From assembly GCA_023053545.1 (NCBI GenBank), contig JAKZAN010000001.1, positions 372,001-436,000 of the forward strand: 64,000 nucleotides of DNA, in the 5' to 3' direction. The translations under genes were made by a program, and so were the position numbers. The notes below the pieces were generated by a model that was given only the letters and a program-made list of their open reading frames with translations, was not told where the DNA came from and did no database searches. Shown here in pieces: positions 1 through 64,000 of the stretch; positions within the stretch are counted from its first letter, which is position 1, and every line of letters begins with the position of its first letter. This stretch comes from Lepidurus packardi. Lineage: Eukaryota; Arthropoda; Branchiopoda; Notostraca; Triopsidae.

Positions 1-987
1 CCTCCTACTCCCAGACCGGCAACGAGCCCCAGGCTCAAGAAGAGTCGAGCCGGCCATGGAAAAGTAAACCCGACCGAAACGATAAGCAAGCCAGGAAAAT
101 GACACAATTGGGGGGTGAAAAACGTTGGAAGCTTACCAGATCCAAAGCGCATCGATTCGTGAGTGAACGCTACGCACGTCAAGATGAATACAACTTCACG
201 CGAGTGTTATTTAACCACTAAAATCCAGTAAAATAGCCGCTGCCATCACAACTTTTACCCACACCTAAACTCTGCCGTTCACTGACTGCCAACCGTCCTC
301 CTGGTGGCGCTGGCGCATGCGAATGTGATAATCCGAAAGCCGGCTCCGAACCGCTTTTAAGACACCATCGCTTTTGGACATCTCAAAACGACTCAAAACG
401 CCATGAAATTATTCGGAATCAACATGAGAAGCTCGTTTTTATTACAGTAATACAAGTCATAAGTAATAGCTCGTTCCACTAGCTGCACTGGTGCAATATG
501 TTTGGCAAAAGATAGACATGTTTGACACACCGAGTGCAAAAAATGGGGCACCAGTGGAGCATAAGTAGACGGGTTCGGGTTGTGCAAATTTTGAACGAGT
601 TAGCGATGAAATCATACCCTGGTTTGGCTAAAACATTGTCGAAATTATTGAGCGTACAAAACGGTATAAACATCAATGAGCAAAAGCGAGTTCCGACTAG
701 AATAGACACGTAATATCACACAAGACTTGTCAGACGGAGGCTTTTAGAGCCCCCTAGAGAAAGCTTATTCAACGGAATGTAACGTGAGGAGACACACGGA
801 ATGCGAGACGAGCAGCTGCCAAGTACATACACTAATGACAAAGGAGATCCATACAAATGAGCTTCGAATACTCCGACGACGCCGACCTTGGACTTCACCT
901 GGCTTCCAGCTAGGTATTATTACCAAACAGACACTTCGTATAGCTTCCTTATTTGTGGAGCATGGTTGAGATATTGACGATTCGCAA
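1..987. other. Left-edge region, no firm gene
   Basis: An open frame runs from the window edge to a stop near 219-221 on the + strand, but another + frame is open to about 102 and the minus strand carries a donor-like GTAAGC near 132. I cannot tell which, if any, is coding. The part from about 700 to 987 lies downstream of the minus-strand gene at 988-1717 and is probably its 3' UTR. I see no RNA gene or repeat here. Confidence 0.3.
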
Positions 988-1717
988 TTAGACATCAGCG
1001 ATGGGCATGACTTTCACAGCATGAGGCTCGTACTTTCGCTGCCCTGATGTCACTTCTTCGGGCATTCCGTTCAGTTTCATCGTGTCGTCCTTACCTAAGG
1101 ACATGAAGAGATTAATAGGCTGTATCGCATGTTTCTATGGAAATTGTGGGAACTTTACTGTAAGCTACAATGTCGTTTTTGAGGTAGCGTACACGGCAGG
1201 TCGGGAACAAGGGACATTTGCTCCAGAAGCAGCAAATGCTCACGACGACTGCGGCTATTACGCAGAGTAAGATGACAGCTATAGAAACAAGCATCACGAG
1301 CCTGGAACCAAGTAAGATAGGGCATTAAAAAAGCGCAATTGCCGGTTATAAAGCCGGTCCTTACTGCGATGGGCCCAAATGGCTTGCAGTTAAAACGCAA
1401 CACGAGCTGTTTCGCGTATGGCAGCACTCGACTAGTTCTGGTGAATCATTGGGCCTGGGACACGAGTATGTATTGACTTCTTGGTAAAAAGGCACTGAGC
1501 TTCCGTTCACCATGTGATTGACAACAACTCCCTCAGATACGCAAACTTTGCTGCCTAAAATAGGAAATACGAATCAGTTCTCAAGTATGTGATTTTAATA
1601 CGGATAAATCTTACCTTTTACAGTCAAGAAATGCATGACGCACAAGAACGCAATAAGCATAAGATAATGCCGCTGAGAAAGAGAAAAAACGGTCATTTTG
1701 AGGAGACTTTTTGCCAT
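988..1717 (-). CDS. Shisa-like (STMC6-type) single-pass membrane adaptor
   Basis: Four exons on the minus strand: 1717-1615, 1554-1365, 1301-1159 and 1094-988, giving 180 aa. The introns are 60, 63 and 64 nt, all GT-AG, and every phase matches. Residues ~1-34 form a hydrophobic signal peptide. The ectodomain carries NGS, NDS and NSS glycosylation sequons and six cysteines, the last four as paired Cys-Cys doublets (ECC...SCCV). One hydrophobic transmembrane segment (LVSIAVILLCVIAAVVVSIC) follows, then a ~60-residue cytoplasmic tail ending in IADV. Known of the family: Shisa, WBP1/VOPP1 and CYYR1-type adaptors share this cysteine-doublet pattern next to a single membrane span. Inferred: an adaptor in receptor trafficking or signalling. 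No PPxY motif is visible in the tail, unlike WBP1/VOPP1, so the subfamily is open. If the third exon were read through instead of spliced, a 160-aa form would end at 1112. Confidence 0.72.
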
Positions 1718-3501
1718 TGTTTAAGAGTTTATTTTAGTCAACCACACATCACTCGAGCAAAGCATGAGACTTGAGACTGCCGTGAACTGCGAACGATGAC
1801 CTGATGACCCGTGATCTTGATGACCCGTGAGCTTTAGATGTGGACCTGAAACGTAAGCCGGGACCGACAAGGAACAACGAACTAGTCCCAACGGCTAGCG
1901 GTGGTTTTCGAGAGGACAGACAGAAGGGGTGGAGGCGTGGAGACAGTACGGATAGAAAAGAAATTTCTTGTTTTAATTTCAATTTCAGTTTTTTTTATTT
2001 TATATTCCAATTTATGTCATTTTTATCGTATGAGAGAGACAGCGAATGATTCCAAGTGTATAGAGGCGGGTGGCTAAAGATTAGCATTTAATTAGTTATC
2101 AAAGCGTACAATAAACTACTTTTTTTTAAATTACTGCCTCAGAACCGAAATTGAACCGCACGCAGCAGTCTCGCCATCTATGATTGCTTATAATTTTAAT
2201 GTTTTCTGACGTTGCTTGCCGTAATTGGAGGACACAATCAGATTGTACTTAAATAGACTAAAATTTTTGAGAAAATTCTAGGCAACACTCATTGTGTTCG
2301 ATCAAAGCCCATAGATTAGTGTTCCTAATGGAAACTCTATCCAATCTTTTATGACGATTAATACTGCCCCCATACGAGGTCACTGCAAGCAATTATGCAG
2401 TCTCTCACGCTTTTCCTTATAGGTCAATCAACTTCCGGAACGACTTACCAGAGTCTCGAATACCCAACCAATAAAGAAATAGAATGACAGCAGTCGCCCG
2501 CTTGTTTTGCATGAGAGTCTATTAGAATTTTGCATGAGAGTCTATTTTCCTTTATGCATCCTGTACTTTGGTCAGTGCATACCAAACACTATTTCCGCTT
2601 GACCTTACGAGAATATCGGTAACATCAATGTTGAACAAGGTATACTACATTCAAACTAGACGTTAGAAAAATTGTATACGAGACAACAGGGTTTCTCTTG
2701 GCAAGGGAGAAACGAGATCTTGGGATAATCTTATAGTACGTAAACACACTAGGATCAAACTACTGGGACAATGCCGCCAGAAAGTGACGCCCTGAACATT
2801 TTGCAAAAGAACTCCACCTTCCATCCTTTCTTAAATGCCCCTGATACCTAATACCTGATATATAATGATGATGTGCCCCTGAGTCATAGAAGCTTATTAC
2901 ATTAATTATAATATATTGTAATAACAATTCTGAACGCAATATATGGTGCCAATAAATTCAAAAATGTTGTGTATTCAAGTATTTCTTCAATAAGAACCGA
3001 AACCAAAAGATATTGAACTCAAAACCACCGTGACGCAACCAACAAGGTGGGAGTGCGGGTTGGACAATTGCTCTGGATTGTTGAGAAACTCAACACGTAG
3101 ACAAAGAAAAGGTAGCAATAGCGTCACATTTTTCATAGTAGTGGCAGATAAACGAATAAACTGTATAGGGTGCGCAGAGGAGTGTAAACGGAAAAACTGA
3201 ACTTATGGTTATGTATAACTAATTTAATTTGACTAATATCGGTTAAACATACCACCGTTCACATAAGGGGCAAACATGTTCACGCTACCGTAGTAAAATC
3301 TTGAGCATACGTGCAGGGGAAGTGAATTTATATTTTATATATTAGTAGGATTCTACGTGTATACGTCCCGAGCAATTTTGTGGCTTCTGTGTGAGTCACA
3401 GCTTTCCATAGAATTACGACAGTGTGTGTAAGACTAATCCAGGTGTGTGTTAAGTACATGCAGTTAAGTGTAAAACCGGACAGGAAAGAAACAAAATAAG
3501 A
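1718..3501. other. Intergenic, nothing supported
   Basis: Upstream of the minus-strand Shisa-like gene and the plus-strand SPPL2 gene, so it should contain both promoters. The short open frames here have no coding look and no matching splice sites. A direct repeat of about 20 bp (TTGCATGAGAGTCTATT) occurs near 2507 and 2530. No RNA gene seen. Confidence 0.5.
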
Positions 3502-6500
3502 ATGCTGCGCCAGCAAATGCCATGGTTTACCATATTTTCCCCTTTATTTGCTCTTCAATTGCTTTTCTGCAGCTGCTTGCCTCAGGTACAATCAAAATTA
3601 GAAAAATACTGCGCCTTACTAAAGCTCAATTTCATAGGCAAGCGGCAAATACTTGACAGATCATCAAGCACAGTTAAATGTCCAGAACGCGACTGTAGAC
3701 AGCAGTCTTTGTATTTATTATTACCCCGATCTACACCCTTTAGCCTCAACCCAAAATAACTGCGTGAGTAAACCCTGGAACATTTATTAACAAGAGATTT
3801 TTAACTAATTGGATCCCTTTTCAAGCAGAGCCTCTCCCAAGTTGTCGATTTGCGCATGTGGGATGGTTGCAGCAATCTTTCCTTACCTTTAGTGGAGTTG
3901 GTGAGGAACAAACTAGCGCTCGTGAATAGTACTGTGTGCTCGGTCAACTTTCAGGCCACGCACCTTGAAGTGAACTAGTTTTGTTGAATAAAAAGCAAGA
4001 AAATAATACTTAATTTCTTATTTTTCAGTGGGCTGGAGGCGTAGGCCTGCTCCTAGTCACCCACCAGGTGTTGTGCTTGGATTCGAACCTGACTCTGCCT
4101 ACAAACATCCCGGTCGTTCTCATTGGAGAGAATTCTACTCGCCATTTGCTCGTAATAACCTCGTTTTACTAGCATTAAGATGAGAAAAAAATCGGAAAAA
4201 CCTGTATTTCGTTAGGAATTTGGACTGGAAGCCAGGGTTTGTCTTTGGGTACCCGTTGAAGGGCACTTGGACGTTTCCATGCTGATTATTTGGCTCATGG
4301 CTGTGATAACCATTACGATCGGTGCTTACTGGAGTGGCTTGGTTCGTTACGAGTTGTAAGTTCCTGCTGAACGTGTACTTCTTCGCTCAGTTTTAAACGT
4401 GTCTATTCCATTAGGCAGCAAAGCACGTTTCAAATCCCGGTCTCAGCGATTTCCAATGCAACTCCTGGAACGGGCGACCCAAAGCAAACAGAGGAAGTGT
4501 CCTTGTCGGTGACCCCTGTCTTGGTGGGGTTTTTTGTCGTCTGCATGTGCGGCATGCTCTTGTTGCTCTACTTCTTCTTCTCCTATTTGGGTAGCTTACC
4601 AAACCGTTTGTTAGAAAATGATGTATTTTTGGAATGACATCTTTTTTTGACATCATTTCTTTCTAGTGTATGCCATAATCGGACTGTTTACCATTGCGTC
4701 AACGTCAGCCTTGTACCAGTGTTTGGAGCCGCTGATTCGAAGGCTGCCTGTACTAACCGAACGGTAAATCGAAATGAATGTAATTACGTAATGCCTCAGT
4801 TTCACTTTCGGTTTTCCCAGCATCCCGATGCCGTGTGTCTTTCTGCGAGTAGAAATTCGGCAAGTTTTGCTCTATGGCGGGTGCGTAGCCATGGGCGCGT
4901 GCTGGGTGGTGTACCGCAAAGAGGATTTTGCCTGGATTTTGCAAGATATTCTGGGCATCGCCTTTAGTATCAACATGCTCAAAGTAGTGCGCTTGCCCAG
5001 TCTCAAGATCTGCACGCTGCTCCTCGTTCTGCTCTTCTTCTACGACATTTTCTTCGTCTTCATCACGCCGTATTTCACCAAAGTACGGCTTATGGGGTCC
5101 TATTTCCTATTCCGCGTTTGTTTATGAATTGGTTTGAAGTTGTTTGAAGTTGAGTTCCTAGTTTGGAGTTGAGGGTATTTATTTTCTATTTTTTTCCTAG
5201 AACGGGGAGAGTATTATGGTGGATGTCGCCACTGGCGGCAGTTCCGGCAGCGAGTATGATTACTGTATAGCTAGCAATGGAAGCACGAGCGGCATGACGA
5301 ATGGTAATGGCGGAGCCACCGTAAGCGTGTCCTCGGAGGAGCAGCTGCCGATGGTCTTGCGAGTGCCACGCCTCCTAGCGTCCAGCAACACGGCCTGCAA
5401 CCGGGGCCGCGTGGTTTACTCGCTCTTGGGCTTTGGCGACGTCCTGGTGCCCGGCATGCTGGTCGCGTATTGCCACGGCGTGGATATGGTCACCAACCCG
5501 CGTACCAAAGTCTACTACCTGACGTCTTTACTAGGTAAAGAATACCCTCTCCATCACGCCTCTTTCGTCTTGTTTTCCAGGATCACTCTTCTCATTTTCA
5601 AACCTATTCCTGTATAAAACCTCGTTTTAAAAGACGAAAAAATGCAAAAGCGGGGATAAGATTGTTCCTAATCCTTCGAGACAGTCCAAGCACTTTTACG
5701 AGTGTGGGAACTCGTAATTTTGGATGAATGAGAATGATCAGTAATGAAAATAAAGATAGGGCAGGGGTTCAAAGGGCAGACTGGCTAGTTTGGGTGATTT
5801 ATTCCGTTTCCCTAGGGCAAGTTCAAGGATTAGAAGCGTTTTTTGGGCGATTCTGTGGAAAAGTGACGGGTTTCCTTTTTCTGGTCAGTTCCGATGATGG
5901 CGCCAGACATGTGTGCTGTCTGATATTGCTGTTAACGTTAGACGTACGGTGTCGGCGAGGTCACTTGCCTCTCCCCTTTATGGCAGAAGACTTTGAGCCT
6001 GTTGAGGCTGGAGCAGGGAACTTTTGTTGATAGATGATGGGGCTTGATGAGAGACACAGCTGCGTTGGTGACCTCGTTAAGGAGAGATACTTGAACACAT
6101 AGAAAACGGGGAGCATAACATGGCCTGGCAAATGCCATTACGTTAACACACCCAGATCCGTTTGCCTTTTCCAAATTTGAATTGGTGGTTAATGTTGTCT
6201 TTTTTTTGGGAACTTTATTACTATTCCTGGTTATTTATTTAGCTTTTTGGGGCATTTTAGCGTACGGATTAGGGATGCTGGCGACGTTTGCAGGCTTGTA
6301 CCTGATTGTACCTGACTTTATTACTATTCCTGGTTATTTATTTACCTTTTTTGGGGCATTTTAGCATACGGATTGGGGATGCTGGCGACGTTTGCAGGCT
6401 TGTACCTGATGTCGCAGGCACAACCGGCTTTGTTGTACTTGGTACCTTTCACGTTGGGCGCTGTCGTCGCCTTGGCTGCCGTTCGCAAAGAATTGACACT

Positions 6501-7060
6501 GTTGTGGCACGGAGATGGACAGGTAAGATTTTGTTAAACAAGTTAAATGAAGAATAAATTCCTCTATATTACTGCATTCAAATTGCATTACTGCATTCAC
6601 GCTTGAATTTTCAAGAAATTAAAAAGCGGTTACTATACTTCGATTAAATAGTTAGGCTTACTATATTTCGATTACATAGTTAGGTTGTACAATATTCGTT
6701 TATTTTTAAAACTTTCTCAAATATAGGCTCATTTTAATGAGAGTTTTTTCAATTAAAAGACATAAGGAATAATTGGGCAAATGGGTGTGATTCAAATGGC
6801 CGATTTAGGTATATCAAGTGCTATGGGTCGACATTTGTTAGTCAATTATATGCTGCCTGATAAGCAGTCGTTGGGAAAAGGAAAAGTTAGGAAAAGTGGA
6901 TAGTAATAGTGGATTTTGCTAGGCGTTGGTGGAAGAAAGTCGTCAATTGCGGAGCCAAGTGATGGCACCTGAATTGGAACATGGGTGCACTGGATCGTCT
7001 TCTAGTACGAATTTGAGTTGTCAGATCGAACCCGATCAAGCAGCCTCCCTAATACCCTGA
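3502..7060 (+). CDS. SPPL2: Signal peptide peptidase-like 2, intramembrane aspartyl protease
   Basis: Eleven exons: 3502-3585, 3638-3763, 3826-3969, 4029-4151, 4216-4355, 4415-4590, 4667-4763, 4821-5082, 5201-5534, 6365-6522, 6923-7060; 593 aa, close to human SPPL2B. SPPL2 proteases cut type II membrane protein stubs inside the membrane of endosomes, lysosomes or the cell surface. The protein starts with a signal peptide (LFALQLLFCSCL), followed by a PA-type lumenal domain with cysteines and N-glycosylation sites and then nine membrane segments. The three active-site signatures are present: FFYDIFFVF with the first catalytic Asp (end of exon 8), LLGFGDVLVPG with the second (exon 9), and QPALLYLVP, the PAL motif (exon 10). 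The tail is Ser- and Gln-rich. Exon 3 could instead start at 3829. The intron before exon 10 carries a partial duplicate of that exon (separate entry). Whether it equals SPPL2a, b or c is not meaningful outside vertebrates. Confidence 0.95.
6208..6415 (+). repeat. Tandem duplication of the SPPL2 exon 10 acceptor and 5' half
   Basis: About 100 bp at 6208-6309 is repeated at about 6317-6415. Each copy holds a pyrimidine tract, a GGGGCATTTTAG acceptor and the first ~47 nt of exon 10. The first copy has the same reading phase but runs into a stop at the second copy's acceptor, so it is a decoy or pseudo-exon. The second copy continues into the full exon. The copies differ at only a few bases, so the duplication is young. 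Confidence 0.85.
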
Positions 7061-7802
7061 TACTTTTGCTGCAAGATATTGGCTAAAACCTGCACAGCAA
7101 ACATTTTGCTGACAAACGTATTCTTTTATCATTCCGAACAAGGATGTTCTATCCTTGATAGAACGTCCATACATCCACTGAGCCTGACATAGGTAACATG
7201 TACTAAATTAATCTATAGAAATACAGTTCCAAACCGTTGAATTTCTAAATATATCAGTGGCTCAAACTTCCAAGTGGTTGTGTTTCTCAAGGTACAGTCT
7301 TGTCCATATACTCCCGGGACACTTGATAGACTCCCGAACGCTCTTATGCGTTCATGAGGAAAAATAAAAAAAAAAAAACCTTCAAAATAATGGACACTTT
7401 TTTTCTCACAGAGAGATGAGAAATGCAGGGCAGAAGGGGATGTAATTTCAAATCTCCTCAGTTGCCAGGCCATATGGACCTTCCCTCTTCTCGAAGAAGC
7501 AGAAGAAGAAAGTGGTGTCCAATCGAAAAGGGCGCTGGGCGTGTCCTAGTCCAGCTTGGAGGCGTAGAAGCGTATTTTGAAAGCCCCGAGGCGTCCTGAA
7601 ATGTGGACAGTGAGCCGTCAGGCCTCGTGCACCGCAGGCAGGCCACATTACTTCGGCCTGGGGCTATATGCTCCATTTCACATTCTGAACGTAGTGTTTT
7701 AGTGTGATTTGTGCCAAGTGTAAGCGATTTGAGCCGGCCAAAAAGTGACACAGTGGATCGTGTTGGATTGAATCTTTCCACAGTCAAACTATATCTAGCA
7801 AG

Positions 7803-10800
7803 ATGCGGAGAGGTCGGGCAACAGTGGCCCTAGGATTCGTAGTCCTAGTAGCCACCTGGGCCTGCCTCTGTTCTTCCGCGGAGGCCCAAGATCAAGACGG
7901 GGACGATTATACCTACCCCGAAGAGTACCCTGACTATAACGAGTATCCGGATGAATACGAAGACGGTACATTTTGATAGCTGTTGTTTTTTCCTCTCTTG
8001 TTTTTCGTTCCAATTCACTATTCCATAACGCGACAGGCGAGAACAAGTTGAATTGTTTCAGATTGAAATTGAAGAAATTGTTTCAAATTGAAATTGAAGA
8101 AATTGTGTCAAATGGAAGAAATAACGCTTGTTATTCTTACATAATGGCTCATAGTATGCGAGATGGCTTCTTTTGTAAGTGCAGGGGAAGGGGGAATTGA
8201 AGAAAACTGGCTAACTTGAGTTTGGAAGAAATGCTTGAACGTTGTAGAGAGTGAAAAGTCTTTGTTTGGAGTTGCAGCTGTCGAAGCGTTAACTTGAATG
8301 GCGGAGGTCTCTGTAGGGGCGAGATTCTAATTTGGGAGTGTGTATTCTTAGGGGTTTTGAGGTTAGGAAGTATGATGTCAAAACAAAAAGGGAAAAGAGG
8401 ACAAACCGACGTAACGGGTGAACTGATCTTTTGACTCCAGAAAGAACCGGATTTCTAGGGAATGTTTACTTGGAGTGATCGGGTATCGTGACTCTTCAAC
8501 TTGTTTAAAGTAAAGTCATAACGGTGCAGATTAAATATGGGAGTGGGGAGGTTAAAGGTCTCCCACCTACTTACGAGACACAACATATGGAAGAGCTAGA
8601 AGTAGAAATTGACCCGAGGCTATTTCTGATTACACTCCCAGTTATTACTATTAGAATTAGTATTAATTTCTTTAGTTTTCTTTTCACTCTTTCTGTACCC
8701 GGATGGGAATATGGAAGTCGTATGTAACTTTTTATAAGACTTGTTAGAAAACAAGGCAGAAGTATCACTGTTTGGCAAATTGCCTCCGGTAGGGAGAAAG
8801 AGCTAAAAATAGCGTTTCGGCGGTGTGGGAGATTCATAAGGCCGTAACAATGTTTACGTCTTGTTTTTCTTTAATTTCCTGGGTTGTCTTACTGTTATTT
8901 GTGAAAATTTGTAAAGCCTTCGTGTTAATTTCTTAATTATTTTTTCATTATTTCTAGCTGGAAGAGGGAGACCCCGACCTGGCGGCCGAAATGGAAATGG
9001 ACGAGGTATTTGGGCGGGGCATCTTTATTCCAACTTTTTTAAAACTTTTGGCCTTGTATGCACTTGATGGGCCATTTAAAGGACTTTAATGTTTCTCCAG
9101 CCATTTTGAGTCTACGTTCTTTAATGTTTTGAATTTTTTTTTTCACATTACTTGCCAAAATTTACTAGCACAATTCATTCACGCTTTTCCACACACAAAC
9201 TGTTACTCTTTTAGCACCAGCACCTGCTCCTGTACCTGAAGAAGATCGCGAAGAAGGTAAAAGTCTACGTCTGCTTTAGTTTTATGTCTTTTCTTTTGTA
9301 CGTAATGATATTTGCGTTTATTTTTGCTTAACCTTTCTTGTCAACTATACGTTGCACCTTTTTGTGTTAAAAAACAATTCTATGGTTTAAAAAATTAACA
9401 TTAATTGAATGTAAGTTACGAATTAAGCAAACAAACGTTCGAGTTTCACATGTCTTATTCGTCTTTAGCGTCACCAGCGCCAGCAGCGCCTGAACCTGAG
9501 CCAGAAGCGGAAGTAGAGGAACCCGAAGGTAAGGACACTCCGCAATTCAGCAAATTCAATTTTTGAAGCAAATTAGCCTTTTCTTTTACGTTTCTACGCA
9601 GTCTGTTTTTTAGATATTGTTTTTCTTTGTAGTCAAATTATTAAAAATATCTTTTAATGGGAATTATTATTTTAAAAAAAACAACTAATAAAATGGATCC
9701 AGAGTACGAGCCGGAAACTTATCCTGCTCCCGCTCCTCCGACGCAGCCTCCTCCACCGCCTACGACCACTACCACCACCACAACCACCACGCAGGCTCCT
9801 GCGCCAGCGCCAGCGGCGGCTGTGATTCGTCCCGCCCCGTCGTCACCTTTGGTGACGCCCGATACGGGTCGCCCCGGTACGTTTTAACGGTTGCCTTGAC
9901 CAAACGTTTTTTGGCTTGGTTTTGCGGCCATATTGCTTCTCGTACCGCTTATTGTCCTGCTCATGTCTCGGTCTTGGTGTGTCTGTGTTGCCCAGGCTCC
10001 GCCCCTCAGCCCTCCCCTGGCTCATGCACGTTTGAAGACCGCACGTACGCAGATGGCGCTAAGTGGAACCCGGACTCGTGCACGTCTTGTGCTTGTAAAT
10101 CCGGTCGAGTTTCTTGCACTCAACCCACCCAAGGATGTGCAGGTAAGGCCCATAACCAACACGCTAAGCCACGCCCCCTCGCTAGTAATCTGGCTTTTAT
10201 TTATGTCCGTTTTCCTGTGTGTTGTTTGAGCTTTCTGACTGGTGGAAACAACAATTTCGGTGTTACCACTGTAAACTTTGGTTTTAGGAGCATCGAGCTG
10301 CACTGGAGTAGTGTGTCCCCAGGTGGATTGCAGTGGCCAGCAATACATTCCATTAGGCCAGTGCTGTCCCGTCTGCGTGGACGAAGATGATGAAACCGAT
10401 TCTGCCCCAGTAATACATTTCTTTGCTACTCCCAAGCTGGTAGCTAATCCAAATTTTGTATTACTGTGTGTAGACTAGCGGAGGTCGTCCAGGCGCTCCT
10501 CCTCCAGAGGCTGCCATCCCCGGCGAACGCGTAAGTGTACACAATCATCTCTATGCTTTGGGTCTTCATGAAAAAATTAATATTTATTTGTGCCGTTTCG
10601 TAGGGACCGCAAGGTGAACGAGGCAATCCTGGTCGTTCAGGCGAAGCTGGTGAACCTGGTTCTCCCGGTACCCCCGGCATTCCCGGTAGCCCTGGTACTC
10701 CTGGTCCCGTACCTGACATCACTCCTTTCTTGCAACAATTGGCGGCCGTTTCTGCCGGCAACGAGAAGGGACCCTCGAGCGCTCCTGATCCGTTTTCGTA

Positions 10801-13800
10801 CCTACAAGCTCAAGTTGGACCCGTAGGCCCCAGAGGTGTACCCGGTAGGCATTGCTTTCTTCGATACTCGATAAACGAATGCTTTAGAAAAGGAACTCGC
10901 GTTTTTGAATCTTGTATTCTTTCTACAGGTTCCAATGGACCCCAAGGTCCACAGGGATTCCAGGGCCCTCGAGGAGAAGCTGGTGAGGCTGGACCCAATG
11001 GAGCACCCGGTATTGCAGGCCCTCGCGGTCTACCTGGCTTACCCGGCAAAGACGTATGTATCGCTGTATTGTATTATAGTATCGATTAAGTCGTGTATCG
11101 TGCGATATACATTGCCGAATGGACCTAAATTGACAGCCTGGTCTGTCGTGTAAAGTGACGGATCCGTCACTTTAGGAGCTGAGGCAAATTTGACCGAAAA
11201 TCATATCAAGTCAAGACCGAATACCTCCTCACACCCCTGATTCGCTGGTCGCAAATCGATTTGTAACCTGTTTATATCGAAACCATTTGTTACTTTCAAT
11301 ATGAACTTGACTAGTGAAAACAAACATGGCGAACATGAAGAAAACAACAATGAAAGTAGACTTCCGAAGAAGATAAGAACGTTACGAGATTGCTCAAACT
11401 AACCTAACCTAACGTTCTTTGTTTGTGCCAACATAAAGTGAGTAGCTCGTTTTGTGTTTATCTGGCGCCACCATCAGGGGATGTGAAGTGCTATTCGGTC
11501 TGAACTTGATACCGTTTTCAGTCCAATTTGCCTCAGCTCCCTTCCGGAGACTGACGGATCCGTCACTTTACACGACAGACCAAGTTGAAATTGAAGATAC
11601 ATTCAGAACATGTGTTATATGATACATATTTATCAATCCTTTATACTCGAATCAGTGTATTCGCATGAGTTATAAGTATAAAGGTTAAAATATGCCTTTT
11701 TCGCCTTTTCTATAGGGAGATTCTGGTGAAGACGGTCAACCCGGACCCGTTGGAGCCGCTGGACCCCAAGGTCCTCGTGGTTTACCTGGAATGCCTGGAT
11801 TACCTGGAGTTAAAGGTCCGGTATTTTCGTATTTTCGTATTTTCATCTTTAGGACGGGACTAATAGTTTACCGTTACGTTTTGCAGGACACCGAGGTTTC
11901 CCAGGCTTAGATGGAAGCAAAGGAGAACAAGGACCGAGCGGAGACAAGGGTAGCCAAGGATCTCCCGGTGTATCTGGACCCATGGGACCTATGGTACGTT
12001 ATCTACTGCCTTTCGATCCGCTCTTCTTAAAAGTTAACAAAGCGTATGAAACTTAATGTATTCATTCTCAGGGCCCAGCTGGACCCCGAGGCGAACGAGG
12101 CCGAGAAGGACCTCCCGGACCACCTGGATTGCGCGGAATCGACGGATTAGCTGGACCCCCTGGCTCCCCCGTAAGTATCAGCGATACTTTGTTCCTTCTA
12201 CTTTCTTTATAAACTAATTCAGTGAAACTTGGAATCCCGATAAGCTAAATTTGTGTGTACTTTGTTTTAGGGTGCCATCGGCAAATCTGGACCACCCGGA
12301 TTCCCCGGTAGCCCTGGACCTAAGGGAGATATGGGCGGACCCGGACCTAAAGGCAGCCAAGGATTACAAGGTAAGTCACTAGCCTGTACTATTATTGTAT
12401 TATTATTTGTATTTTATTTTTTTTTATTTTTTTATTTATTTATTATTATTTGTATTGTATTATTGTATGTATTGTATGTATTATTACACTATTATTCTTA
12501 TTATTATTAATATTATTATTATTATTACTGTAATTTGATTATTTGATTGATCCTTAAATGTCGTTTCACCCAAATTAGGACCCCGCGGTGAACCCGGCAA
12601 ACCAGGTGTTCCCGGGGAAGCTGGACCTCCAGGTAAATAGCATTTAAAGCTTCTTCTTACTATTTATAGAATAGTAATGCAAACTTGATCCATTACAGGA
12701 CCAACCGGCAAGGATGGTTTGAATGGCGAGAAAGGATCTGCTGGTGAAACTGGTTCGACTGGATCCCCTGGATTCCCCGGCGCACGTGGACCCCCTGGAT
12801 TGGCCGGTAGTCCTGGAGCTGCAGGATCCAAGGGCAATACGGTAAAGATTCGTTTCAATTGAAGCTGGCTTTACCAATTCTTTCAACTTTCTAAATGAAT
12901 ATATTCATTCATATATTCATTTATATTCATTATATTCATTCTAAATGAATATATTCAAGTGCTATTGTTCATTTAAACTTTGATTGAGTCGTTTAGGGAG
13001 AACCTGGAACCCCCGGTATTAAGGGTGACCACGGAATGAAGGGAGAGACTGGAGCTTCCGGACCACGAGGCTTGCCTGGCGCACCCGGAGCTGCTGGTAA
13101 ACGCGGAAAGATTGGACAACGTGGACCTTCTGGATTAATGGGACCTCCTGGTAAGATTACGTTACCCTTTTCTTTTTAGATAAATCTCGGAAATGTGTCT
13201 CCAGTCCTTTTTAATCTTGTTTTCCGTGTCCTGAAGTATGCGCGTTTTTATTCTATTTTATATGGCATATTAACCGTTTTGGATGTATTAAGGTGAGCGA
13301 GGAGCACCCGGTGGCCGAGGATTACCCGGAGCTGACGGACCTTCTGGACCTAAAGGCAGTCCTGGTGACAAGGGACCTCCTGGCGCTGATGGAGCTAAAG
13401 GAAAACAAGGTACACATTGAAATGTACCAAATTTTGTTTGAAACTTGTTTGAAATGCTCTGAAATTTCTGTTGAAATTTGTTTGAAATGCTCTGAAATTT
13501 CTGTTGAAATTTGTTTGAAATGTTCTGAAATTTCTGTTGAAATTTGTTTGAAATGCTCTGAAATTTCTGTTGAAGTTTGTTTGAAATTTCTGCCGCTAGA
13601 TGACGCGTAGTAACTCAATTTTTCTTTATTGTTATGTTAAATAATGCAAGTTTATTATCTTTCCACGCTTAGGCGACCCTGGTCGTCCTGGACCACCTGG
13701 TTTACAGGGATTGCGAGGATTGGCTGGCCGCACCGGACCGACTGGCAAAGTGGGTACTCCTGGTGAGAGGGGTCTTCCTGGCGCTGACGGCAAATCTGGC

Positions 13801-16800
13801 GAACAAGGTGTTCAAGGTATTCAGGGTCTTCCTGGACCTATTGGCCCCCCTGGCGAACGCGGAGCAACTGTATGTTGACATGAAATCCTTTTCTTAAACA
13901 AGTTAACTTGTACAAAACGGTATTGTGTAACTTAAAGGGTGAGAATGGCCGCGATGGTGAACCTGGACCTACTGGAGTACCCGGACCTCGAGGTGATCCC
14001 GGCAAAGACGGTAGCGCTGGACAACCTGGAGTACCCGGACCTATTGGCAAGGATGGAGAACGAGGACAACCTGGTACCCCAGGAGCTCGTGGCTTCCAGG
14101 TACGATTCCTCTTCAAAATCGTTTTGTCTATCCCCATTTTTCCATATTATTTCCTCTTGCGGTCGGCGTTAACTTTCTTTTTCTGTTCGCATAGGGTTTG
14201 CCCGGTGTTGCTGGTACTAACGGAGCTAATGGCAAAGATGGCGAACCTGGTATTCAAGGACCTACTGGCCTACCCGGCTCAAGTGGACCAAGAGGAGAGC
14301 GAGGCTTCCCTGGTAGGAAGCAAATGAACTTATTATTTAGTTCAGAAAATTCATTTCTTATTTGCTTTGAATGCCAGGCGAACGAGGACCTGTTGGACCA
14401 CCTGGTAGCCCTGGCGAGCGAGGACCTGTTGGTATGATGGGAGCTGACGGACCCGCGGTAAGTACTCAAAAAAACTTTGGACCTTTGGGGTAAACTAAAT
14501 AAATTCCTTTTGTTGTGTTGTGTAGGGTCCCCAAGGAGGCAAGGGTGACAAGGGTCATTCTGGACCTTCCGGCTTGGTTGTAAGTAGCCCTTGATATTCA
14601 CACCAATTTGAATTGAATTACGTAGATCCGTAGATGACATTCTGTACGTTTTGCGTATTTTCTAGGGTTTGCCCGGTCAAAGAGGACAGCCTGGCTTGCC
14701 TGGTGAGAAGGGTGAGCGTGGTGGCGCAGGACCTGTTGGACCCGAAGGACCTTCCGGCAAACAAGGTAAATTACCGGTTCACAGTTGTCATACCTGGCGT
14801 TGGTTACATACTACGTCCAACTTACTACGTCCAAGCCAAAAGAAAAGGGAATTAGAAGTACCTTGAAGTGTCTTGAGATTCCTTGAAGGGATAGGTTGCT
14901 TGGATTGAACGTTGCTTTTGTAGGAGAACGAGGACCTCAGGGTATCATGGGTCCACCCGGACCTCCTGGTGAGCCTGCTGAACGAGGTGATACTGGCGCT
15001 CCTGGACCTGCTGGCGAACCTGGTGCTAATGGCAGTCCTGGTGAGCGAGGACCTTCTGGACCTCAGGGCTTACAAGTAATAGTCTAGAAATACGTACAAG
15101 CAAAGTTTGACGTGGTGAACATCAAACGACTTGGCAAACAAGGCTTATTCATGCATTTTATTCGGATTAGGGATTCCCCGGACCTCAAGGATCTCCTGGA
15201 TCGAACGGACAAAAGGGAGAACGCGGAATGAACGGACCTAAGGGCGAACAAGGCAATCCTGGACCTGTTGGTAAGTGAATCAGTCTTGAGCACTCTATTT
15301 TGAAAGGTTTATTCATTGAATTGCTCCGTGTTTTCAGGTAACCCTGGTGAGGCGGGACCTACTGGTCTGACTGGTTTGACTGGAGCCAAGGGAGGACGCG
15401 GAGAACAAGGCCAAAAGGGAGACCAAGGTTTGATGGGACCTCCCGGCCGTCCTGGAGAACAAGGACAAAGCGTAAGTACCTTTTTGTTAAGTTTAATTCA
15501 GTTTCGTAGTTGATTCTGATTCAGTTACTCAATTCTTCTTCCCTTTATATGGGTAATGAGTTTTTCTTCATGTATGTAGGGTCCTCCTGGCAGTCCTGGT
15601 TTGGCTGGACCTGCCGGATTACCTGGCATCAAGGGACAACCTGGAGACACTGGCCGAGCAGGCGCATCTGGACCTCAAGGTACAGAATCGATCCTTTTCG
15701 TCTGGCCTCACTGATTCAGTCTTCCTTAGGTAACCCCGGAGCACCTGGTGTGGAGGGACCCAAGGGCGACCAAGGCAGCGAAGGACCACCCGGAGCTCTT
15801 GGACCACAAGGACCTGTCGGACCTGCTGGCGACCGTGGTCTGCCCGGCTTGCCTGGACCCGTTGGAGCACCTGGACAGCGCGGACAACGAGGCAGCTCTG
15901 TAAGTTTCTGGACTTTTTTTTGTAAAATTTGTGTAATCTTCCGCATTTCGTCGAATTGCTTAGGCTTTTCACAGCTAGAAAGATTCAAAGCTCGAAAGAT
16001 TCGTTAAGAAGTGAAACTAATTTGGTCAATTTCGTTACTTAGGGTGAAACTGGAGCTCCTGGCAAACCTGGAAATGAGGGACCACCTGGTATTATGGGTC
16101 TAGTTGGACCTCCTGGCCCCGTTGGACCCGCTGGAGAACCTGGACCAGAAGGTATAAATTTTTTTTTTTTTTTTTTTCATTTCTTTAGATTCATGTTTCT
16201 GGTGTTTGGCGTTCTAGGACCCCCTGGCAAGGAAGGAACACCTGGAGTCGCTGGCAGAACCGGAGACAAGGGACCTGCTGGAGTACAGGGTATTGTGGGA
16301 CCACCTGGTCCTCCTGGCTTCCCCGTAAATATTTGTTTTGCTACAAGATCTCTATCTAAAGTAACGTATTTCTGTCTCTAGGGACCTCCGGGCAACACTG
16401 GACCGGTGGGATCCACTGGCGAGCGCGGAAACGCTGGCGAACCTGGACCTCAAGGTGTCGAAGGACCTGTTGTAAGTATCTCAGTACCCGCTGCATTAAC
16501 TTGATCCGAAATATATAGTTTCACCGAAAGTTCTTCCAATAAAGCCGACTTCAGAATGGTTGCAGTAATGTTTCTGAACTCGTGTAGGGTCTTCGCGGCA
16601 AAAACGGAGCACCTGGATCCCAGGGCGAGCGAGGCGAACGCGGAGAGGTTGGCGTGAAGGGAGCTAAGGGACATCGTGGTTTGATTGGTCTGCAAGGATT
16701 GCCTGGACCCGCTGTAATTACTTTCATTTCTCTTGTAAGAGACAGTTTTGAAGCCTTTCTTTGTCTCGATAGGGTCCTCACGGCGAGAAGGGCATGACTG

Positions 16801-18776
16801 GAACTCAGGGTGTACCCGGCAAGACTGGAGAACCCGGCCCGAAAGGTAAACAACTGTGACTGCTAAAGAACTTTTGTTTTTACACTTGCTTTCCACCGTT
16901 TTAGGACCTCCTGGCAGAGATGGCAATCCTGGCTTGCAGGGTATTATGGGACCCCCTGGACCTCGAGGATCTCCTGGTGAAAACGGTACATGCCAAATTT
17001 CTTCATTTCTTCGAGAGTATTCCAATTTCTTTCAAGAAGTATTTCTGAAAATTTCTGGAAATTTCTGAAAATTTCTGGAAATTTCTGAAAATTTCTGGAA
17101 ATTTCTGAAAATTTCTGGAAATTTCTGAAAATTTCTGGAAATTTCTGAAAATTTCTGGAAATTTCTGAAAATTTCTGGAAATTTCTGAAAATTTCTTTGG
17201 AAAGAGATAGTCCTAGAAATATTTGACACGAGGACATTATCGGTGGTTTCCATAGAAATGTTTTGAATCCATTTTATGTGGGAATCTTCGAGAGTAATTT
17301 CTACAAATCGATATTTAGCCTCGATTAGACGATTAGACGATTTCACGTTGGATAATAACGCGCAATTTGTATTTGCTCACAGGTAAACAAGGTATTCAGG
17401 GTATTGCTGGACCTCCTGGTCCTCCTGGTTCTCCTGGCGAATCCATGGGCTACGACGCCGCAGCTTTGGCAGCAATTCTGGGACAAGGTCAATCCAAGGG
17501 CCCTGATCCTAATGACGATCCTACCGTGGGCAGGGTTTCCAAGGAACTCAGCAACGATGAACGCAAGGCTTTGGTCGTCAAGGCATACGAACAGCTCAAG
17601 ATGGCCTTTGATAAATACACCAAGCCTACTGGCGACAAGGATGCTCCCGCGAAAACTTGCCGAGATTTGGTGGTGGCTCATCCCGAGCTTCCTTCTGGTA
17701 TGATTTCCTTCCCTTTTCTGTTTTTGTGGATTGTAGAGTAATTCGTTTGGATGGTAGGCGAGTACTGGATCGATCCTAACCAAGGCGACAGCCGCGATTC
17801 CATCCTGGTTTATTGCGACGTGAAGAAGCGCGCCAGCTGCCTGCGACCCAAACCCGAGAAGACCAAGCGTATGTCTTACGTGGGCAAACCTCGCTCCGAA
17901 GTCTGGTTCTCTGCGATGGACAGTGGCTACCAATTCACGTACAAGACCGACTCCAACCAGCTCACTTTCTTGCAGCTGTTGAGCAGCTATGGTAGCCAGA
18001 ACTTGACTTACCATTGCCAGAAATCAGTCGCTCACTACGACGCGCAAGATCGATCCTACAACAAAGCGCTCAAGATCATGAGCTGGAACGACGCCGAGTT
18101 GTCCGCCACAGGCAAGCCGCAATTCAAATACGAAGTCACCGAAGATGGCTGCAAGGTAGGATTCCCTTTTACCTTCTTAATATCTTATTTATTACTTCCT
18201 TATGTCATATTTATTCTCATATCATATCATATGTATTCTCCAATCATAATCATAATCATTTATTCTCCAATCATAATCATAATCATTTATTCTCCAAATT
18301 CAAATGGAATCTTGTCTAATACGTAATACGATTAATAACGAGTAATACGATTATTAACGAGTAATACGATCAATAACGAGTAATACGATTAATAACGAGT
18401 AATACGATTATTAACGATTAATACGATTAATAACGAGTAATACGATTATTAACGAGTAATACGATTAATAACGAGTAATACGATTTGTCTTTGAAGTACT
18501 GTATTTACATTTTTTGTCCACGTGCTCCTTAGTTTCGATGATTTGTATCGATTTATTACTGTTCATGATGTTGATGATATTACTGCACTTAACAGTTTTG
18601 ATTTTTGCTAATTTTTGTATTTTTTCCAGTTCCGTGGCGATGAATGGGCCAAGACTGTTATTTCGTACGAGTCAAACAAACCCAGTCGCATTCCATTCGT
18701 AGACGTGGGTCTGGCAGATGTGGGCGATTCCAGCCAGCAATTTTCGTTGGAGTTGGGCATGGCCTGCTTCTGGTAG
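7803..18776 (+). CDS. Fibrillar procollagen alpha chain with VWC N-propeptide
   Basis: 38 exons, 1621 aa: 7803-7965, 8958-9005, 9215-9256, 9469-9528, 9703-9876, 9996-10142, 10288-10409, 10474-10530, 10604-10844, 10929-11053, 11716-11815, 11887-11993, 12072-12170, 12271-12370, 12579-12632, 12699-12841, 12997-13150, 13293-13409, 13673-13869, 13938-14099, 14195-14312, 14378-14457, 14526-14579, 14666-14765, 14924-15075, 15171-15270, 15338-15471, 15580-15679, 15730-15899, 16043-16151, 16218-16324, 16382-16471, 16588-16713, 16773-16845, 16905-16985, 17383-17697, 17758-18155, 18630-18776. Order: signal peptide; acidic Tyr/Pro/Thr-rich stretch; ten-cysteine VWC module (exons 6-7); 12-triplet minor helix; N-telopeptide; major helix, residues ~343-1356, 338 triplets; C-telopeptide; COLFI propeptide with [11 protein letters not shown] and [11 protein letters not shown], ending ACFW. 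Secreted matrix protein that trimerises through the C-propeptide. Several exons are 54 bp or related sizes, as in animal fibrillar collagens. Oddities: a Gly-to-Ala break at residue ~940 and a C-propeptide lacking the two interchain cysteines (see findings). Exon 11 uses the donor GTCCGG, chosen because it alone keeps the triplet frame. Extra small exons in the 1-kb first intron cannot be excluded. Confidence 0.95.
11139..11582. mobile_element. MITE-like element in collagen intron 10
   Basis: The ends are inverted repeats of each other. The outer ~31 bases read TGGTCTGTCGTGTAAAGTGA followed by CGGATCCGTCA from either side, and a second matching block (GAGCTGAGGCAAATT) lies further in. Each terminal repeat contains the perfect palindrome TGACGGATCCGTCA. 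The 444-bp element has no coding capacity. I see no clear target-site duplication. This fits a non-autonomous DNA transposon. Confidence 0.75.
13431..13592 (+). repeat. 33-bp minisatellite in collagen intron 18
   Basis: About five copies of a 33-bp unit containing TTTGAAATGCTCTGAAATTT. It sits in the intron between the exons ending at 13409 and starting at 13673. The unit length is a multiple of three, so an open frame runs across it, but the peptide is an artefact of the repeat. Confidence 0.85.
17035..17197 (+). repeat. 20-bp minisatellite in collagen intron 35
   Basis: About eight near-perfect copies of a 20-bp unit built on GAAAATTTCTGGAAATTTCT, in the intron between the exons ending at 16985 and starting at 17383. 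The near identity suggests recent expansion and likely length polymorphism. Confidence 0.9.
18190..18484 (+). repeat. Two tandem repeats in the last collagen intron
   Basis: ATCATAATCATAATCATTTA-type repeats at about 18241-18298 are followed by about nine copies of a 19-20 bp unit (TAATACGATTAATAACGAG) at 18318-18484. Both lie between the last two coding exons. Confidence 0.85.
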
Positions 18777-20020
18777 AGACTTGTATTGAACGGATGACTG
18801 CCTCCAGTCTTTTGTTTTTCTTTTGTATTGTTATCATTTTGGAAATCGGGACAAAATCCTCTTACAGTTTGAACTCCCTGTTTAACCAACCTAACTCGTC
18901 ACTGCCAAAGCCCAAACAGAAAGAAGAGTTTGACTGTTTCTCTAAACTTATAGCGTTATCATTCTGTTGTGCTAGGAGCATCAGGTTTTTATTTTTCTCT
19001 TTCCCGGTGTCGTACTTGGTTTTTCGCTCGCATACTTTCTAGTTTTGTTCTTTGTGGTGAACCAGCTTTAATCAGTGCCTTAATTCTACTGTGCATGGAT
19101 ACATTGATAGAAATTGTAGTGTCTTAAAAGAAAAAAAAAGCAGCGACGGTATAAAATACATGTCTTTTATTTCCTATCCAACTGCAGCTCTTGCATAATT
19201 TGGTTTCAAAGTGTTTCAAAGTCTTCAAAGTGTTTCAAAGTCCAACTAGCAAACTGATTGTTGGTAATTCGAGTTCTTTGAATGTATTTGTTCAAAGTTC
19301 CGACTAAAACAGTTGTACGGCAAATGGCTTTATATGAAAGTTGTTCCACGGTGAGGCTGTCGGTGGTATTTTTCAAAATTATCTGCGGTTATAATTCTCC
19401 CTGCAATGCATTTTTTTTTCATTGTTGACGGCGTTGGACTGAAACCATCCGCCCTTTGTAATAACATAGCAAAAGAGAGAGGGTTTCAACTCAGTTTGAG
19501 GTTTTCCGGTATCAAAACAGTTTTTAATGTACCTCCAAGTCTCTAAAAGTACTGAATTAATAATGTTAAATTATTTTAATAGGTTTAATATTGGAAGCTA
19601 AATTGGAAATAAAATGCGATTATTTTAGACTAGGTTAGGTTAGATTAAATTATGTTTGGATAGTATTAGCTTTTTGTTTCTTGTAATGTTTCAATTATTA
19701 TCTTAAAATGTAGCATACCATTTCTTTCAATGTATAGTTTCGTATTTTACCACGTTTCGCGGGAATGAACTCACGCAGGGTGAACTGTTTCCCAATCGCA
19801 TTTCGCGTTTTATCCAGACCCTAGTGTGACGCTCCGCCATGGTTTATTTCTTCTCGGTGACAAGTGGCTTGAATTGGCGCCGGGTGATAATAATTCTTGA
19901 TTTTGATAGCTTTTACCGTGGGTCATAGAGGAGGCCTTTTGTAACCATAAAAGTAAGACTTCCCCGTATACTTTAATGTAATTTACACATACTAAAGCAA
20001 GTTTCGTAGGTTTGCTAACC
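18777..20020. other. Intergenic between collagen and PPIG
   Basis: Collagen 3' UTR at the left and the PPIG promoter at the right. A short run of TTTCAAAGTG-like repeats lies at 19200-19245. No open frame with coding character, no RNA gene and no clear polyadenylation signal was recognised. Confidence 0.5.
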
Positions 20021-23000
20021 ATGAGTATAGCGAAGCACAAACCTCGGTGCTTCATCGACGTCGAAATTGGGGGAGTCAGTGTGGGACGCGTAATCTTTGA
20101 ACTGTACGCTGATAAATGCCCTAAAACAGCCGAAAACTTCCGCACTCTCTGTACAGGGGAAGGCGGCATTGGCAAAGTAAATTGATTCTCAAACTTTTCT
20201 ACCAATGGAACTTAACATGAATGTTTAGAAAACTGGGAAACCTCTGCATTACAAAGGCACTGTATTCCACCGGGTAGTTAAAGATTTTATGGTCCAGTCA
20301 GGCGACTTTAGTAACAACAATGGCACTGGCGGAGAATCAATCTATGGACCGACATTTCCAGGTTTAACATATGGCTCAAATGACAATACACTCATTAAAT
20401 ATATGCCTTTTTCTTTTAGATGAGAACCTGGAAATGAAGCACGAAGTGCCTTACCTGCTATCGATGGCCAACAGGGGCCCCAATACCAACAGTTCTCAGT
20501 TTTTTATGTAAGTCGGTTTGTCCTTAACAAATGATTTGGGGTTAATTTGCTCTAGTGTATTCCACCCGTGAGTGAAGTCTACTTAAAGTTTAGCACACCA
20601 CTCTTCGGTTGGCGTGTGTTAATTTCTTGACATGTGACACCAATTGTTGCAGTGCTTAAAGTCTTCTTTGATAATGCCCTTCCCTTCATGTCATTTGCTG
20701 TTTTTAGCACAACACAGCCAGCACAGCATTTGGACGGGTAAACCATTACTTTTGTCATCCATTTCCCGGTTATTAACCAGTTCTACTTGCAGAATACACG
20801 TTGTATTTGGTCATGTGATCAGTGGCCAAGGCGTTGTCAAACAAATAGAAGGCCTGCCCGTGGATCGTATGAGCCGACCATTGCAAGACGCTCGAATTGC
20901 CAATTGCGGAGAACTGGTCCCCAAAACCAAGCCCAAAGGTACTTGTTTCCATCCTTGGCTTTTCAAACTCTCAAACCTTGTACGTCTGGTCTTCTAGAAG
21001 AGAAGAAGAAGAAGAAAAAGGAGCAAGATTCTTCGTCTTCAGAGGAGAAAGAGGAAAAGAAGAAGAAGAAAAAGAAAGAAAAACAAAAGTCCAAGAGTGA
21101 CAAGTAAAATTCCCAAGAATGCTCGTTATGTTGTTGATACTGAGAAACGTTTCCATGATAGGGAAAGCGATATGGAAGAAGGGGAGCTGAAAGAACCCGA
21201 GTTGCCGTTGCATCCCCTCGCCACGGTTACTCACATGAAGGAAGACGAGATTCCTGATGTGCCTAAGAATACATTTTTGGATCGAGGGGGTGGGGACAAG
21301 GACAGAGACAAAGATCGCGAAAACAATCGGGATTTCAAGCGTAGAGGGAATTATGACGCTCGCGACAGATGGAACGGAAACAATCGGAACGGCAGGGATC
21401 GTATGAAAAACTCCACTACCAAAAGTGGGCGTAAAATCAAGGGCAGAGGCTCTTTGGTACGAATACTATTTTTAATATTTAATGAATATTCCTAAAAAAC
21501 GATATCGAGTACTTTTATTTATTTTACTTTATTTATTTTATTTATTTATTTTATTTTACTGACTATTCTTTTTTTGAAATTCATTTCTAGCGATATCGTA
21601 CGCCATCTCGTTCGCGTTCGCGCAGTCGCACACCCCCGCATTGGCGCCAAGAACAGAAGCGAACCATTTCCTTGAAGGAGTACGAGGTGGGGAAGTTATT
21701 TGACCCAATTTTTGAACTGTTTCACTATTTACCTTGAAATTGGTGCAGGAAAAAGAGAAAGAGAAGCGGGAACATGAAGAGGAATTACGTCGGAGGGAAG
21801 AGGAGCGGAAGAAGCGTCACGAGGAGAGGGAACGTAAAGAAAAAGAAGCCATTTTAGAAAGAGAGTTGAAGGAGATGGAACGTCAGCTCAATATGGGACC
21901 ATCGTAAGGCGTCTAAAGTTTTTTTTTTAGATATAATCTTTCTATTATTCTTACTGTTTAATATTTACATTGACGTATAGATTTACATTTTTATTTAATA
22001 TTTAAATTCACGTATAGATTGACATGTTTATTTAATATTTAAAGTGACGTATAGATTCACAATTTTATTTCATATTTAAATTGACGTATAGATTTTAGTT
22101 TCATGGCAATTTACATTGGTGTAATAGCGTTTTTTACCCTTTTTATAATCATTTTAAGTAATTTTGCATTCATTTCATGCTAGGTTGACTGAGGCCACAA
22201 CAAACGAACCCGAAGAAGCCAGTCCCCAAGCGCGATCGCCTGAATTGCAGCCTCCTGGCGTAAACATGGACATGGACGACTTGGACTACGAGGCTATGGA
22301 AGCCACAGAACCTGTTGAAGAAGAACCAAAAGCGAGTCAAGTGGGAGAAGTTGCTGGGCTGCCTCTTTCTGCTGATAAACCTGCGAGTAAGGCCGCTAAT
22401 GGCCACGAATCAGACAGCTCAGGCCAAGCGTTAGATTCCGAGGCCTTGGAAGACCTGCGAAGCAAGGATAAAGCGCGCTCCAAGTTGCCCAGTCCCGAGA
22501 GCGAAGATATTCGCCAGCGTTTCCACAGTCGGGAGGAAGCGGGGAAATCCCGCGGCGCAGTGAAGCAGCCCGTGACGGGCAATAGCAAAGTACCAGCTGA
22601 TTTTGATTCCCGTTCCCCGTCCCGTTCTAAAACCCCTCTTTATGCTCACTTGCTCGAAAAGGAGACGCCTGAAGCCAAACAAGTCCCACCGACTGTGGCT
22701 GGAGCCAATGCCCACTCGAAAACCCGAGTGGAAGATGAACCCGTTGAGACGATTCCGCTCCTGATTAACCGGAAAGAGGCCCATGTCGACCCGCGGAAGA
22801 GCAAATCGCCCGATCGAGCCGCTCGCAACCGGAGTGCCAGCAAGGATAAGGACAAGGATAAGGAAAACAACAAAGACAGGGACGTTAAGAAACGATCCAG
22901 ACGCTCGAATTCGCGCGAAAGAGCAAGCGAAAGGGAGCATCACCAGCATCGAGGTGGGAATCGCGATCATCATCGTGACCAGGGATCGAGGGACCGGCGT

Positions 23001-23063
23001 GATCGTGGCGATCGTCGCCGTAAATCGCGTTCACGCAGTCGCAACCGATCGAGGCGTCATTAA
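20021..23063 (+). CDS. PPIG: SR-cyclophilin, PPIG/NKTR type
   Basis: Ten exons: 20021-20176, 20229-20361, 20420-20507, 20708-20737, 20793-20938, 20998-21103, 21162-21456, 21591-21686, 21749-21903, 22184-23063; 694 aa. The N-terminal ~175 residues are a cyclophilin peptidyl-prolyl isomerase domain with [15 protein letters not shown]. The usual CypA tryptophan is histidine here (QHLDG), as in PPIG and CYP40, which predicts weak cyclosporin binding. A Lys/Glu-rich linker follows, then [11 protein letters not shown] and [12 protein letters not shown] plus PPHWRQE, typical of PPIG. After these come a coiled Glu/Arg region and a C-terminal Ser/Arg-rich tail. Such proteins sit in nuclear speckles and act with splicing factors. 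In the lysine run the frame reaches TAA at 21105. A 58-nt GT-AG intron (21104-21161) removes it and restores the conserved downstream frame. Without that splice a ~236-aa short form would result. Confidence 0.93.
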
Positions 23064-23327
23064 AGACTAGTTTTCTGGTGAGACATGCAAAATTGACAAA
23101 ATTTCAGTTGTGTTTCTGGGCGAATCCCATAGAATTCCGACGTCCACACATCATTTGGGAGATAAAGAAGGCCATAGAAGTTTTGTTTTTCCCGTTTTCA
23201 AGTTGTAACGAGGGAATATGAAAATACAAGTTAACTTAGCATTCTCTTTAGACAGCGTTTTAGGTTTTTCTCTCTATTTACAAAAGGAAGAATTAATCTG
23301 TTCTTTTATTCCTTGAAACTCTTTTAA

Positions 23328-23723
23328 CTAAACTCCTTTCGGCTTGGTGGTTTCTTGCATTAATTCGTAGAGCTGGCTAATTTGTTCAGCGCGAAAGGCT
23401 TCAAGTTCTTGCTCAGTTAATGGTTTTCCAAGTGATCCTTGACCTTGCATAATCCCTTTGAGGCCTAGTTGTTTGGCCAATGTAATAGCGTAGTTCTAAG
23501 AGAAAGAAATCGTATGAATAATGGACTAATGGCTCATCTTAAAAAGAAACCTTACCGCCCATTCATGTATGAAGACGTTGGCCTCTTCAGGTCGGCATTT
23601 CTTATGGCGCCGAAATTCTTCTTTTAAATAAGCGTCTCCGACAGCTTTGACTTCTAAAGGCAGACCGAAATGCAATTTGAGGCAAGTTTTGTACAATAAC
23701 CGCACCCGTTGCGTATGATTCAT
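23328..23723 (-). CDS. SDHAF3: Succinate dehydrogenase assembly factor 3 (ACN9)
   Basis: Two exons on the minus strand, 23723-23556 and 23495-23328, 111 aa, separated by a 60-nt intron. It is an LYR-family mitochondrial matrix chaperone that protects the iron-sulfur subunit of complex II during assembly. The N-terminus reads RVRLLYKTCLKLH (LYK in place of LYR, as in vertebrate SDHAF3), followed by LKEEFRRHK and, in exon 2, LTEQELEAFRAEQISQLYEL. I chose the Met that leaves five residues before RVR, as this best matches the family. In-frame Met codons at 23735 and 23762 would add 4 or 13 residues. The gene is convergent with PPIG (265 bp apart) and divergent from the RASL12-like gene (651 bp). 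Confidence 0.9.
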
Positions 23724-24374
23724 TGCTGTGTTCATTATAGCTTTCTCACTAATTAGAACCAAGAAAACCCCTCAAATATGCGTACTTTTTGGTCATTGAA
23801 TAGATTTGATGTCGTATAATGTTTCCACAAAAACAAACAAGTCAACACCATCTGCCGGCTGTGGAAGAAAACCATCCCCAAGCGTGACAACCGGAGTACG
23901 AGTGTTGAATGACTGGTTCGTCCCACTCGTTCGCGAAAAGTTGATTGTGTTATTTTACGTCTCTCCTGGCAACGTGACTACGCAAATATATGCAACCTTG
24001 ACAATGTGCGAACGACTTGGGCTGTCATATGTATCATCTCGAAGTTCCCAAGTTTGTCGTCCCCTCCTTTTACGATGTGGGTAAGACAAAACCCAGCGCA
24101 TGCGCTCAGGTAAAGACAACTATCCTATTCTATCACAAGAACGGAAACCACGTTTATACTCTTCACCCAGGCCACAGCAACGAACCCCAAATATACACAT
24201 GACGCTTGCCCCCTCCCAGGAAAGACAGTTTCGGATGGATCCTTTCCAAACGCACAGCGTTTCGGTCACGTCAAAAACCTCCGTTTAGTCATGGATACGG
24301 TCTTGTAAAGAATAACGCTGTGTCAAACCCGCCAAGTGAAGGGTGCCATCCGTTCTCGTTCGTCCCTCACCGTG

Positions 24375-26347
24375 ATGAGCTCTGCCACCTCGAAACGACA
24401 CGCTCCGCCAATGTTTATTCGACACAATAACGGATCCCATCACCCGTCCAGTAGCGAAGTGAATATTGCCTTGGTGGGTGCATTAGGCAGCGGGAAATCA
24501 GGTAAAATAGTCCCCGAGTTGCTTTCAATACGCTTTGTTAGGATATTTTTGAAACGCCCGGACCGAAGAAATGTGCCCTTGACTTTGCGTTGGCAGATTT
24601 GCCGAGGGTTGACGGCTGGAGAAAGCCGTCCAAGAGACGAGGCTCATTAGCTCGACGAGCGACGAGTTTCCGTTTTGTTTACCGCTTGTCCATCACGCCA
24701 TCACCGCTTATTTGCATCGTGGTTTTCCGTCGACTCTTAAGAGCCCATCGAGTTGTTGAAAACATGCGTTGCCTATGAGATCGCTCACATTTGTTTACCT
24801 TTTCTTCCTTTTTCGCTAGCGCTAACCGTCAAGTACATCACCCGACGTTTCATCAATGAATACGACCCGGATTTAGGTAAAAAAAGAAAAATCATCCACT
24901 TTGATTAGTTTTATTACTATTTTCATTACGTTTCCGGGCGGATGTTTAGAAGATACTTACAACAAACACGAAGTTGTGGACAATCAGGATGTTTTGGTGC
25001 GGATCATGGACACGTGTGATAAGGTAGCATTCCATAACGAAAACTAAATAATTCCTAAGCTTGACAGCAATATTCAAGTTTAATTAAAGAATCAGAACTA
25101 TTCAAGTTTAAAGAATCAGAACTATTCAAATTTAATTAAAGAATCAGAACTATTCAAGTTTAATTAAAGAATCAGAACTATTCAAATTTAATTAAAGAAT
25201 CAGAACTATTCAAGTTTAAAGAATCAGAACTATTCAAGTTTAATTAAAGAATCAGAACTATTCAAGTTTAATTGAAGAATGTTTAATTAATGAAGAGTAC
25301 ACCCACAACCAATGAGAAGTTGTGATTCAAGTAGAAACCAACTGAATAGAAGCTTTTATTTTCAATTGAATTCATCTTGGGATAAAATTGGGGTTAGGTC
25401 ATTTCTATATTCTTACGAAGTGGAAATGACAATTGTTTGGGGAATTTCAACTTGACACTAGTTTGAAATGCAGGAAGGCAAAGACCCAGAACGCTATTTA
25501 AAGTGGGCCGATGGATTCCTAGTGGTGTTTAGCGTTACGGATCGCAGCGGATTCCAAACTGCTCAGCGTTATTTGGAAGGCATCAGCCAGCATTTGCGGT
25601 TAACTACAACTTACGACGCGCCACTTATTTTAGTTGGCAATAAAGCAGACCTGGAGAGATACAGGTATTTATATGTCTCACCACTTGAGCTCATAACTTA
25701 TTCCCTTTTGGCTTCCACGAGATTTACTCAAACTAATTTACGAAGGCATGGGGTGCTGGAATTCCAGTTCCCCAAAGACATATGAGGCATTGAAAAACTC
25801 GTTGCTTCATATGGGGGTAACGGTGCAGTTTATTTATACCTTCTCGTACACAGGCAAGTCAGCACAGAAGAAGGGAAAGCGTTGGCTAATCTCTACGAAG
25901 CGACGTTTTTCGAAACCACCGCTGCGGAGGAGTATACGCCTGTTGAGCGTGTTTTCCGAGAAGCCATCCGGGAGATTCTCCGCGAGCAAGAGCGTTTTAT
26001 GCCATTGCGCCAGGCCCTGGTGTACATCGCGTCGTCCGTAACAGGAGAAGAACGCGATCGAGAAAGCAAGTCCGCGGGGAATCTGTTGGCCGTTGCCAGC
26101 ACTTCAGGTGCGGAAATATCTATTCATTTGGTCTGCCTACTTTTTATTTATTTCTATGACGTTGTTGGCTACTTTTTTCATCCGTTCCATAGCTGCTGAT
26201 CGCGCAAGACGATTGCGCTCACCCGCAAAAAGCGCAGCCACGCCCTCCGCCGTTTCCCCGCCACGGAAGGACCCGCATGCGCGAGAAGCCAATTCGAGAT
26301 TCTCTTTCCTCAAGGGCAAAAGTCTTAAAGGAATCTTTCAGTCTTAA
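24375..26347 (+). CDS. RASL12: RASL12-like small GTPase without CAAX box
   Basis: Six exons: 24375-24501, 24820-24876, 24950-25023, 25474-25664, 25854-26107, 26193-26347; 285 aa. Ras-superfamily fold: P-loop GALGSGKS, then VKYITRRFINEYDPDLEDTY (switch I), DTCDKEGKD in place of the usual DTAGQE, NKADLERYRQV (guanine specificity), and ETTA at the SAK position. A basic tail ends in LKGKSLKGIF, like the LLKGFKIF end of human RASL12 and without a prenylation motif. The missing switch II Gly-Gln implies altered GTP hydrolysis, a property shared with the RASL/RERG subgroup. The start is the Met before the Ser/His/Pro-rich leader; no other Met gives a continuous frame. Function in this organism is unknown. 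Confidence 0.88.
25069..25285 (+). repeat. ~28-bp minisatellite in RASL12-like intron 3
   Basis: Seven to eight copies of a unit GAATCAGAACTATTCAAGTT followed by TAATTAAA; some copies lack part of the TTAATTAA segment. It lies in the intron between 25023 and 25474. Confidence 0.9.
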
Positions 26348-26942
26348 CCTCTAATGAAGAATGAAAAAACGAAGAATGCAAATGAAGAATGAAAGAACAT
26401 GTTTGGGCACTGTGAAGGATTTATTTCGCATTTTATGATTGTAATAGTGTTATATATTAATACAATGGAAGTAGTTTTCTTTTACATCCTCTTTTTTTGT
26501 TTTTAATCGGCGTAGGCAAGCCTATTTATTGGTCAGTGGATTTTACATGACATGTCTAGATTGGGGCTGAATTACAGGGGGGAGGAAGGGAGGGGAGAGT
26601 AGGCTGAAGGAAATTTATGAGGGGAATCTGTGAGGGGAATTTGGGTGGTTACAAGGTACCTCTAGAGTCGTTTAATGTGTATGGCCTAGGATTTTAAAGT
26701 TAAGGATCGTTCTCAGTTTGAGCTGCAAAAAAATCCAACTTGTTTAAACTTCAGGTTTGAATTTGGCGCTTTCCAGTGCTTGCGCAGCACTGGTTTACAC
26801 TTTAGGGTTCAAATCGTATTGATCTAGGAAGTTGGCAGCCCTTCAGCGTGTTTGGTATCCTTGGCAGGCTTGCTTTTGCTTTCATGTTCCGGTGAAGGAT
26901 ACTGTTTCCTAAATTCAGGGTGTTAGGACGTATTGTCAGAGT
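26348..26942. other. Intergenic between RASL12-like gene and MRPS11
   Basis: Contains a purine-rich, G-rich tract at 26577-26640 (GGAGGAAGGGAGGGGAGAG and similar) that could form unusual DNA structure. The right end should hold the MRPS11 promoter. No gene seen. Confidence 0.45.
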
Positions 26943-28590
26943 ATGGCGCTTTGTAAATTAATTCGTGCGGTAAAACCGAAATATCTTGGCTCAATTTACG
27001 ACAGTTTTTGTGTACGAGCCCCGGCCGTCACTCTGGTAAAGTTTGACTCTCGGGAAGCTTTAGCATGTGGTGTTTTCGGACTCGAAGTTCGTGCCCACTT
27101 GTTTCCCCTGTTTCCGGGCTCTAGACGCCATTTCTCGACTTCTTTGCAAAGAACCAAGCGAGAAGACCGTAAAGAAATGCTAGCCTCGCTACCACGGGCG
27201 GACGAAGGCACCGAGGGTGAGAAACACGTGGATATTGACACCATCGTTTATGGGTATGCATAGTTTCTTCTTAAGCCACTAAAACCAATCTTTTCCGTCT
27301 TTTTGACCACGTATTTCGCTTTAGTCTTTTTTTCGTTCTTGCCTCACGCTAGTCGAAATACGCCCCGTGTCCCTGAAGGCACCAGGCCAAACCCGTCGAC
27401 CTTACGTTTAACTAAGTTCGCAGTTTCCTTTACGTTTTTCAACTGCAGACCTTCCTCTAGTCTTACCAACTCTTTATACAGTATTTGTGATGCAAACTAT
27501 TACTTTTAGTTTGTTCCTTGTAGAGCGTAAACTCATCAATTGTTCGCTATTAGTTTAAAGAAATTGAGGTTCCGAGACATGGGTTAAAAGATGTCCTTTT
27601 GAGATTTGTATCTTTCAATTGTTCATCTTATAATTAAAATCCAATGGAAGTCAAGTTTGGCATGAACGTTACTTGACTATTGAATTAACGCTATTGAATT
27701 AAGCTAAGCAAGCCCTGTTACGTGAATTTAATGTCGGTTTTTACCTTAGACAACAGGACGTTTTTCCCGATGAAAACACGCCCAATAAGCTCATCAACGG
27801 AGTCCGGTTTGCCGATATCCCCATTTGTCACATCAAATCCACGCCCAACAACACCATCTTTTCCATGACCTCTGCAGCAGGTTAGTTTTGACTCGTAAGC
27901 CGCGAGCGACTTCATTTACATCTCGAAATGTTACTTATGAATTCTTCTCTGCAGGCGAAGTAAACTTGCTGCGCTCCTGTGGGATGGAAGGCTTCAAAAA
28001 CACCCGGAAAGGCACCAATATTGCAGCTCAAGCCACAGCCATCAGCTTTAGCATGGTATAAGTGCACTATCTCCTACCTGGCACCGTACATTGATGGCTT
28101 TTTCTACAGAAAGCTGCCGACAAAGGCTTCAACGACGTCCGCGTCAAAATCCAAGGCCTGGGACCTGGAAGAATGGTACTAATTTCTGCTTTCACTTCAT
28201 TTTGGCACTTCTAGTCGCTCACTTAACTCATTTTCAGTGCTGTAGGTTTGAGCCTCTAACTGTTTCGTACTTCTAATCTTGATGCTAAACCCTTAATATT
28301 TCGTCAACTTTTCTAATGGCCCATAAAGTGGTCCATTTCGGCCCCTTTGTGTAGTTTCTTTTTGTATAACGGTCATTCGGCATCGTGTGTTGTAATGTGA
28401 AGGGGTCAAGGCCACTTTCAATGCATAATTTTAAAAAAGTGATTTATTAATGCTTTTATGTCCGCTCTTATCTTTGCAGTCGGCCATCAAAGGTTTGACG
28501 ATGGGCGGTCTCAACGTCGTCTCAATTACGGATGCCACGCCTGTCTCGTGGGAAGTGAGTCCGCGCCCCAAGAAGCAGCGCAAGTTGTAG
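26943..28590 (+). CDS. MRPS11: Mitochondrial ribosomal protein uS11m
   Basis: Five exons: 26943-27253, 27750-27880, 27955-28055, 28110-28175, 28480-28590; 239 aa. The uS11 family forms part of the platform of the small mitochondrial ribosomal subunit, near mRNA exit. The first ~60 residues are Arg-rich and poor in acidic residues, as expected of a mitochondrial import sequence. The core shows [57 protein letters not shown] and the C-terminal RPKKQRKL, all standard for uS11. The start is the first Met of the exon. Confidence 0.95.
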
Positions 28591-29653
28591 AAACGCCTTC
28601 TTTTCTTCATGAAAGGAACCCGCCTCCGTAAGTGGAACTACACAAATCCACTGCATATTTTTGCAAACGTAGTGTGCATGGGCCTTTGCTAAAGGAGAAG
28701 CTTGTGCTAGTCTTATCCTTCTGCAAAACATCGCTCTGAAGATCTGCATGCATTTACATGCCAGGTCGTGTTAATTGTAATGCGTGTATTCCAAGAATAC
28801 AACTAATTTAGGTGCCATTGTTACAGAATGGCGTCCGCACTAAAATTCCAAACTATTGTTTCAAGTTGAAGTAGGTCTTTTTAAGACTTGTATTGTTTGG
28901 CAGATTTCAATCTACTTTCATTCTTTGAGCAAGGTTAACTTGATTGACTTTGTTCCAAGTGAAGTTGCTTTAGGTTTCACTTCATTTTCGGATTTAACTG
29001 GATTATTTGTGTTGCTTTCTAATTTTAAATAGAATTATAAAGTCAATATTTTGGGGGAAAAGTTAAAGTTTGTATGCTAAGAGTTAATTTTTGTGAAAAA
29101 AAATTGTGTGGATTGGAGTAGCATTTGTTAATTTGAATATGGCGCTTCTGTGCAAAGCGGAAGACAAGCCCAAAACGCCCATAGAAGACTCATTCTCCTG
29201 GTTTCGGGCTTTTGCTCAGTTCAAAATGGCGTCAGTGTGGCAAAGTTGAGAAAGACGCTCATACTTTCTTCGACTTTAATTATCCCATCAAGGACCGCCC
29301 CCTGGCCTAAACACGTGTTTGAGAGCTCAGACTTGTTTCCGTATTTAGCAGTGATTTACTAAGAGGCTTAATTGAGCAAAATTGTTGGGGAAAAGTGGGG
29401 AATTTTCTTTGTGTAACGGACCAGGCAACACAGCTCGGCGGGGCTTGAGCTGTAGACAGCGTAGAGCGTTCCCAAAATGGCGGACGCTCAAGCATCTCAG
29501 GCGTGGTTCGGGCAACCCTCGCTTTGAAATTCATTATTGGGGGTTACAATCAAGTGTGGATTTATTGAAGTTGCTGCAAATTGTGGAACTGTTTGTCTAG
29601 ATTACTGTGAAATTGTGAAAACCCGTGCTTTTCTTCAAAGTAAAGGACGGAAA
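28591..29653. other. Intergenic and CHD1 5' region
   Basis: MRPS11 3' UTR at the left; promoter and 5' UTR of CHD1 at the right, including a YY1-like motif (separate entry) and a second AAAATGGCG at 29224. No convincing open frame. Confidence 0.5.
29474..29485 (+). promoter_or_regulatory. YY1-like initiator motif upstream of CHD1
   Basis: AAAATGGCGGAC resembles the YY1 consensus AARATGGCGGC, which often overlaps transcription starts of housekeeping genes with short 5' UTRs. It lies 169 bp before the CHD1 start codon. Motif match only. Confidence 0.4.
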
Positions 29654-32600
29654 ATGGCTCAGGTAAGCGAACGTTTTTATACAGCTGGGGCTTTCACTTG
29701 TGGAGCTTGGAAAACATCTATTATGGTTTCATTTCCTTTCTTTTTCTGTGGATTTGGGTTCGTGAGGTGGTTAACGGTCTTGCCCATGGTGCTGGAATTT
29801 TTTTAGCATTTTCTAAGCTTGTTATTTTCGCGAATTCTCGCCAACTTCTGGAAGGTGAATCGAATTGAGGTTCGAAGAAGGTTAAACATTAAATAGGAAA
29901 ATTTAAGAAAATTGGTGTAGGGCTTAGCTAATGTGGTGGGTTGATTACGTCATCTTAACAGTTGTCTAATCCCGAAATTTGCTAAGAAATGAGAGAAGAG
30001 ATGGCCTCACCACTTCTAGCTTGACTGGTTTGTTGACATGTTTCTACTCAAATTTAGAAAAATAAGGGAAAAGTGGGCCACGCTATTCTTGGGCTTTTCG
30101 TATTGTCCTTTCTCTTAGCTTGCCAGCCTACTAACTTTGAAAGCGTTTTGGGATTGACGCCTTTTCGTAATTTTGACTCGAAAAAGTTGAGTCTGTGCAC
30201 GTGCTTTGTGTTTACGTTACACAGCTGAGCAAAATAAGCTTCACAAGTTGGTATACAAAGAATCTCGTGATGCCAAATATCCTTGGTCTTTATCCACGCC
30301 GATGAACATTTTTTGTAATTTGTAAAAAGTAAAATGTGTAAAAGTCAAGAAATGGTGGCTCATCAATGCAAATACACGAAATTTTTCTGTTGTTATGACC
30401 TGAAATTATTATTGCCAGGATTCTGACGAAGACTCGCATAAAGGCTCCGAATCAGGCAACGAATCATCGTCATCAAGTTCCAGCAGGTAAGAATAAAAGT
30501 CTCCAAAATATGTTCGGTTAATCATATATTATGTCTTCATTAAAAAAAATGATTAACACCAACTATTTTCTCATATGTCTATTATTTACGCCAGTGATTC
30601 CAGTTCTAGTTCTGATAACTCATCAAGGGTAAAAGTCGATTCGGACCATGGATCAGCAGACGAAAAGGCACGGTTTCAAGAAGAGAGTCCTCCGCGAAGT
30701 TCAGGAATAAAAAAGAACCACGTCAATGATATAAAGAAGGTGGGTTTTGACTCTGGTTTGAATTTGAATTGGTTTCAGCTGCAACCTGTTTCTTATAAAA
30801 TTATAATTTCTTAATAATAGTGTTGGGATGAAGACCCAGATATCTATGGCGTACGACGATCCAATCGAGCGAAGGAAACCAAAGTGTGAGTCTGGCGTTC
30901 TTAAGTTTTAGAGAGGAAAGCTAAAGTTGATTCTTATTGTAGGACTGCTCCCAATTTGTCAGAAGATAGCTATGATAGTGCGACAGACAAAGAAGACATT
31001 CCCAAACGTCGAGTACCTCCCAAGAAAGTCCACAGAGCCCCGCCTCCAAAACGCGCTCAAGCTCAAGCTAGTAAATCCAAGTACAGTCATTACTCGGATG
31101 AATCTAGTGACGAAGGCGACAGTCACGCCAAAAGGTAATGGGCCACGGTTCCAAGTTTGCAGGCAACCTGTGTTCAGCTTATTAAGAAGCTTATTAATAA
31201 AAGGAACGTATTGAAAGAATAAAATTGCGTTTAGGTCAGGGAATAGGCGTGCAGCTGCAGTGAGTTATAAAGAGGACAGTGCAGATGAAACGGGGTCGGA
31301 TGACTTGGTCGACGTGGATGTGAACCTACCTCCAGTAGTCGAAGAAGAAGATAATGCGGAGACCATTGAAAAACTCATGGAGTACCGGATCGGCAAGAAA
31401 GGAGGTACACTAGAAGGCTTTCTTATGGAAAAACGACTCTTTTAAATGAGTTTTTGAAACTATTTTCTTATAGAAACTAACTTTTTTGAATGAAAGAATC
31501 AAATTAATGAAATTATTGAATGGTATAGCGACTGGTTCCTGCACGACGATTTACGCAGTGGAAGATAATGGGGATCCAAACGAAGGCTTTGATCCAGAAG
31601 ACGATCCTGAGAATGCCGAGCCCCAGTTTTTGGTCAAATGGAAAGGATGGTCCCATATACATAATACCTGGGAATCTGAGCCCAATCTCAGGGAAATGAA
31701 GGTAAATTTACAAAGAAAATTTAGCTAAAAACCGCCTTTTCAATAGAATGTTTCTTGATTCTCATCCGTTTAAGCTTTGAACACAACTCTATTTACGTTT
31801 TGACTCGAGAGTTAGCGAAAGATTTTAGTATATTGAGTTGCAAGAGTCTAAGTTTTATAAAAATAAATCACGAGTATTTCTCACAAGTACACAAGTTTGA
31901 ACTATTTGTGTACTTTAGGTAGATTTTAGTATATTGAGTTGCAAGATTCAAAGTTCAAGAGTCAAGAATCGAAGTTTTATAAAATAAATCACTAGTATTT
32001 CTCACAAGAACACAAGTTGGAACTATTTTTGTACTTTAGGTAGATTTTGGTATATTGAGTTGCAAGAGTCAAAGTTCAAGAGTCAAGAGTCAAAGTGTTA
32101 TAAAATAAATCACTATTATTTCTCAGAAGTACACAAGTTTGAACTATTTTTCTACTTTAGGTAAAAGGGTTGAAGAAGCTGGAGAATTTTTTGAAGAAGG
32201 AAGACGATATCCGGATATGGAAATCTCGGGCGACGCCAGAAGACGTCGAATTCTACGAGTGTCAATTGGAATTGCAGCAAGAATTGATGGCGAGTTATTT
32301 GCGAGTTGAGCGCATCATATCCATGAACCCCAAGCCAGACAGCGCCTACCCGGATTATTTAGTCAAATGGGAGAGTTTACCTTACGCCGAAGGTACCTGG
32401 GAGGATGGCGGGCTTATTATCAAGAAGTATTCGCAGCAAATCAAGGAATTCGAGGATCGAGAAGCTTCAAAGCGAACGCCTTCCAAATTGTGCAAAGCCT
32501 TGAAATACCGCCCCAAATTTGTGCCCATGAAAACTCAACCGGAATATCTTGGCAGTGAAACGGTAATCTTTTGACTTATGTAAGATTTTTCAGTCTGATA

Positions 32601-35600
32601 ACTTGGATTTCCGTTTTTAGTTGCAATTAAGGGATTACCAGCTTGATGGATTGAATTGGTTAGTCCATTCGTGGTGTAAAGAAAATTCAGTGATTTTGGC
32701 AGACGAAATGGGATTGGGGAAAACCATTCAGGTAAATCAGTTTAATTCCAGTTTAATCATAATTCAAAGAAATTAACTTTGTAGACCATCAGCTTCCTTT
32801 ACTACCTCTTCAATGCGCAGCAATTGTACGGCCCGTTTCTGGTGGTGGTGCCTTTGTCGACATTAAATGCCTGGCAAAAGGAGTTTTCGATCTGGGGCCC
32901 GGATTTAAATGTAGTCACGTATATTGGCGATGGAGACTCCAGAGAACTCGTAATGTTCCTTTTAACAAGTGGATTCCTGAGACGTGTTTATATACATTTT
33001 TTGTCCGTTTCACGACTTTAGGTAAGACAATACGAGTGGTGTCACCCCGGCAACAAACGACTAAAGCTGAACGTGGTTTTGACCACGTACGAAATCCTGC
33101 TCAAGGACAAAGGCTTTCTGGGGACCGTGAGCTGGGCGTGTTTGATGGTGGACGAGGCCCATCGCTTGAAAAACGATGATTCCTTGCTGTACAAGTCCCT
33201 CAAAGAATTCGACACGAATCATAGGTTGCTTATCACGGGAACACCGTTGCAGAACAGTCTGAAAGAACTGTGGAGTCTTTTACACTTTATTATGCCTAGC
33301 AAGTAATAAAACCAGGCTTATAGTTGATACACATTTTAAAAATGTTCTTCTGTTCATGTTAGATTCGATAATTGGGAAGAGTTCGAGGCAGAACATGACA
33401 ATGCAGCCAATAAAGGCTACACCAAGTTGCATAAACAGTTGGAGCCTTTTATTCTTAGACGTGTGAAGAAAGACGTTGAAAAATCTCTGCCTTCCAAGGT
33501 AATTTGCCTTTTTTTTTTTGCTTTTTTTATAGAAATGATTAAGTATCAATAAAGTATAAATATAGTATAGTAATGATCAATTGAAGTATGAATTGAAGTA
33601 TGAATTGATTAAGTAATAACCGCATTTTCTTAGGTGGAACAAATTTTACGCGTAGAGATGACGTCACTACAGAAGCAGTACTACAAATGGATTTTAACGA
33701 AAAACTATACGGCGTTGCGCAAAGGGGCCAAAGGATCCGTTTCTTCCTTCGTCAATGTCGTTATGGAGTTGAAAAAGTGCTGTAACCACGCCTACTTGAC
33801 CAAGCCGTCCGAAAATGAGCATCGTTTGGCTTCAGACGAGAAGTTACAAGTGATTTTCTTTTTTTTTCTGAATCGTTGAGGGAAATTAATGTACATTTGA
33901 ATGATTTCTCCCTGTAGCAACTGATTCGGGGGTCAGGCAAGTTGCTCCTCTTGGACAAGTTGCTGATCCGGTTACGGGAAACAGGCCATCGTGTGCTCAT
34001 TTTTTCCCAAATGGTCCGAATGTTGGATTTGCTGGCCGAGTACTTGCAGCTAAGGCGTTTTCCCTTCCAGCGCTTAGATGGGGGCATCAAAGGCGAATTA
34101 AGAAAAAAAGCCCTGGAACATTTTAATGCCGAAAACTCGGTGGTAAGGCTTCTGTAGCAATTATTAAAGGAAAACAATGTTACGATTCCAATTTTTTGTT
34201 GTAAAGGACTTTTGTTTCCTGTTATCCACACGAGCTGGAGGATTGGGTATCAACTTGGCTACTGCAGATACCGTTATTATCTTCGACTCGGATTGGAATC
34301 CGCAAAACGATCTGCAAGCCCAAGCTCGTGCCCATCGAATTGGACAGAAGAATCAAGTCAATATCTACCGTTTGGTGACGAAAGGCTCCGTCGAGGAAGA
34401 CATCGTGGAACGAGCGAAACGCAAAATGGTGTTGGACCATTTAGTCATTCAGCGGATGGACACGACCGGGCGGACGGTGCTAGATCGCAAGAGTACAGGC
34501 ACCACCAACGCGAATCCGTTCAACAAGGATGAACTTAACGCGATTCTCAAATTCGGAGCTGAAGAGCTCTTCAAAGACGATGAGGATGGGGAGGAAGAGC
34601 CGGTCTGTGATATTGATGAGATTTTGAGGAGAGCTGAGACGAGAGATGAAGCCCCTCCGATGGTTGGCGACGAGCTTTTGTCAGCGTTCAAAGTAGCTAG
34701 CTTTGCGGCCTTTGATGAAGAAGATCCCTTGCCCACTGTCAGCAGCAAGAAAGACAAAGGCCGAGAAGATGACAAGACCTGGGTAATGCCTCGTTAGAAA
34801 TGCATTCTAGTAAAAGGGACTCATTCTGTTTTTCTTTAGGAAAGTATTATCCCTGACAATGTCCGCAAAACCATTGAAGAGGCAGAAAAAGCCCAGGAAA
34901 TGGCGGATCTATATCTACCGCCCAGGAACAGGCGTGGAGGCCTAGTGGCCAGCCGAGGACGTTCAGATTCGGAAGGTAGACTTTTAGATGTTTGCTTATT
35001 TTTTTAGAAATTTTGTAGGCGTATTTTAGATAGTCTTTTGAATGATAATTTAATAATAGTCTTAATAATAGTCTTAATAAGTAATAAGAATAGTAATAGT
35101 CATAGTCTTAATAAGTAATAAGATTAATTAGTAATAAGTAGTAAGATAATATAAGAAAATAAATAAGATAAGTCTTTTGAATGATAATTTAATAATAGTC
35201 TTAATAAGTAATAAGATAAATAAAGTAATAAGATAAATAAGTAATAATAAAATAAAGTAATAAGATATAAGATAATATAAGATAAATAAATAAGATAAGA
35301 TAAGTCTTTTGAAGGATAATTTAATAATAGTCTTAATAAGTAATAAGATTAATTACTTTTACATGTTAGTTAGCTTATTTTACAGAAATTTTGTAGGCGT
35401 ATTTTAGATAGTCTTAATATTAGTCTTAATAAGTAATATTTTTAATTAAAATAATAATATGATTAATAATATAGAATAATAATATAAAATAATATGATTA
35501 ATTAGTAATAAGATTAATAAGTAATAAGATAAATAAGTAATAATAAAATAAAGTAATAAGATATAAGATAAGATAATATGAGATAAATAAATAAGATAAG

Positions 35601-38510
35601 ATAATAAAATGAAGTAATAAGATTAGTAATAAGATCTTAATTAGTAATAAGATTAGTAATAAGATCTTAATTAGTAATAAGATTCATTTTGGAGGCATTT
35701 TTTAGATATGAAGTAGACGGAGGATTCAAATCGTTTTTTGTCTTGTGTTCTAGCGGATACTAAGAAGGTGAAAGCAGAAGCGAGTGATGGAGAAGGCAGC
35801 TACAACGAGGACGACAGTGACGAGGAAGATAAACCACGGAAGCGAGGGCGACCGCGTCTCAACGCGCGTGAGAACATCAAGGGCTTCACGGATACGGAGA
35901 TTCGCCGCTTTTTGAAGAGTTTACGCAAGTTCCCGAATCCGCTGGAGCGATTGGACATTCTGGCAGCTGACGCCGACTTGGCGGACAAATCCCACTCCGA
36001 TATGCAGCGTTTGACCGAACTGGTGATCCAGCGTTGCAATGAAGCTTACGGGAACCGAGGGAAAGACGGCAAAGACGGACCCGAACCCAGCGAAGAGAGC
36101 AACATGTCATCCGCGATGGCCGGAGCCCGCAAAAAACGTGAAAGAGGGCCGTCTTTCAAAGTTTCCAACGTGTCCGTCAATTCCAAGACGTTGTCCTCGG
36201 CTCTGAACGAGTTAGTACCTTTGGCAACCGTTATGCCTTCTAACGCGGAAGATCGGAAAAAATGGCTCCTTACTGCCAAGTAATTGATTAATTAACTTTA
36301 AACTTTAATAAAAAAAAATTGAATTTTTTTAGATTAACTCGTAATTATTTCTTATAGAGTTCGCGATCCAAACTGGGATATGGAGTGGACCGTCGAGGAC
36401 GACTCCCGTTTACTGAGAGGAATTTATGAGCATGGAATGGGTGCTTGGGAAGCCATTAAGATGGATCCTGTGCTGCACCTGAGTGACAAGATACTCCCTG
36501 ACGGTTCGGATGCGAAGCCTCAAGCCAAGCACGTGTCAGCTCGGGTGGACTACCTCCTCAAGGTCTTGAAGCGTCAAATTGAACTGGAGCAAGGCATGCT
36601 CAAGCCCAAGAAACGCGGGCGTAAGCCTAAAGAAGGCAAAGAACCGAAAGTGAAGCCTCCGAAGGCGCCCATTGTGCCTGACGCAGAAGATATCACCTCA
36701 GGCGAAGAGGTGGCTAGCCAGCCGGCTCCGGCCAAGAAACGGGTTGTGGAGGAAGAAGTGAAACCGCTGGTGACCGAAGAAGACGAGAAGAGCGACCATG
36801 CGGAGGAAAAGAAGAAAGAGAAGGAACGAAAGAAAAAGAAGAAAGTGGAGCAAGGACCCATGCATTTCACGGCTACCAGCGAGCCTCGGGCGGTGGAAAT
36901 TATTGGCGACTTGGAGCCATCGGTTTTTAACGAGGTAGTTCTAATTCATGGATTTTTTGATAACGCGATTCTAATGGTTTCTTTGTTCTTCAAGTGCAAG
37001 GAGAAAATGCGGCCTGTCAAGAAAGCGCTGAAGGCTTTGGATAATCCCGATCAAACGTTACCCGAAAACGAACAAATCCAGCACACGAGGCAGTGTTTGC
37101 TTCAGATTGGCGAGCATATTGACAAATGCTTGACGGCTATTGTTGATGCGGAGAGGGCCAAAGAATGGCGAAAGTAATCATGTGTGGCAGGAGGCATTGT
37201 GTGTAAATTAACGCTCTTTTTGTAGTAATCTGTGGTATTTTGTGTCCAAATTTACGGAATTTGATGCCAAAAAGCTGTACAAGCTGTATCGCCTGGCGGT
37301 GAAGAAACAAAGCGAAAAGGACGAGAAAGGGAAAGACGAAAAAGGTCACGAGAAAGAAAGAGAAAAGCACAAGGAGCGGGAAAAGGACAAAGTACTGTTG
37401 ACGGAGAGTAGCAAAGAAGAGGTAATTCTTTTCTAATGGAAAAAAATGTAGATGTTAAGACATTAAGACATGGTTCTTTTCGTAGCCTGGTCGATCGAGT
37501 TATTCTAGCCAGCCAAGTAAACGAAAGTATGAAGATATCGATCATGATGCTCACTTGGCTCATTCGGCCCCCAAACGCTCATTTAGCAACGGAAGTGACA
37601 GGTACATTGGTTTTTAGGATACTCTGTTTCGGGTTTTAGATGTACAGTGTCGCTAATGTGTAGGACCAGCGAGAGCGAGCGGGAGAAAGATGGCAAGTCA
37701 GACAGAGAGTCGGAGCGATATAGGGACAGAGAACGTGATCGGAGTGATCGGGAGAGGTATCCGCGAGATCGACCGCCTTACTATGCCAAAGAACGCGATC
37801 CCCGGGAACGCGATATTAGGGATCGACGAGAGCCTGTTAAAGACCGTTGGGCTGGTCCACCTCATCATGACAGGTAATTTGTGAAACCGTTATAGTCTTA
37901 GTGTACAGTGTATGTGAATAGAAGAATGATTTGTCCTTTTGTTTTTAGGTTCAGTGATCATAAGCGAGACGCTTATAACAGTCGGCCAGGGCATCCCTAC
38001 CAACGCGAAAGAGATTATAGACCCGTAGAGAAGAGGTGATTGAGCTAATTAGAACTATTATCGATTTAGGACTGTTTTCGATTTTAAAACTATTATCGAT
38101 TAGAAGTATTATCGATTTAGAACTATTATCGATTTAGAACTATTATCGATTTAGGACTATTGTCGATTTAGAACTATTATCGATTTTAAAACTTGTATCG
38201 ATTTAAAATTATTATCGGTTTAAAACTATTATCGATTTAAAACTGTTATCGATTTATTTAGAACTATTATCGATTGCACTATTTAGAAACTTGGAAGTTA
38301 TGGGTGGAATTTTTTAGTTACGTTCTCGATTATAGGTATCCTGGCAGTCATCCGCCACCGTACGCCCACTATGAAGGGTCTCACCACCCTCCTTCCCATC
38401 CAGCGATTCCTGCTTCACATCCACCTTCTTCCTATGGTGATTGGCGAGCCGAGAAAAAAACCGATTACAGAAGAGAATTTGAGCGAAGACAGCCACCCCC
38501 TCCTCCGTAG
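29654..38510 (+). CDS. CHD1: Chromodomain helicase DNA-binding protein 1
   Basis: 24 exons, 1711 aa (human CHD1 is almost the same length): 29654-29662, 30419-30486, 30595-30739, 30821-30885, 30943-31134, 31235-31404, 31529-31701, 32161-32562, 32621-32731, 32785-32949, 33022-33302, 33363-33498, 33634-33849, 33918-34142, 34207-34782, 34840-34975, 35754-36279, 36358-36934, 36995-37173, 37226-37421, 37486-37601, 37664-37873, 37949-38035, 38336-38510. ATP-dependent remodeller that spaces nucleosomes in transcribed genes. Order: Ser/acidic N-terminus; tandem chromodomains (~205-370; [16 protein letters not shown] and [17 protein letters not shown]), which in the family read H3K4 methylation; Snf2 ATPase with [10 protein letters not shown] and DEAH; helicase C lobe with [12 protein letters not shown] and [17 protein letters not shown]-like DNA-binding region; C-terminal WRK...[20 protein letters not shown] (CHCT) domain; Arg/Asp/Pro-rich tail. 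Exon 1 codes only Met-Ala-Gln. Intron 18 (36935-36994) is exactly 60 nt with no stop, so retaining it would insert 20 residues. Confidence 0.95.
31822..32160 (+). repeat. Triplicated ~120-bp unit in CHD1 intron 7, each with an acceptor
   Basis: Three head-to-tail copies (about 31822-31920, 31921-32042, 32041-32160) that share GATTTTAGTATATTGAGTTG near their start and CACAAGTTTGAACTATTT near their end. Each copy finishes with a TACTTTAGGTA sequence. The last of these is the real acceptor of exon 8, so the other two are decoy 3' splice sites. Confidence 0.85.
34990..35700 (+). repeat. AT-rich degenerate tandem repeats in CHD1 intron 16
   Basis: Long stretch of TAATAAGATAAATAAG- and TCTTAATAATAG-type short repeats, including larger duplicated blocks (AGTCTTTTGAATGATAATTT occurs near 35030, 35172 and, as AAGGATAATTT, 35306). 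No other content. Confidence 0.85.
38046..38275 (+). repeat. ~17-bp minisatellite in CHD1 intron 23
   Basis: About thirteen imperfect copies of ACTATTATCGATTTAGA in the intron before the last coding exon. Confidence 0.9.
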
Positions 38511-39109
38511 TTGATCGTGTTAGTTAAAAATTAGGGAGGTTGTTGTGCTTTGTACAGAATGTACTTTGAACGTGAACTGAGGTACTGGAAGTGTCTTTTT
38601 TTTCCAAGCAATGGTGAGTGCAAGATTGTGTTTTCTTTTTTGTATGGTAAATAACGCATAATACATTTCTCATGCCTATATTCAACACTTTAGCGCCGTA
38701 CTTTCGTATAGAAGTACTTTCAGTGAATTCTAGGTATACTCGATAGCTTTGTGTGTCAAGTTTTGAAGCGAAAACCAGGAATAAGTTGAACTCTTCACAA
38801 AAGAAGAAAGTCAGCAATGTTGCAGCTGAACTCATTTAATTACCGAGCTCTACTTCTGATCTTTCTAATGATGTTGACCAAAAAATGTTCTTTTTGGAAT
38901 TTGTACTTTTTATTTGTACTTGTACTTTTTGGGGAAAAGTGCAAGTAAAAGGGAAAATAACCCGGAATCGGTCATAAGGGTTTCTCAGATTTTCCTACCA
39001 CCTTCTTCTGGTGAACCTAGATGGCAGCAGTGTCGCCACGTGTTTGACTTGATGGTTGTTCCGAAAACGTTTTATGAAATATTTCTCCCAAGTTTTATAA
39101 AAGAATAAT
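38511..39109. other. Intergenic between CHD1 and BRIX1
   Basis: CHD1 3' UTR and BRIX1 promoter. Nothing else recognised. Confidence 0.5.
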
Positions 39110-40468
39110 ATGGGTAAAAAACGCAGCAGGTCGATCGAAAAGAAATCACCCAAGAAAGGTGCTAAAACAGACAGTGTACCAGTAGAACCAGTAGTTGCTT
39201 TACCCCTCGAGAGAAAATCAGATGAACCAGCACCCAAAAAGGTTAGTTCTCATGTTGATATGTTACATGGCTTAATAGCATGTCTTGAACGCTTGCTAAA
39301 CCTGTTTCCTTTAATACCCAGGCAAAATGGACCAACAAGAACAGAGTCTTGGTGTTTTCTGCTCGAGGAACGACTCAAAGAGACAGACATTTGATGACAG
39401 ATTTAAGGAATATGATGCCTCATTCCAAGCCCGAAAGCAAAATGGAGAAAAAGGATCCTTATTTCGTTATTAATGAGGTAAAGGCAACGCACCTACCGAT
39501 CCAAAAACTTACAGCTTTTGTTTAATAGATATGCGAGATGAAGAATTGCAACAAATCCGTCTTCTTTGAGGGAAGGAAAAAACAAGACTTGTACGTTTGG
39601 TTTGCCAATATTCCCAAGGGCCCCTGTGCCAAACTTTTGCTAGAAAACAGTAAGAATCCAAATTGAATGCAACTTACAGTCTAATTGGCTGTTCTTAGTT
39701 CATACCATGGGAGAGTTGAAGATGACTGGGAACTGCTTGAAAGGGTCCAGACCCCTTTTATCATTTGACAAAACCTTCGATGCCAAACCACATTGGGCAA
39801 TAATGAAAGAATTGCTTACCCAGGTACTTCTAGTATTCTATTAATTAGTGTTAGCCGTTAGCTGGTAATGTATTGATAGATCTTTTCCACTCCACGCGCT
39901 CATCCCAAAAGCCAGCCGTTCTTCGATCACGTCTTTACTTTCTGTATATACGACAACCGTATTTGGTTCAGGAACTTCCAAATTGTAGAAGAAGATGGTC
40001 AAATGGCTGAAATAGGTAATAACAAGGATTTAGCTGTTATCTGTTTAACGTAATTATTATTAGGTCCTCGCTTTGTCATGAACCCGATTAAGATCTTCGA
40101 AGGAAGCTTTGCTGGCCAAGTTTTGTGGGAGAATCCTGACTACGTATCACCTAATATGGTAATAACCAAATTCATCCTCGGTCATTAGAACAATTTAAGA
40201 TTTTGTCTCCCTCGTTCAGTACCGTCGCATTATCAAAAAAGCTTCTGGCATGAAATATCGCGAGAGGGTTGAACAGAAAATATCCAAGGAAGTACGCAAA
40301 CCGGACGGCCCGTCCTATGACTTGGATCCTCTGGACGAAGTCTTCGACACAGAGGCAACTCCGGCCCCTAAAGTTCCCGCAAAAGTTGCTAAGAAGCAGC
40401 CAGTACTACGGAAGAAGAAGACAAAGCAGGGAAGAACGGCGCAGGCTGCAGTCCAAGCAGAAGCCTAA
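39110..40468 (+). CDS. BRIX1: Ribosome biogenesis factor BRX1
   Basis: Seven exons: 39110-39241, 39322-39477, 39529-39649, 39699-39823, 39880-40015, 40064-40158, 40220-40468; 337 aa. Nucleolar factor for 60S subunit assembly. A Lys-rich N-terminus precedes the Brix domain, which shows NRVLVFSARGTTQRDRHLM, DLRNMMPHSKPE, FFEGRKKQDLYVWFANIPKG, MGELKMTGNCLKGSRPLLSF and FTFCIYDNRIWFRNFQI, all typical of BRX1. The C-terminus is a basic tail (LRKKKTKQGR). Introns are 48-80 nt. Confidence 0.95.
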
Positions 40469-41633
40469 GGATTGTCGTGATGTTTAAGTTGAAATACAGG
40501 CCTACTTTTGTTCGTCAATAACTCTAGTAACAAGTCAAAGATATAAAGGAGTCAAGGGTATGGAAAGAGACCTTCTTACAGAATGCTTTTAACATCCTGA
40601 GTTAACTTCTAGAGAATACAAATCATGGCACCAATAGGATTCGTCCATTTCGGAAAGCGCGCCTCCTTTTCTAGCGGATTTTTTTGAAAAATTACGCAAA
40701 ATATTTACAATTTTCACTTTTATTGCAAATGATACAAACAGATTCCGATTTGGATGTATCACAGTCACTTGAAGTAATGTATGTGACATTATTTTGAGAA
40801 AGTTTTGTCTTAATCAAAAAATTCGAAAATATTTAGAGGCCTGTTGCTACAAAGTTAAACCTATGAAAAATGTATTTATCTTTAGAATTCCAACCAATTT
40901 GAATAGCGCGCGTTATTGGAATGGCGGCAAGGGGGGCTTTGCCCAATTGTGCGGCCTTTGCAACTTGCCCAACTTTGTCCAACTGGCAGTCGCGCTCGCA
41001 AAGCCGAACAAGTTACATGTTCAGAAAGAAACTATTGTTATGCATAACATACAGAACAGTTGTTTTTTAGCTGAATTTGCCTAACTTACTCTTTCTGCAG
41101 TTATTGAACAACGTTCGTGTTAATTTATAAGCATTCATTCAGCTTAAATTGTGGATTTTGTGCGTGTTTTCAGTGCGGAGTTTCATTCAAACGTTTGGGC
41201 GTCTAGGCCTTTTTTAACGTCAAAAACGGACGGTTTTGTGAAATTTGGGCTGGGCAAGCTCAAACAGGATGCCGCTGGGTTATTCTTTTGCCTGCTCCAG
41301 TTGGTAATTATAATTTGATTTTTTAGGAGAGACATCCTTATTTCTTTGATTGTTATTCAAATGAAGCTGAGTGAAAACATGGCGTGCCACGTGGGAGAGA
41401 TACGTGTAAGATTAAGGAAAGATATTTTGTTAAGGTATTTAGCAGTTTAATTTAATGCAGTAGATCAGTAATAATAAAAGGAATCAAATAGGTCCGTCTT
41501 CTTTACGTCGCAGCTTTCGTTCTTATGAATTCGGCTTATTAGTTATTTATTTATACATGTAAACGAATGACTATATTTCTCCCTTCATACGTCGTCGGAA
41601 GCAATTGGAAGCTTTTTTGCTTGATCCCCAAGT

Positions 41634-44600
41634 GTGGCTAGGGGACGTGGACTTTCCAAAAATTTCGTTCCTATCCATTTCTTGTGTACAGTTACTTGTT
41701 ATTTGTGCACTTATTTGTTGTGTACAGTTATTCATTGCCATTTCTTTAATTTTTCTTTTTTGGGGGGAATAGTATGGCTAGAACGCAGAATGCCAGAATA
41801 CGGAATTAGAAAAAAACTACCCAATCACGTTGCTAACGTTGCCGTAGCCTCTAGCGAAATGGATACAGCCCTCTGTAGGCACTCGCCGCCACTTTGCATA
41901 GCGGACGGAATTAATCCGTCAGCCATTTTGTGAACAGACGCCAAGCCAACTCCACGTCAGGTAATTTGCTCCTGTTTTATTCAAATTATTTTTAATCCCA
42001 TCCGACTTTTATCCAACTGAAAGGCAAACAGACCTAACTATTATGCAATCAGCTTGCATATTATCACATTTTCTTAATTAAAAGTAACAATGTTGATAAT
42101 GTTCGACAGTATTCCCATGGGTAAGCGTCAGTAGATTTCGAACAATTTTTCGAACGTTTTCAAGTTTATTCACTCCCATTGGCATTAATTCAATTAAAAA
42201 CTACTAGGAGGTTACCATATTCTGCCTTTCGTTTCCTCTACTTAGGCGAAGATTTTGTTTATTCTATTTTGTCACGAAAATGTTCAAAATCCGATTTGAG
42301 TAATTTCCAGATTTCTCTTAATTCCTCAATCCTCATGACTACCAACAAAGATACACCCTCGGAGGGTAATCCTGTTTTTGGATTTAAAAAATTATCAATG
42401 CAAACAAATTTAGCAATTTTCCGGCTAAAAAACGTAATATTAAAAATTCCCGCATGGCCGCCATTGTCGGTCCCGGTCAAAGCTCCAGCGAACGTTTTTG
42501 TCCCCGCCCTGTTCCGCCATCTTGATTTTTCTAGTCGGGTGGGATGACGTACTTTTTTCGAGACTCAAATTCATTTTGTCAAAGCGTAAAACCGTGTTAA
42601 GTTGTGTTTAAAGATGATCAGTATTACTAAGAGTTGTCCCTTTTCTATTTCTTAGGTGGTGACAAATTTCACAAACAGTTCTATTGTTACAACGTGTTAA
42701 GTGTGTGATCCTTTCCCTCCTCCCGTTCCACTCAGCCAACTTGATCCCCGTGCCTCTTGCCGTCCTTTTGGTTTGAATTTTTTGATTTGAATGAACTCGA
42801 TCTTTTCTATTAATATCTGCCTTGTCATTGTCTAATAGGCTTGTGATAGAGCTCCGTTTGGCTACTATTCCCTATGGGGAAATACCACGAGCAGGCCCGT
42901 TCAGTCTTCATGGTCGTCTGGGTTTTGGTGGGCGTGGTTGTGGCCCGGTGGAGGACCAGCAGGCAAGGGACGGTATTGCGTGTGTGGTGTTGAAGAGGGC
43001 GGAGTAAGTTTTGATTTCTTACTTTTTTTTTAAATTCTCTCTACTAATGTTGTTGTTTTTATTCCAATAGGCTATCCATTATTACTTAACAACATCTCCA
43101 TGAGATTGTGCCTTTATTGTATCGTTCAATTCCGTCCATTAGAAGAAAGCGAAGAGTCTTGTGAGCTGCAGTTATCAAATCCCCCAGTTTCGTCCTTGGC
43201 CTTCACAACTGGAGGTAAAATAGTTTCATTGGAATGAACTAGATTTAAAAAAGGAATATTTGCTAGGTCCCTAGGCTATGATGGGCTTCAGATAGAGCTC
43301 AGTATAGAATCGTACGGTGAGCTTGGTCTGCTCATTTGTTGTGAATCTTTGAACCGGAGGCTGTTCCAACCCACGGAAGCCCCACATTTCGGGACTGTAG
43401 CAAGTATTGCCACGTTCTGGAGATCCACGGTAAGCTCCTAGCCAACTTTTGATGGATTTCATTGCCACATTAATGTGTCTTCTGTTTAGTTTGACCCTTG
43501 GAGCAGATGCTTTATGGAAATGACGCAAGGAGATCGCAGATATTCGTCAAGACTTGAACTGTCGTGTGGTGTGCGTTGCTTTCCCTCCTCCGATTAGTTA
43601 ATTTTTTGGTAAGGGATTTTTATATTTGTATTTTCCTTCATTTGTTAGGGGGTGGGAATAGTATTGCTAACACGCTAAATGTCAGAATATGGAGTTTAAA
43701 AACACTCACCCAACGCAGTGCCCAATCAGGATGCTCGTAATGTTGCCATGGTTTCTGGCGAATGGGTACAGCCCTCTGTCGGCGCTTGTCGGTGCTTGTC
43801 GGTGACGACGGAATTAATCTCGTCTGCGAACAAAACTAGAACCTTCTACACGTCAGGTATTTTGCTCCCGTTTTATTTCAAGTTTATCGACTCCCATCCG
43901 ACTTGTATCAAAGTGAAAGCATCCAACACTTGTATAGTATGCAAGCAGCATGCATATTCTCACAGTTTGCTCATTAAAAGTAGCAATATTGAGCATTTTC
44001 GACATAATTCCCGAGGGTTGGCGTCAGTAGGTTTCGAACGTTTTCAAGTTTCTTCGCTCCCCGTTGGCTACATATTGCCATTAGTGTCAAGTTCCCGCAG
44101 TGCCTTCCATTTCCTCTACTCAGACAACGATTCGTTCTTTCTATTTTTCACGAAATCCGATTTTCTTTTTAGCAATTTTCCAGTGGCTTTTTTGATGTGT
44201 CAAGTCGGGTGGGGTGACTGTTTTAGTGACTCAACTTAAACTGGACAAAGCTTACAAAGTTGTGCTTAAACCTTACAAAGTTTACCCTTACAAAGTTGTG
44301 CTTAAACCTGAACGGTATTTACTAAGAGTTCCTTTTCTATTTATTAGACGGTGCCACATTTCACAGTGAGTGATAGTATTACAACGTGTTAAGCGTGTGG
44401 TGCTCATCCATTCCCTCTTCCTGTTCTGCTAAGCTGAGGCTGTGGGGAGCTATTATTTCATGTGCTGTGCTGGTGGAATCCGGCTGCGATTTTGCCGTGT
44501 TTTTAAGATTGTTGCTGTTTTCGGGGGGATCCACGTGTTCGCTCAGTCGAGGTAAGAACTTGTTTGAATTTTTTCCAAAGTGGCTTTCTGGTTTCTTTCC

Positions 44601-45530
44601 CCAGTCGAAGAGTCATCCCCAGTCGAAGAGTTATATGTTTGCAAGCTGTCCCATCTACAAGCTGCACTAAACCCTACAAACTGCGCCATCTATTATCAAC
44701 TAGTAGAGACTCACTGAACACCCCCAAGGCACAAACGAACCAGCAGAAGGGTGTTTTTCTCCTGATACTTTTGACGTAATACTGATGCTTGTCTCTTTTG
44801 TTCTAGAATTCTCGGCGAAAACGAAGGGAAGGCTTTCAACTGCATTCACTGCGTGACTACCCAAGATTAGAGCCATTTGAAGCCTTTCTGACGCTAAACT
44901 CCGCCCACTTTTGAAGAAGACGAGGAAACTTGTGAGCCGCAGTTACCAGATTCGTCTTTGATGTTCGTTACGCAAGGTCCATTTTTTAGTTTTAATGAAC
45001 TCGATCTTTTTGTATTAATATCTGCTTTGTCATTGTCTAATAGGCTTGAGGTAGAGCTCCGTTGTGCTAATATTTCGCATTGGGAAATACCACGAGTGTG
45101 TTAAGTCTTCAACGGTAGCAACGGACCTTCTCTGGGTTTTGGAGGGCGTGGTTCGGGTGCATTGTGGGGCCTGTGGAGGACCAGCAGGAAAGGGGATGTG
45201 GTGATGAAGAGGCGGAGTAAGTTTTGACTTGTTATTTTTTTTATTCTCTATACTAGTGTTGTTGTTTTTATTCAAATAGGCTATCCATTGGAACTCCTGC
45301 GTTATTACTTAACAACATCTCAATGACATTATGAATGTATGTTGTTAAATGCCGTCCATTAGAAGAAAGCGAAGACATAAGAAGTGGCTCGGTTCTGGCC
45401 CTCGAATTCGCCACAAGTTTCGGTTTGGCAAGCCGTTCTCTGATTCGCTACCATGGATGGACGAACCCGAACCGAAGCTGCGTAGCACTGCATGTGTTTT
45501 CGTATAAACACCAAACCGTGTCCGGATAGT
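41634..45530 (+). repeat. Diverged ~2-kb tandem duplication inside the left arm
   Basis: Unit 1 (about 41750-43215) and unit 2 (about 43670-45370) share long similar stretches: CAACGT/CACGTTGCTAA, GACGGAATTAAT, CACGTCAGGTA plus TTTGCTCC, TAATATCTGC with TTGTCATTGTCTAATAGGCT, GGAAATACCACGAG, GGACCAGCAGG and GGCTATCCATT. They differ by many substitutions and indels, so the duplication is much older than the palindrome's inner identity. The right arm carries the mirror image. Confidence 0.7.
43100..43597 (+). CDS. Unrecognised 125-aa spliced candidate gene, left arm
   Basis: Three exons, 43100-43214, 43275-43429 and 43490-43597, with two 60-nt GT-AG introns and phases that match (125 aa). Intron size is that of the host genes, which argues that this is a real spliced gene. 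The protein starts MRLCLYCIVQFRPLEESEE, continues with CELQLS and GYDGLQIELSIESYG, and ends in a Cys- and Arg-rich stretch (DPWSRCFMEM, RRYSSRLELSCG). It looks beta-rich. No signal peptide or membrane segment is obvious. I do not recognise a family. Two degenerate relatives of the first exon lie downstream (about 44880-44990 with a frameshift, and 45335-45529). The upstream exon-like stretch 42839-43003 does not join in frame, so any 5' exons are noncoding or missed. Confidence 0.45.
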
Positions 45531-45849
45531 TTCAAGAGTTTGTTGCCTTTGAACGGATGTCCACCCTGAGAACCCTATAACGTCAGTTGCTCCCTAGCAA
45601 GCAGTCAGTGCTCACCTGCTTCTCTCCAGCGATGTTGTGAAAGCTAGTAGTGAGTTTATAGTTAAACATTCCCAAGCATGTTGAACATTAACAATCGGAT
45701 TAAGTGTTATCTTCGAAAACATTACCAATTGGATCTTCGAAAACCTGGAGTCAATTCAAGTGCGCGTTTAAAGTGTTACGTGTGGTGTTTGGCAAAAGGC
45801 TTGTCAGGCCTATGCCAGTGCAAAAATATGTGTTCTCTACTTCATCTCT

Positions 45850-46195
45850 ATGTGTGCTCTCTACTTCATCCCTGCATTACACCGGAAATGCAAAAGTGAG
45901 GACGAATGTCTCAAACGTGTGTTGTTGTTTTTTACTTGTGTGTCGGGAGTCTACAAACACAAAATTCGGCAAGTTTTCTCCTCCATAGTCCTCCTCCTTT
46001 TCATACGTTTTCTGTTTTCACTCGTTTTGGGAGCCTTCCTCTGCGGATGTGTTCACACTTATTTGTAAGTTTTAAACATTTTGTTAATGAATTGATTTCA
46101 TGCGTGCTAATATTTTTCTCTTTTCTTCTAGTTTTCGGTGGCAAAATGAAGGGGAAGAGGAAGTAATCCTGTGCCAAGAGGTCAGCATCTCCTAA
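45850..46195 (+). CDS. Unrecognised 92-aa candidate membrane protein, left arm
   Basis: Two exons, 45850-46064 and 46132-46195, with a 67-nt GT-AG intron and matching phase. After a Cys/Lys-rich start the protein has one or two hydrophobic stretches (RVLLFFTCVSGVY, then VLLLFIRFLFSLVLGAFLCG) and an acidic tail (NEGEEEVIL). It may have upstream exons: the frame before the Met is open, and TCTCTACTTCATC is tandemly duplicated there. No family recognised. Confidence 0.35.
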
Positions 46196-47280
46196 CGAAT
46201 CAGATTTCAGTGTAAACGTCATGGGGACCTTCGGAGTGATGGTAGTAACGCTTTAAATTTACATTTGTAAGTTTTTACTACTCATTGTTTCTTTCAGGCT
46301 AGCAAATAGAAGGCTATTTGGATCGAATATTTGGATTGAAGTCGAATATGGATGACAAGATTTCGAAGCGGGTAGCAAAAAGCCGATTTACATGCAGTTT
46401 GTATTGTTGAGATTTCTTTTACATTTTAATTTTCTTCACTTTTCCCCAAGTCACGCTTTAGATTCGCCGCTTCTTCATTCGCCGTTCTCCTAGTACTTCA
46501 GGATTTCAGTTGAGTTTCAACTGACTTGACTTTTAATTTATTTTCTTAATTTTAAGTTTTATTTATTTGTTTTGTTTATTTGTTCGCCTTATTTGTTGTA
46601 CCAAAAAGTTCCCCGTAAAATCTAGTTTCCAAAAATGTCCTTTTTGTATTATTTGCCAATTTTGCAATAAAAATTAAAATTTTAAATATTTTTGCGTGAA
46701 TTTTCAAAAAATCCGCTAAAAAAGGGGGCGTGGTTTCCGAAATGGACGAATCCTATTGGTGGATTGGACGAAAAAGGGGGCGTGGCTCCTTTTCGAGATT
46801 TCGAAGCGTTTTCTGGGCTTTTCTCCATAAGGAATAATGCTGTATCAAGGGGGTCCCCTTGAAAAATCGTCAAAAATTGAAGCCTCGCCCCCTTTCCCTG
46901 TACCCAACTCCCCTGCTCGGTTTCCTATCCACGATATTCGAGCTCGTAATGCCGAAGCATCACAATTTCGAATATGCGAATAGGAACCTTGCGGGAATTT
47001 GAAGGTCATTGAGGTCATTTGAAGGTTATTTGAAGTCCGGGTAGCTAATGGTGTACGTGCAAGGTTGCATGAAGGTCATTTGAAGGTTATTTGAAGGTCA
47101 TTGAGGTCATTTGAAGGTTATTTGAAGGTCATTGAAATCCAATTCAATGACCTTCAAATAACCTTCAAATAACCTTCATGCAACCTTGCACGTACACCTT
47201 TAGCTACCCGGACTTCAAATAACCTTCAAATGACCTCAATAACCTTCAAATAACCTTCTCGCAACCTTGCACGTACACCA

Positions 47281-47352
47281 TGTATACATACATACACATA
47301 CATACATACATACACATACATACATACACACATACATGCATATACATATATA
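47281..47352 (+). repeat. (ACAT)n microsatellite
   Basis: Run of CATACATACACA-type tetranucleotides in the palindrome spacer, grading into a TATATA stretch. Confidence 0.9.
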
Positions 47353-47409
47353 TACACCTTGGTTCCTATGTTGCTTATATACCTGCCTCAACGCCTATTA
47401 TATATAAGC

Positions 47410-47476
47410 CCATGACCGCGTGGATACCACGCATGACTGGGGACCCAAAGGTCCTCGGTTCGATTCCCGGTCGTGG
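47410..47476 (+). other. tRNA-like sequence with perfect B box
   Basis: GGTTCGATTCC at 47457-47467 is an exact RNA polymerase III B box. The ends CCATGACC and GGTCGTGG pair over 8 bp, and GCGTGG-ATA-CCACGC forms a D-arm-like hairpin. The anticodon region (GGACC-CAAA-GGTCC) folds with a 4-nt loop and the T stem has a mismatch, so it is not a functional tRNA. It fits a tRNA-derived SINE head or a tRNA pseudogene. Confidence 0.5.
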
Positions 47477-48339
47477 CACTTTATTTCGTCGAATAAACGA
47501 AATATTAATTGGCTCCCTTTCCCTGTACCATATGCCTTCCTGGCAAGGTTCCTATTCGCATATTCGAAATTGTGATGCTTCGGCATTACGAGCTCGAATA
47601 TCGTGGATAGGAAACCGAGCAGGGGAGTTGGGTACAGGGAAAGGGGGCGAGGCTTCAATTTTTGACGATTTTTCAAGGGGACCCCCTTGATACAGCATTA
47701 TTCCTTATGGAGAAAAGCCCAGAAAACGCTTCGAAATCTCGAAAAGGAGCCACGCCCCCTTTTTCGTCCAATCCACCAATAGGATTCGTCCATTTCGGAA
47801 ACCACGCCCCCTTTTTTAGCGGATTTTTTGAAAATTCACGCAAAAATATTTAAAATTTTAATTTTTATTGCAAAATTGGCAAATAATACAAAAAGGACAT
47901 TTTTGGAAACTAGATTTTACGGGGAACTTTTTGGTACAACAAATAAGGCGAACAAATAAACAAAACAAATAAATAAAACTTAAAATTAAGAAAATAAATT
48001 AAAAGTCAAGTCAGTTGAAACTCAACTGAAATCCTGAAGTACTAGGAGAACGGCGAATGAAGAAGCGGCGAATCTAAAGCGTGACTTGGGGAAAAGTGAA
48101 GAAAATTAAAATGTAAAAGAAATCTCAACAATACAAACTGCATGTAAATCGGCTTTTTGCTACCCGCTTCGAAATCTTGTCATCCATATTCGACTTCAAT
48201 CCAAATATTCGATCCAAATAGCCTTCTATTTGCTAGCCTGAAAGAAACAATGAGTAGTAAAAACTTACAAATGTAAATTTAAAGCGTTACTACCATCACT
48301 CCGAAGGTCCCCATGACGTTTACACTGAAATCTGATTCG

Positions 48340-48685
48340 TTAGGAGATGCTGACCTCTTGGCACAGGATTACTTCCTCTTCCCCTTCATTTTGCCACCGA
48401 AAACTAGAAGAAAAGAGAAAAATATTAGCACGCATGAAATCAATTCATTAACAAAATGTTTAAAACTTACAAATAAGTGTGAACACATCCGCAGAGGAAG
48501 GCTCCCAAAACGAGTGAAAACAGAAAACGTATGAAAAGGAGGAGGACTATGGAGGAGAAAACTTGCCGAATTTTGTGTTTGTAGACTCCCGACACACAAG
48601 TAAAAAACAACAACACACGTTTGAGACATTCGTCCTCACTTTTGCATTTCCGGTGTAATGCAGGGATGAAGTAGAGAGCACACAT
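48340..48685 (-). CDS. Unrecognised 92-aa candidate membrane protein, right arm copy
   Basis: Mirror copy of 45850-46195: exons 48685-48471 and 48403-48340 on the minus strand, apparently identical in sequence. Confidence 0.35.
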
Positions 48686-50937
48686 AGAGATGAAGTAGAG
48701 AACACATATTTTTGCACTGGCATAGGCCTGACAAGCCTTTTGCCAAACACCACACGTAACACTTTAAACGCGCACTTGAATTGACTCCAGGTTTTCGAAG
48801 ATCCAATTGGTAATGTTTTCGAAGATAACACTTAATCCGATTGTTAATGTTCAACATGCTTGGGAATGTTTAACTATAAACTCACTACTAGCTTTCACAA
48901 CATCGCTGGAGAGAAGCAGGTGAGCACTGACTGCTTGCTAGGGAGCAACTGACGTTATAGGGTTCTCAGGGTGGACATCCGTTCAAAGGCAACAAACTCT
49001 TGAAACTATCCGGACACGGTTTGGTGTTTATACGAAAACACATGCAGTGCTACGCAGCTTCGGTTCGGGTTCGTCCATCCATGGTAGCGAATCAGAGAAC
49101 GGCTTGCCAAACCGAAACTTGTGGCGAATTCGAGGGCCAGAACCGAGCCACTTCTTATGTCTTCGCTTTCTTCTAATGGACGGCATTTAACAACATACAT
49201 TCATAATGTCATTGAGATGTTGTTAAGTAATAACGCAGGAGTTCCAATGGATAGCCTATTTGAATAAAAACAACAACACTAGTATAGAGAATAAAAAAAA
49301 TAACAAGTCAAAACTTACTCCGCCTCTTCATCACCACATCCCCTTTCCTGCTGGTCCTCCACAGGCCCCACAATGCACCCGAACCACGCCCTCCAAAACC
49401 CAGAGAAGGTCCGTTGCTACCGTTGAAGACTTAACACACTCGTGGTATTTCCCAATGCGAAATATTAGCACAACGGAGCTCTACCTCAAGCCTATTAGAC
49501 AATGACAAAGCAGATATTAATACAAAAAGATCGAGTTCATTAAAACTAAAAAATGGACCTTGCGTAACGAACATCAAAGACGAATCTGGTAACTGCGGCT
49601 CACAAGTTTCCTCGTCTTCTTCAAAAGTGGGCGGAGTTTAGCGTCAGAAAGGCTTCAAATGGCTCTAATCTTGGGTAGTCACGCAGTGAATGCAGTTGAA
49701 AGCCTTCCCTTCGTTTTCGCCGAGAATTCTAGAACAAAAGAGACAAGCATCAGTATTACGTCAAAAGTATCAGGAGAAAAACACCCTTCTGCTGGTTCGT
49801 TTGTGCCTTGGGGGTGTTCAGTGAGTCTCTACTAGTTGATAATAGATGGCGCAGTTTGTAGGGTTTAGTGCAGCTTGTAGATGGGACAGCTTGCAAACAT
49901 ATAACTCTTCGACTGGGGATGACTCTTCGACTGGGGAAAGAAACCAGAAAGCCACTTTGGAAAAAATTCAAACAAGTTCTTACCTCGACTGAGCGAACAC
50001 GTGGATCCCCCCGAAAACAGCAACAATCTTAAAAACACGGCAAAATCGCAGCCGGATTCCACCAGCACAGCACATGAAATAATAGCTCCCCACAGCCTCA
50101 GCTTAGCAGAACAGGAAGAGGGAATGGATGAGCACCACACGCTTAACACGTTGTAATACTATCACTCACTGTGAAATGTGGCACCGTCTAATAAATAGAA
50201 AAGGAACTCTTAGTAAATACCGTTCAGGTTTAAGCACAACTTTGTAAGGGTAAACTTTGTAAGGTTTAAGCACAACTTTGTAAGCTTTGTCCAGTTTAAG
50301 TTGAGTCACTAAAACAGTCACCCCACCCGACTTGACACATCAAAAAAGCCACTGGAAAATTGCTAAAAAGAAAATCGGATTTCGTGAAAAATAGAAAGAA
50401 CGAATCGTTGTCTGAGTAGAGGAAATGGAAGGCACTGCGGGAACTTGACACTAATGGCAATATGTAGCCAACGGGGAGCGAAGAAACTTGAAAACGTTCG
50501 AAACCTACTGACGCCAACCCTCGGGAATTATGTCGAAAATGCTCAATATTGCTACTTTTAATGAGCAAACTGTGAGAATATGCATGCTGCTTGCATACTA
50601 TACAAGTGTTGGATGCTTTCACTTTGATACAAGTCGGATGGGAGTCGATAAACTTGAAATAAAACGGGAGCAAAATACCTGACGTGTAGAAGGTTCTAGT
50701 TTTGTTCGCAGACGAGATTAATTCCGTCGTCACCGACAAGCACCGACAAGCGCCGACAGAGGGCTGTACCCATTCGCCAGAAACCATGGCAACATTACGA
50801 GCATCCTGATTGGGCACTGCGTTGGGTGAGTGTTTTTAAACTCCATATTCTGACATTTAGCGTGTTAGCAATACTATTCCCACCCCCTAACAAATGAAGG
50901 AAAATACAAATATAAAAATCCCTTACCAAAAAATTAA

Positions 50938-51435
50938 CTAATCGGAGGAGGGAAAGCAACGCACACCACACGACAGTTCAAGTCTTGACGAATATCTGCG
51001 ATCTCCTTGCGTCATTTCCATAAAGCATCTGCTCCAAGGGTCAAACTAAACAGAAGACACATTAATGTGGCAATGAAATCCATCAAAAGTTGGCTAGGAG
51101 CTTACCGTGGATCTCCAGAACGTGGCAATACTTGCTACAGTCCCGAAATGTGGGGCTTCCGTGGGTTGGAACAGCCTCCGGTTCAAAGATTCACAACAAA
51201 TGAGCAGACCAAGCTCACCGTACGATTCTATACTGAGCTCTATCTGAAGCCCATCATAGCCTAGGGACCTAGCAAATATTCCTTTTTTAAATCTAGTTCA
51301 TTCCAATGAAACTATTTTACCTCCAGTTGTGAAGGCCAAGGACGAAACTGGGGGATTTGATAACTGCAGCTCACAAGACTCTTCGCTTTCTTCTAATGGA
51401 CGGAATTGAACGATACAATAAAGGCACAATCTCAT
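50938..51435 (-). CDS. Unrecognised 125-aa spliced candidate gene, right arm copy
   Basis: Mirror copy of 43100-43597: exons 51435-51321, 51260-51106 and 51045-50938 on the minus strand, apparently identical. The two copies point toward the centre of the palindrome. Confidence 0.45.
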
Positions 51436-53615
51436 GGAGATGTTGTTAAGTAATAATGGATAGCCTATTGGAATAAAAACAACAACATTAGTAGAGAGAA
51501 TTTAAAAAAAAAGTAAGAAATCAAAACTTACTCCGCCCTCTTCAACACCACACACGCAATACCGTCCCTTGCCTGCTGGTCCTCCACCGGGCCACAACCA
51601 CGCCCACCAAAACCCAGACGACCATGAAGACTGAACGGGCCTGCTCGTGGTATTTCCCCATAGGGAATAGTAGCCAAACGGAGCTCTATCACAAGCCTAT
51701 TAGACAATGACAAGGCAGATATTAATAGAAAAGATCGAGTTCATTCAAATCAAAAAATTCAAACCAAAAGGACGGCAAGAGGCACGGGGATCAAGTTGGC
51801 TGAGTGGAACGGGAGGAGGGAAAGGATCACACACTTAACACGTTGTAACAATAGAACTGTTTGTGAAATTTGTCACCACCTAAGAAATAGAAAAGGGACA
51901 ACTCTTAGTAATACTGATCATCTTTAAACACAACTTAACACGGTTTTACGCTTTGACAAAATGAATTTGAGTCTCGAAAAAAGTACGTCATCCCACCCGA
52001 CTAGAAAAATCAAGATGGCGGAACAGGGCGGGGACAAAAACGTTCGCTGGAGCTTTGACCGGGACCGACAATGGCGGCCATGCGGGAATTTTTAATATTA
52101 CGTTTTTTAGCCGGAAAATTGCTAAATTTGTTTGCATTGATAATTTTTTAAATCCAAAAACAGGATTACCCTCCGAGGGTGTATCTTTGTTGGTAGTCAT
52201 GAGGATTGAGGAATTAAGAGAAATCTGGAAATTACTCAAATCGGATTTTGAACATTTTCGTGACAAAATAGAATAAACAAAATCTTCGCCTAAGTAGAGG
52301 AAACGAAAGGCAGAATATGGTAACCTCCTAGTAGTTTTTAATTGAATTAATGCCAATGGGAGTGAATAAACTTGAAAACGTTCGAAAAATTGTTCGAAAT
52401 CTACTGACGCTTACCCATGGGAATACTGTCGAACATTATCAACATTGTTACTTTTAATTAAGAGAATGTGATAATACGCAAGCTGATTGCATAATAGTTA
52501 GGTCTGTTTGCCTTTCAGTTGGATAAAAGTCGGATGGGATTAAAAATAATTTGAATAAAACGGGAGCAAATTACCTGACGTGGAGTCGGCTTGGCGTCTG
52601 TTCACAAAATGGCTGACGGGATTAATTCCGTCCGCTATGCAAAGTGGCGGCGAGTGCCTACAGAGGGCTGTATCCATTTCGCCACAGGCTATGGCAACGT
52701 TAGCAACGTGATTGGGTAGTTTTTTTCTAATTCCGTATTCTGGCATTCTGCGTTCTAGCCATACTATTCCCCCCAAAAAAGAAACATTAAAGAAATGGCA
52801 ATGAATAACTGTACACAACAAATAAGTGCACAAATAACAAGTAACTGTACACAAGAAATGGATAGGAACGAAACTTTTGGAAAGTCCACGTCTCCTAGCC
52901 ACACTTGGGGATCAAGCAAAAAAGCTTCCAATTGCTTCCGACGACGTATGAATGGAGAAATATAAGCATTCGTTTACATGTATAAATAAATAACTAATAA
53001 GCCGAATTCATAAGAACGAAAGCTGCGACGTAAAGAAGACGGACCTATTTGATTCCTTTTATTATTACTGATCTACTGCATTAAATTAAACTGCTAAATA
53101 CCTTAACAAAATATCTTTCCTTAATCTTACACGTATCTCTCCCACGTGGTACGCCATGTTTTCACTCAGCTTCATTTGAATAACAATCAAAGAAATAAGG
53201 ATGTCTCTCCTAAAAAATCAAATTATAATTACCAACTGGAGCAGGCAAAAGGTGGAAAAGAATAACCCAGCGGCATCCTGTTTGAGCTTGCCCAGCCCAA
53301 ATTTCCCAAAACCGTCCGTTTTAGACGTTAAAAAAGGCCTAGACGCCCAAACGTTTGAATGAAACTTCGCACTGAAAACACGCACAAAATCCACCATTTA
53401 ATCTGAATGAATGCTTATAGATGAACAGGAATGTTGTTCGTAACTGCAGACAGACTAAGTTACGTAAATTCAGCTAAAAACACAACTATTCTATACATAA
53501 ATTTATGCATAACAATAGTTTCTGTCTGAACATGTAGCTTGTCCGACTTTTCGAGCGCGACTAAGGCTGCAAGTTGGACAAAGCGCCTCTTGTGGCCGTT
53601 CCATTAACGCGCACT

Positions 53616-54067
53616 TTTTGATACAACTTGATAGCATTTGATAGATTTTTATTGGCCATCTTATTAGGCTATCAGTCAAGTTCCGTTTTTCTTTCTGTAT
53701 AAAAGTTTTGGGGCTTACTGAATGCCACACTGCTCCTTAAACGCTTCATTCTAATTACGTGTTTAACATCTTTTAACATCCTTTTATCATCGTGACCCAT
53801 TTAACTGGAGCTTCGGGTGCTTGAAAGCCGAAAAAGCATTACAAGAATTTATAAGCCAATTTTCTCCAGAGCTTGTATTCTCTTGTCATAAGTTTGATAA
53901 TTAGTGGGAACCAAATAGTCAAACAAGAAAAGGTGCCGGAAGGGATTTTCCCTATTTTCAATTCAGAAAGGGGGCGGTGCCAGATCGTGTTTAGCCTGAC
54001 GCAAGTCGCAAAAGACCGATTGTTATTGTTATTATTCTTAGAAATCCTTTTCTATTCTTTTAAAGAA
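53616..54067. other. Right flank of palindrome and LAMTOR5 promoter
   Basis: Unique sequence. It includes a GC box, GGGGGCGG, at 53970-53977, about 90 bp before the LAMTOR5 start codon. An open frame reaches upstream in phase with LAMTOR5 (from 53873), but its extra residues do not look like the family. Confidence 0.45.
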
Positions 54068-54530
54068 ATGGAAACAGAGCTACAAAGAACTGTGGATGAC
54101 CTGTAAGTTGAGTATGTAGTCCAAAAATCCAAATGCTAATTGAAATTTCTTAGGATGAGGGATCCAAATGTTACTGGTGTCCTTTGTGCGGATAAACAAG
54201 GAATGTGTGTGGCAGGTGGGTACCCTTTTACACTAGAAAACGAAGCTTTAGATAATTAAAATAAATCTTCTTTAGTTGCTGGTAAAGCGAATACCAAGGC
54301 TGCAGGAACTATTACAGCCATTGCTAACTTGGCAGCTACGTTGGAGACTGATAGTGAAAATCCTGTTATTTCCTTAGAAAGCCAAAATAGGTAGGAAATT
54401 AAAACAAAAAATAACGGTTTGTACTGCCTCTGAACTTGGGAGTTGAAAACATGTATTCCCTAGTCGTTGCCTTATACATCAGAATGCAGGAGTGACATTG
54501 GCCATCTACAAGAAACGCGAGCCTGTGTAA
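54068..54530 (+). CDS. LAMTOR5: Ragulator subunit LAMTOR5 (HBXIP)
   Basis: Four exons: 54068-54102, 54154-54215, 54276-54390, 54464-54530; 92 aa against 91 in human. Roadblock-fold subunit of the Ragulator complex, which anchors Rag GTPases on lysosomes for mTORC1 activation. Family features: METELQRTVDDLMRDPNVTG, VLCADKQGMCVA, and the closing NAGVTLAIYKKREP, matching the IMIQKHDGITVAVHK strand of the vertebrate protein. Introns are 51-73 nt. EIF2B2 starts 276 bp downstream on the same strand. Confidence 0.92.
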
Positions 54531-54682
54531 AAAGATTCCGGCGCTATTTCGTTAATCTCCTTTTCATATACAAACTTTTTGCTTGGTTTTGTTTTTTCTA
54601 AAAATGTATACATGCGGATAAAATACATGATTTCCATCTCCAAACGTTGGGGCAGTCGAGTTCTCTTAGGGATACCCTGACC

Positions 54683-54714
54683 TATTGGGCGAACCACCTT
54701 CGAAGAGGCGGGGC
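54683..54714 (+). promoter_or_regulatory. Inverted CCAAT and GC box upstream of EIF2B2
   Basis: ATTGG at 54683-54687 (CCAAT on the minus strand) and GGCGGGGC at 54707-54714, about 95-120 bp before the EIF2B2 start codon. This is a typical housek­eeping promoter layout. Motif match only. Confidence 0.4.
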
Positions 54715-54806
54715 TTTAGGTTTTAGGGGCAGTTCTCTTTCGTTTGTAAACAATACTGTAATAACAGGAAATTTTCGACCGTATAGGTCGAAAATATAGG
54801 TATAGC

Positions 54807-57003
54807 ATGCCGGGCTTGGATAAAGATTTGTCGGAGTTAGTGAGCTCTTTTAAAAACGATGTCAATCAAGGGTAAGTTCTTTCGTCCTTTCGTAACTATT
54901 TTGAAAAGTTTGGATCGAAAGCATACATCAATACTATTTGTCATTCTTCGCAATAACAAAAGGTGGAATTATTATTTTTTTTTTCAAGGAAATATTTCGA
55001 CTCGTATACATTGGTGCAGCAGACGGTTAATTTGCTACGGAAAGTGATTGCCCACTCTAAATGGAACAGTGCAGCGGAACTGATTTCCTTGCTAAAAGAA
55101 CAGGGCAAAGAACTGGTTAATTCAGCCCCTTCTGAGAACTCGATAGGAAATATGGTCCGCCGGATCCTTAAGATTATTCGGGACGAAAACGCCTCTCCTC
55201 ACAAAGTAAACTCAGCCTTGTTCGGTCTGCAAATCGAATTTTATGCTTATCCTATTTTATACTTATCTTTCTTTCAATTACAGGGCAACCAGGAAGATGA
55301 ACTGGAGGAATCCTTACACAAATTGGTACTCATTGAAGGTGAAGACTGCAAGCACGACATTACGTCCGTCAACCTGAAAGCTGCGATTATGGAAAACTTG
55401 GGCGAACTACTCATGGAGTTCGAAACCAGCGTTGATAATATCGCAGCCAAAGCGTTAGAACATATCCACTCTAATGAGATCATTATGACCATCGGACGCT
55501 CGCGGACAGTAGAAACCTTCCTGAAACACGCTGCCATGCACCGCACTTTCCAAGTGATCGTGGCCGAATGTGCCCCGTTTTATAACGTAAACCACTTCCG
55601 TTCATATCTCTGTTTTATAACCTAAATTCTTATAATCTAAACTCTTATAATCTAAAATTCTTATAATCTAAACTCTTATAATCTAAACTCTTATAATCTA
55701 AACTCTTATAATCTAAATTCTTATAATCTAAACTCTTATAATCTAAACTCTTATAACCTAAATTCTTATAATCTAAACTCTTATAATCTAAACTCTTATA
55801 ATCTAAACTCGTATAATCTAAACTGTTATAATCTAAACTCTTATAATCTAAAATCTTATAATCTAAAATCTTATAATCTAAACTCTTCCAGGGTCAAGAA
55901 ATGGCACTTAGCCTAGCCAAAGCCAAAATCCAAACGACTTTAATTCCGGATACCTCCATATTCGCTATGATGGCCCGAGTGAATAAAGTCATCATGGGGA
56001 CGCATTCTGTTATGGCCAATGGCGGCTTGAAAGCTGTGTGTGGCAGTCATACTGTCGCTTTAGCTGCGAAACACCATTCAGTCCCGGTAATAACCCGAAT
56101 CTTTCTACCTGAATCTACCTGAACTCGTTGAATTGGTCGGTGTTATCACTCCGATTAGGTGATCGTGTGCGCCCCGATGTACAAGTTCAGCCCGCAGTAC
56201 GTTTGCAGCTTAGACCAAGACGGCTTCAACAGTTTCGCGTCTCCGATTGATCTTATCCGAGGATCTGAAGGGGCAGTTTTATCCTCAGTGCAAATCTACA
56301 ACCCAGTTTTCGACTACGTGCCCCCGGAGCTGGTCAAACTCTTCATTTCCAACACGTAAAACTAATTCCGAAATTATTTGGATTATTTTTTAATAAATAG
56401 TATTTTAATAATTATTGTTTTTTAATTTTTTAATTAATAGTATTTTAGTAATTAATTAGTATTTTTTTTAATAAATAGTATTTTAATAAACACGTAAAAC
56501 TAATTCCAATTATTTGGATTATTTTGTAATAAATAGTATTTTAATAATTAGTATTTTTTGTAATAAATAGTATTTCAATAAACACGTAAAACTTCTAAAT
56601 TCCGAAATTATTTGGATTATTTTTTAATAAATTGTATTTTAATAATTAGTATTTTTCTATTTTTTTTAATAATTAGTATTTTAGTAATTAATCAGTACTT
56701 TTTTTAATAAATAGTATTTTAATAAACACGTAAAACTAATTCCGAAATTATTTGGATTATTTTGCAATAAATAGTATTGTTATTATTATATTATTTTTAT
56801 TTTTAGTATTATTATTAATATAATAGTATAATACTAATAGTATAGTAATAAATACTAATAATTCATATAATAGTATTCATTATTCGCAGGGAAGTTTCTC
56901 ACGTGTGTTCTTAAAAACTGTCTTTTCTAGTGGTGGACACGCGCCTTCTTACATATACCGTTTATTGAGCGAGTTATATCATCCACTGGACTCTGAATTG
57001 TAA
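54807..57003 (+). CDS. EIF2B2: Translation initiation factor eIF2B subunit beta
   Basis: Six exons: 54807-54871, 54989-55205, 55284-55586, 55892-56086, 56159-56355, 56931-57003; 349 aa (human 351). Part of the eIF2B regulatory core (alpha/beta/delta) that exchanges GDP for GTP on eIF2 and senses eIF2 phosphorylation. Family stretches: [102 protein letters not shown] and [16 protein letters not shown]. Intron 2 (78 nt) has no in-frame stop, so retention would insert 26 residues. Introns 4 and 5 are filled with tandem repeats. Confidence 0.95.
55622..55889 (+). repeat. 15-bp minisatellite in EIF2B2 intron 4
   Basis: About eighteen copies of CTTATAATCTAAACT with single-base variants, filling the intron almost to the acceptor of exon 4. 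The unit resembles the exon 3/intron 4 junction (TTTATAAC|GTAAAC), from which it may have grown. Confidence 0.9.
56351..56880 (+). repeat. Tandem repeats in EIF2B2 intron 5 carrying donor-site copies
   Basis: Units of about 90-150 bp begin with AACACGTAAAACT, which is the true exon 5 end and its donor (exon end at 56355). Copies start near 56489, 56580 and 56727, each followed by AT-rich TTTGGATTATTTT and TAATAAATAGTATTTTAATA. The last ~120 bp are plain AT-rich sequence. Confidence 0.85.
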
Positions 57004-57260
57004 AGACCTGGCTATGTGTTCGCTGCTTGTATACTGGTTAAAGCCGATATTATAAAATTGGGTTGGAAAGGACAGAACCGAACACAGACAACATTCAAGG
57101 CACTTTTGAGTCCTCATTAAGACAGATTCCTTACAAAATAAAGCTTAGAAAAAGAAAAGACAGGAAGCAGAAGTTTGCTTTTCTCTCAGGTACTCCAAAT
57201 CTGACATTCTAATTTTCCCTTCATTTCCCTTCAACTTATTTCTTTTAAAAAGTGCAAAGT
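57004..57260. other. Convergent 3' ends of EIF2B2 and ZNF367
   Basis: A canonical polyadenylation signal AATAAA for EIF2B2 lies at 57137-57142, 134 nt after its stop. The right part is the ZNF367 3' UTR on the opposite strand. Confidence 0.6.
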
Positions 57261-58779
57261 TTAAGTGCTGCTGCTAGGGGGAGACGAAGGGCTAGGGGGA
57301 GACGAAGCCAGTGCCATGAGAGCCACGGCTCCCGTCCATGTCTCGTTGCGCATGGGATGAGAGTCAGCCAGAGTCCTAATAACCGATGGTCGGTTGCATT
57401 GTTGCTCGCTTAATCTAGATTGCATGGCTTGTTCGTCTTGGCAGAGTTGTTCGTTCCACGCTTCGCGTAGCCAACGCTTTTTGGGTTTCTCAATGGAGGA
57501 AAAGCTTGGCTCTCGCTCGTGATGGTGTTCCTCGGGTGTTGGTGGCGACTCCGCTTCGTGTGGCAGGGGTTCCACTATCACTGACGGATACGCTGCAGCG
57601 ACGTTTTCGGTTTCGACTCGGCGAATCTTAACTGGCGTTTTGATCGGACTCAGGCCCCAAGGCAATGGGGCGATTCCTGGCAACGCAGGCTCAACCGCTT
57701 GAGATAAGGAGCGGTACAAGGGCAGCATTTCTCCGTCTGAAACTTCAGGAGTTTCGTAAAGTTTCGTGGGCTTATTCTTGCTCCTGTTATTGCGCTTGGG
57801 CGTATACGTGGAATCATTTTCCCACCAGTTTTCTTGCTGTTCCATTTCCGACGTTAAACCTCGCTTGGTTTTCGGCTTCTTAATGAAGCTTTCTTGACTG
57901 CGAGGAACAGGTTTCTCTTCTGTGCGTCTCTTATATCTAAACAAACCAAGTTTGATAGCTATATATCTTCCTATATACTTTGATAGATTCCTATATAAAG
58001 GGGGACTCATACTTTTCGAGCCATTCGAGAGCTTCAGGCGTGTTGTCAGTGGCCAGAACAGGTTGCAGCACAAGTTCGTGACAGCGTTTTAGAGAGCCAT
58101 TGGGATGATCTGAACAGTGGCGATTGGCATGAGTGAAACGGTTCCGGCAACTGGAAGGACAAATAATCGTTAATCTAGTTATGGATAGTTTGTTTTAAGA
58201 AGGATAGTACTTGGCTTCGGCGCAAATAAAGGGCTTCTCGCCCGTGTGCAAACGCTGATGAGTCTTTAACTGCCCGCTCTGCGTAAACGCTTTTCCACAG
58301 GACGGATAATCGCAAAGATAAGGTTTTTCTCCAGTGTGAGTACGTTTATGGGCTTGTAGGGACTTCTCACGAGGGAAAACACGATTACAGATGGTGCATT
58401 TGATGGCACTGGGTGATACTGCTCCTTCCACAATTAAGTGGGAGATGAGATCTGCTCTCGGTCTTCCTCGTTTGGAAATGGCGTCATTTCTATGAAGGGA
58501 ATTAATGGAATTAAGGGAATGATTTCCCAATGAAGCAGGGGTGGACGGTGAATCGCAGTAAGAGGACGACAAGCTAAGATCAGGAGACACTAATGAATTG
58601 GTAGCCGGGCTGTCATGAGGAAGATCTTCTCCCCATTGCCAAGGGTAAAAGTTCTGGCTGAGAGGAGTACTGAAATTGATCAAATTGTCCACTGATGAGT
58701 TCTTTTTCGGCGTTGTGTTGATGTTATGATAAGTAGAAGACTGCATGTTTGCTACACTTAAGCCACCAGCTAATAACAA
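57261..58779 (-). CDS. ZNF367: Zinc finger protein 367
   Basis: Three exons on the minus strand: 58779-58211, 58150-58013, 57936-57261; 460 aa. Nuclear C2H2 transcription factor. After a Ser/Asn-rich N-terminus comes KRGRPRADLISHLI, then C2H2 fingers CTICNRVFPREKSLQAHKRTH and CDYPSCGKAFTQSGQLKTH, linked by HTGEKPY. A third, shortened Cys-His segment (NRFTHANRHCSDHP) follows, as in the vertebrate protein. The long C-terminal part (Pro/Glu-rich, with TPEALEWLEKY and KPKKRWLREAWNEQ) is less conserved. An in-frame Met at 58746 is an alternative start. It shares a ~450-bp divergent promoter with SERBP1. Confidence 0.93.
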
Positions 58780-58870
58780 GGCACTGATTAAATGGGCACC
58801 AGGCTAGTTTAAAGGGACAAAGGTCCACTCCCGCGACCTTAAACAACGGCCCTTTAACATCGTGTCTCAA

Positions 58871-58880
58871 CCCGCCAAAA
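58871..58880 (-). promoter_or_regulatory. E2F-like site upstream of ZNF367
   Basis: TTTTGGCGGG on the minus strand, 92 bp before the ZNF367 start codon, close to the E2F consensus TTTSGCGS. Vertebrate ZNF367 is cell-cycle regulated, which would fit. Motif match only. Confidence 0.45.
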
Positions 58881-58921
58881 GTGCCAAACACTGCATTCGC
58901 GCCTCGCCACTCGGGTTCCGT

Positions 58922-58946
58922 ATTGGTCCGCACGGACCCACGTGAC
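58922..58946 (+). promoter_or_regulatory. CCAAT and E-box in the ZNF367/SERBP1 divergent promoter
   Basis: ATTGG at 58922-58926 (reverse CCAAT) and CACGTGAC at 58939-58946 (USF/Myc-type E-box). They lie between two divergent genes and could serve either. Confidence 0.4.
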
Positions 58947-59228
58947 GCATGGCTAATAACTTTCTCATTTCCAGGTTATATGCATTTTTAATAAGGTGTA
59001 ATAATGTGTGATTTCTAATTTATTAAGTGGAGAAAATTGTGGCGCATTAGTTCAACAACTTGATTTGTTTTTGAGAGAGTTTTTAGGATTCTGGAGGTTG
59101 AGGACTGGCATCGCTGGAGCTAGCACGCAACCCTGGTGCGCCATAGTGAATGTCTAGTTTGTGGAAAGGCTCAATTGTAGCCAAATTAATCCTTAAATAT
59201 CCTCTCCATCGAGGGGTAAATAGAGACC

Positions 59229-62200
59229 ATGGAGGTCTCGTACGGAATCGGCGTTACCAATAGGTATGCACTATTTTACGACGAAAACGAAGATCCTCTG
59301 GATATTATCCAACAAACGGACAAAAAGGAGGCCCCTAAGAAATCCGACAAGGACGTGAAGGCAAGTAAAACGCCTGATGTGAAAGACAAGAAAGCACCTC
59401 AAGCTCCCGTAAATGGACAACCCAAGAAGGGACCTACTGTTCCATCAACAACGGCTAAACCTCAGGACCAAATTAAGCCTAAAGAAGGTAAGAATTTCTC
59501 ATAGAACTTTAACTAGTTCCCATGCTAAACCATTGGCACTTTGCATGGCGTGCACGTGTGGCGTGCGACACCACGCCGTCTTCTTTGCCGAGTCCCTAAT
59601 TTCTTCAGTCATTGTAAGACTCTGGTTCTGTACTATTTACACTGGGAAGTTTAAGTGCATGATTCCTAGTTTTTTACAATTCGAGAAAACCACGTGATGA
59701 GAACTTTCTGCCGAGAGTTAGGTCAAGTACCTAACTCGCTGAACCCAGGCAAGCCAAAAGGATACTGAAATCATTATTATCGCCCTATTATTGTTTTGTG
59801 TGTGATGTGAAAGTTTGGGCGATTTATGCTAATGCGAAGGCTATGTTTATGTTTACAGAGGGAAAAGCCCCTGGAGGCAAGCCCCCCCAAAACCGTGATC
59901 GCAACGTAAGATTTCCGAATGAAAACCGAGAACCACGCGAGGAACGCAATAATCGACGCAACTTTGATGAGCGTGGTAATCGCGAATTCACTGCCCCCGT
60001 CCGGGCTGAAGGCGAAGGTGGTGGCTTCGGTGGCGCCGACAATGGATTCCGAGGCAGAGGGACTGGCCCGCGTAACCCTGGCCGAGGGATGGGGCGTGGC
60101 CGAGCGCGAGGGCGTGGTGGCGTCCAAGACAACCGAGGCAAACGGGAGTACGAACGGCAATCAGGCTCACTGACGACTGGCATCAAGCCGGTGGACAAAC
60201 GGGAAGGCGCAGGACTTCACAACTGGGGTAGCGTCAAGGATGACATTGAGTGAGTTTGATTCTCGTACTTTTATCAAGTCATAAAATTCATACCTAAATG
60301 GATAGCGTGAGAGAAAAAACTGATGAGAAAACTGTTTGCCAAGGAGGTAAAAAAGACTTCCTAATGACACAGGCAAAGCCAAAAGGATACTGATACTATG
60401 TCCTCGAGGGGGTCGTTACGCAGATCAGGGGAGAACTTGGACTAACTTTTGTTTCCCTTGCTATTTTTAGAGGGCAGCTGGATTCGACCGTTGTGGAAGA
60501 GTTTACCGACTGGACCAAGGAAGTTCCCGAGGGAGAAACTGCTGCCACTGAGGAACCCAAGTACGTTTTTTTTTCTATTATTTTAATATATGTACTGTAC
60601 TATGTGCACATACTTGTATTATTGTAATTTTTATGATAAGATAATTTAGCATTAATCTAGTAATTGTTAGAATTCTTAAGTGTTAACTTTATTTTTTTTT
60701 GGTTAATTAAATTTTCTCTAGACAAGTAAGAATTATTAATAAGCAAGTATTTAGTCTACTTAATTTTATTTTTTTAATATTTTAATAATATTGTAATTAT
60801 TAATAATATTATTGTAATTCTTATGATAAGATAATTTAGCATTAATCTAATAATAATTAGAATTCTTAAGTGTTAACTTTATTATTTTTTTCTTAAATTA
60901 CATTTTCGCTGGGTAAGTAAGAATTATTTATCTAGTCTACTTAATTTTATTTTTTTAATATTTTAATAATATTATTGTAATTATTAATAATATGATTGTA
61001 ATTCTTAAGATAATTTAGCATTAATCTAATAATAATATTCTAATTCTTATGATAAGATAATTTAGCATTAATCTAATAATAATTGTTAGAATTCTTAAGT
61101 GTTAACTTTATTATTTTTTTCTTAAATTACATTGTCTCTGGATAAGTAAGAATTATTTATTTAGTCTACTTAATTTTATTTTTAATATTTTAATAATATG
61201 ATTGTAATTATTAATAATATTATTGTAACTCTTATGATAAGATAATTTAGCATTAATCTAATAATAATTGTTAGAATTCGTAAGTGTTAACTTTATTATT
61301 ATTATTATTATTATTTATTGCAACATATAAGGCTTTATAAAGCCTCTTTGTAACTATTTATCTCTACGAAATTGTAACGGGTCAAACATTTTTGAGCCAA
61401 AATGCTCATCTAGTGATTTTTTAAATGTCTGTGAGGAGGAGGATTCGATCACTTTTTCTGGTAGGCTATTCCATTCATCTACGATTCGGTTTTGGAAGGT
61501 CCAGCGGCCTACATCTTTGAGGAATCGTTCTGTCTTAAGTTTTAGGATATGGCCACGACAATTGCTTTGGTTGAAGCACAATATTTGTTCGGCGGACACA
61601 TTTTCATAATAGGCGTGACACAATTTAAACGCTTCTATCAGGTCACCCCGTAGAAACCTATATGCCAGAGTTGGCAGGTTCAAGGCTTTGAGTCTATCTG
61701 TATAGGAGAGGTGACGAAGATTTCCAAACTTTATTATTTTTTTCTTAATTACATTTTCTCTAGATAAGTAAGAATTATTTATTTAGTCTACTTAATTTTA
61801 TTTTTTAAATATTTTAATAATATTTTTTAATGTTTGGTACATAATTTGAATTTTTTTAAGCTAACGTAGCATGGTGCAGTAGTCCTGCACTCGAAAGCAA
61901 AACAGATTAACTTGTTTTATATGTGAAAGCAGGGCCATTTGTTAACGTAAATCAATAATTGTAGGAAAGCGAGTGTAATGGAGTACTAAAAGAAAAACAA
62001 GCTACTGTGATGAGATCTTTTATGCCAGGGTGGGATGTTTATCCAACTCAATGACCGGCAAGCCAAAAGGATGCTGAAAGTGGCCTGTTTGACTTGTTGT
62101 TTACCTTTAGTTTGTGCTATTTGGTTATCTTTCGCCCCGGTTTACCTTTGAGGGCTACTTATTTTGCCTGGGAAAGGGAAAGTTAGCTTACAGTGTCTCT

Positions 62201-62879
62201 AAATATTTACAGGGCGGAAGCTGAAGGCGAAGAAGTGGCTCCAGTGGAGGAAGGCCCCCAGGAGCTGACTTTGGACGAATGGAAAGCTCGCCAAGGGGAA
62301 CGCAAGAAGCCCGAGTTCAACATCCGCAAGCCTGGTGAAGGTGAAGACAACGCCCAGTGGAAGAAGACTTTCGCTTTGGAGAAGAAGAAGGAGGCTGAAG
62401 AGGAAGAAGAAGAGGAGGAGGAAGATTACACGGGTGATTTCCCTCAACGCGCTGGCCGTCAAAAGCGCCTGGATATTGACATCCGTTTCGCTGATACGCG
62501 TCGCGGAGGACCTGGCGGTATGCGCGGCGGTCGTGGTCGCGGCGGCCCGCGTGGGGGTCGTGGTTTCGGTGGCGAACGCGGTGAACGTCCAGAACGTGGC
62601 GGCTTCGGTGGCGAACGCCCTGAGCGCGGCGAACGCCCCGAACGCGGTGGATTTGGCGGAGGAGAACGCCCCGAACGCGGTGGATTTGGCGGAGAACGCG
62701 GCGAACGTGGCGAACGCGGAGAGCGTCCTGAAGGAGGCGAGAATCCTCGTCGTGGTGGCTTCCGTGGAGGTCCTCGTGGTGGGCGTGGTTTCGGTGGTGG
62801 TCAAGGTCCCCGTGGCGGCCCAGCCCAGCAACACGCCCCCAAAGTCGATGATGAGAACGACTTCCCAGCTCTGGGCTAG
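59229..62879 (+). CDS. SERBP1: SERBP1/HABP4-family RNA- and ribosome-binding protein
   Basis: Four exons: 59229-59487, 59859-60249, 60471-60560, 62213-62879; 468 aa. The family binds mRNA and occupies the mRNA channel of idle ribosomes (yeast Stm1 relative). Features in order: [18 protein letters not shown] (like VTNRFDQLFDDESDPFEV of human SERBP1); Lys-rich linker; [13 protein letters not shown]; Arg/Gly stretch; [14 protein letters not shown] and [20 protein letters not shown]-type [20 protein letters not shown] with [15 protein letters not shown]; Glu run; RGG-rich C-terminus; final [10 protein letters not shown], as in human (DDPEAFPALA). The C-terminal RGG region holds about eight [10 protein letters not shown]-like repeats, more regular than I recall in vertebrate members. 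Each of its three introns carries a box C/D snoRNA candidate. Confidence 0.95.
59694..59768 (+). ncRNA. Box C/D snoRNA candidate in SERBP1 intron 1
   Basis: 75 nt. C box GTGATGA at 59694-59700, D' box CTGA at 59739-59742, D box CTGA at 59765-59768. The guide before box D reads CAAGCCAAAAGGATA and is shared with the candidates in introns 2 and 3. The D box ends 90 nt before the intron's 3' end, within the range usual for intronic C/D snoRNAs. No strong terminal stem is visible. Confidence 0.72.
60320..60393 (+). ncRNA. Box C/D snoRNA candidate in SERBP1 intron 2
   Basis: 74 nt. C box (C)TGATGA at 60320-60326, C'-like AATGACAC at 60363-60370, D box CTGA at 60390-60393. The guide AAAGCCAAAAGGATA is nearly identical to that in intron 1. 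The D box ends 77 nt before the acceptor. Confidence 0.7.
60600..61860 (+). repeat. ~190-bp AT-rich satellite in SERBP1 intron 3
   Basis: About four copies of a unit with the order GATAAGATAATTTAGCATTA, AGAATTCTTAAGTGTTAACT, TAAGTAAGAATTATTTA and TAGTCTACTTAATTTTATTT (near 60630, 60830, 61040 and 61240). The fourth copy is split by a LINE fragment at 61301-61726. Confidence 0.85.
61301..61726 (-). mobile_element. 5'-truncated LINE fragment in SERBP1 intron 3
   Basis: On the minus strand the sequence encodes the very C-terminus of a non-LTR retrotransposon ORF2: [20 protein letters not shown], then [31 protein letters not shown]-type residues ([16 protein letters not shown]) and FKKSLDEHF. 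The 3' tail is a run of AATAAT repeats. It is flanked by a perfect 12-bp target-site duplication, AACTTTATTATT, at 61289-61300 and 61727-61738. The frame is intact but far too short to be autonomous. Confidence 0.85.
62007..62077 (+). ncRNA. Box C/D snoRNA candidate in SERBP1 intron 3
   Basis: 71 nt. C box GTGATGA at 62007-62013, C'-like AATGACCG near 62050, D box CTGA at 62074-62077. The guide CAAGCCAAAAGGATG differs at one base from intron 1. GCTACT just 5' of box C pairs over 6 bp with AGTGGC just 3' of box D, a proper terminal stem. It lies 135 nt before the acceptor. Confidence 0.78.
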
Positions 62880-64000
62880 GGAGGTTAGTCAAGAAAAAAC
62901 CGATTTGGTCTCCGCCCCCCTTTTTCTTCGTTAATTCACCGTCAAGCTAAAAAAGAGAATACTAACTGAGTAAAGACGATGGGGAGCGCTACACGTAAAT
63001 AACCAACACGCGAAAGTTTGGACGACAAAAGAAACCCAGCAGAATCCGTAAACCAATTTTGTAGAATCATCTTTCCTCCCCATTTTTTTTGGAGAGGGAG
63101 GCAGGGTTTTTATTTTTTATGAGACATAACGTTTAGTAAAGACGAAGCCAAGACACACCCCCACACACATCCAACGCGCCCTTCGTCTCTTATCAGGAAG
63201 GAAACTGGCATAAGAAAAGAAAAAAACAAGTTCGAGTTGTATAGTTGGTAATTAGGGAAGCAAGAAACAAAGCCAATTTTTTGTCTCCTTTTTTGCTGGT
63301 CCATCAGGTTCCATCATTATTCGTGTGTTTGATCATAATGGAAGCTTGAGAGCAAGAATAAAAAGGAGTTTGTGAACTAAAACTGCGTTGATCCACTCAA
63401 CTTGCTATTCATTTCGTGTTTCTTCATTTCATTTGCTAATGTATCCGAAGAGCCGAGGTCTAAAGCGAAGTAACCGAGAAATTGTCTTTATAAGACAATT
63501 TTAACGTACATTAAATGGAACACTAATTGACTCACTTGCACCTTTAATTGACTCATTAAAGGTGCAAGCTAATGAGTCTTGAGTTGGCGTTTCCTAGCTA
63601 GCATTGAATAAAATTGGATGTAACGGAATAAAAGTTCTTTTCTCCACACTAGTTCACTTAGAGATAGTTAGAATATTATATTTATAGTTATAGTATACTT
63701 GAGTCTCAACAGGTGTCGCTACACGCGGTCTTTTTCGGCACTTCTGGGGTGCCCGAAATTGGTTAGTGGTCCAGTTTTACAAGCTAGATGCTTAGTTTTG
63801 TTCAGAAATTGCTGTTCTTCTTTACCGTTAGGTTTAAATAAAATAGCTGGAGATAATTAGCAGCTTATAGTTCATTCTTTTAAATGAAGAGTATTTAAGA
63901 ATACATTAATAGATAATATGAATACATTAATAGATAATATGAATACAGTAATAGATAATATGATAATTAGCAGTTATTTTTTTCATTCTTTAAATGAAGA
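62880..64000. other. SERBP1 3' UTR and right-edge intergenic sequence
   Basis: A polyadenylation signal AATAAA lies at 63357-63362. Two perfect hairpins follow: AAATTGTCTT / AAGACAATTT near 63478-63502 and a 13-bp stem TTGCACCTTTAAT / ATTAAAGGTGCAA at 63536-63567. 63900-63962 holds three copies of a ~21-bp unit (GAATACATTAATAGATAATA), and a GATAATTAGCAG...TTCATTCTTT block occurs twice, near 63851 and 63961. No gene seen. Confidence 0.6.

Follow-up and report, generated by a model that had tools for sequence, protein, structure and literature searches.

Where multi-kilobase palindromes have near-perfect arms, the usual explanation is selection for the genes that lie inside them, and the arms of the primate X palindromes are gene-bearing. 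Long inverted ends are described from quite another class of sequence. In Galileo, a foldback-like element of the P superfamily in Drosophila mojavensis, the sections of the paper drawn on here report chimeric copies that combine ends of different subfamilies, with no matching target-site duplications, the recruitment of internal sequence into the inverted ends, and non-autonomy of the longest-ended copies (PMC3573991). For the Tetris foldback element of Drosophila virilis, the portion of the paper used describes repeats that group together in two of three complete copies, and homogenisation was suggested (PMC4079207). The palindrome examined here is probably, with a likelihood of roughly two in three, a copy of a large, foldback-like, apparently non-coding family of inverted repeats whose arms are homogenised by gene conversion.

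The palindrome was analysed within a 64-kb stretch of DNA (the window), which contains no N. Its features, in window coordinates, are as follows.

39110 to 40468, plus strand: left flanking gene, BRIX1-like, placed from exon ORFs and Pfam Brix, with start and splice sites set by eye.
40973 to 42071, plus strand: outer, diverged part of the left arm (outer segment A), from the BLAST arm comparison.
42072 to 46992, plus strand: left arm, inner part, mismatch-free against the right arm over 4,921 bp.
42777 to 43155, plus strand: copy 1 of a diverged duplication within the arm, 76.7% identical to 44981-45375.
44981 to 45375, plus strand: second copy of the internal duplication, with mirror copies at 49160-49554 and 51380-51758.
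46993 to 47542, plus strand: spacer of exactly 550 bp, consisting of a degenerate 11/31-bp tandem array, a microsatellite and a tRNA-like stretch.
47388 to 47948, plus strand: dispersed repeat of ~560 bp spanning the end of the spacer and the start of the right arm.
47543 to 52463, minus strand: right arm, inner identical part.
52464 to 53583, minus strand: outer, diverged part of the right arm, nearer to palindrome P309 than to the partner arm in the outermost 250 columns.
54068 to 54391, plus strand: right flanking gene, LAMTOR5 exons, with the start set by eye and the last exon not placed.

Two inverted arms of ~6.0 kb each (BLAST limits 40973-46992 and 47543-53583) thus flank the spacer. 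The initial annotation had described this arrangement correctly as to arms and spacer, though its limits of 40907-53615 prove slightly too wide, the BLAST limits falling at 40973-53583. Identity between the arms is 99.0% across 6,042 columns. All 36 BLAST mismatches fall within the outer ~1.1 kb, where divergence climbs to about 12%, and the inner 4,921 bp (42072-46992 versus 47543-52463) have none. Identity in the outermost 250 columns is 88.0% and rises inward to 98.8%. The neighbours that had been named, BRIX1 and LAMTOR5, are borne out by the Pfam matches on either side. Pfam Brix matched three of five exon ORFs tested on the left, two of them above the cut-off (best E 8.8e-10), and Pfam LAMTOR5 matched both exon ORFs tested on the right, one above the cut-off (best E 3.3e-8). 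A gap of 504 bp separates the BRIX1-like gene from the left arm, and one of 484 bp separates the right arm from the LAMTOR5 exons, with an IF-2B domain beyond these at 54957-55622.

The spacer had been called unique but turns out not to be, since the dispersed repeat takes in its 3' part and the array is found again in sister palindromes. It is asymmetric, with a self-inverted core in the tandem array (46997-47251) and an ATAC microsatellite (47284-47342). Among the matches to the ~560-bp repeat listed off C1, 23 begin near query position 1-25, and 21 of these 23 end at 569-570. Picked by eye, the repeat holds what we take to be box-A-like and box-B-like motifs, at 47413-47423 and 47457-47467. 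ARAGORN placed no tRNA gene in the spacer. The 30 Rfam matches on it, all under their gathering scores and located chiefly in the self-inverted array or the microsatellite, include no tRNA, and a spacer tRNA gene was rejected on these two results.

The sequence of the arms is a dispersed repeat, one 26-mer from it occurring at 68 sites (A-sites) and another at 102 (D-sites) on many contigs. At least nine related palindromes, the window copy among them, lie within C1:305-1,450 kb (~1.15 Mb). The interval C1 0.3-1.45 Mb holds 16 of the 68 A-sites, where about 0.7 would be expected under a uniform distribution, and 35 D-sites among 100 listed of the 102, where about 1.1 would be expected. Neighbouring A-sites no more than 40 kb apart face inward in 12 of 16 pairs (binomial p=3.8e-5); off C1 such inward-facing pairs are 5 of 7 and are found on C3 and C6. 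Segment D pairs give no inward excess (12 of 37, p=0.19; off C1, 3 of 11). Arm length ranges from 6 to 13.5 kb, and the copy at C3:4199694-4215068 has 1.94-kb end repeats that are 99.5% alike. The inverted ends are internally repetitive, with an 80-bp tandem array in the P1150 arms and in the C3 copy, ~10-bp repeats at some tips, and the internal duplication of the arm.

We infer that the element is, or derives from, a DNA transposon of the non-autonomous type whose inverted ends are very long; membership in such a group is unproven because neither a transposase nor a clean terminus nor a target-site duplication turned up. No target-site duplications were seen at the window copy, P625, P973 and C3:4199694-4215068, whose termini are ragged, in a check that represented four further elements by one end each. 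The outer flank is common to copies over very different distances, with no single sharp terminus, and neither a transposase nor another coding part was found in 10 arm ORFs or in the first 4,982 bases of L042 (P1150).

That gene conversion acts between the arms of a palindrome, as the initial annotation had proposed, is supported by comparisons within this one assembly, and conversion or exchange between palindromes seems to take place as well. The grounds are bounded, identical blocks beside diverged sequence in several palindromes, arms far more alike than their tips, and mosaic arms that are nearer to other palindromes. Blocks with zero or near-zero mismatches measure about 3.5-5 kb. The mismatch-free blocks of P795 and P973 have diverged sequence on both sides and that of the window copy on the outside only, and the P1150 block, with 4 mismatches in about 5 kb, also lies between diverged stretches. 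Where P795 and P1150 diverge on the inner side, part of the sequence consists of tandem arrays, which align poorly and in which divergence would be expected anyway. Inward of 42.2 kb, the partner arm is 100% identical in every comparison window, while for the best other copy the figure lies between 68% and 99.6%, except for 2 of the 19 full windows where it is also 100%. At the right tip, by contrast, the outermost 250 columns match P309 at 97.6% and the partner at 88.0%. Among 18 arms compared over segment D, the partner is the only nearest relative for 8, at 0.00% difference, 1 is tied, and 9 are nearest to another palindrome. Mosaic runs, assessed by permutation with a home-made statistic, gave a best global p of 0.003 in D and Cb, which is the floor of 300 shuffles, and fell short of significance in Ca (best global p=0.196). 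Conversion is evidently not uniform, since the arms of P542 and of P625 are 4-9% different with gaps counted. The GC content of the inner arms is not above that of the rest of the window (0.414 versus 0.421) and thus bears no mark of GC-biased conversion, which was rejected for lack of such a rise.

It is conceivable, if unlikely, that the arms are alike simply because they are young, a single repeat copy having recently been duplicated in inverted orientation by fold-back copying (template switch) and no conversion having followed. The arms of P309 and P1427 and the inner arms of P1150, which are almost free of differences, could be explained in this way. A recent duplication predicts even identity, however, whereas mismatch-free blocks here adjoin stretches that are 2-12% diverged, and in P795 and P973 they are bounded on both sides, in P1150 nearly so. 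Nor would it account for a right tip in the window that is nearer to another palindrome than to its own partner, or for arm types that are shuffled among palindromes.

Alternatively, the arms could have been collapsed by the assembler to one consensus used twice, or the contig falsely folded back. Sharp-edged, exactly identical blocks are what one would expect at the edge of a collapsed repeat, and 100-N gaps directly adjoin the arms of P309 and P1427. We nevertheless regard such an artefact as quite improbable. The two ends of the window palindrome carry different genes, Brix exons preceding the left arm and LAMTOR5 and IF-2B following the right one, which argues against a simple fold-back, and its arm tips are diverged and its spacer asymmetric. 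The assembly also keeps apart segments that differ by 0.14% (P419 versus P542, Cb), 0.34% (P419 versus P625, D) and 0.22% (the two P795 arms, D), so that only very slight differences would be lost to a collapse, and similar palindromes with clearly diverged arms are present in P542 and P625.

The arms had also been credited with spliced candidate genes, a claim that comparison of the copies did not confirm. None of 12 arm ORFs is open in all relatives, and 10 are broken in more than half of them. Of two overlapping ORFs, one is open in 9 of 14 relatives and the other in 8 of 13, and their substitution ratios are 0.86 and 1.63; the 70-codon ORF at 42795-43004 (ratio 0.42) has frameshifting indels in 12 of 14 copies. 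Stop-free windows of low ratio do exist, the lowest (0.27, at 42837 in frame +0 of segment B) belonging to this same ORF; the substitution test was run without a positive control from the same genome. Pfam, which did detect the flanking genes, matched no family at the cut-off in 10 arm ORFs or across the first 4,982 bases of L042 read in six frames. The frame, stop, substitution and Pfam tests revealed no protein-coding genes in the arms, where short, fast-evolving or RNA genes may still lie, and arm genes were rejected because no coding signal from the first three of these tests holds across copies. An ampliconic palindrome of the sex-chromosome kind, kept for genes in its arms, would fit the near-identical arms, the short spacer, the several palindromes on one chromosome, the two more-open ORFs and the low ratio of the 70-codon ORF, but it is very improbable given the broken frames, the lack of Pfam families and the dispersal of the sequence over many contigs; the analogy drawn at the outset with sex-chromosome palindromes thus holds for conversion and not for gene content, with no arm genes found, dispersed copies and GC not raised.

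If the palindrome is a conversion-homogenised copy of a dispersed family, its history might have begun with an element of very long inverted ends, which acquired internal sequence and further repeats. The arms would pair, in a hairpin or with a sister or homologue, after a break or at a stalled fork, and one arm would be copied over the other by gene conversion in tracts of several kilobases. Conversion would fail towards the tips, where homology ends, and ectopic conversion or exchange among the C1 palindromes could spread tracts across hundreds of kilobases.

A bolder interpretation, offered tentatively, is that C1 carries a network of ~1.1 Mb in which at least nine giant non-coding palindromes trade tracts of several kilobases between their own arms and with one another, so that a selfish repeat, not genes, would maintain palindromes like those of sex chromosomes. 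The C1 stretch may itself be special, perhaps as a region where crossing-over is reduced, one concerned with sex or mating, or a domain belonging to the chromosome end. An apparently non-coding family with the same conversion signature suggests that homogenisation of arms needs only paired inverted homology. One genome here offers many replicate palindromes, some further along in homogenisation than others, for measuring how long the tracts are, where their edges fall and which partner is chosen.

Among the literature matches listed, no report of a like family appeared by title or beginning of abstract, and none on autosomal palindromes came up. Galileo, as far as the consulted parts of its description go, shares long, internally repetitive inverted ends with the family described here, and its chimeric copies, recruited internal sequence and non-autonomous longest-ended copies can be counted as further likenesses. 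Its ends reach about 1.26 kb in contrast to arms of 6 to 13.5 kb, and here no copy with a transposase was found and mismatch-free blocks extend over several kilobases; the term gene conversion does not occur in that paper (PMC3573991). Tetris, in the excerpted account, resembles the present family in an inverted end built of an outer domain, tandem repeats and an inner domain, and in a middle domain without apparent protein-coding capacity. It differs in much shorter ends (up to 1,735 bp), in three copies with target-site duplications where none were seen here, and in tandem repeats that also form satellite-like arrays (PMC4079207). The palindromic repeats of willow, to judge by the title of the report, offer a likeness outside mammals and differ in lying on a sex chromosome (PMC7023750). 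Unlike the primate X palindromes, the palindromes here have no arm genes that could be found, and their sequence is dispersed. The primate arms are GC-richer than their flanks, which is not so here, but according to the part of the study considered they share an arm identity above 99%, ascribed to frequent arm-to-arm gene conversion (PMC8981503).

The window palindrome consists of one pair of inverted arms which, when the window is compared with itself, are 99.0% identical over 6,042 columns and enclose a 550-bp spacer. The window contains no N. Two inverted arms around such a spacer, between BRIX1 and LAMTOR5, had been described in the initial annotation, and the self-comparison together with Pfam matches to Brix and LAMTOR5 on the flanks bears this out.

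Features of the window (window positions)
Left flank, ending 504 bp before the left arm: BRIX1-like gene (exons and Pfam Brix)
40973-46992: left arm
46993-47542: spacer
47543-53583: right arm
Right flank, starting 484 bp after the right arm: LAMTOR5 gene (exons and Pfam LAMTOR5)
54957-55622: IF-2B domain, beyond LAMTOR5
17041-17196, 55615-55887 and 60796-61266: short tandem arrays outside the palindrome
61354-61779, minus strand: ORF that by eye looks like the C-terminus of a non-LTR retrotransposon reverse transcriptase, without a Pfam match at E 0.01

The arm recurs as a repeat dispersed through the assembly (108.6 Mb, 344 contigs), in which the window occupies C1:372001-436000. Searches returned at least 73 matches for the outer arm (best 40 of 348 candidates scored) and at least 170 for the inner arm (best 31 of 526 candidates scored). 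A repeat of ~560 bp across the spacer end and arm start occurs in at least 23 places off contig C1, which holds the window (40 of 389 candidates scored). Two arm 26-mers, counted across the assembly with up to 3 mismatches and each with 0 control matches, gave 68 sites for outer segment A and 102 (100 listed) for inner segment D. The A 26-mer also has a variant form, carrying AAACATGAAC, at C1:152-273 kb and 13.86 Mb, C3:27-87 kb and C5:12.31-12.43 Mb; by eye, 9 of 15 such sites on C1, C3, C4 and C5 lie less than 300 kb from a contig end, and this is perhaps a chromosome-end subfamily. At C2:4328103-4337177, three D sites on one strand, spaced almost evenly at 4,530 and 4,519 bp, may be arm-like units arranged in tandem.

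Related inverted pairs are centred on C1 near 309.5, 419.3 (the window copy), 541.7, 625.6, 794.9, 973.4, 1150.4, 1426.7 and 1437.2 kb. The interval C1 0.3-1.45 Mb holds 16 of the 68 A sites and 35 of the 100 listed D sites, ~22-fold and ~33-fold more than an even distribution would give. Close neighbouring A pairs face inward in 12 of 16 cases overall, and off C1 four inward-facing pairs lie on C3 and one on C6. No inward excess was found among D pairs (12/37), which may reflect arms that carry two D copies in the same orientation.

Arm identity of palindromes on C1 (named by centre in kb)
P309: 99.9%
Window copy: 99.1%
P542: 91-93%
P625: 92-96%
P795: 98.2%
P973: 90-98%, by part
P1150 (C1:1136976-1164385, 27.4 kb, 80-bp tandem array in both arms): outer 97.8%, inner 99.5%
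P1427: 98.75%

Within the window copy, base-by-base alignment of 42072-46992 with 47543-52463 shows zero differences over 4,921 bp. Differences grow outward, from 5 changes at 41.9-42.1 kb through 10 mismatches at 41.3-41.9 kb to as much as ~12% divergence outside 41.3 kb; all 36 BLAST mismatches fall within the outer 1,100 of 6,021 columns (probability ~10^-26.6 under an even spread). Conversion tracts leave edges beside blocks of zero mismatch, whereas a young duplication gives even divergence. Going inward in steps of 500 columns, the window copy has 23, 10 and 3 mismatches, then zero up to the centre. P795 starts with 4, 19 and 7, runs through nine zero blocks (an indel in one of them) and one block with 1, and ends with 19 and 20; P973 has 23 and 15, seven zero blocks (again with an indel in one), then 9. 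In P1150 the tips are diverged; further in come ~5 kb holding 4 mismatches, an array that has diverged and an inner 3.5 kb with zero. Some inner block edges fall in tandem arrays and carry less weight, and no zero block was found in P542 or P625. Inside 42.2 kb, 17 of 19 full windows show a difference between the window copy and the best other copy and 2 show none, so the zero blocks are not simply conserved sequence. Such bounded blocks support the arm-to-arm gene conversion originally proposed.

Alternatively, the identical arms could be an artefact of assembly, which is improbable. Gaps of 100 N (C1:305001-305100 and C1:1432204-1432303) directly adjoin arms of two sister palindromes, indicating that such arms are hard to assemble. 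However, the assembly keeps separate segments that differ by 0.14-0.34%, which speaks against collapse, it retains the diverged tips, and different genes stand on the two sides of the window copy. Elsewhere in the assembly, long COX1-family matches with no internal stops occur at C52:160321-161757, C214:60865-62079 and C43:162713-164005, possibly bacterial (symbiont) contigs; many other COX1 matches, unlike these, contain TGA and look like nuclear mitochondrial copies.

Sequence also seems to pass from one palindrome to another. In segment D, 8 of 18 arms have their partner alone as nearest copy, at 0.00%, one arm has a tie, and 9 stand closest to another palindrome; the P973 right arm equals the P795 left arm (0.00%) at ~180 kb, and the left arms of P625 and the window copy differ by 0.34%. 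On C1, the mirror copy is nearest for 16 of 21 Cb copies at 0.00% and for 1 at 2.31% (another palindrome for 4), and for 8 of 11 Ca copies at 0.00%; for A2, the partner is nearest in 7 of 12 copies (0.00-1.83%). Sub-segment order is of several types, equal on the two sides of some palindromes and unequal in others. A run-length permutation test, in which identical arms were kept separate and listed pairs are thus non-independent, gave best global p values of 0.003 (D), 0.003 (Cb), 0.010 (A2) and 0.196 (Ca); listed runs with p<0.05 connect palindromes up to ~0.8 Mb apart (P625-P1427, p=0.023).

The spliced candidate genes once assigned to the arms were not recovered. Six-frame substitution ratios have medians of 0.79-2.74 (18-58 aligned stretches per segment), and many, though not all, low-ratio windows contain stops. 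Among 12 ORFs with 3-24 aligned copies each, open relatives (neither frameshifting indel nor new stop) number 0/19, 6/18, 2/12, 0/8, 5/20, 0/9, 9/14, 8/13, 5/24, 0/19, 0/3 and 0/10. Two overlapping ORFs, 45704-45985 and 45772-46065, are the only ones open in a majority of relatives; their ratios are 0.86 and 1.63. ORF 42795-43004, whose low ratio (0.42) prompted its choice, has frameshifts in 12 of 14 copies, and another, 44507-44776, stays open in none of 18. Pfam returned no family at cut-off for ten arm ORFs or for six frames over 5 kb of one sister palindrome (best E=0.00026, below cut-off). No gene was thus found in the arms, which may nevertheless carry short, fast-evolving or RNA genes. 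At C5:62001-80000 (stretches L043 and L044), inverted arm segments surround ~5 kb with a kinesin-like ORF (69101-69736, plus strand, by eye), which may be a host gene inside a palindrome.

The proposed likeness to ampliconic palindromes of sex chromosomes holds for the conversion behaviour of the arms and fails for gene content, no gene having been found here. It also fails for base composition, since the available part of a study of primate X palindromes reports a rise in GC (PMC8981503) that is absent from the window palindrome. By its layout the window palindrome is most likely a foldback-like element. The family has an outer domain, tandem repeats, an inner domain and a centre, with chimeric ends, internal sequence that extends the ends, and no coding part found. 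Membership is not established, since no target-site duplication or clear terminus was found at family copies and Pfam found no transposase in the arm ORFs and 5 kb of a sister palindrome. As far as the available parts of the two descriptions go, the foldback-like layout is common to the window family, Galileo (PMC3573991) and Tetris (PMC4079207), and the arms, 1.3-1.7 kb in those elements, measure 6 to 13.5 kb here.
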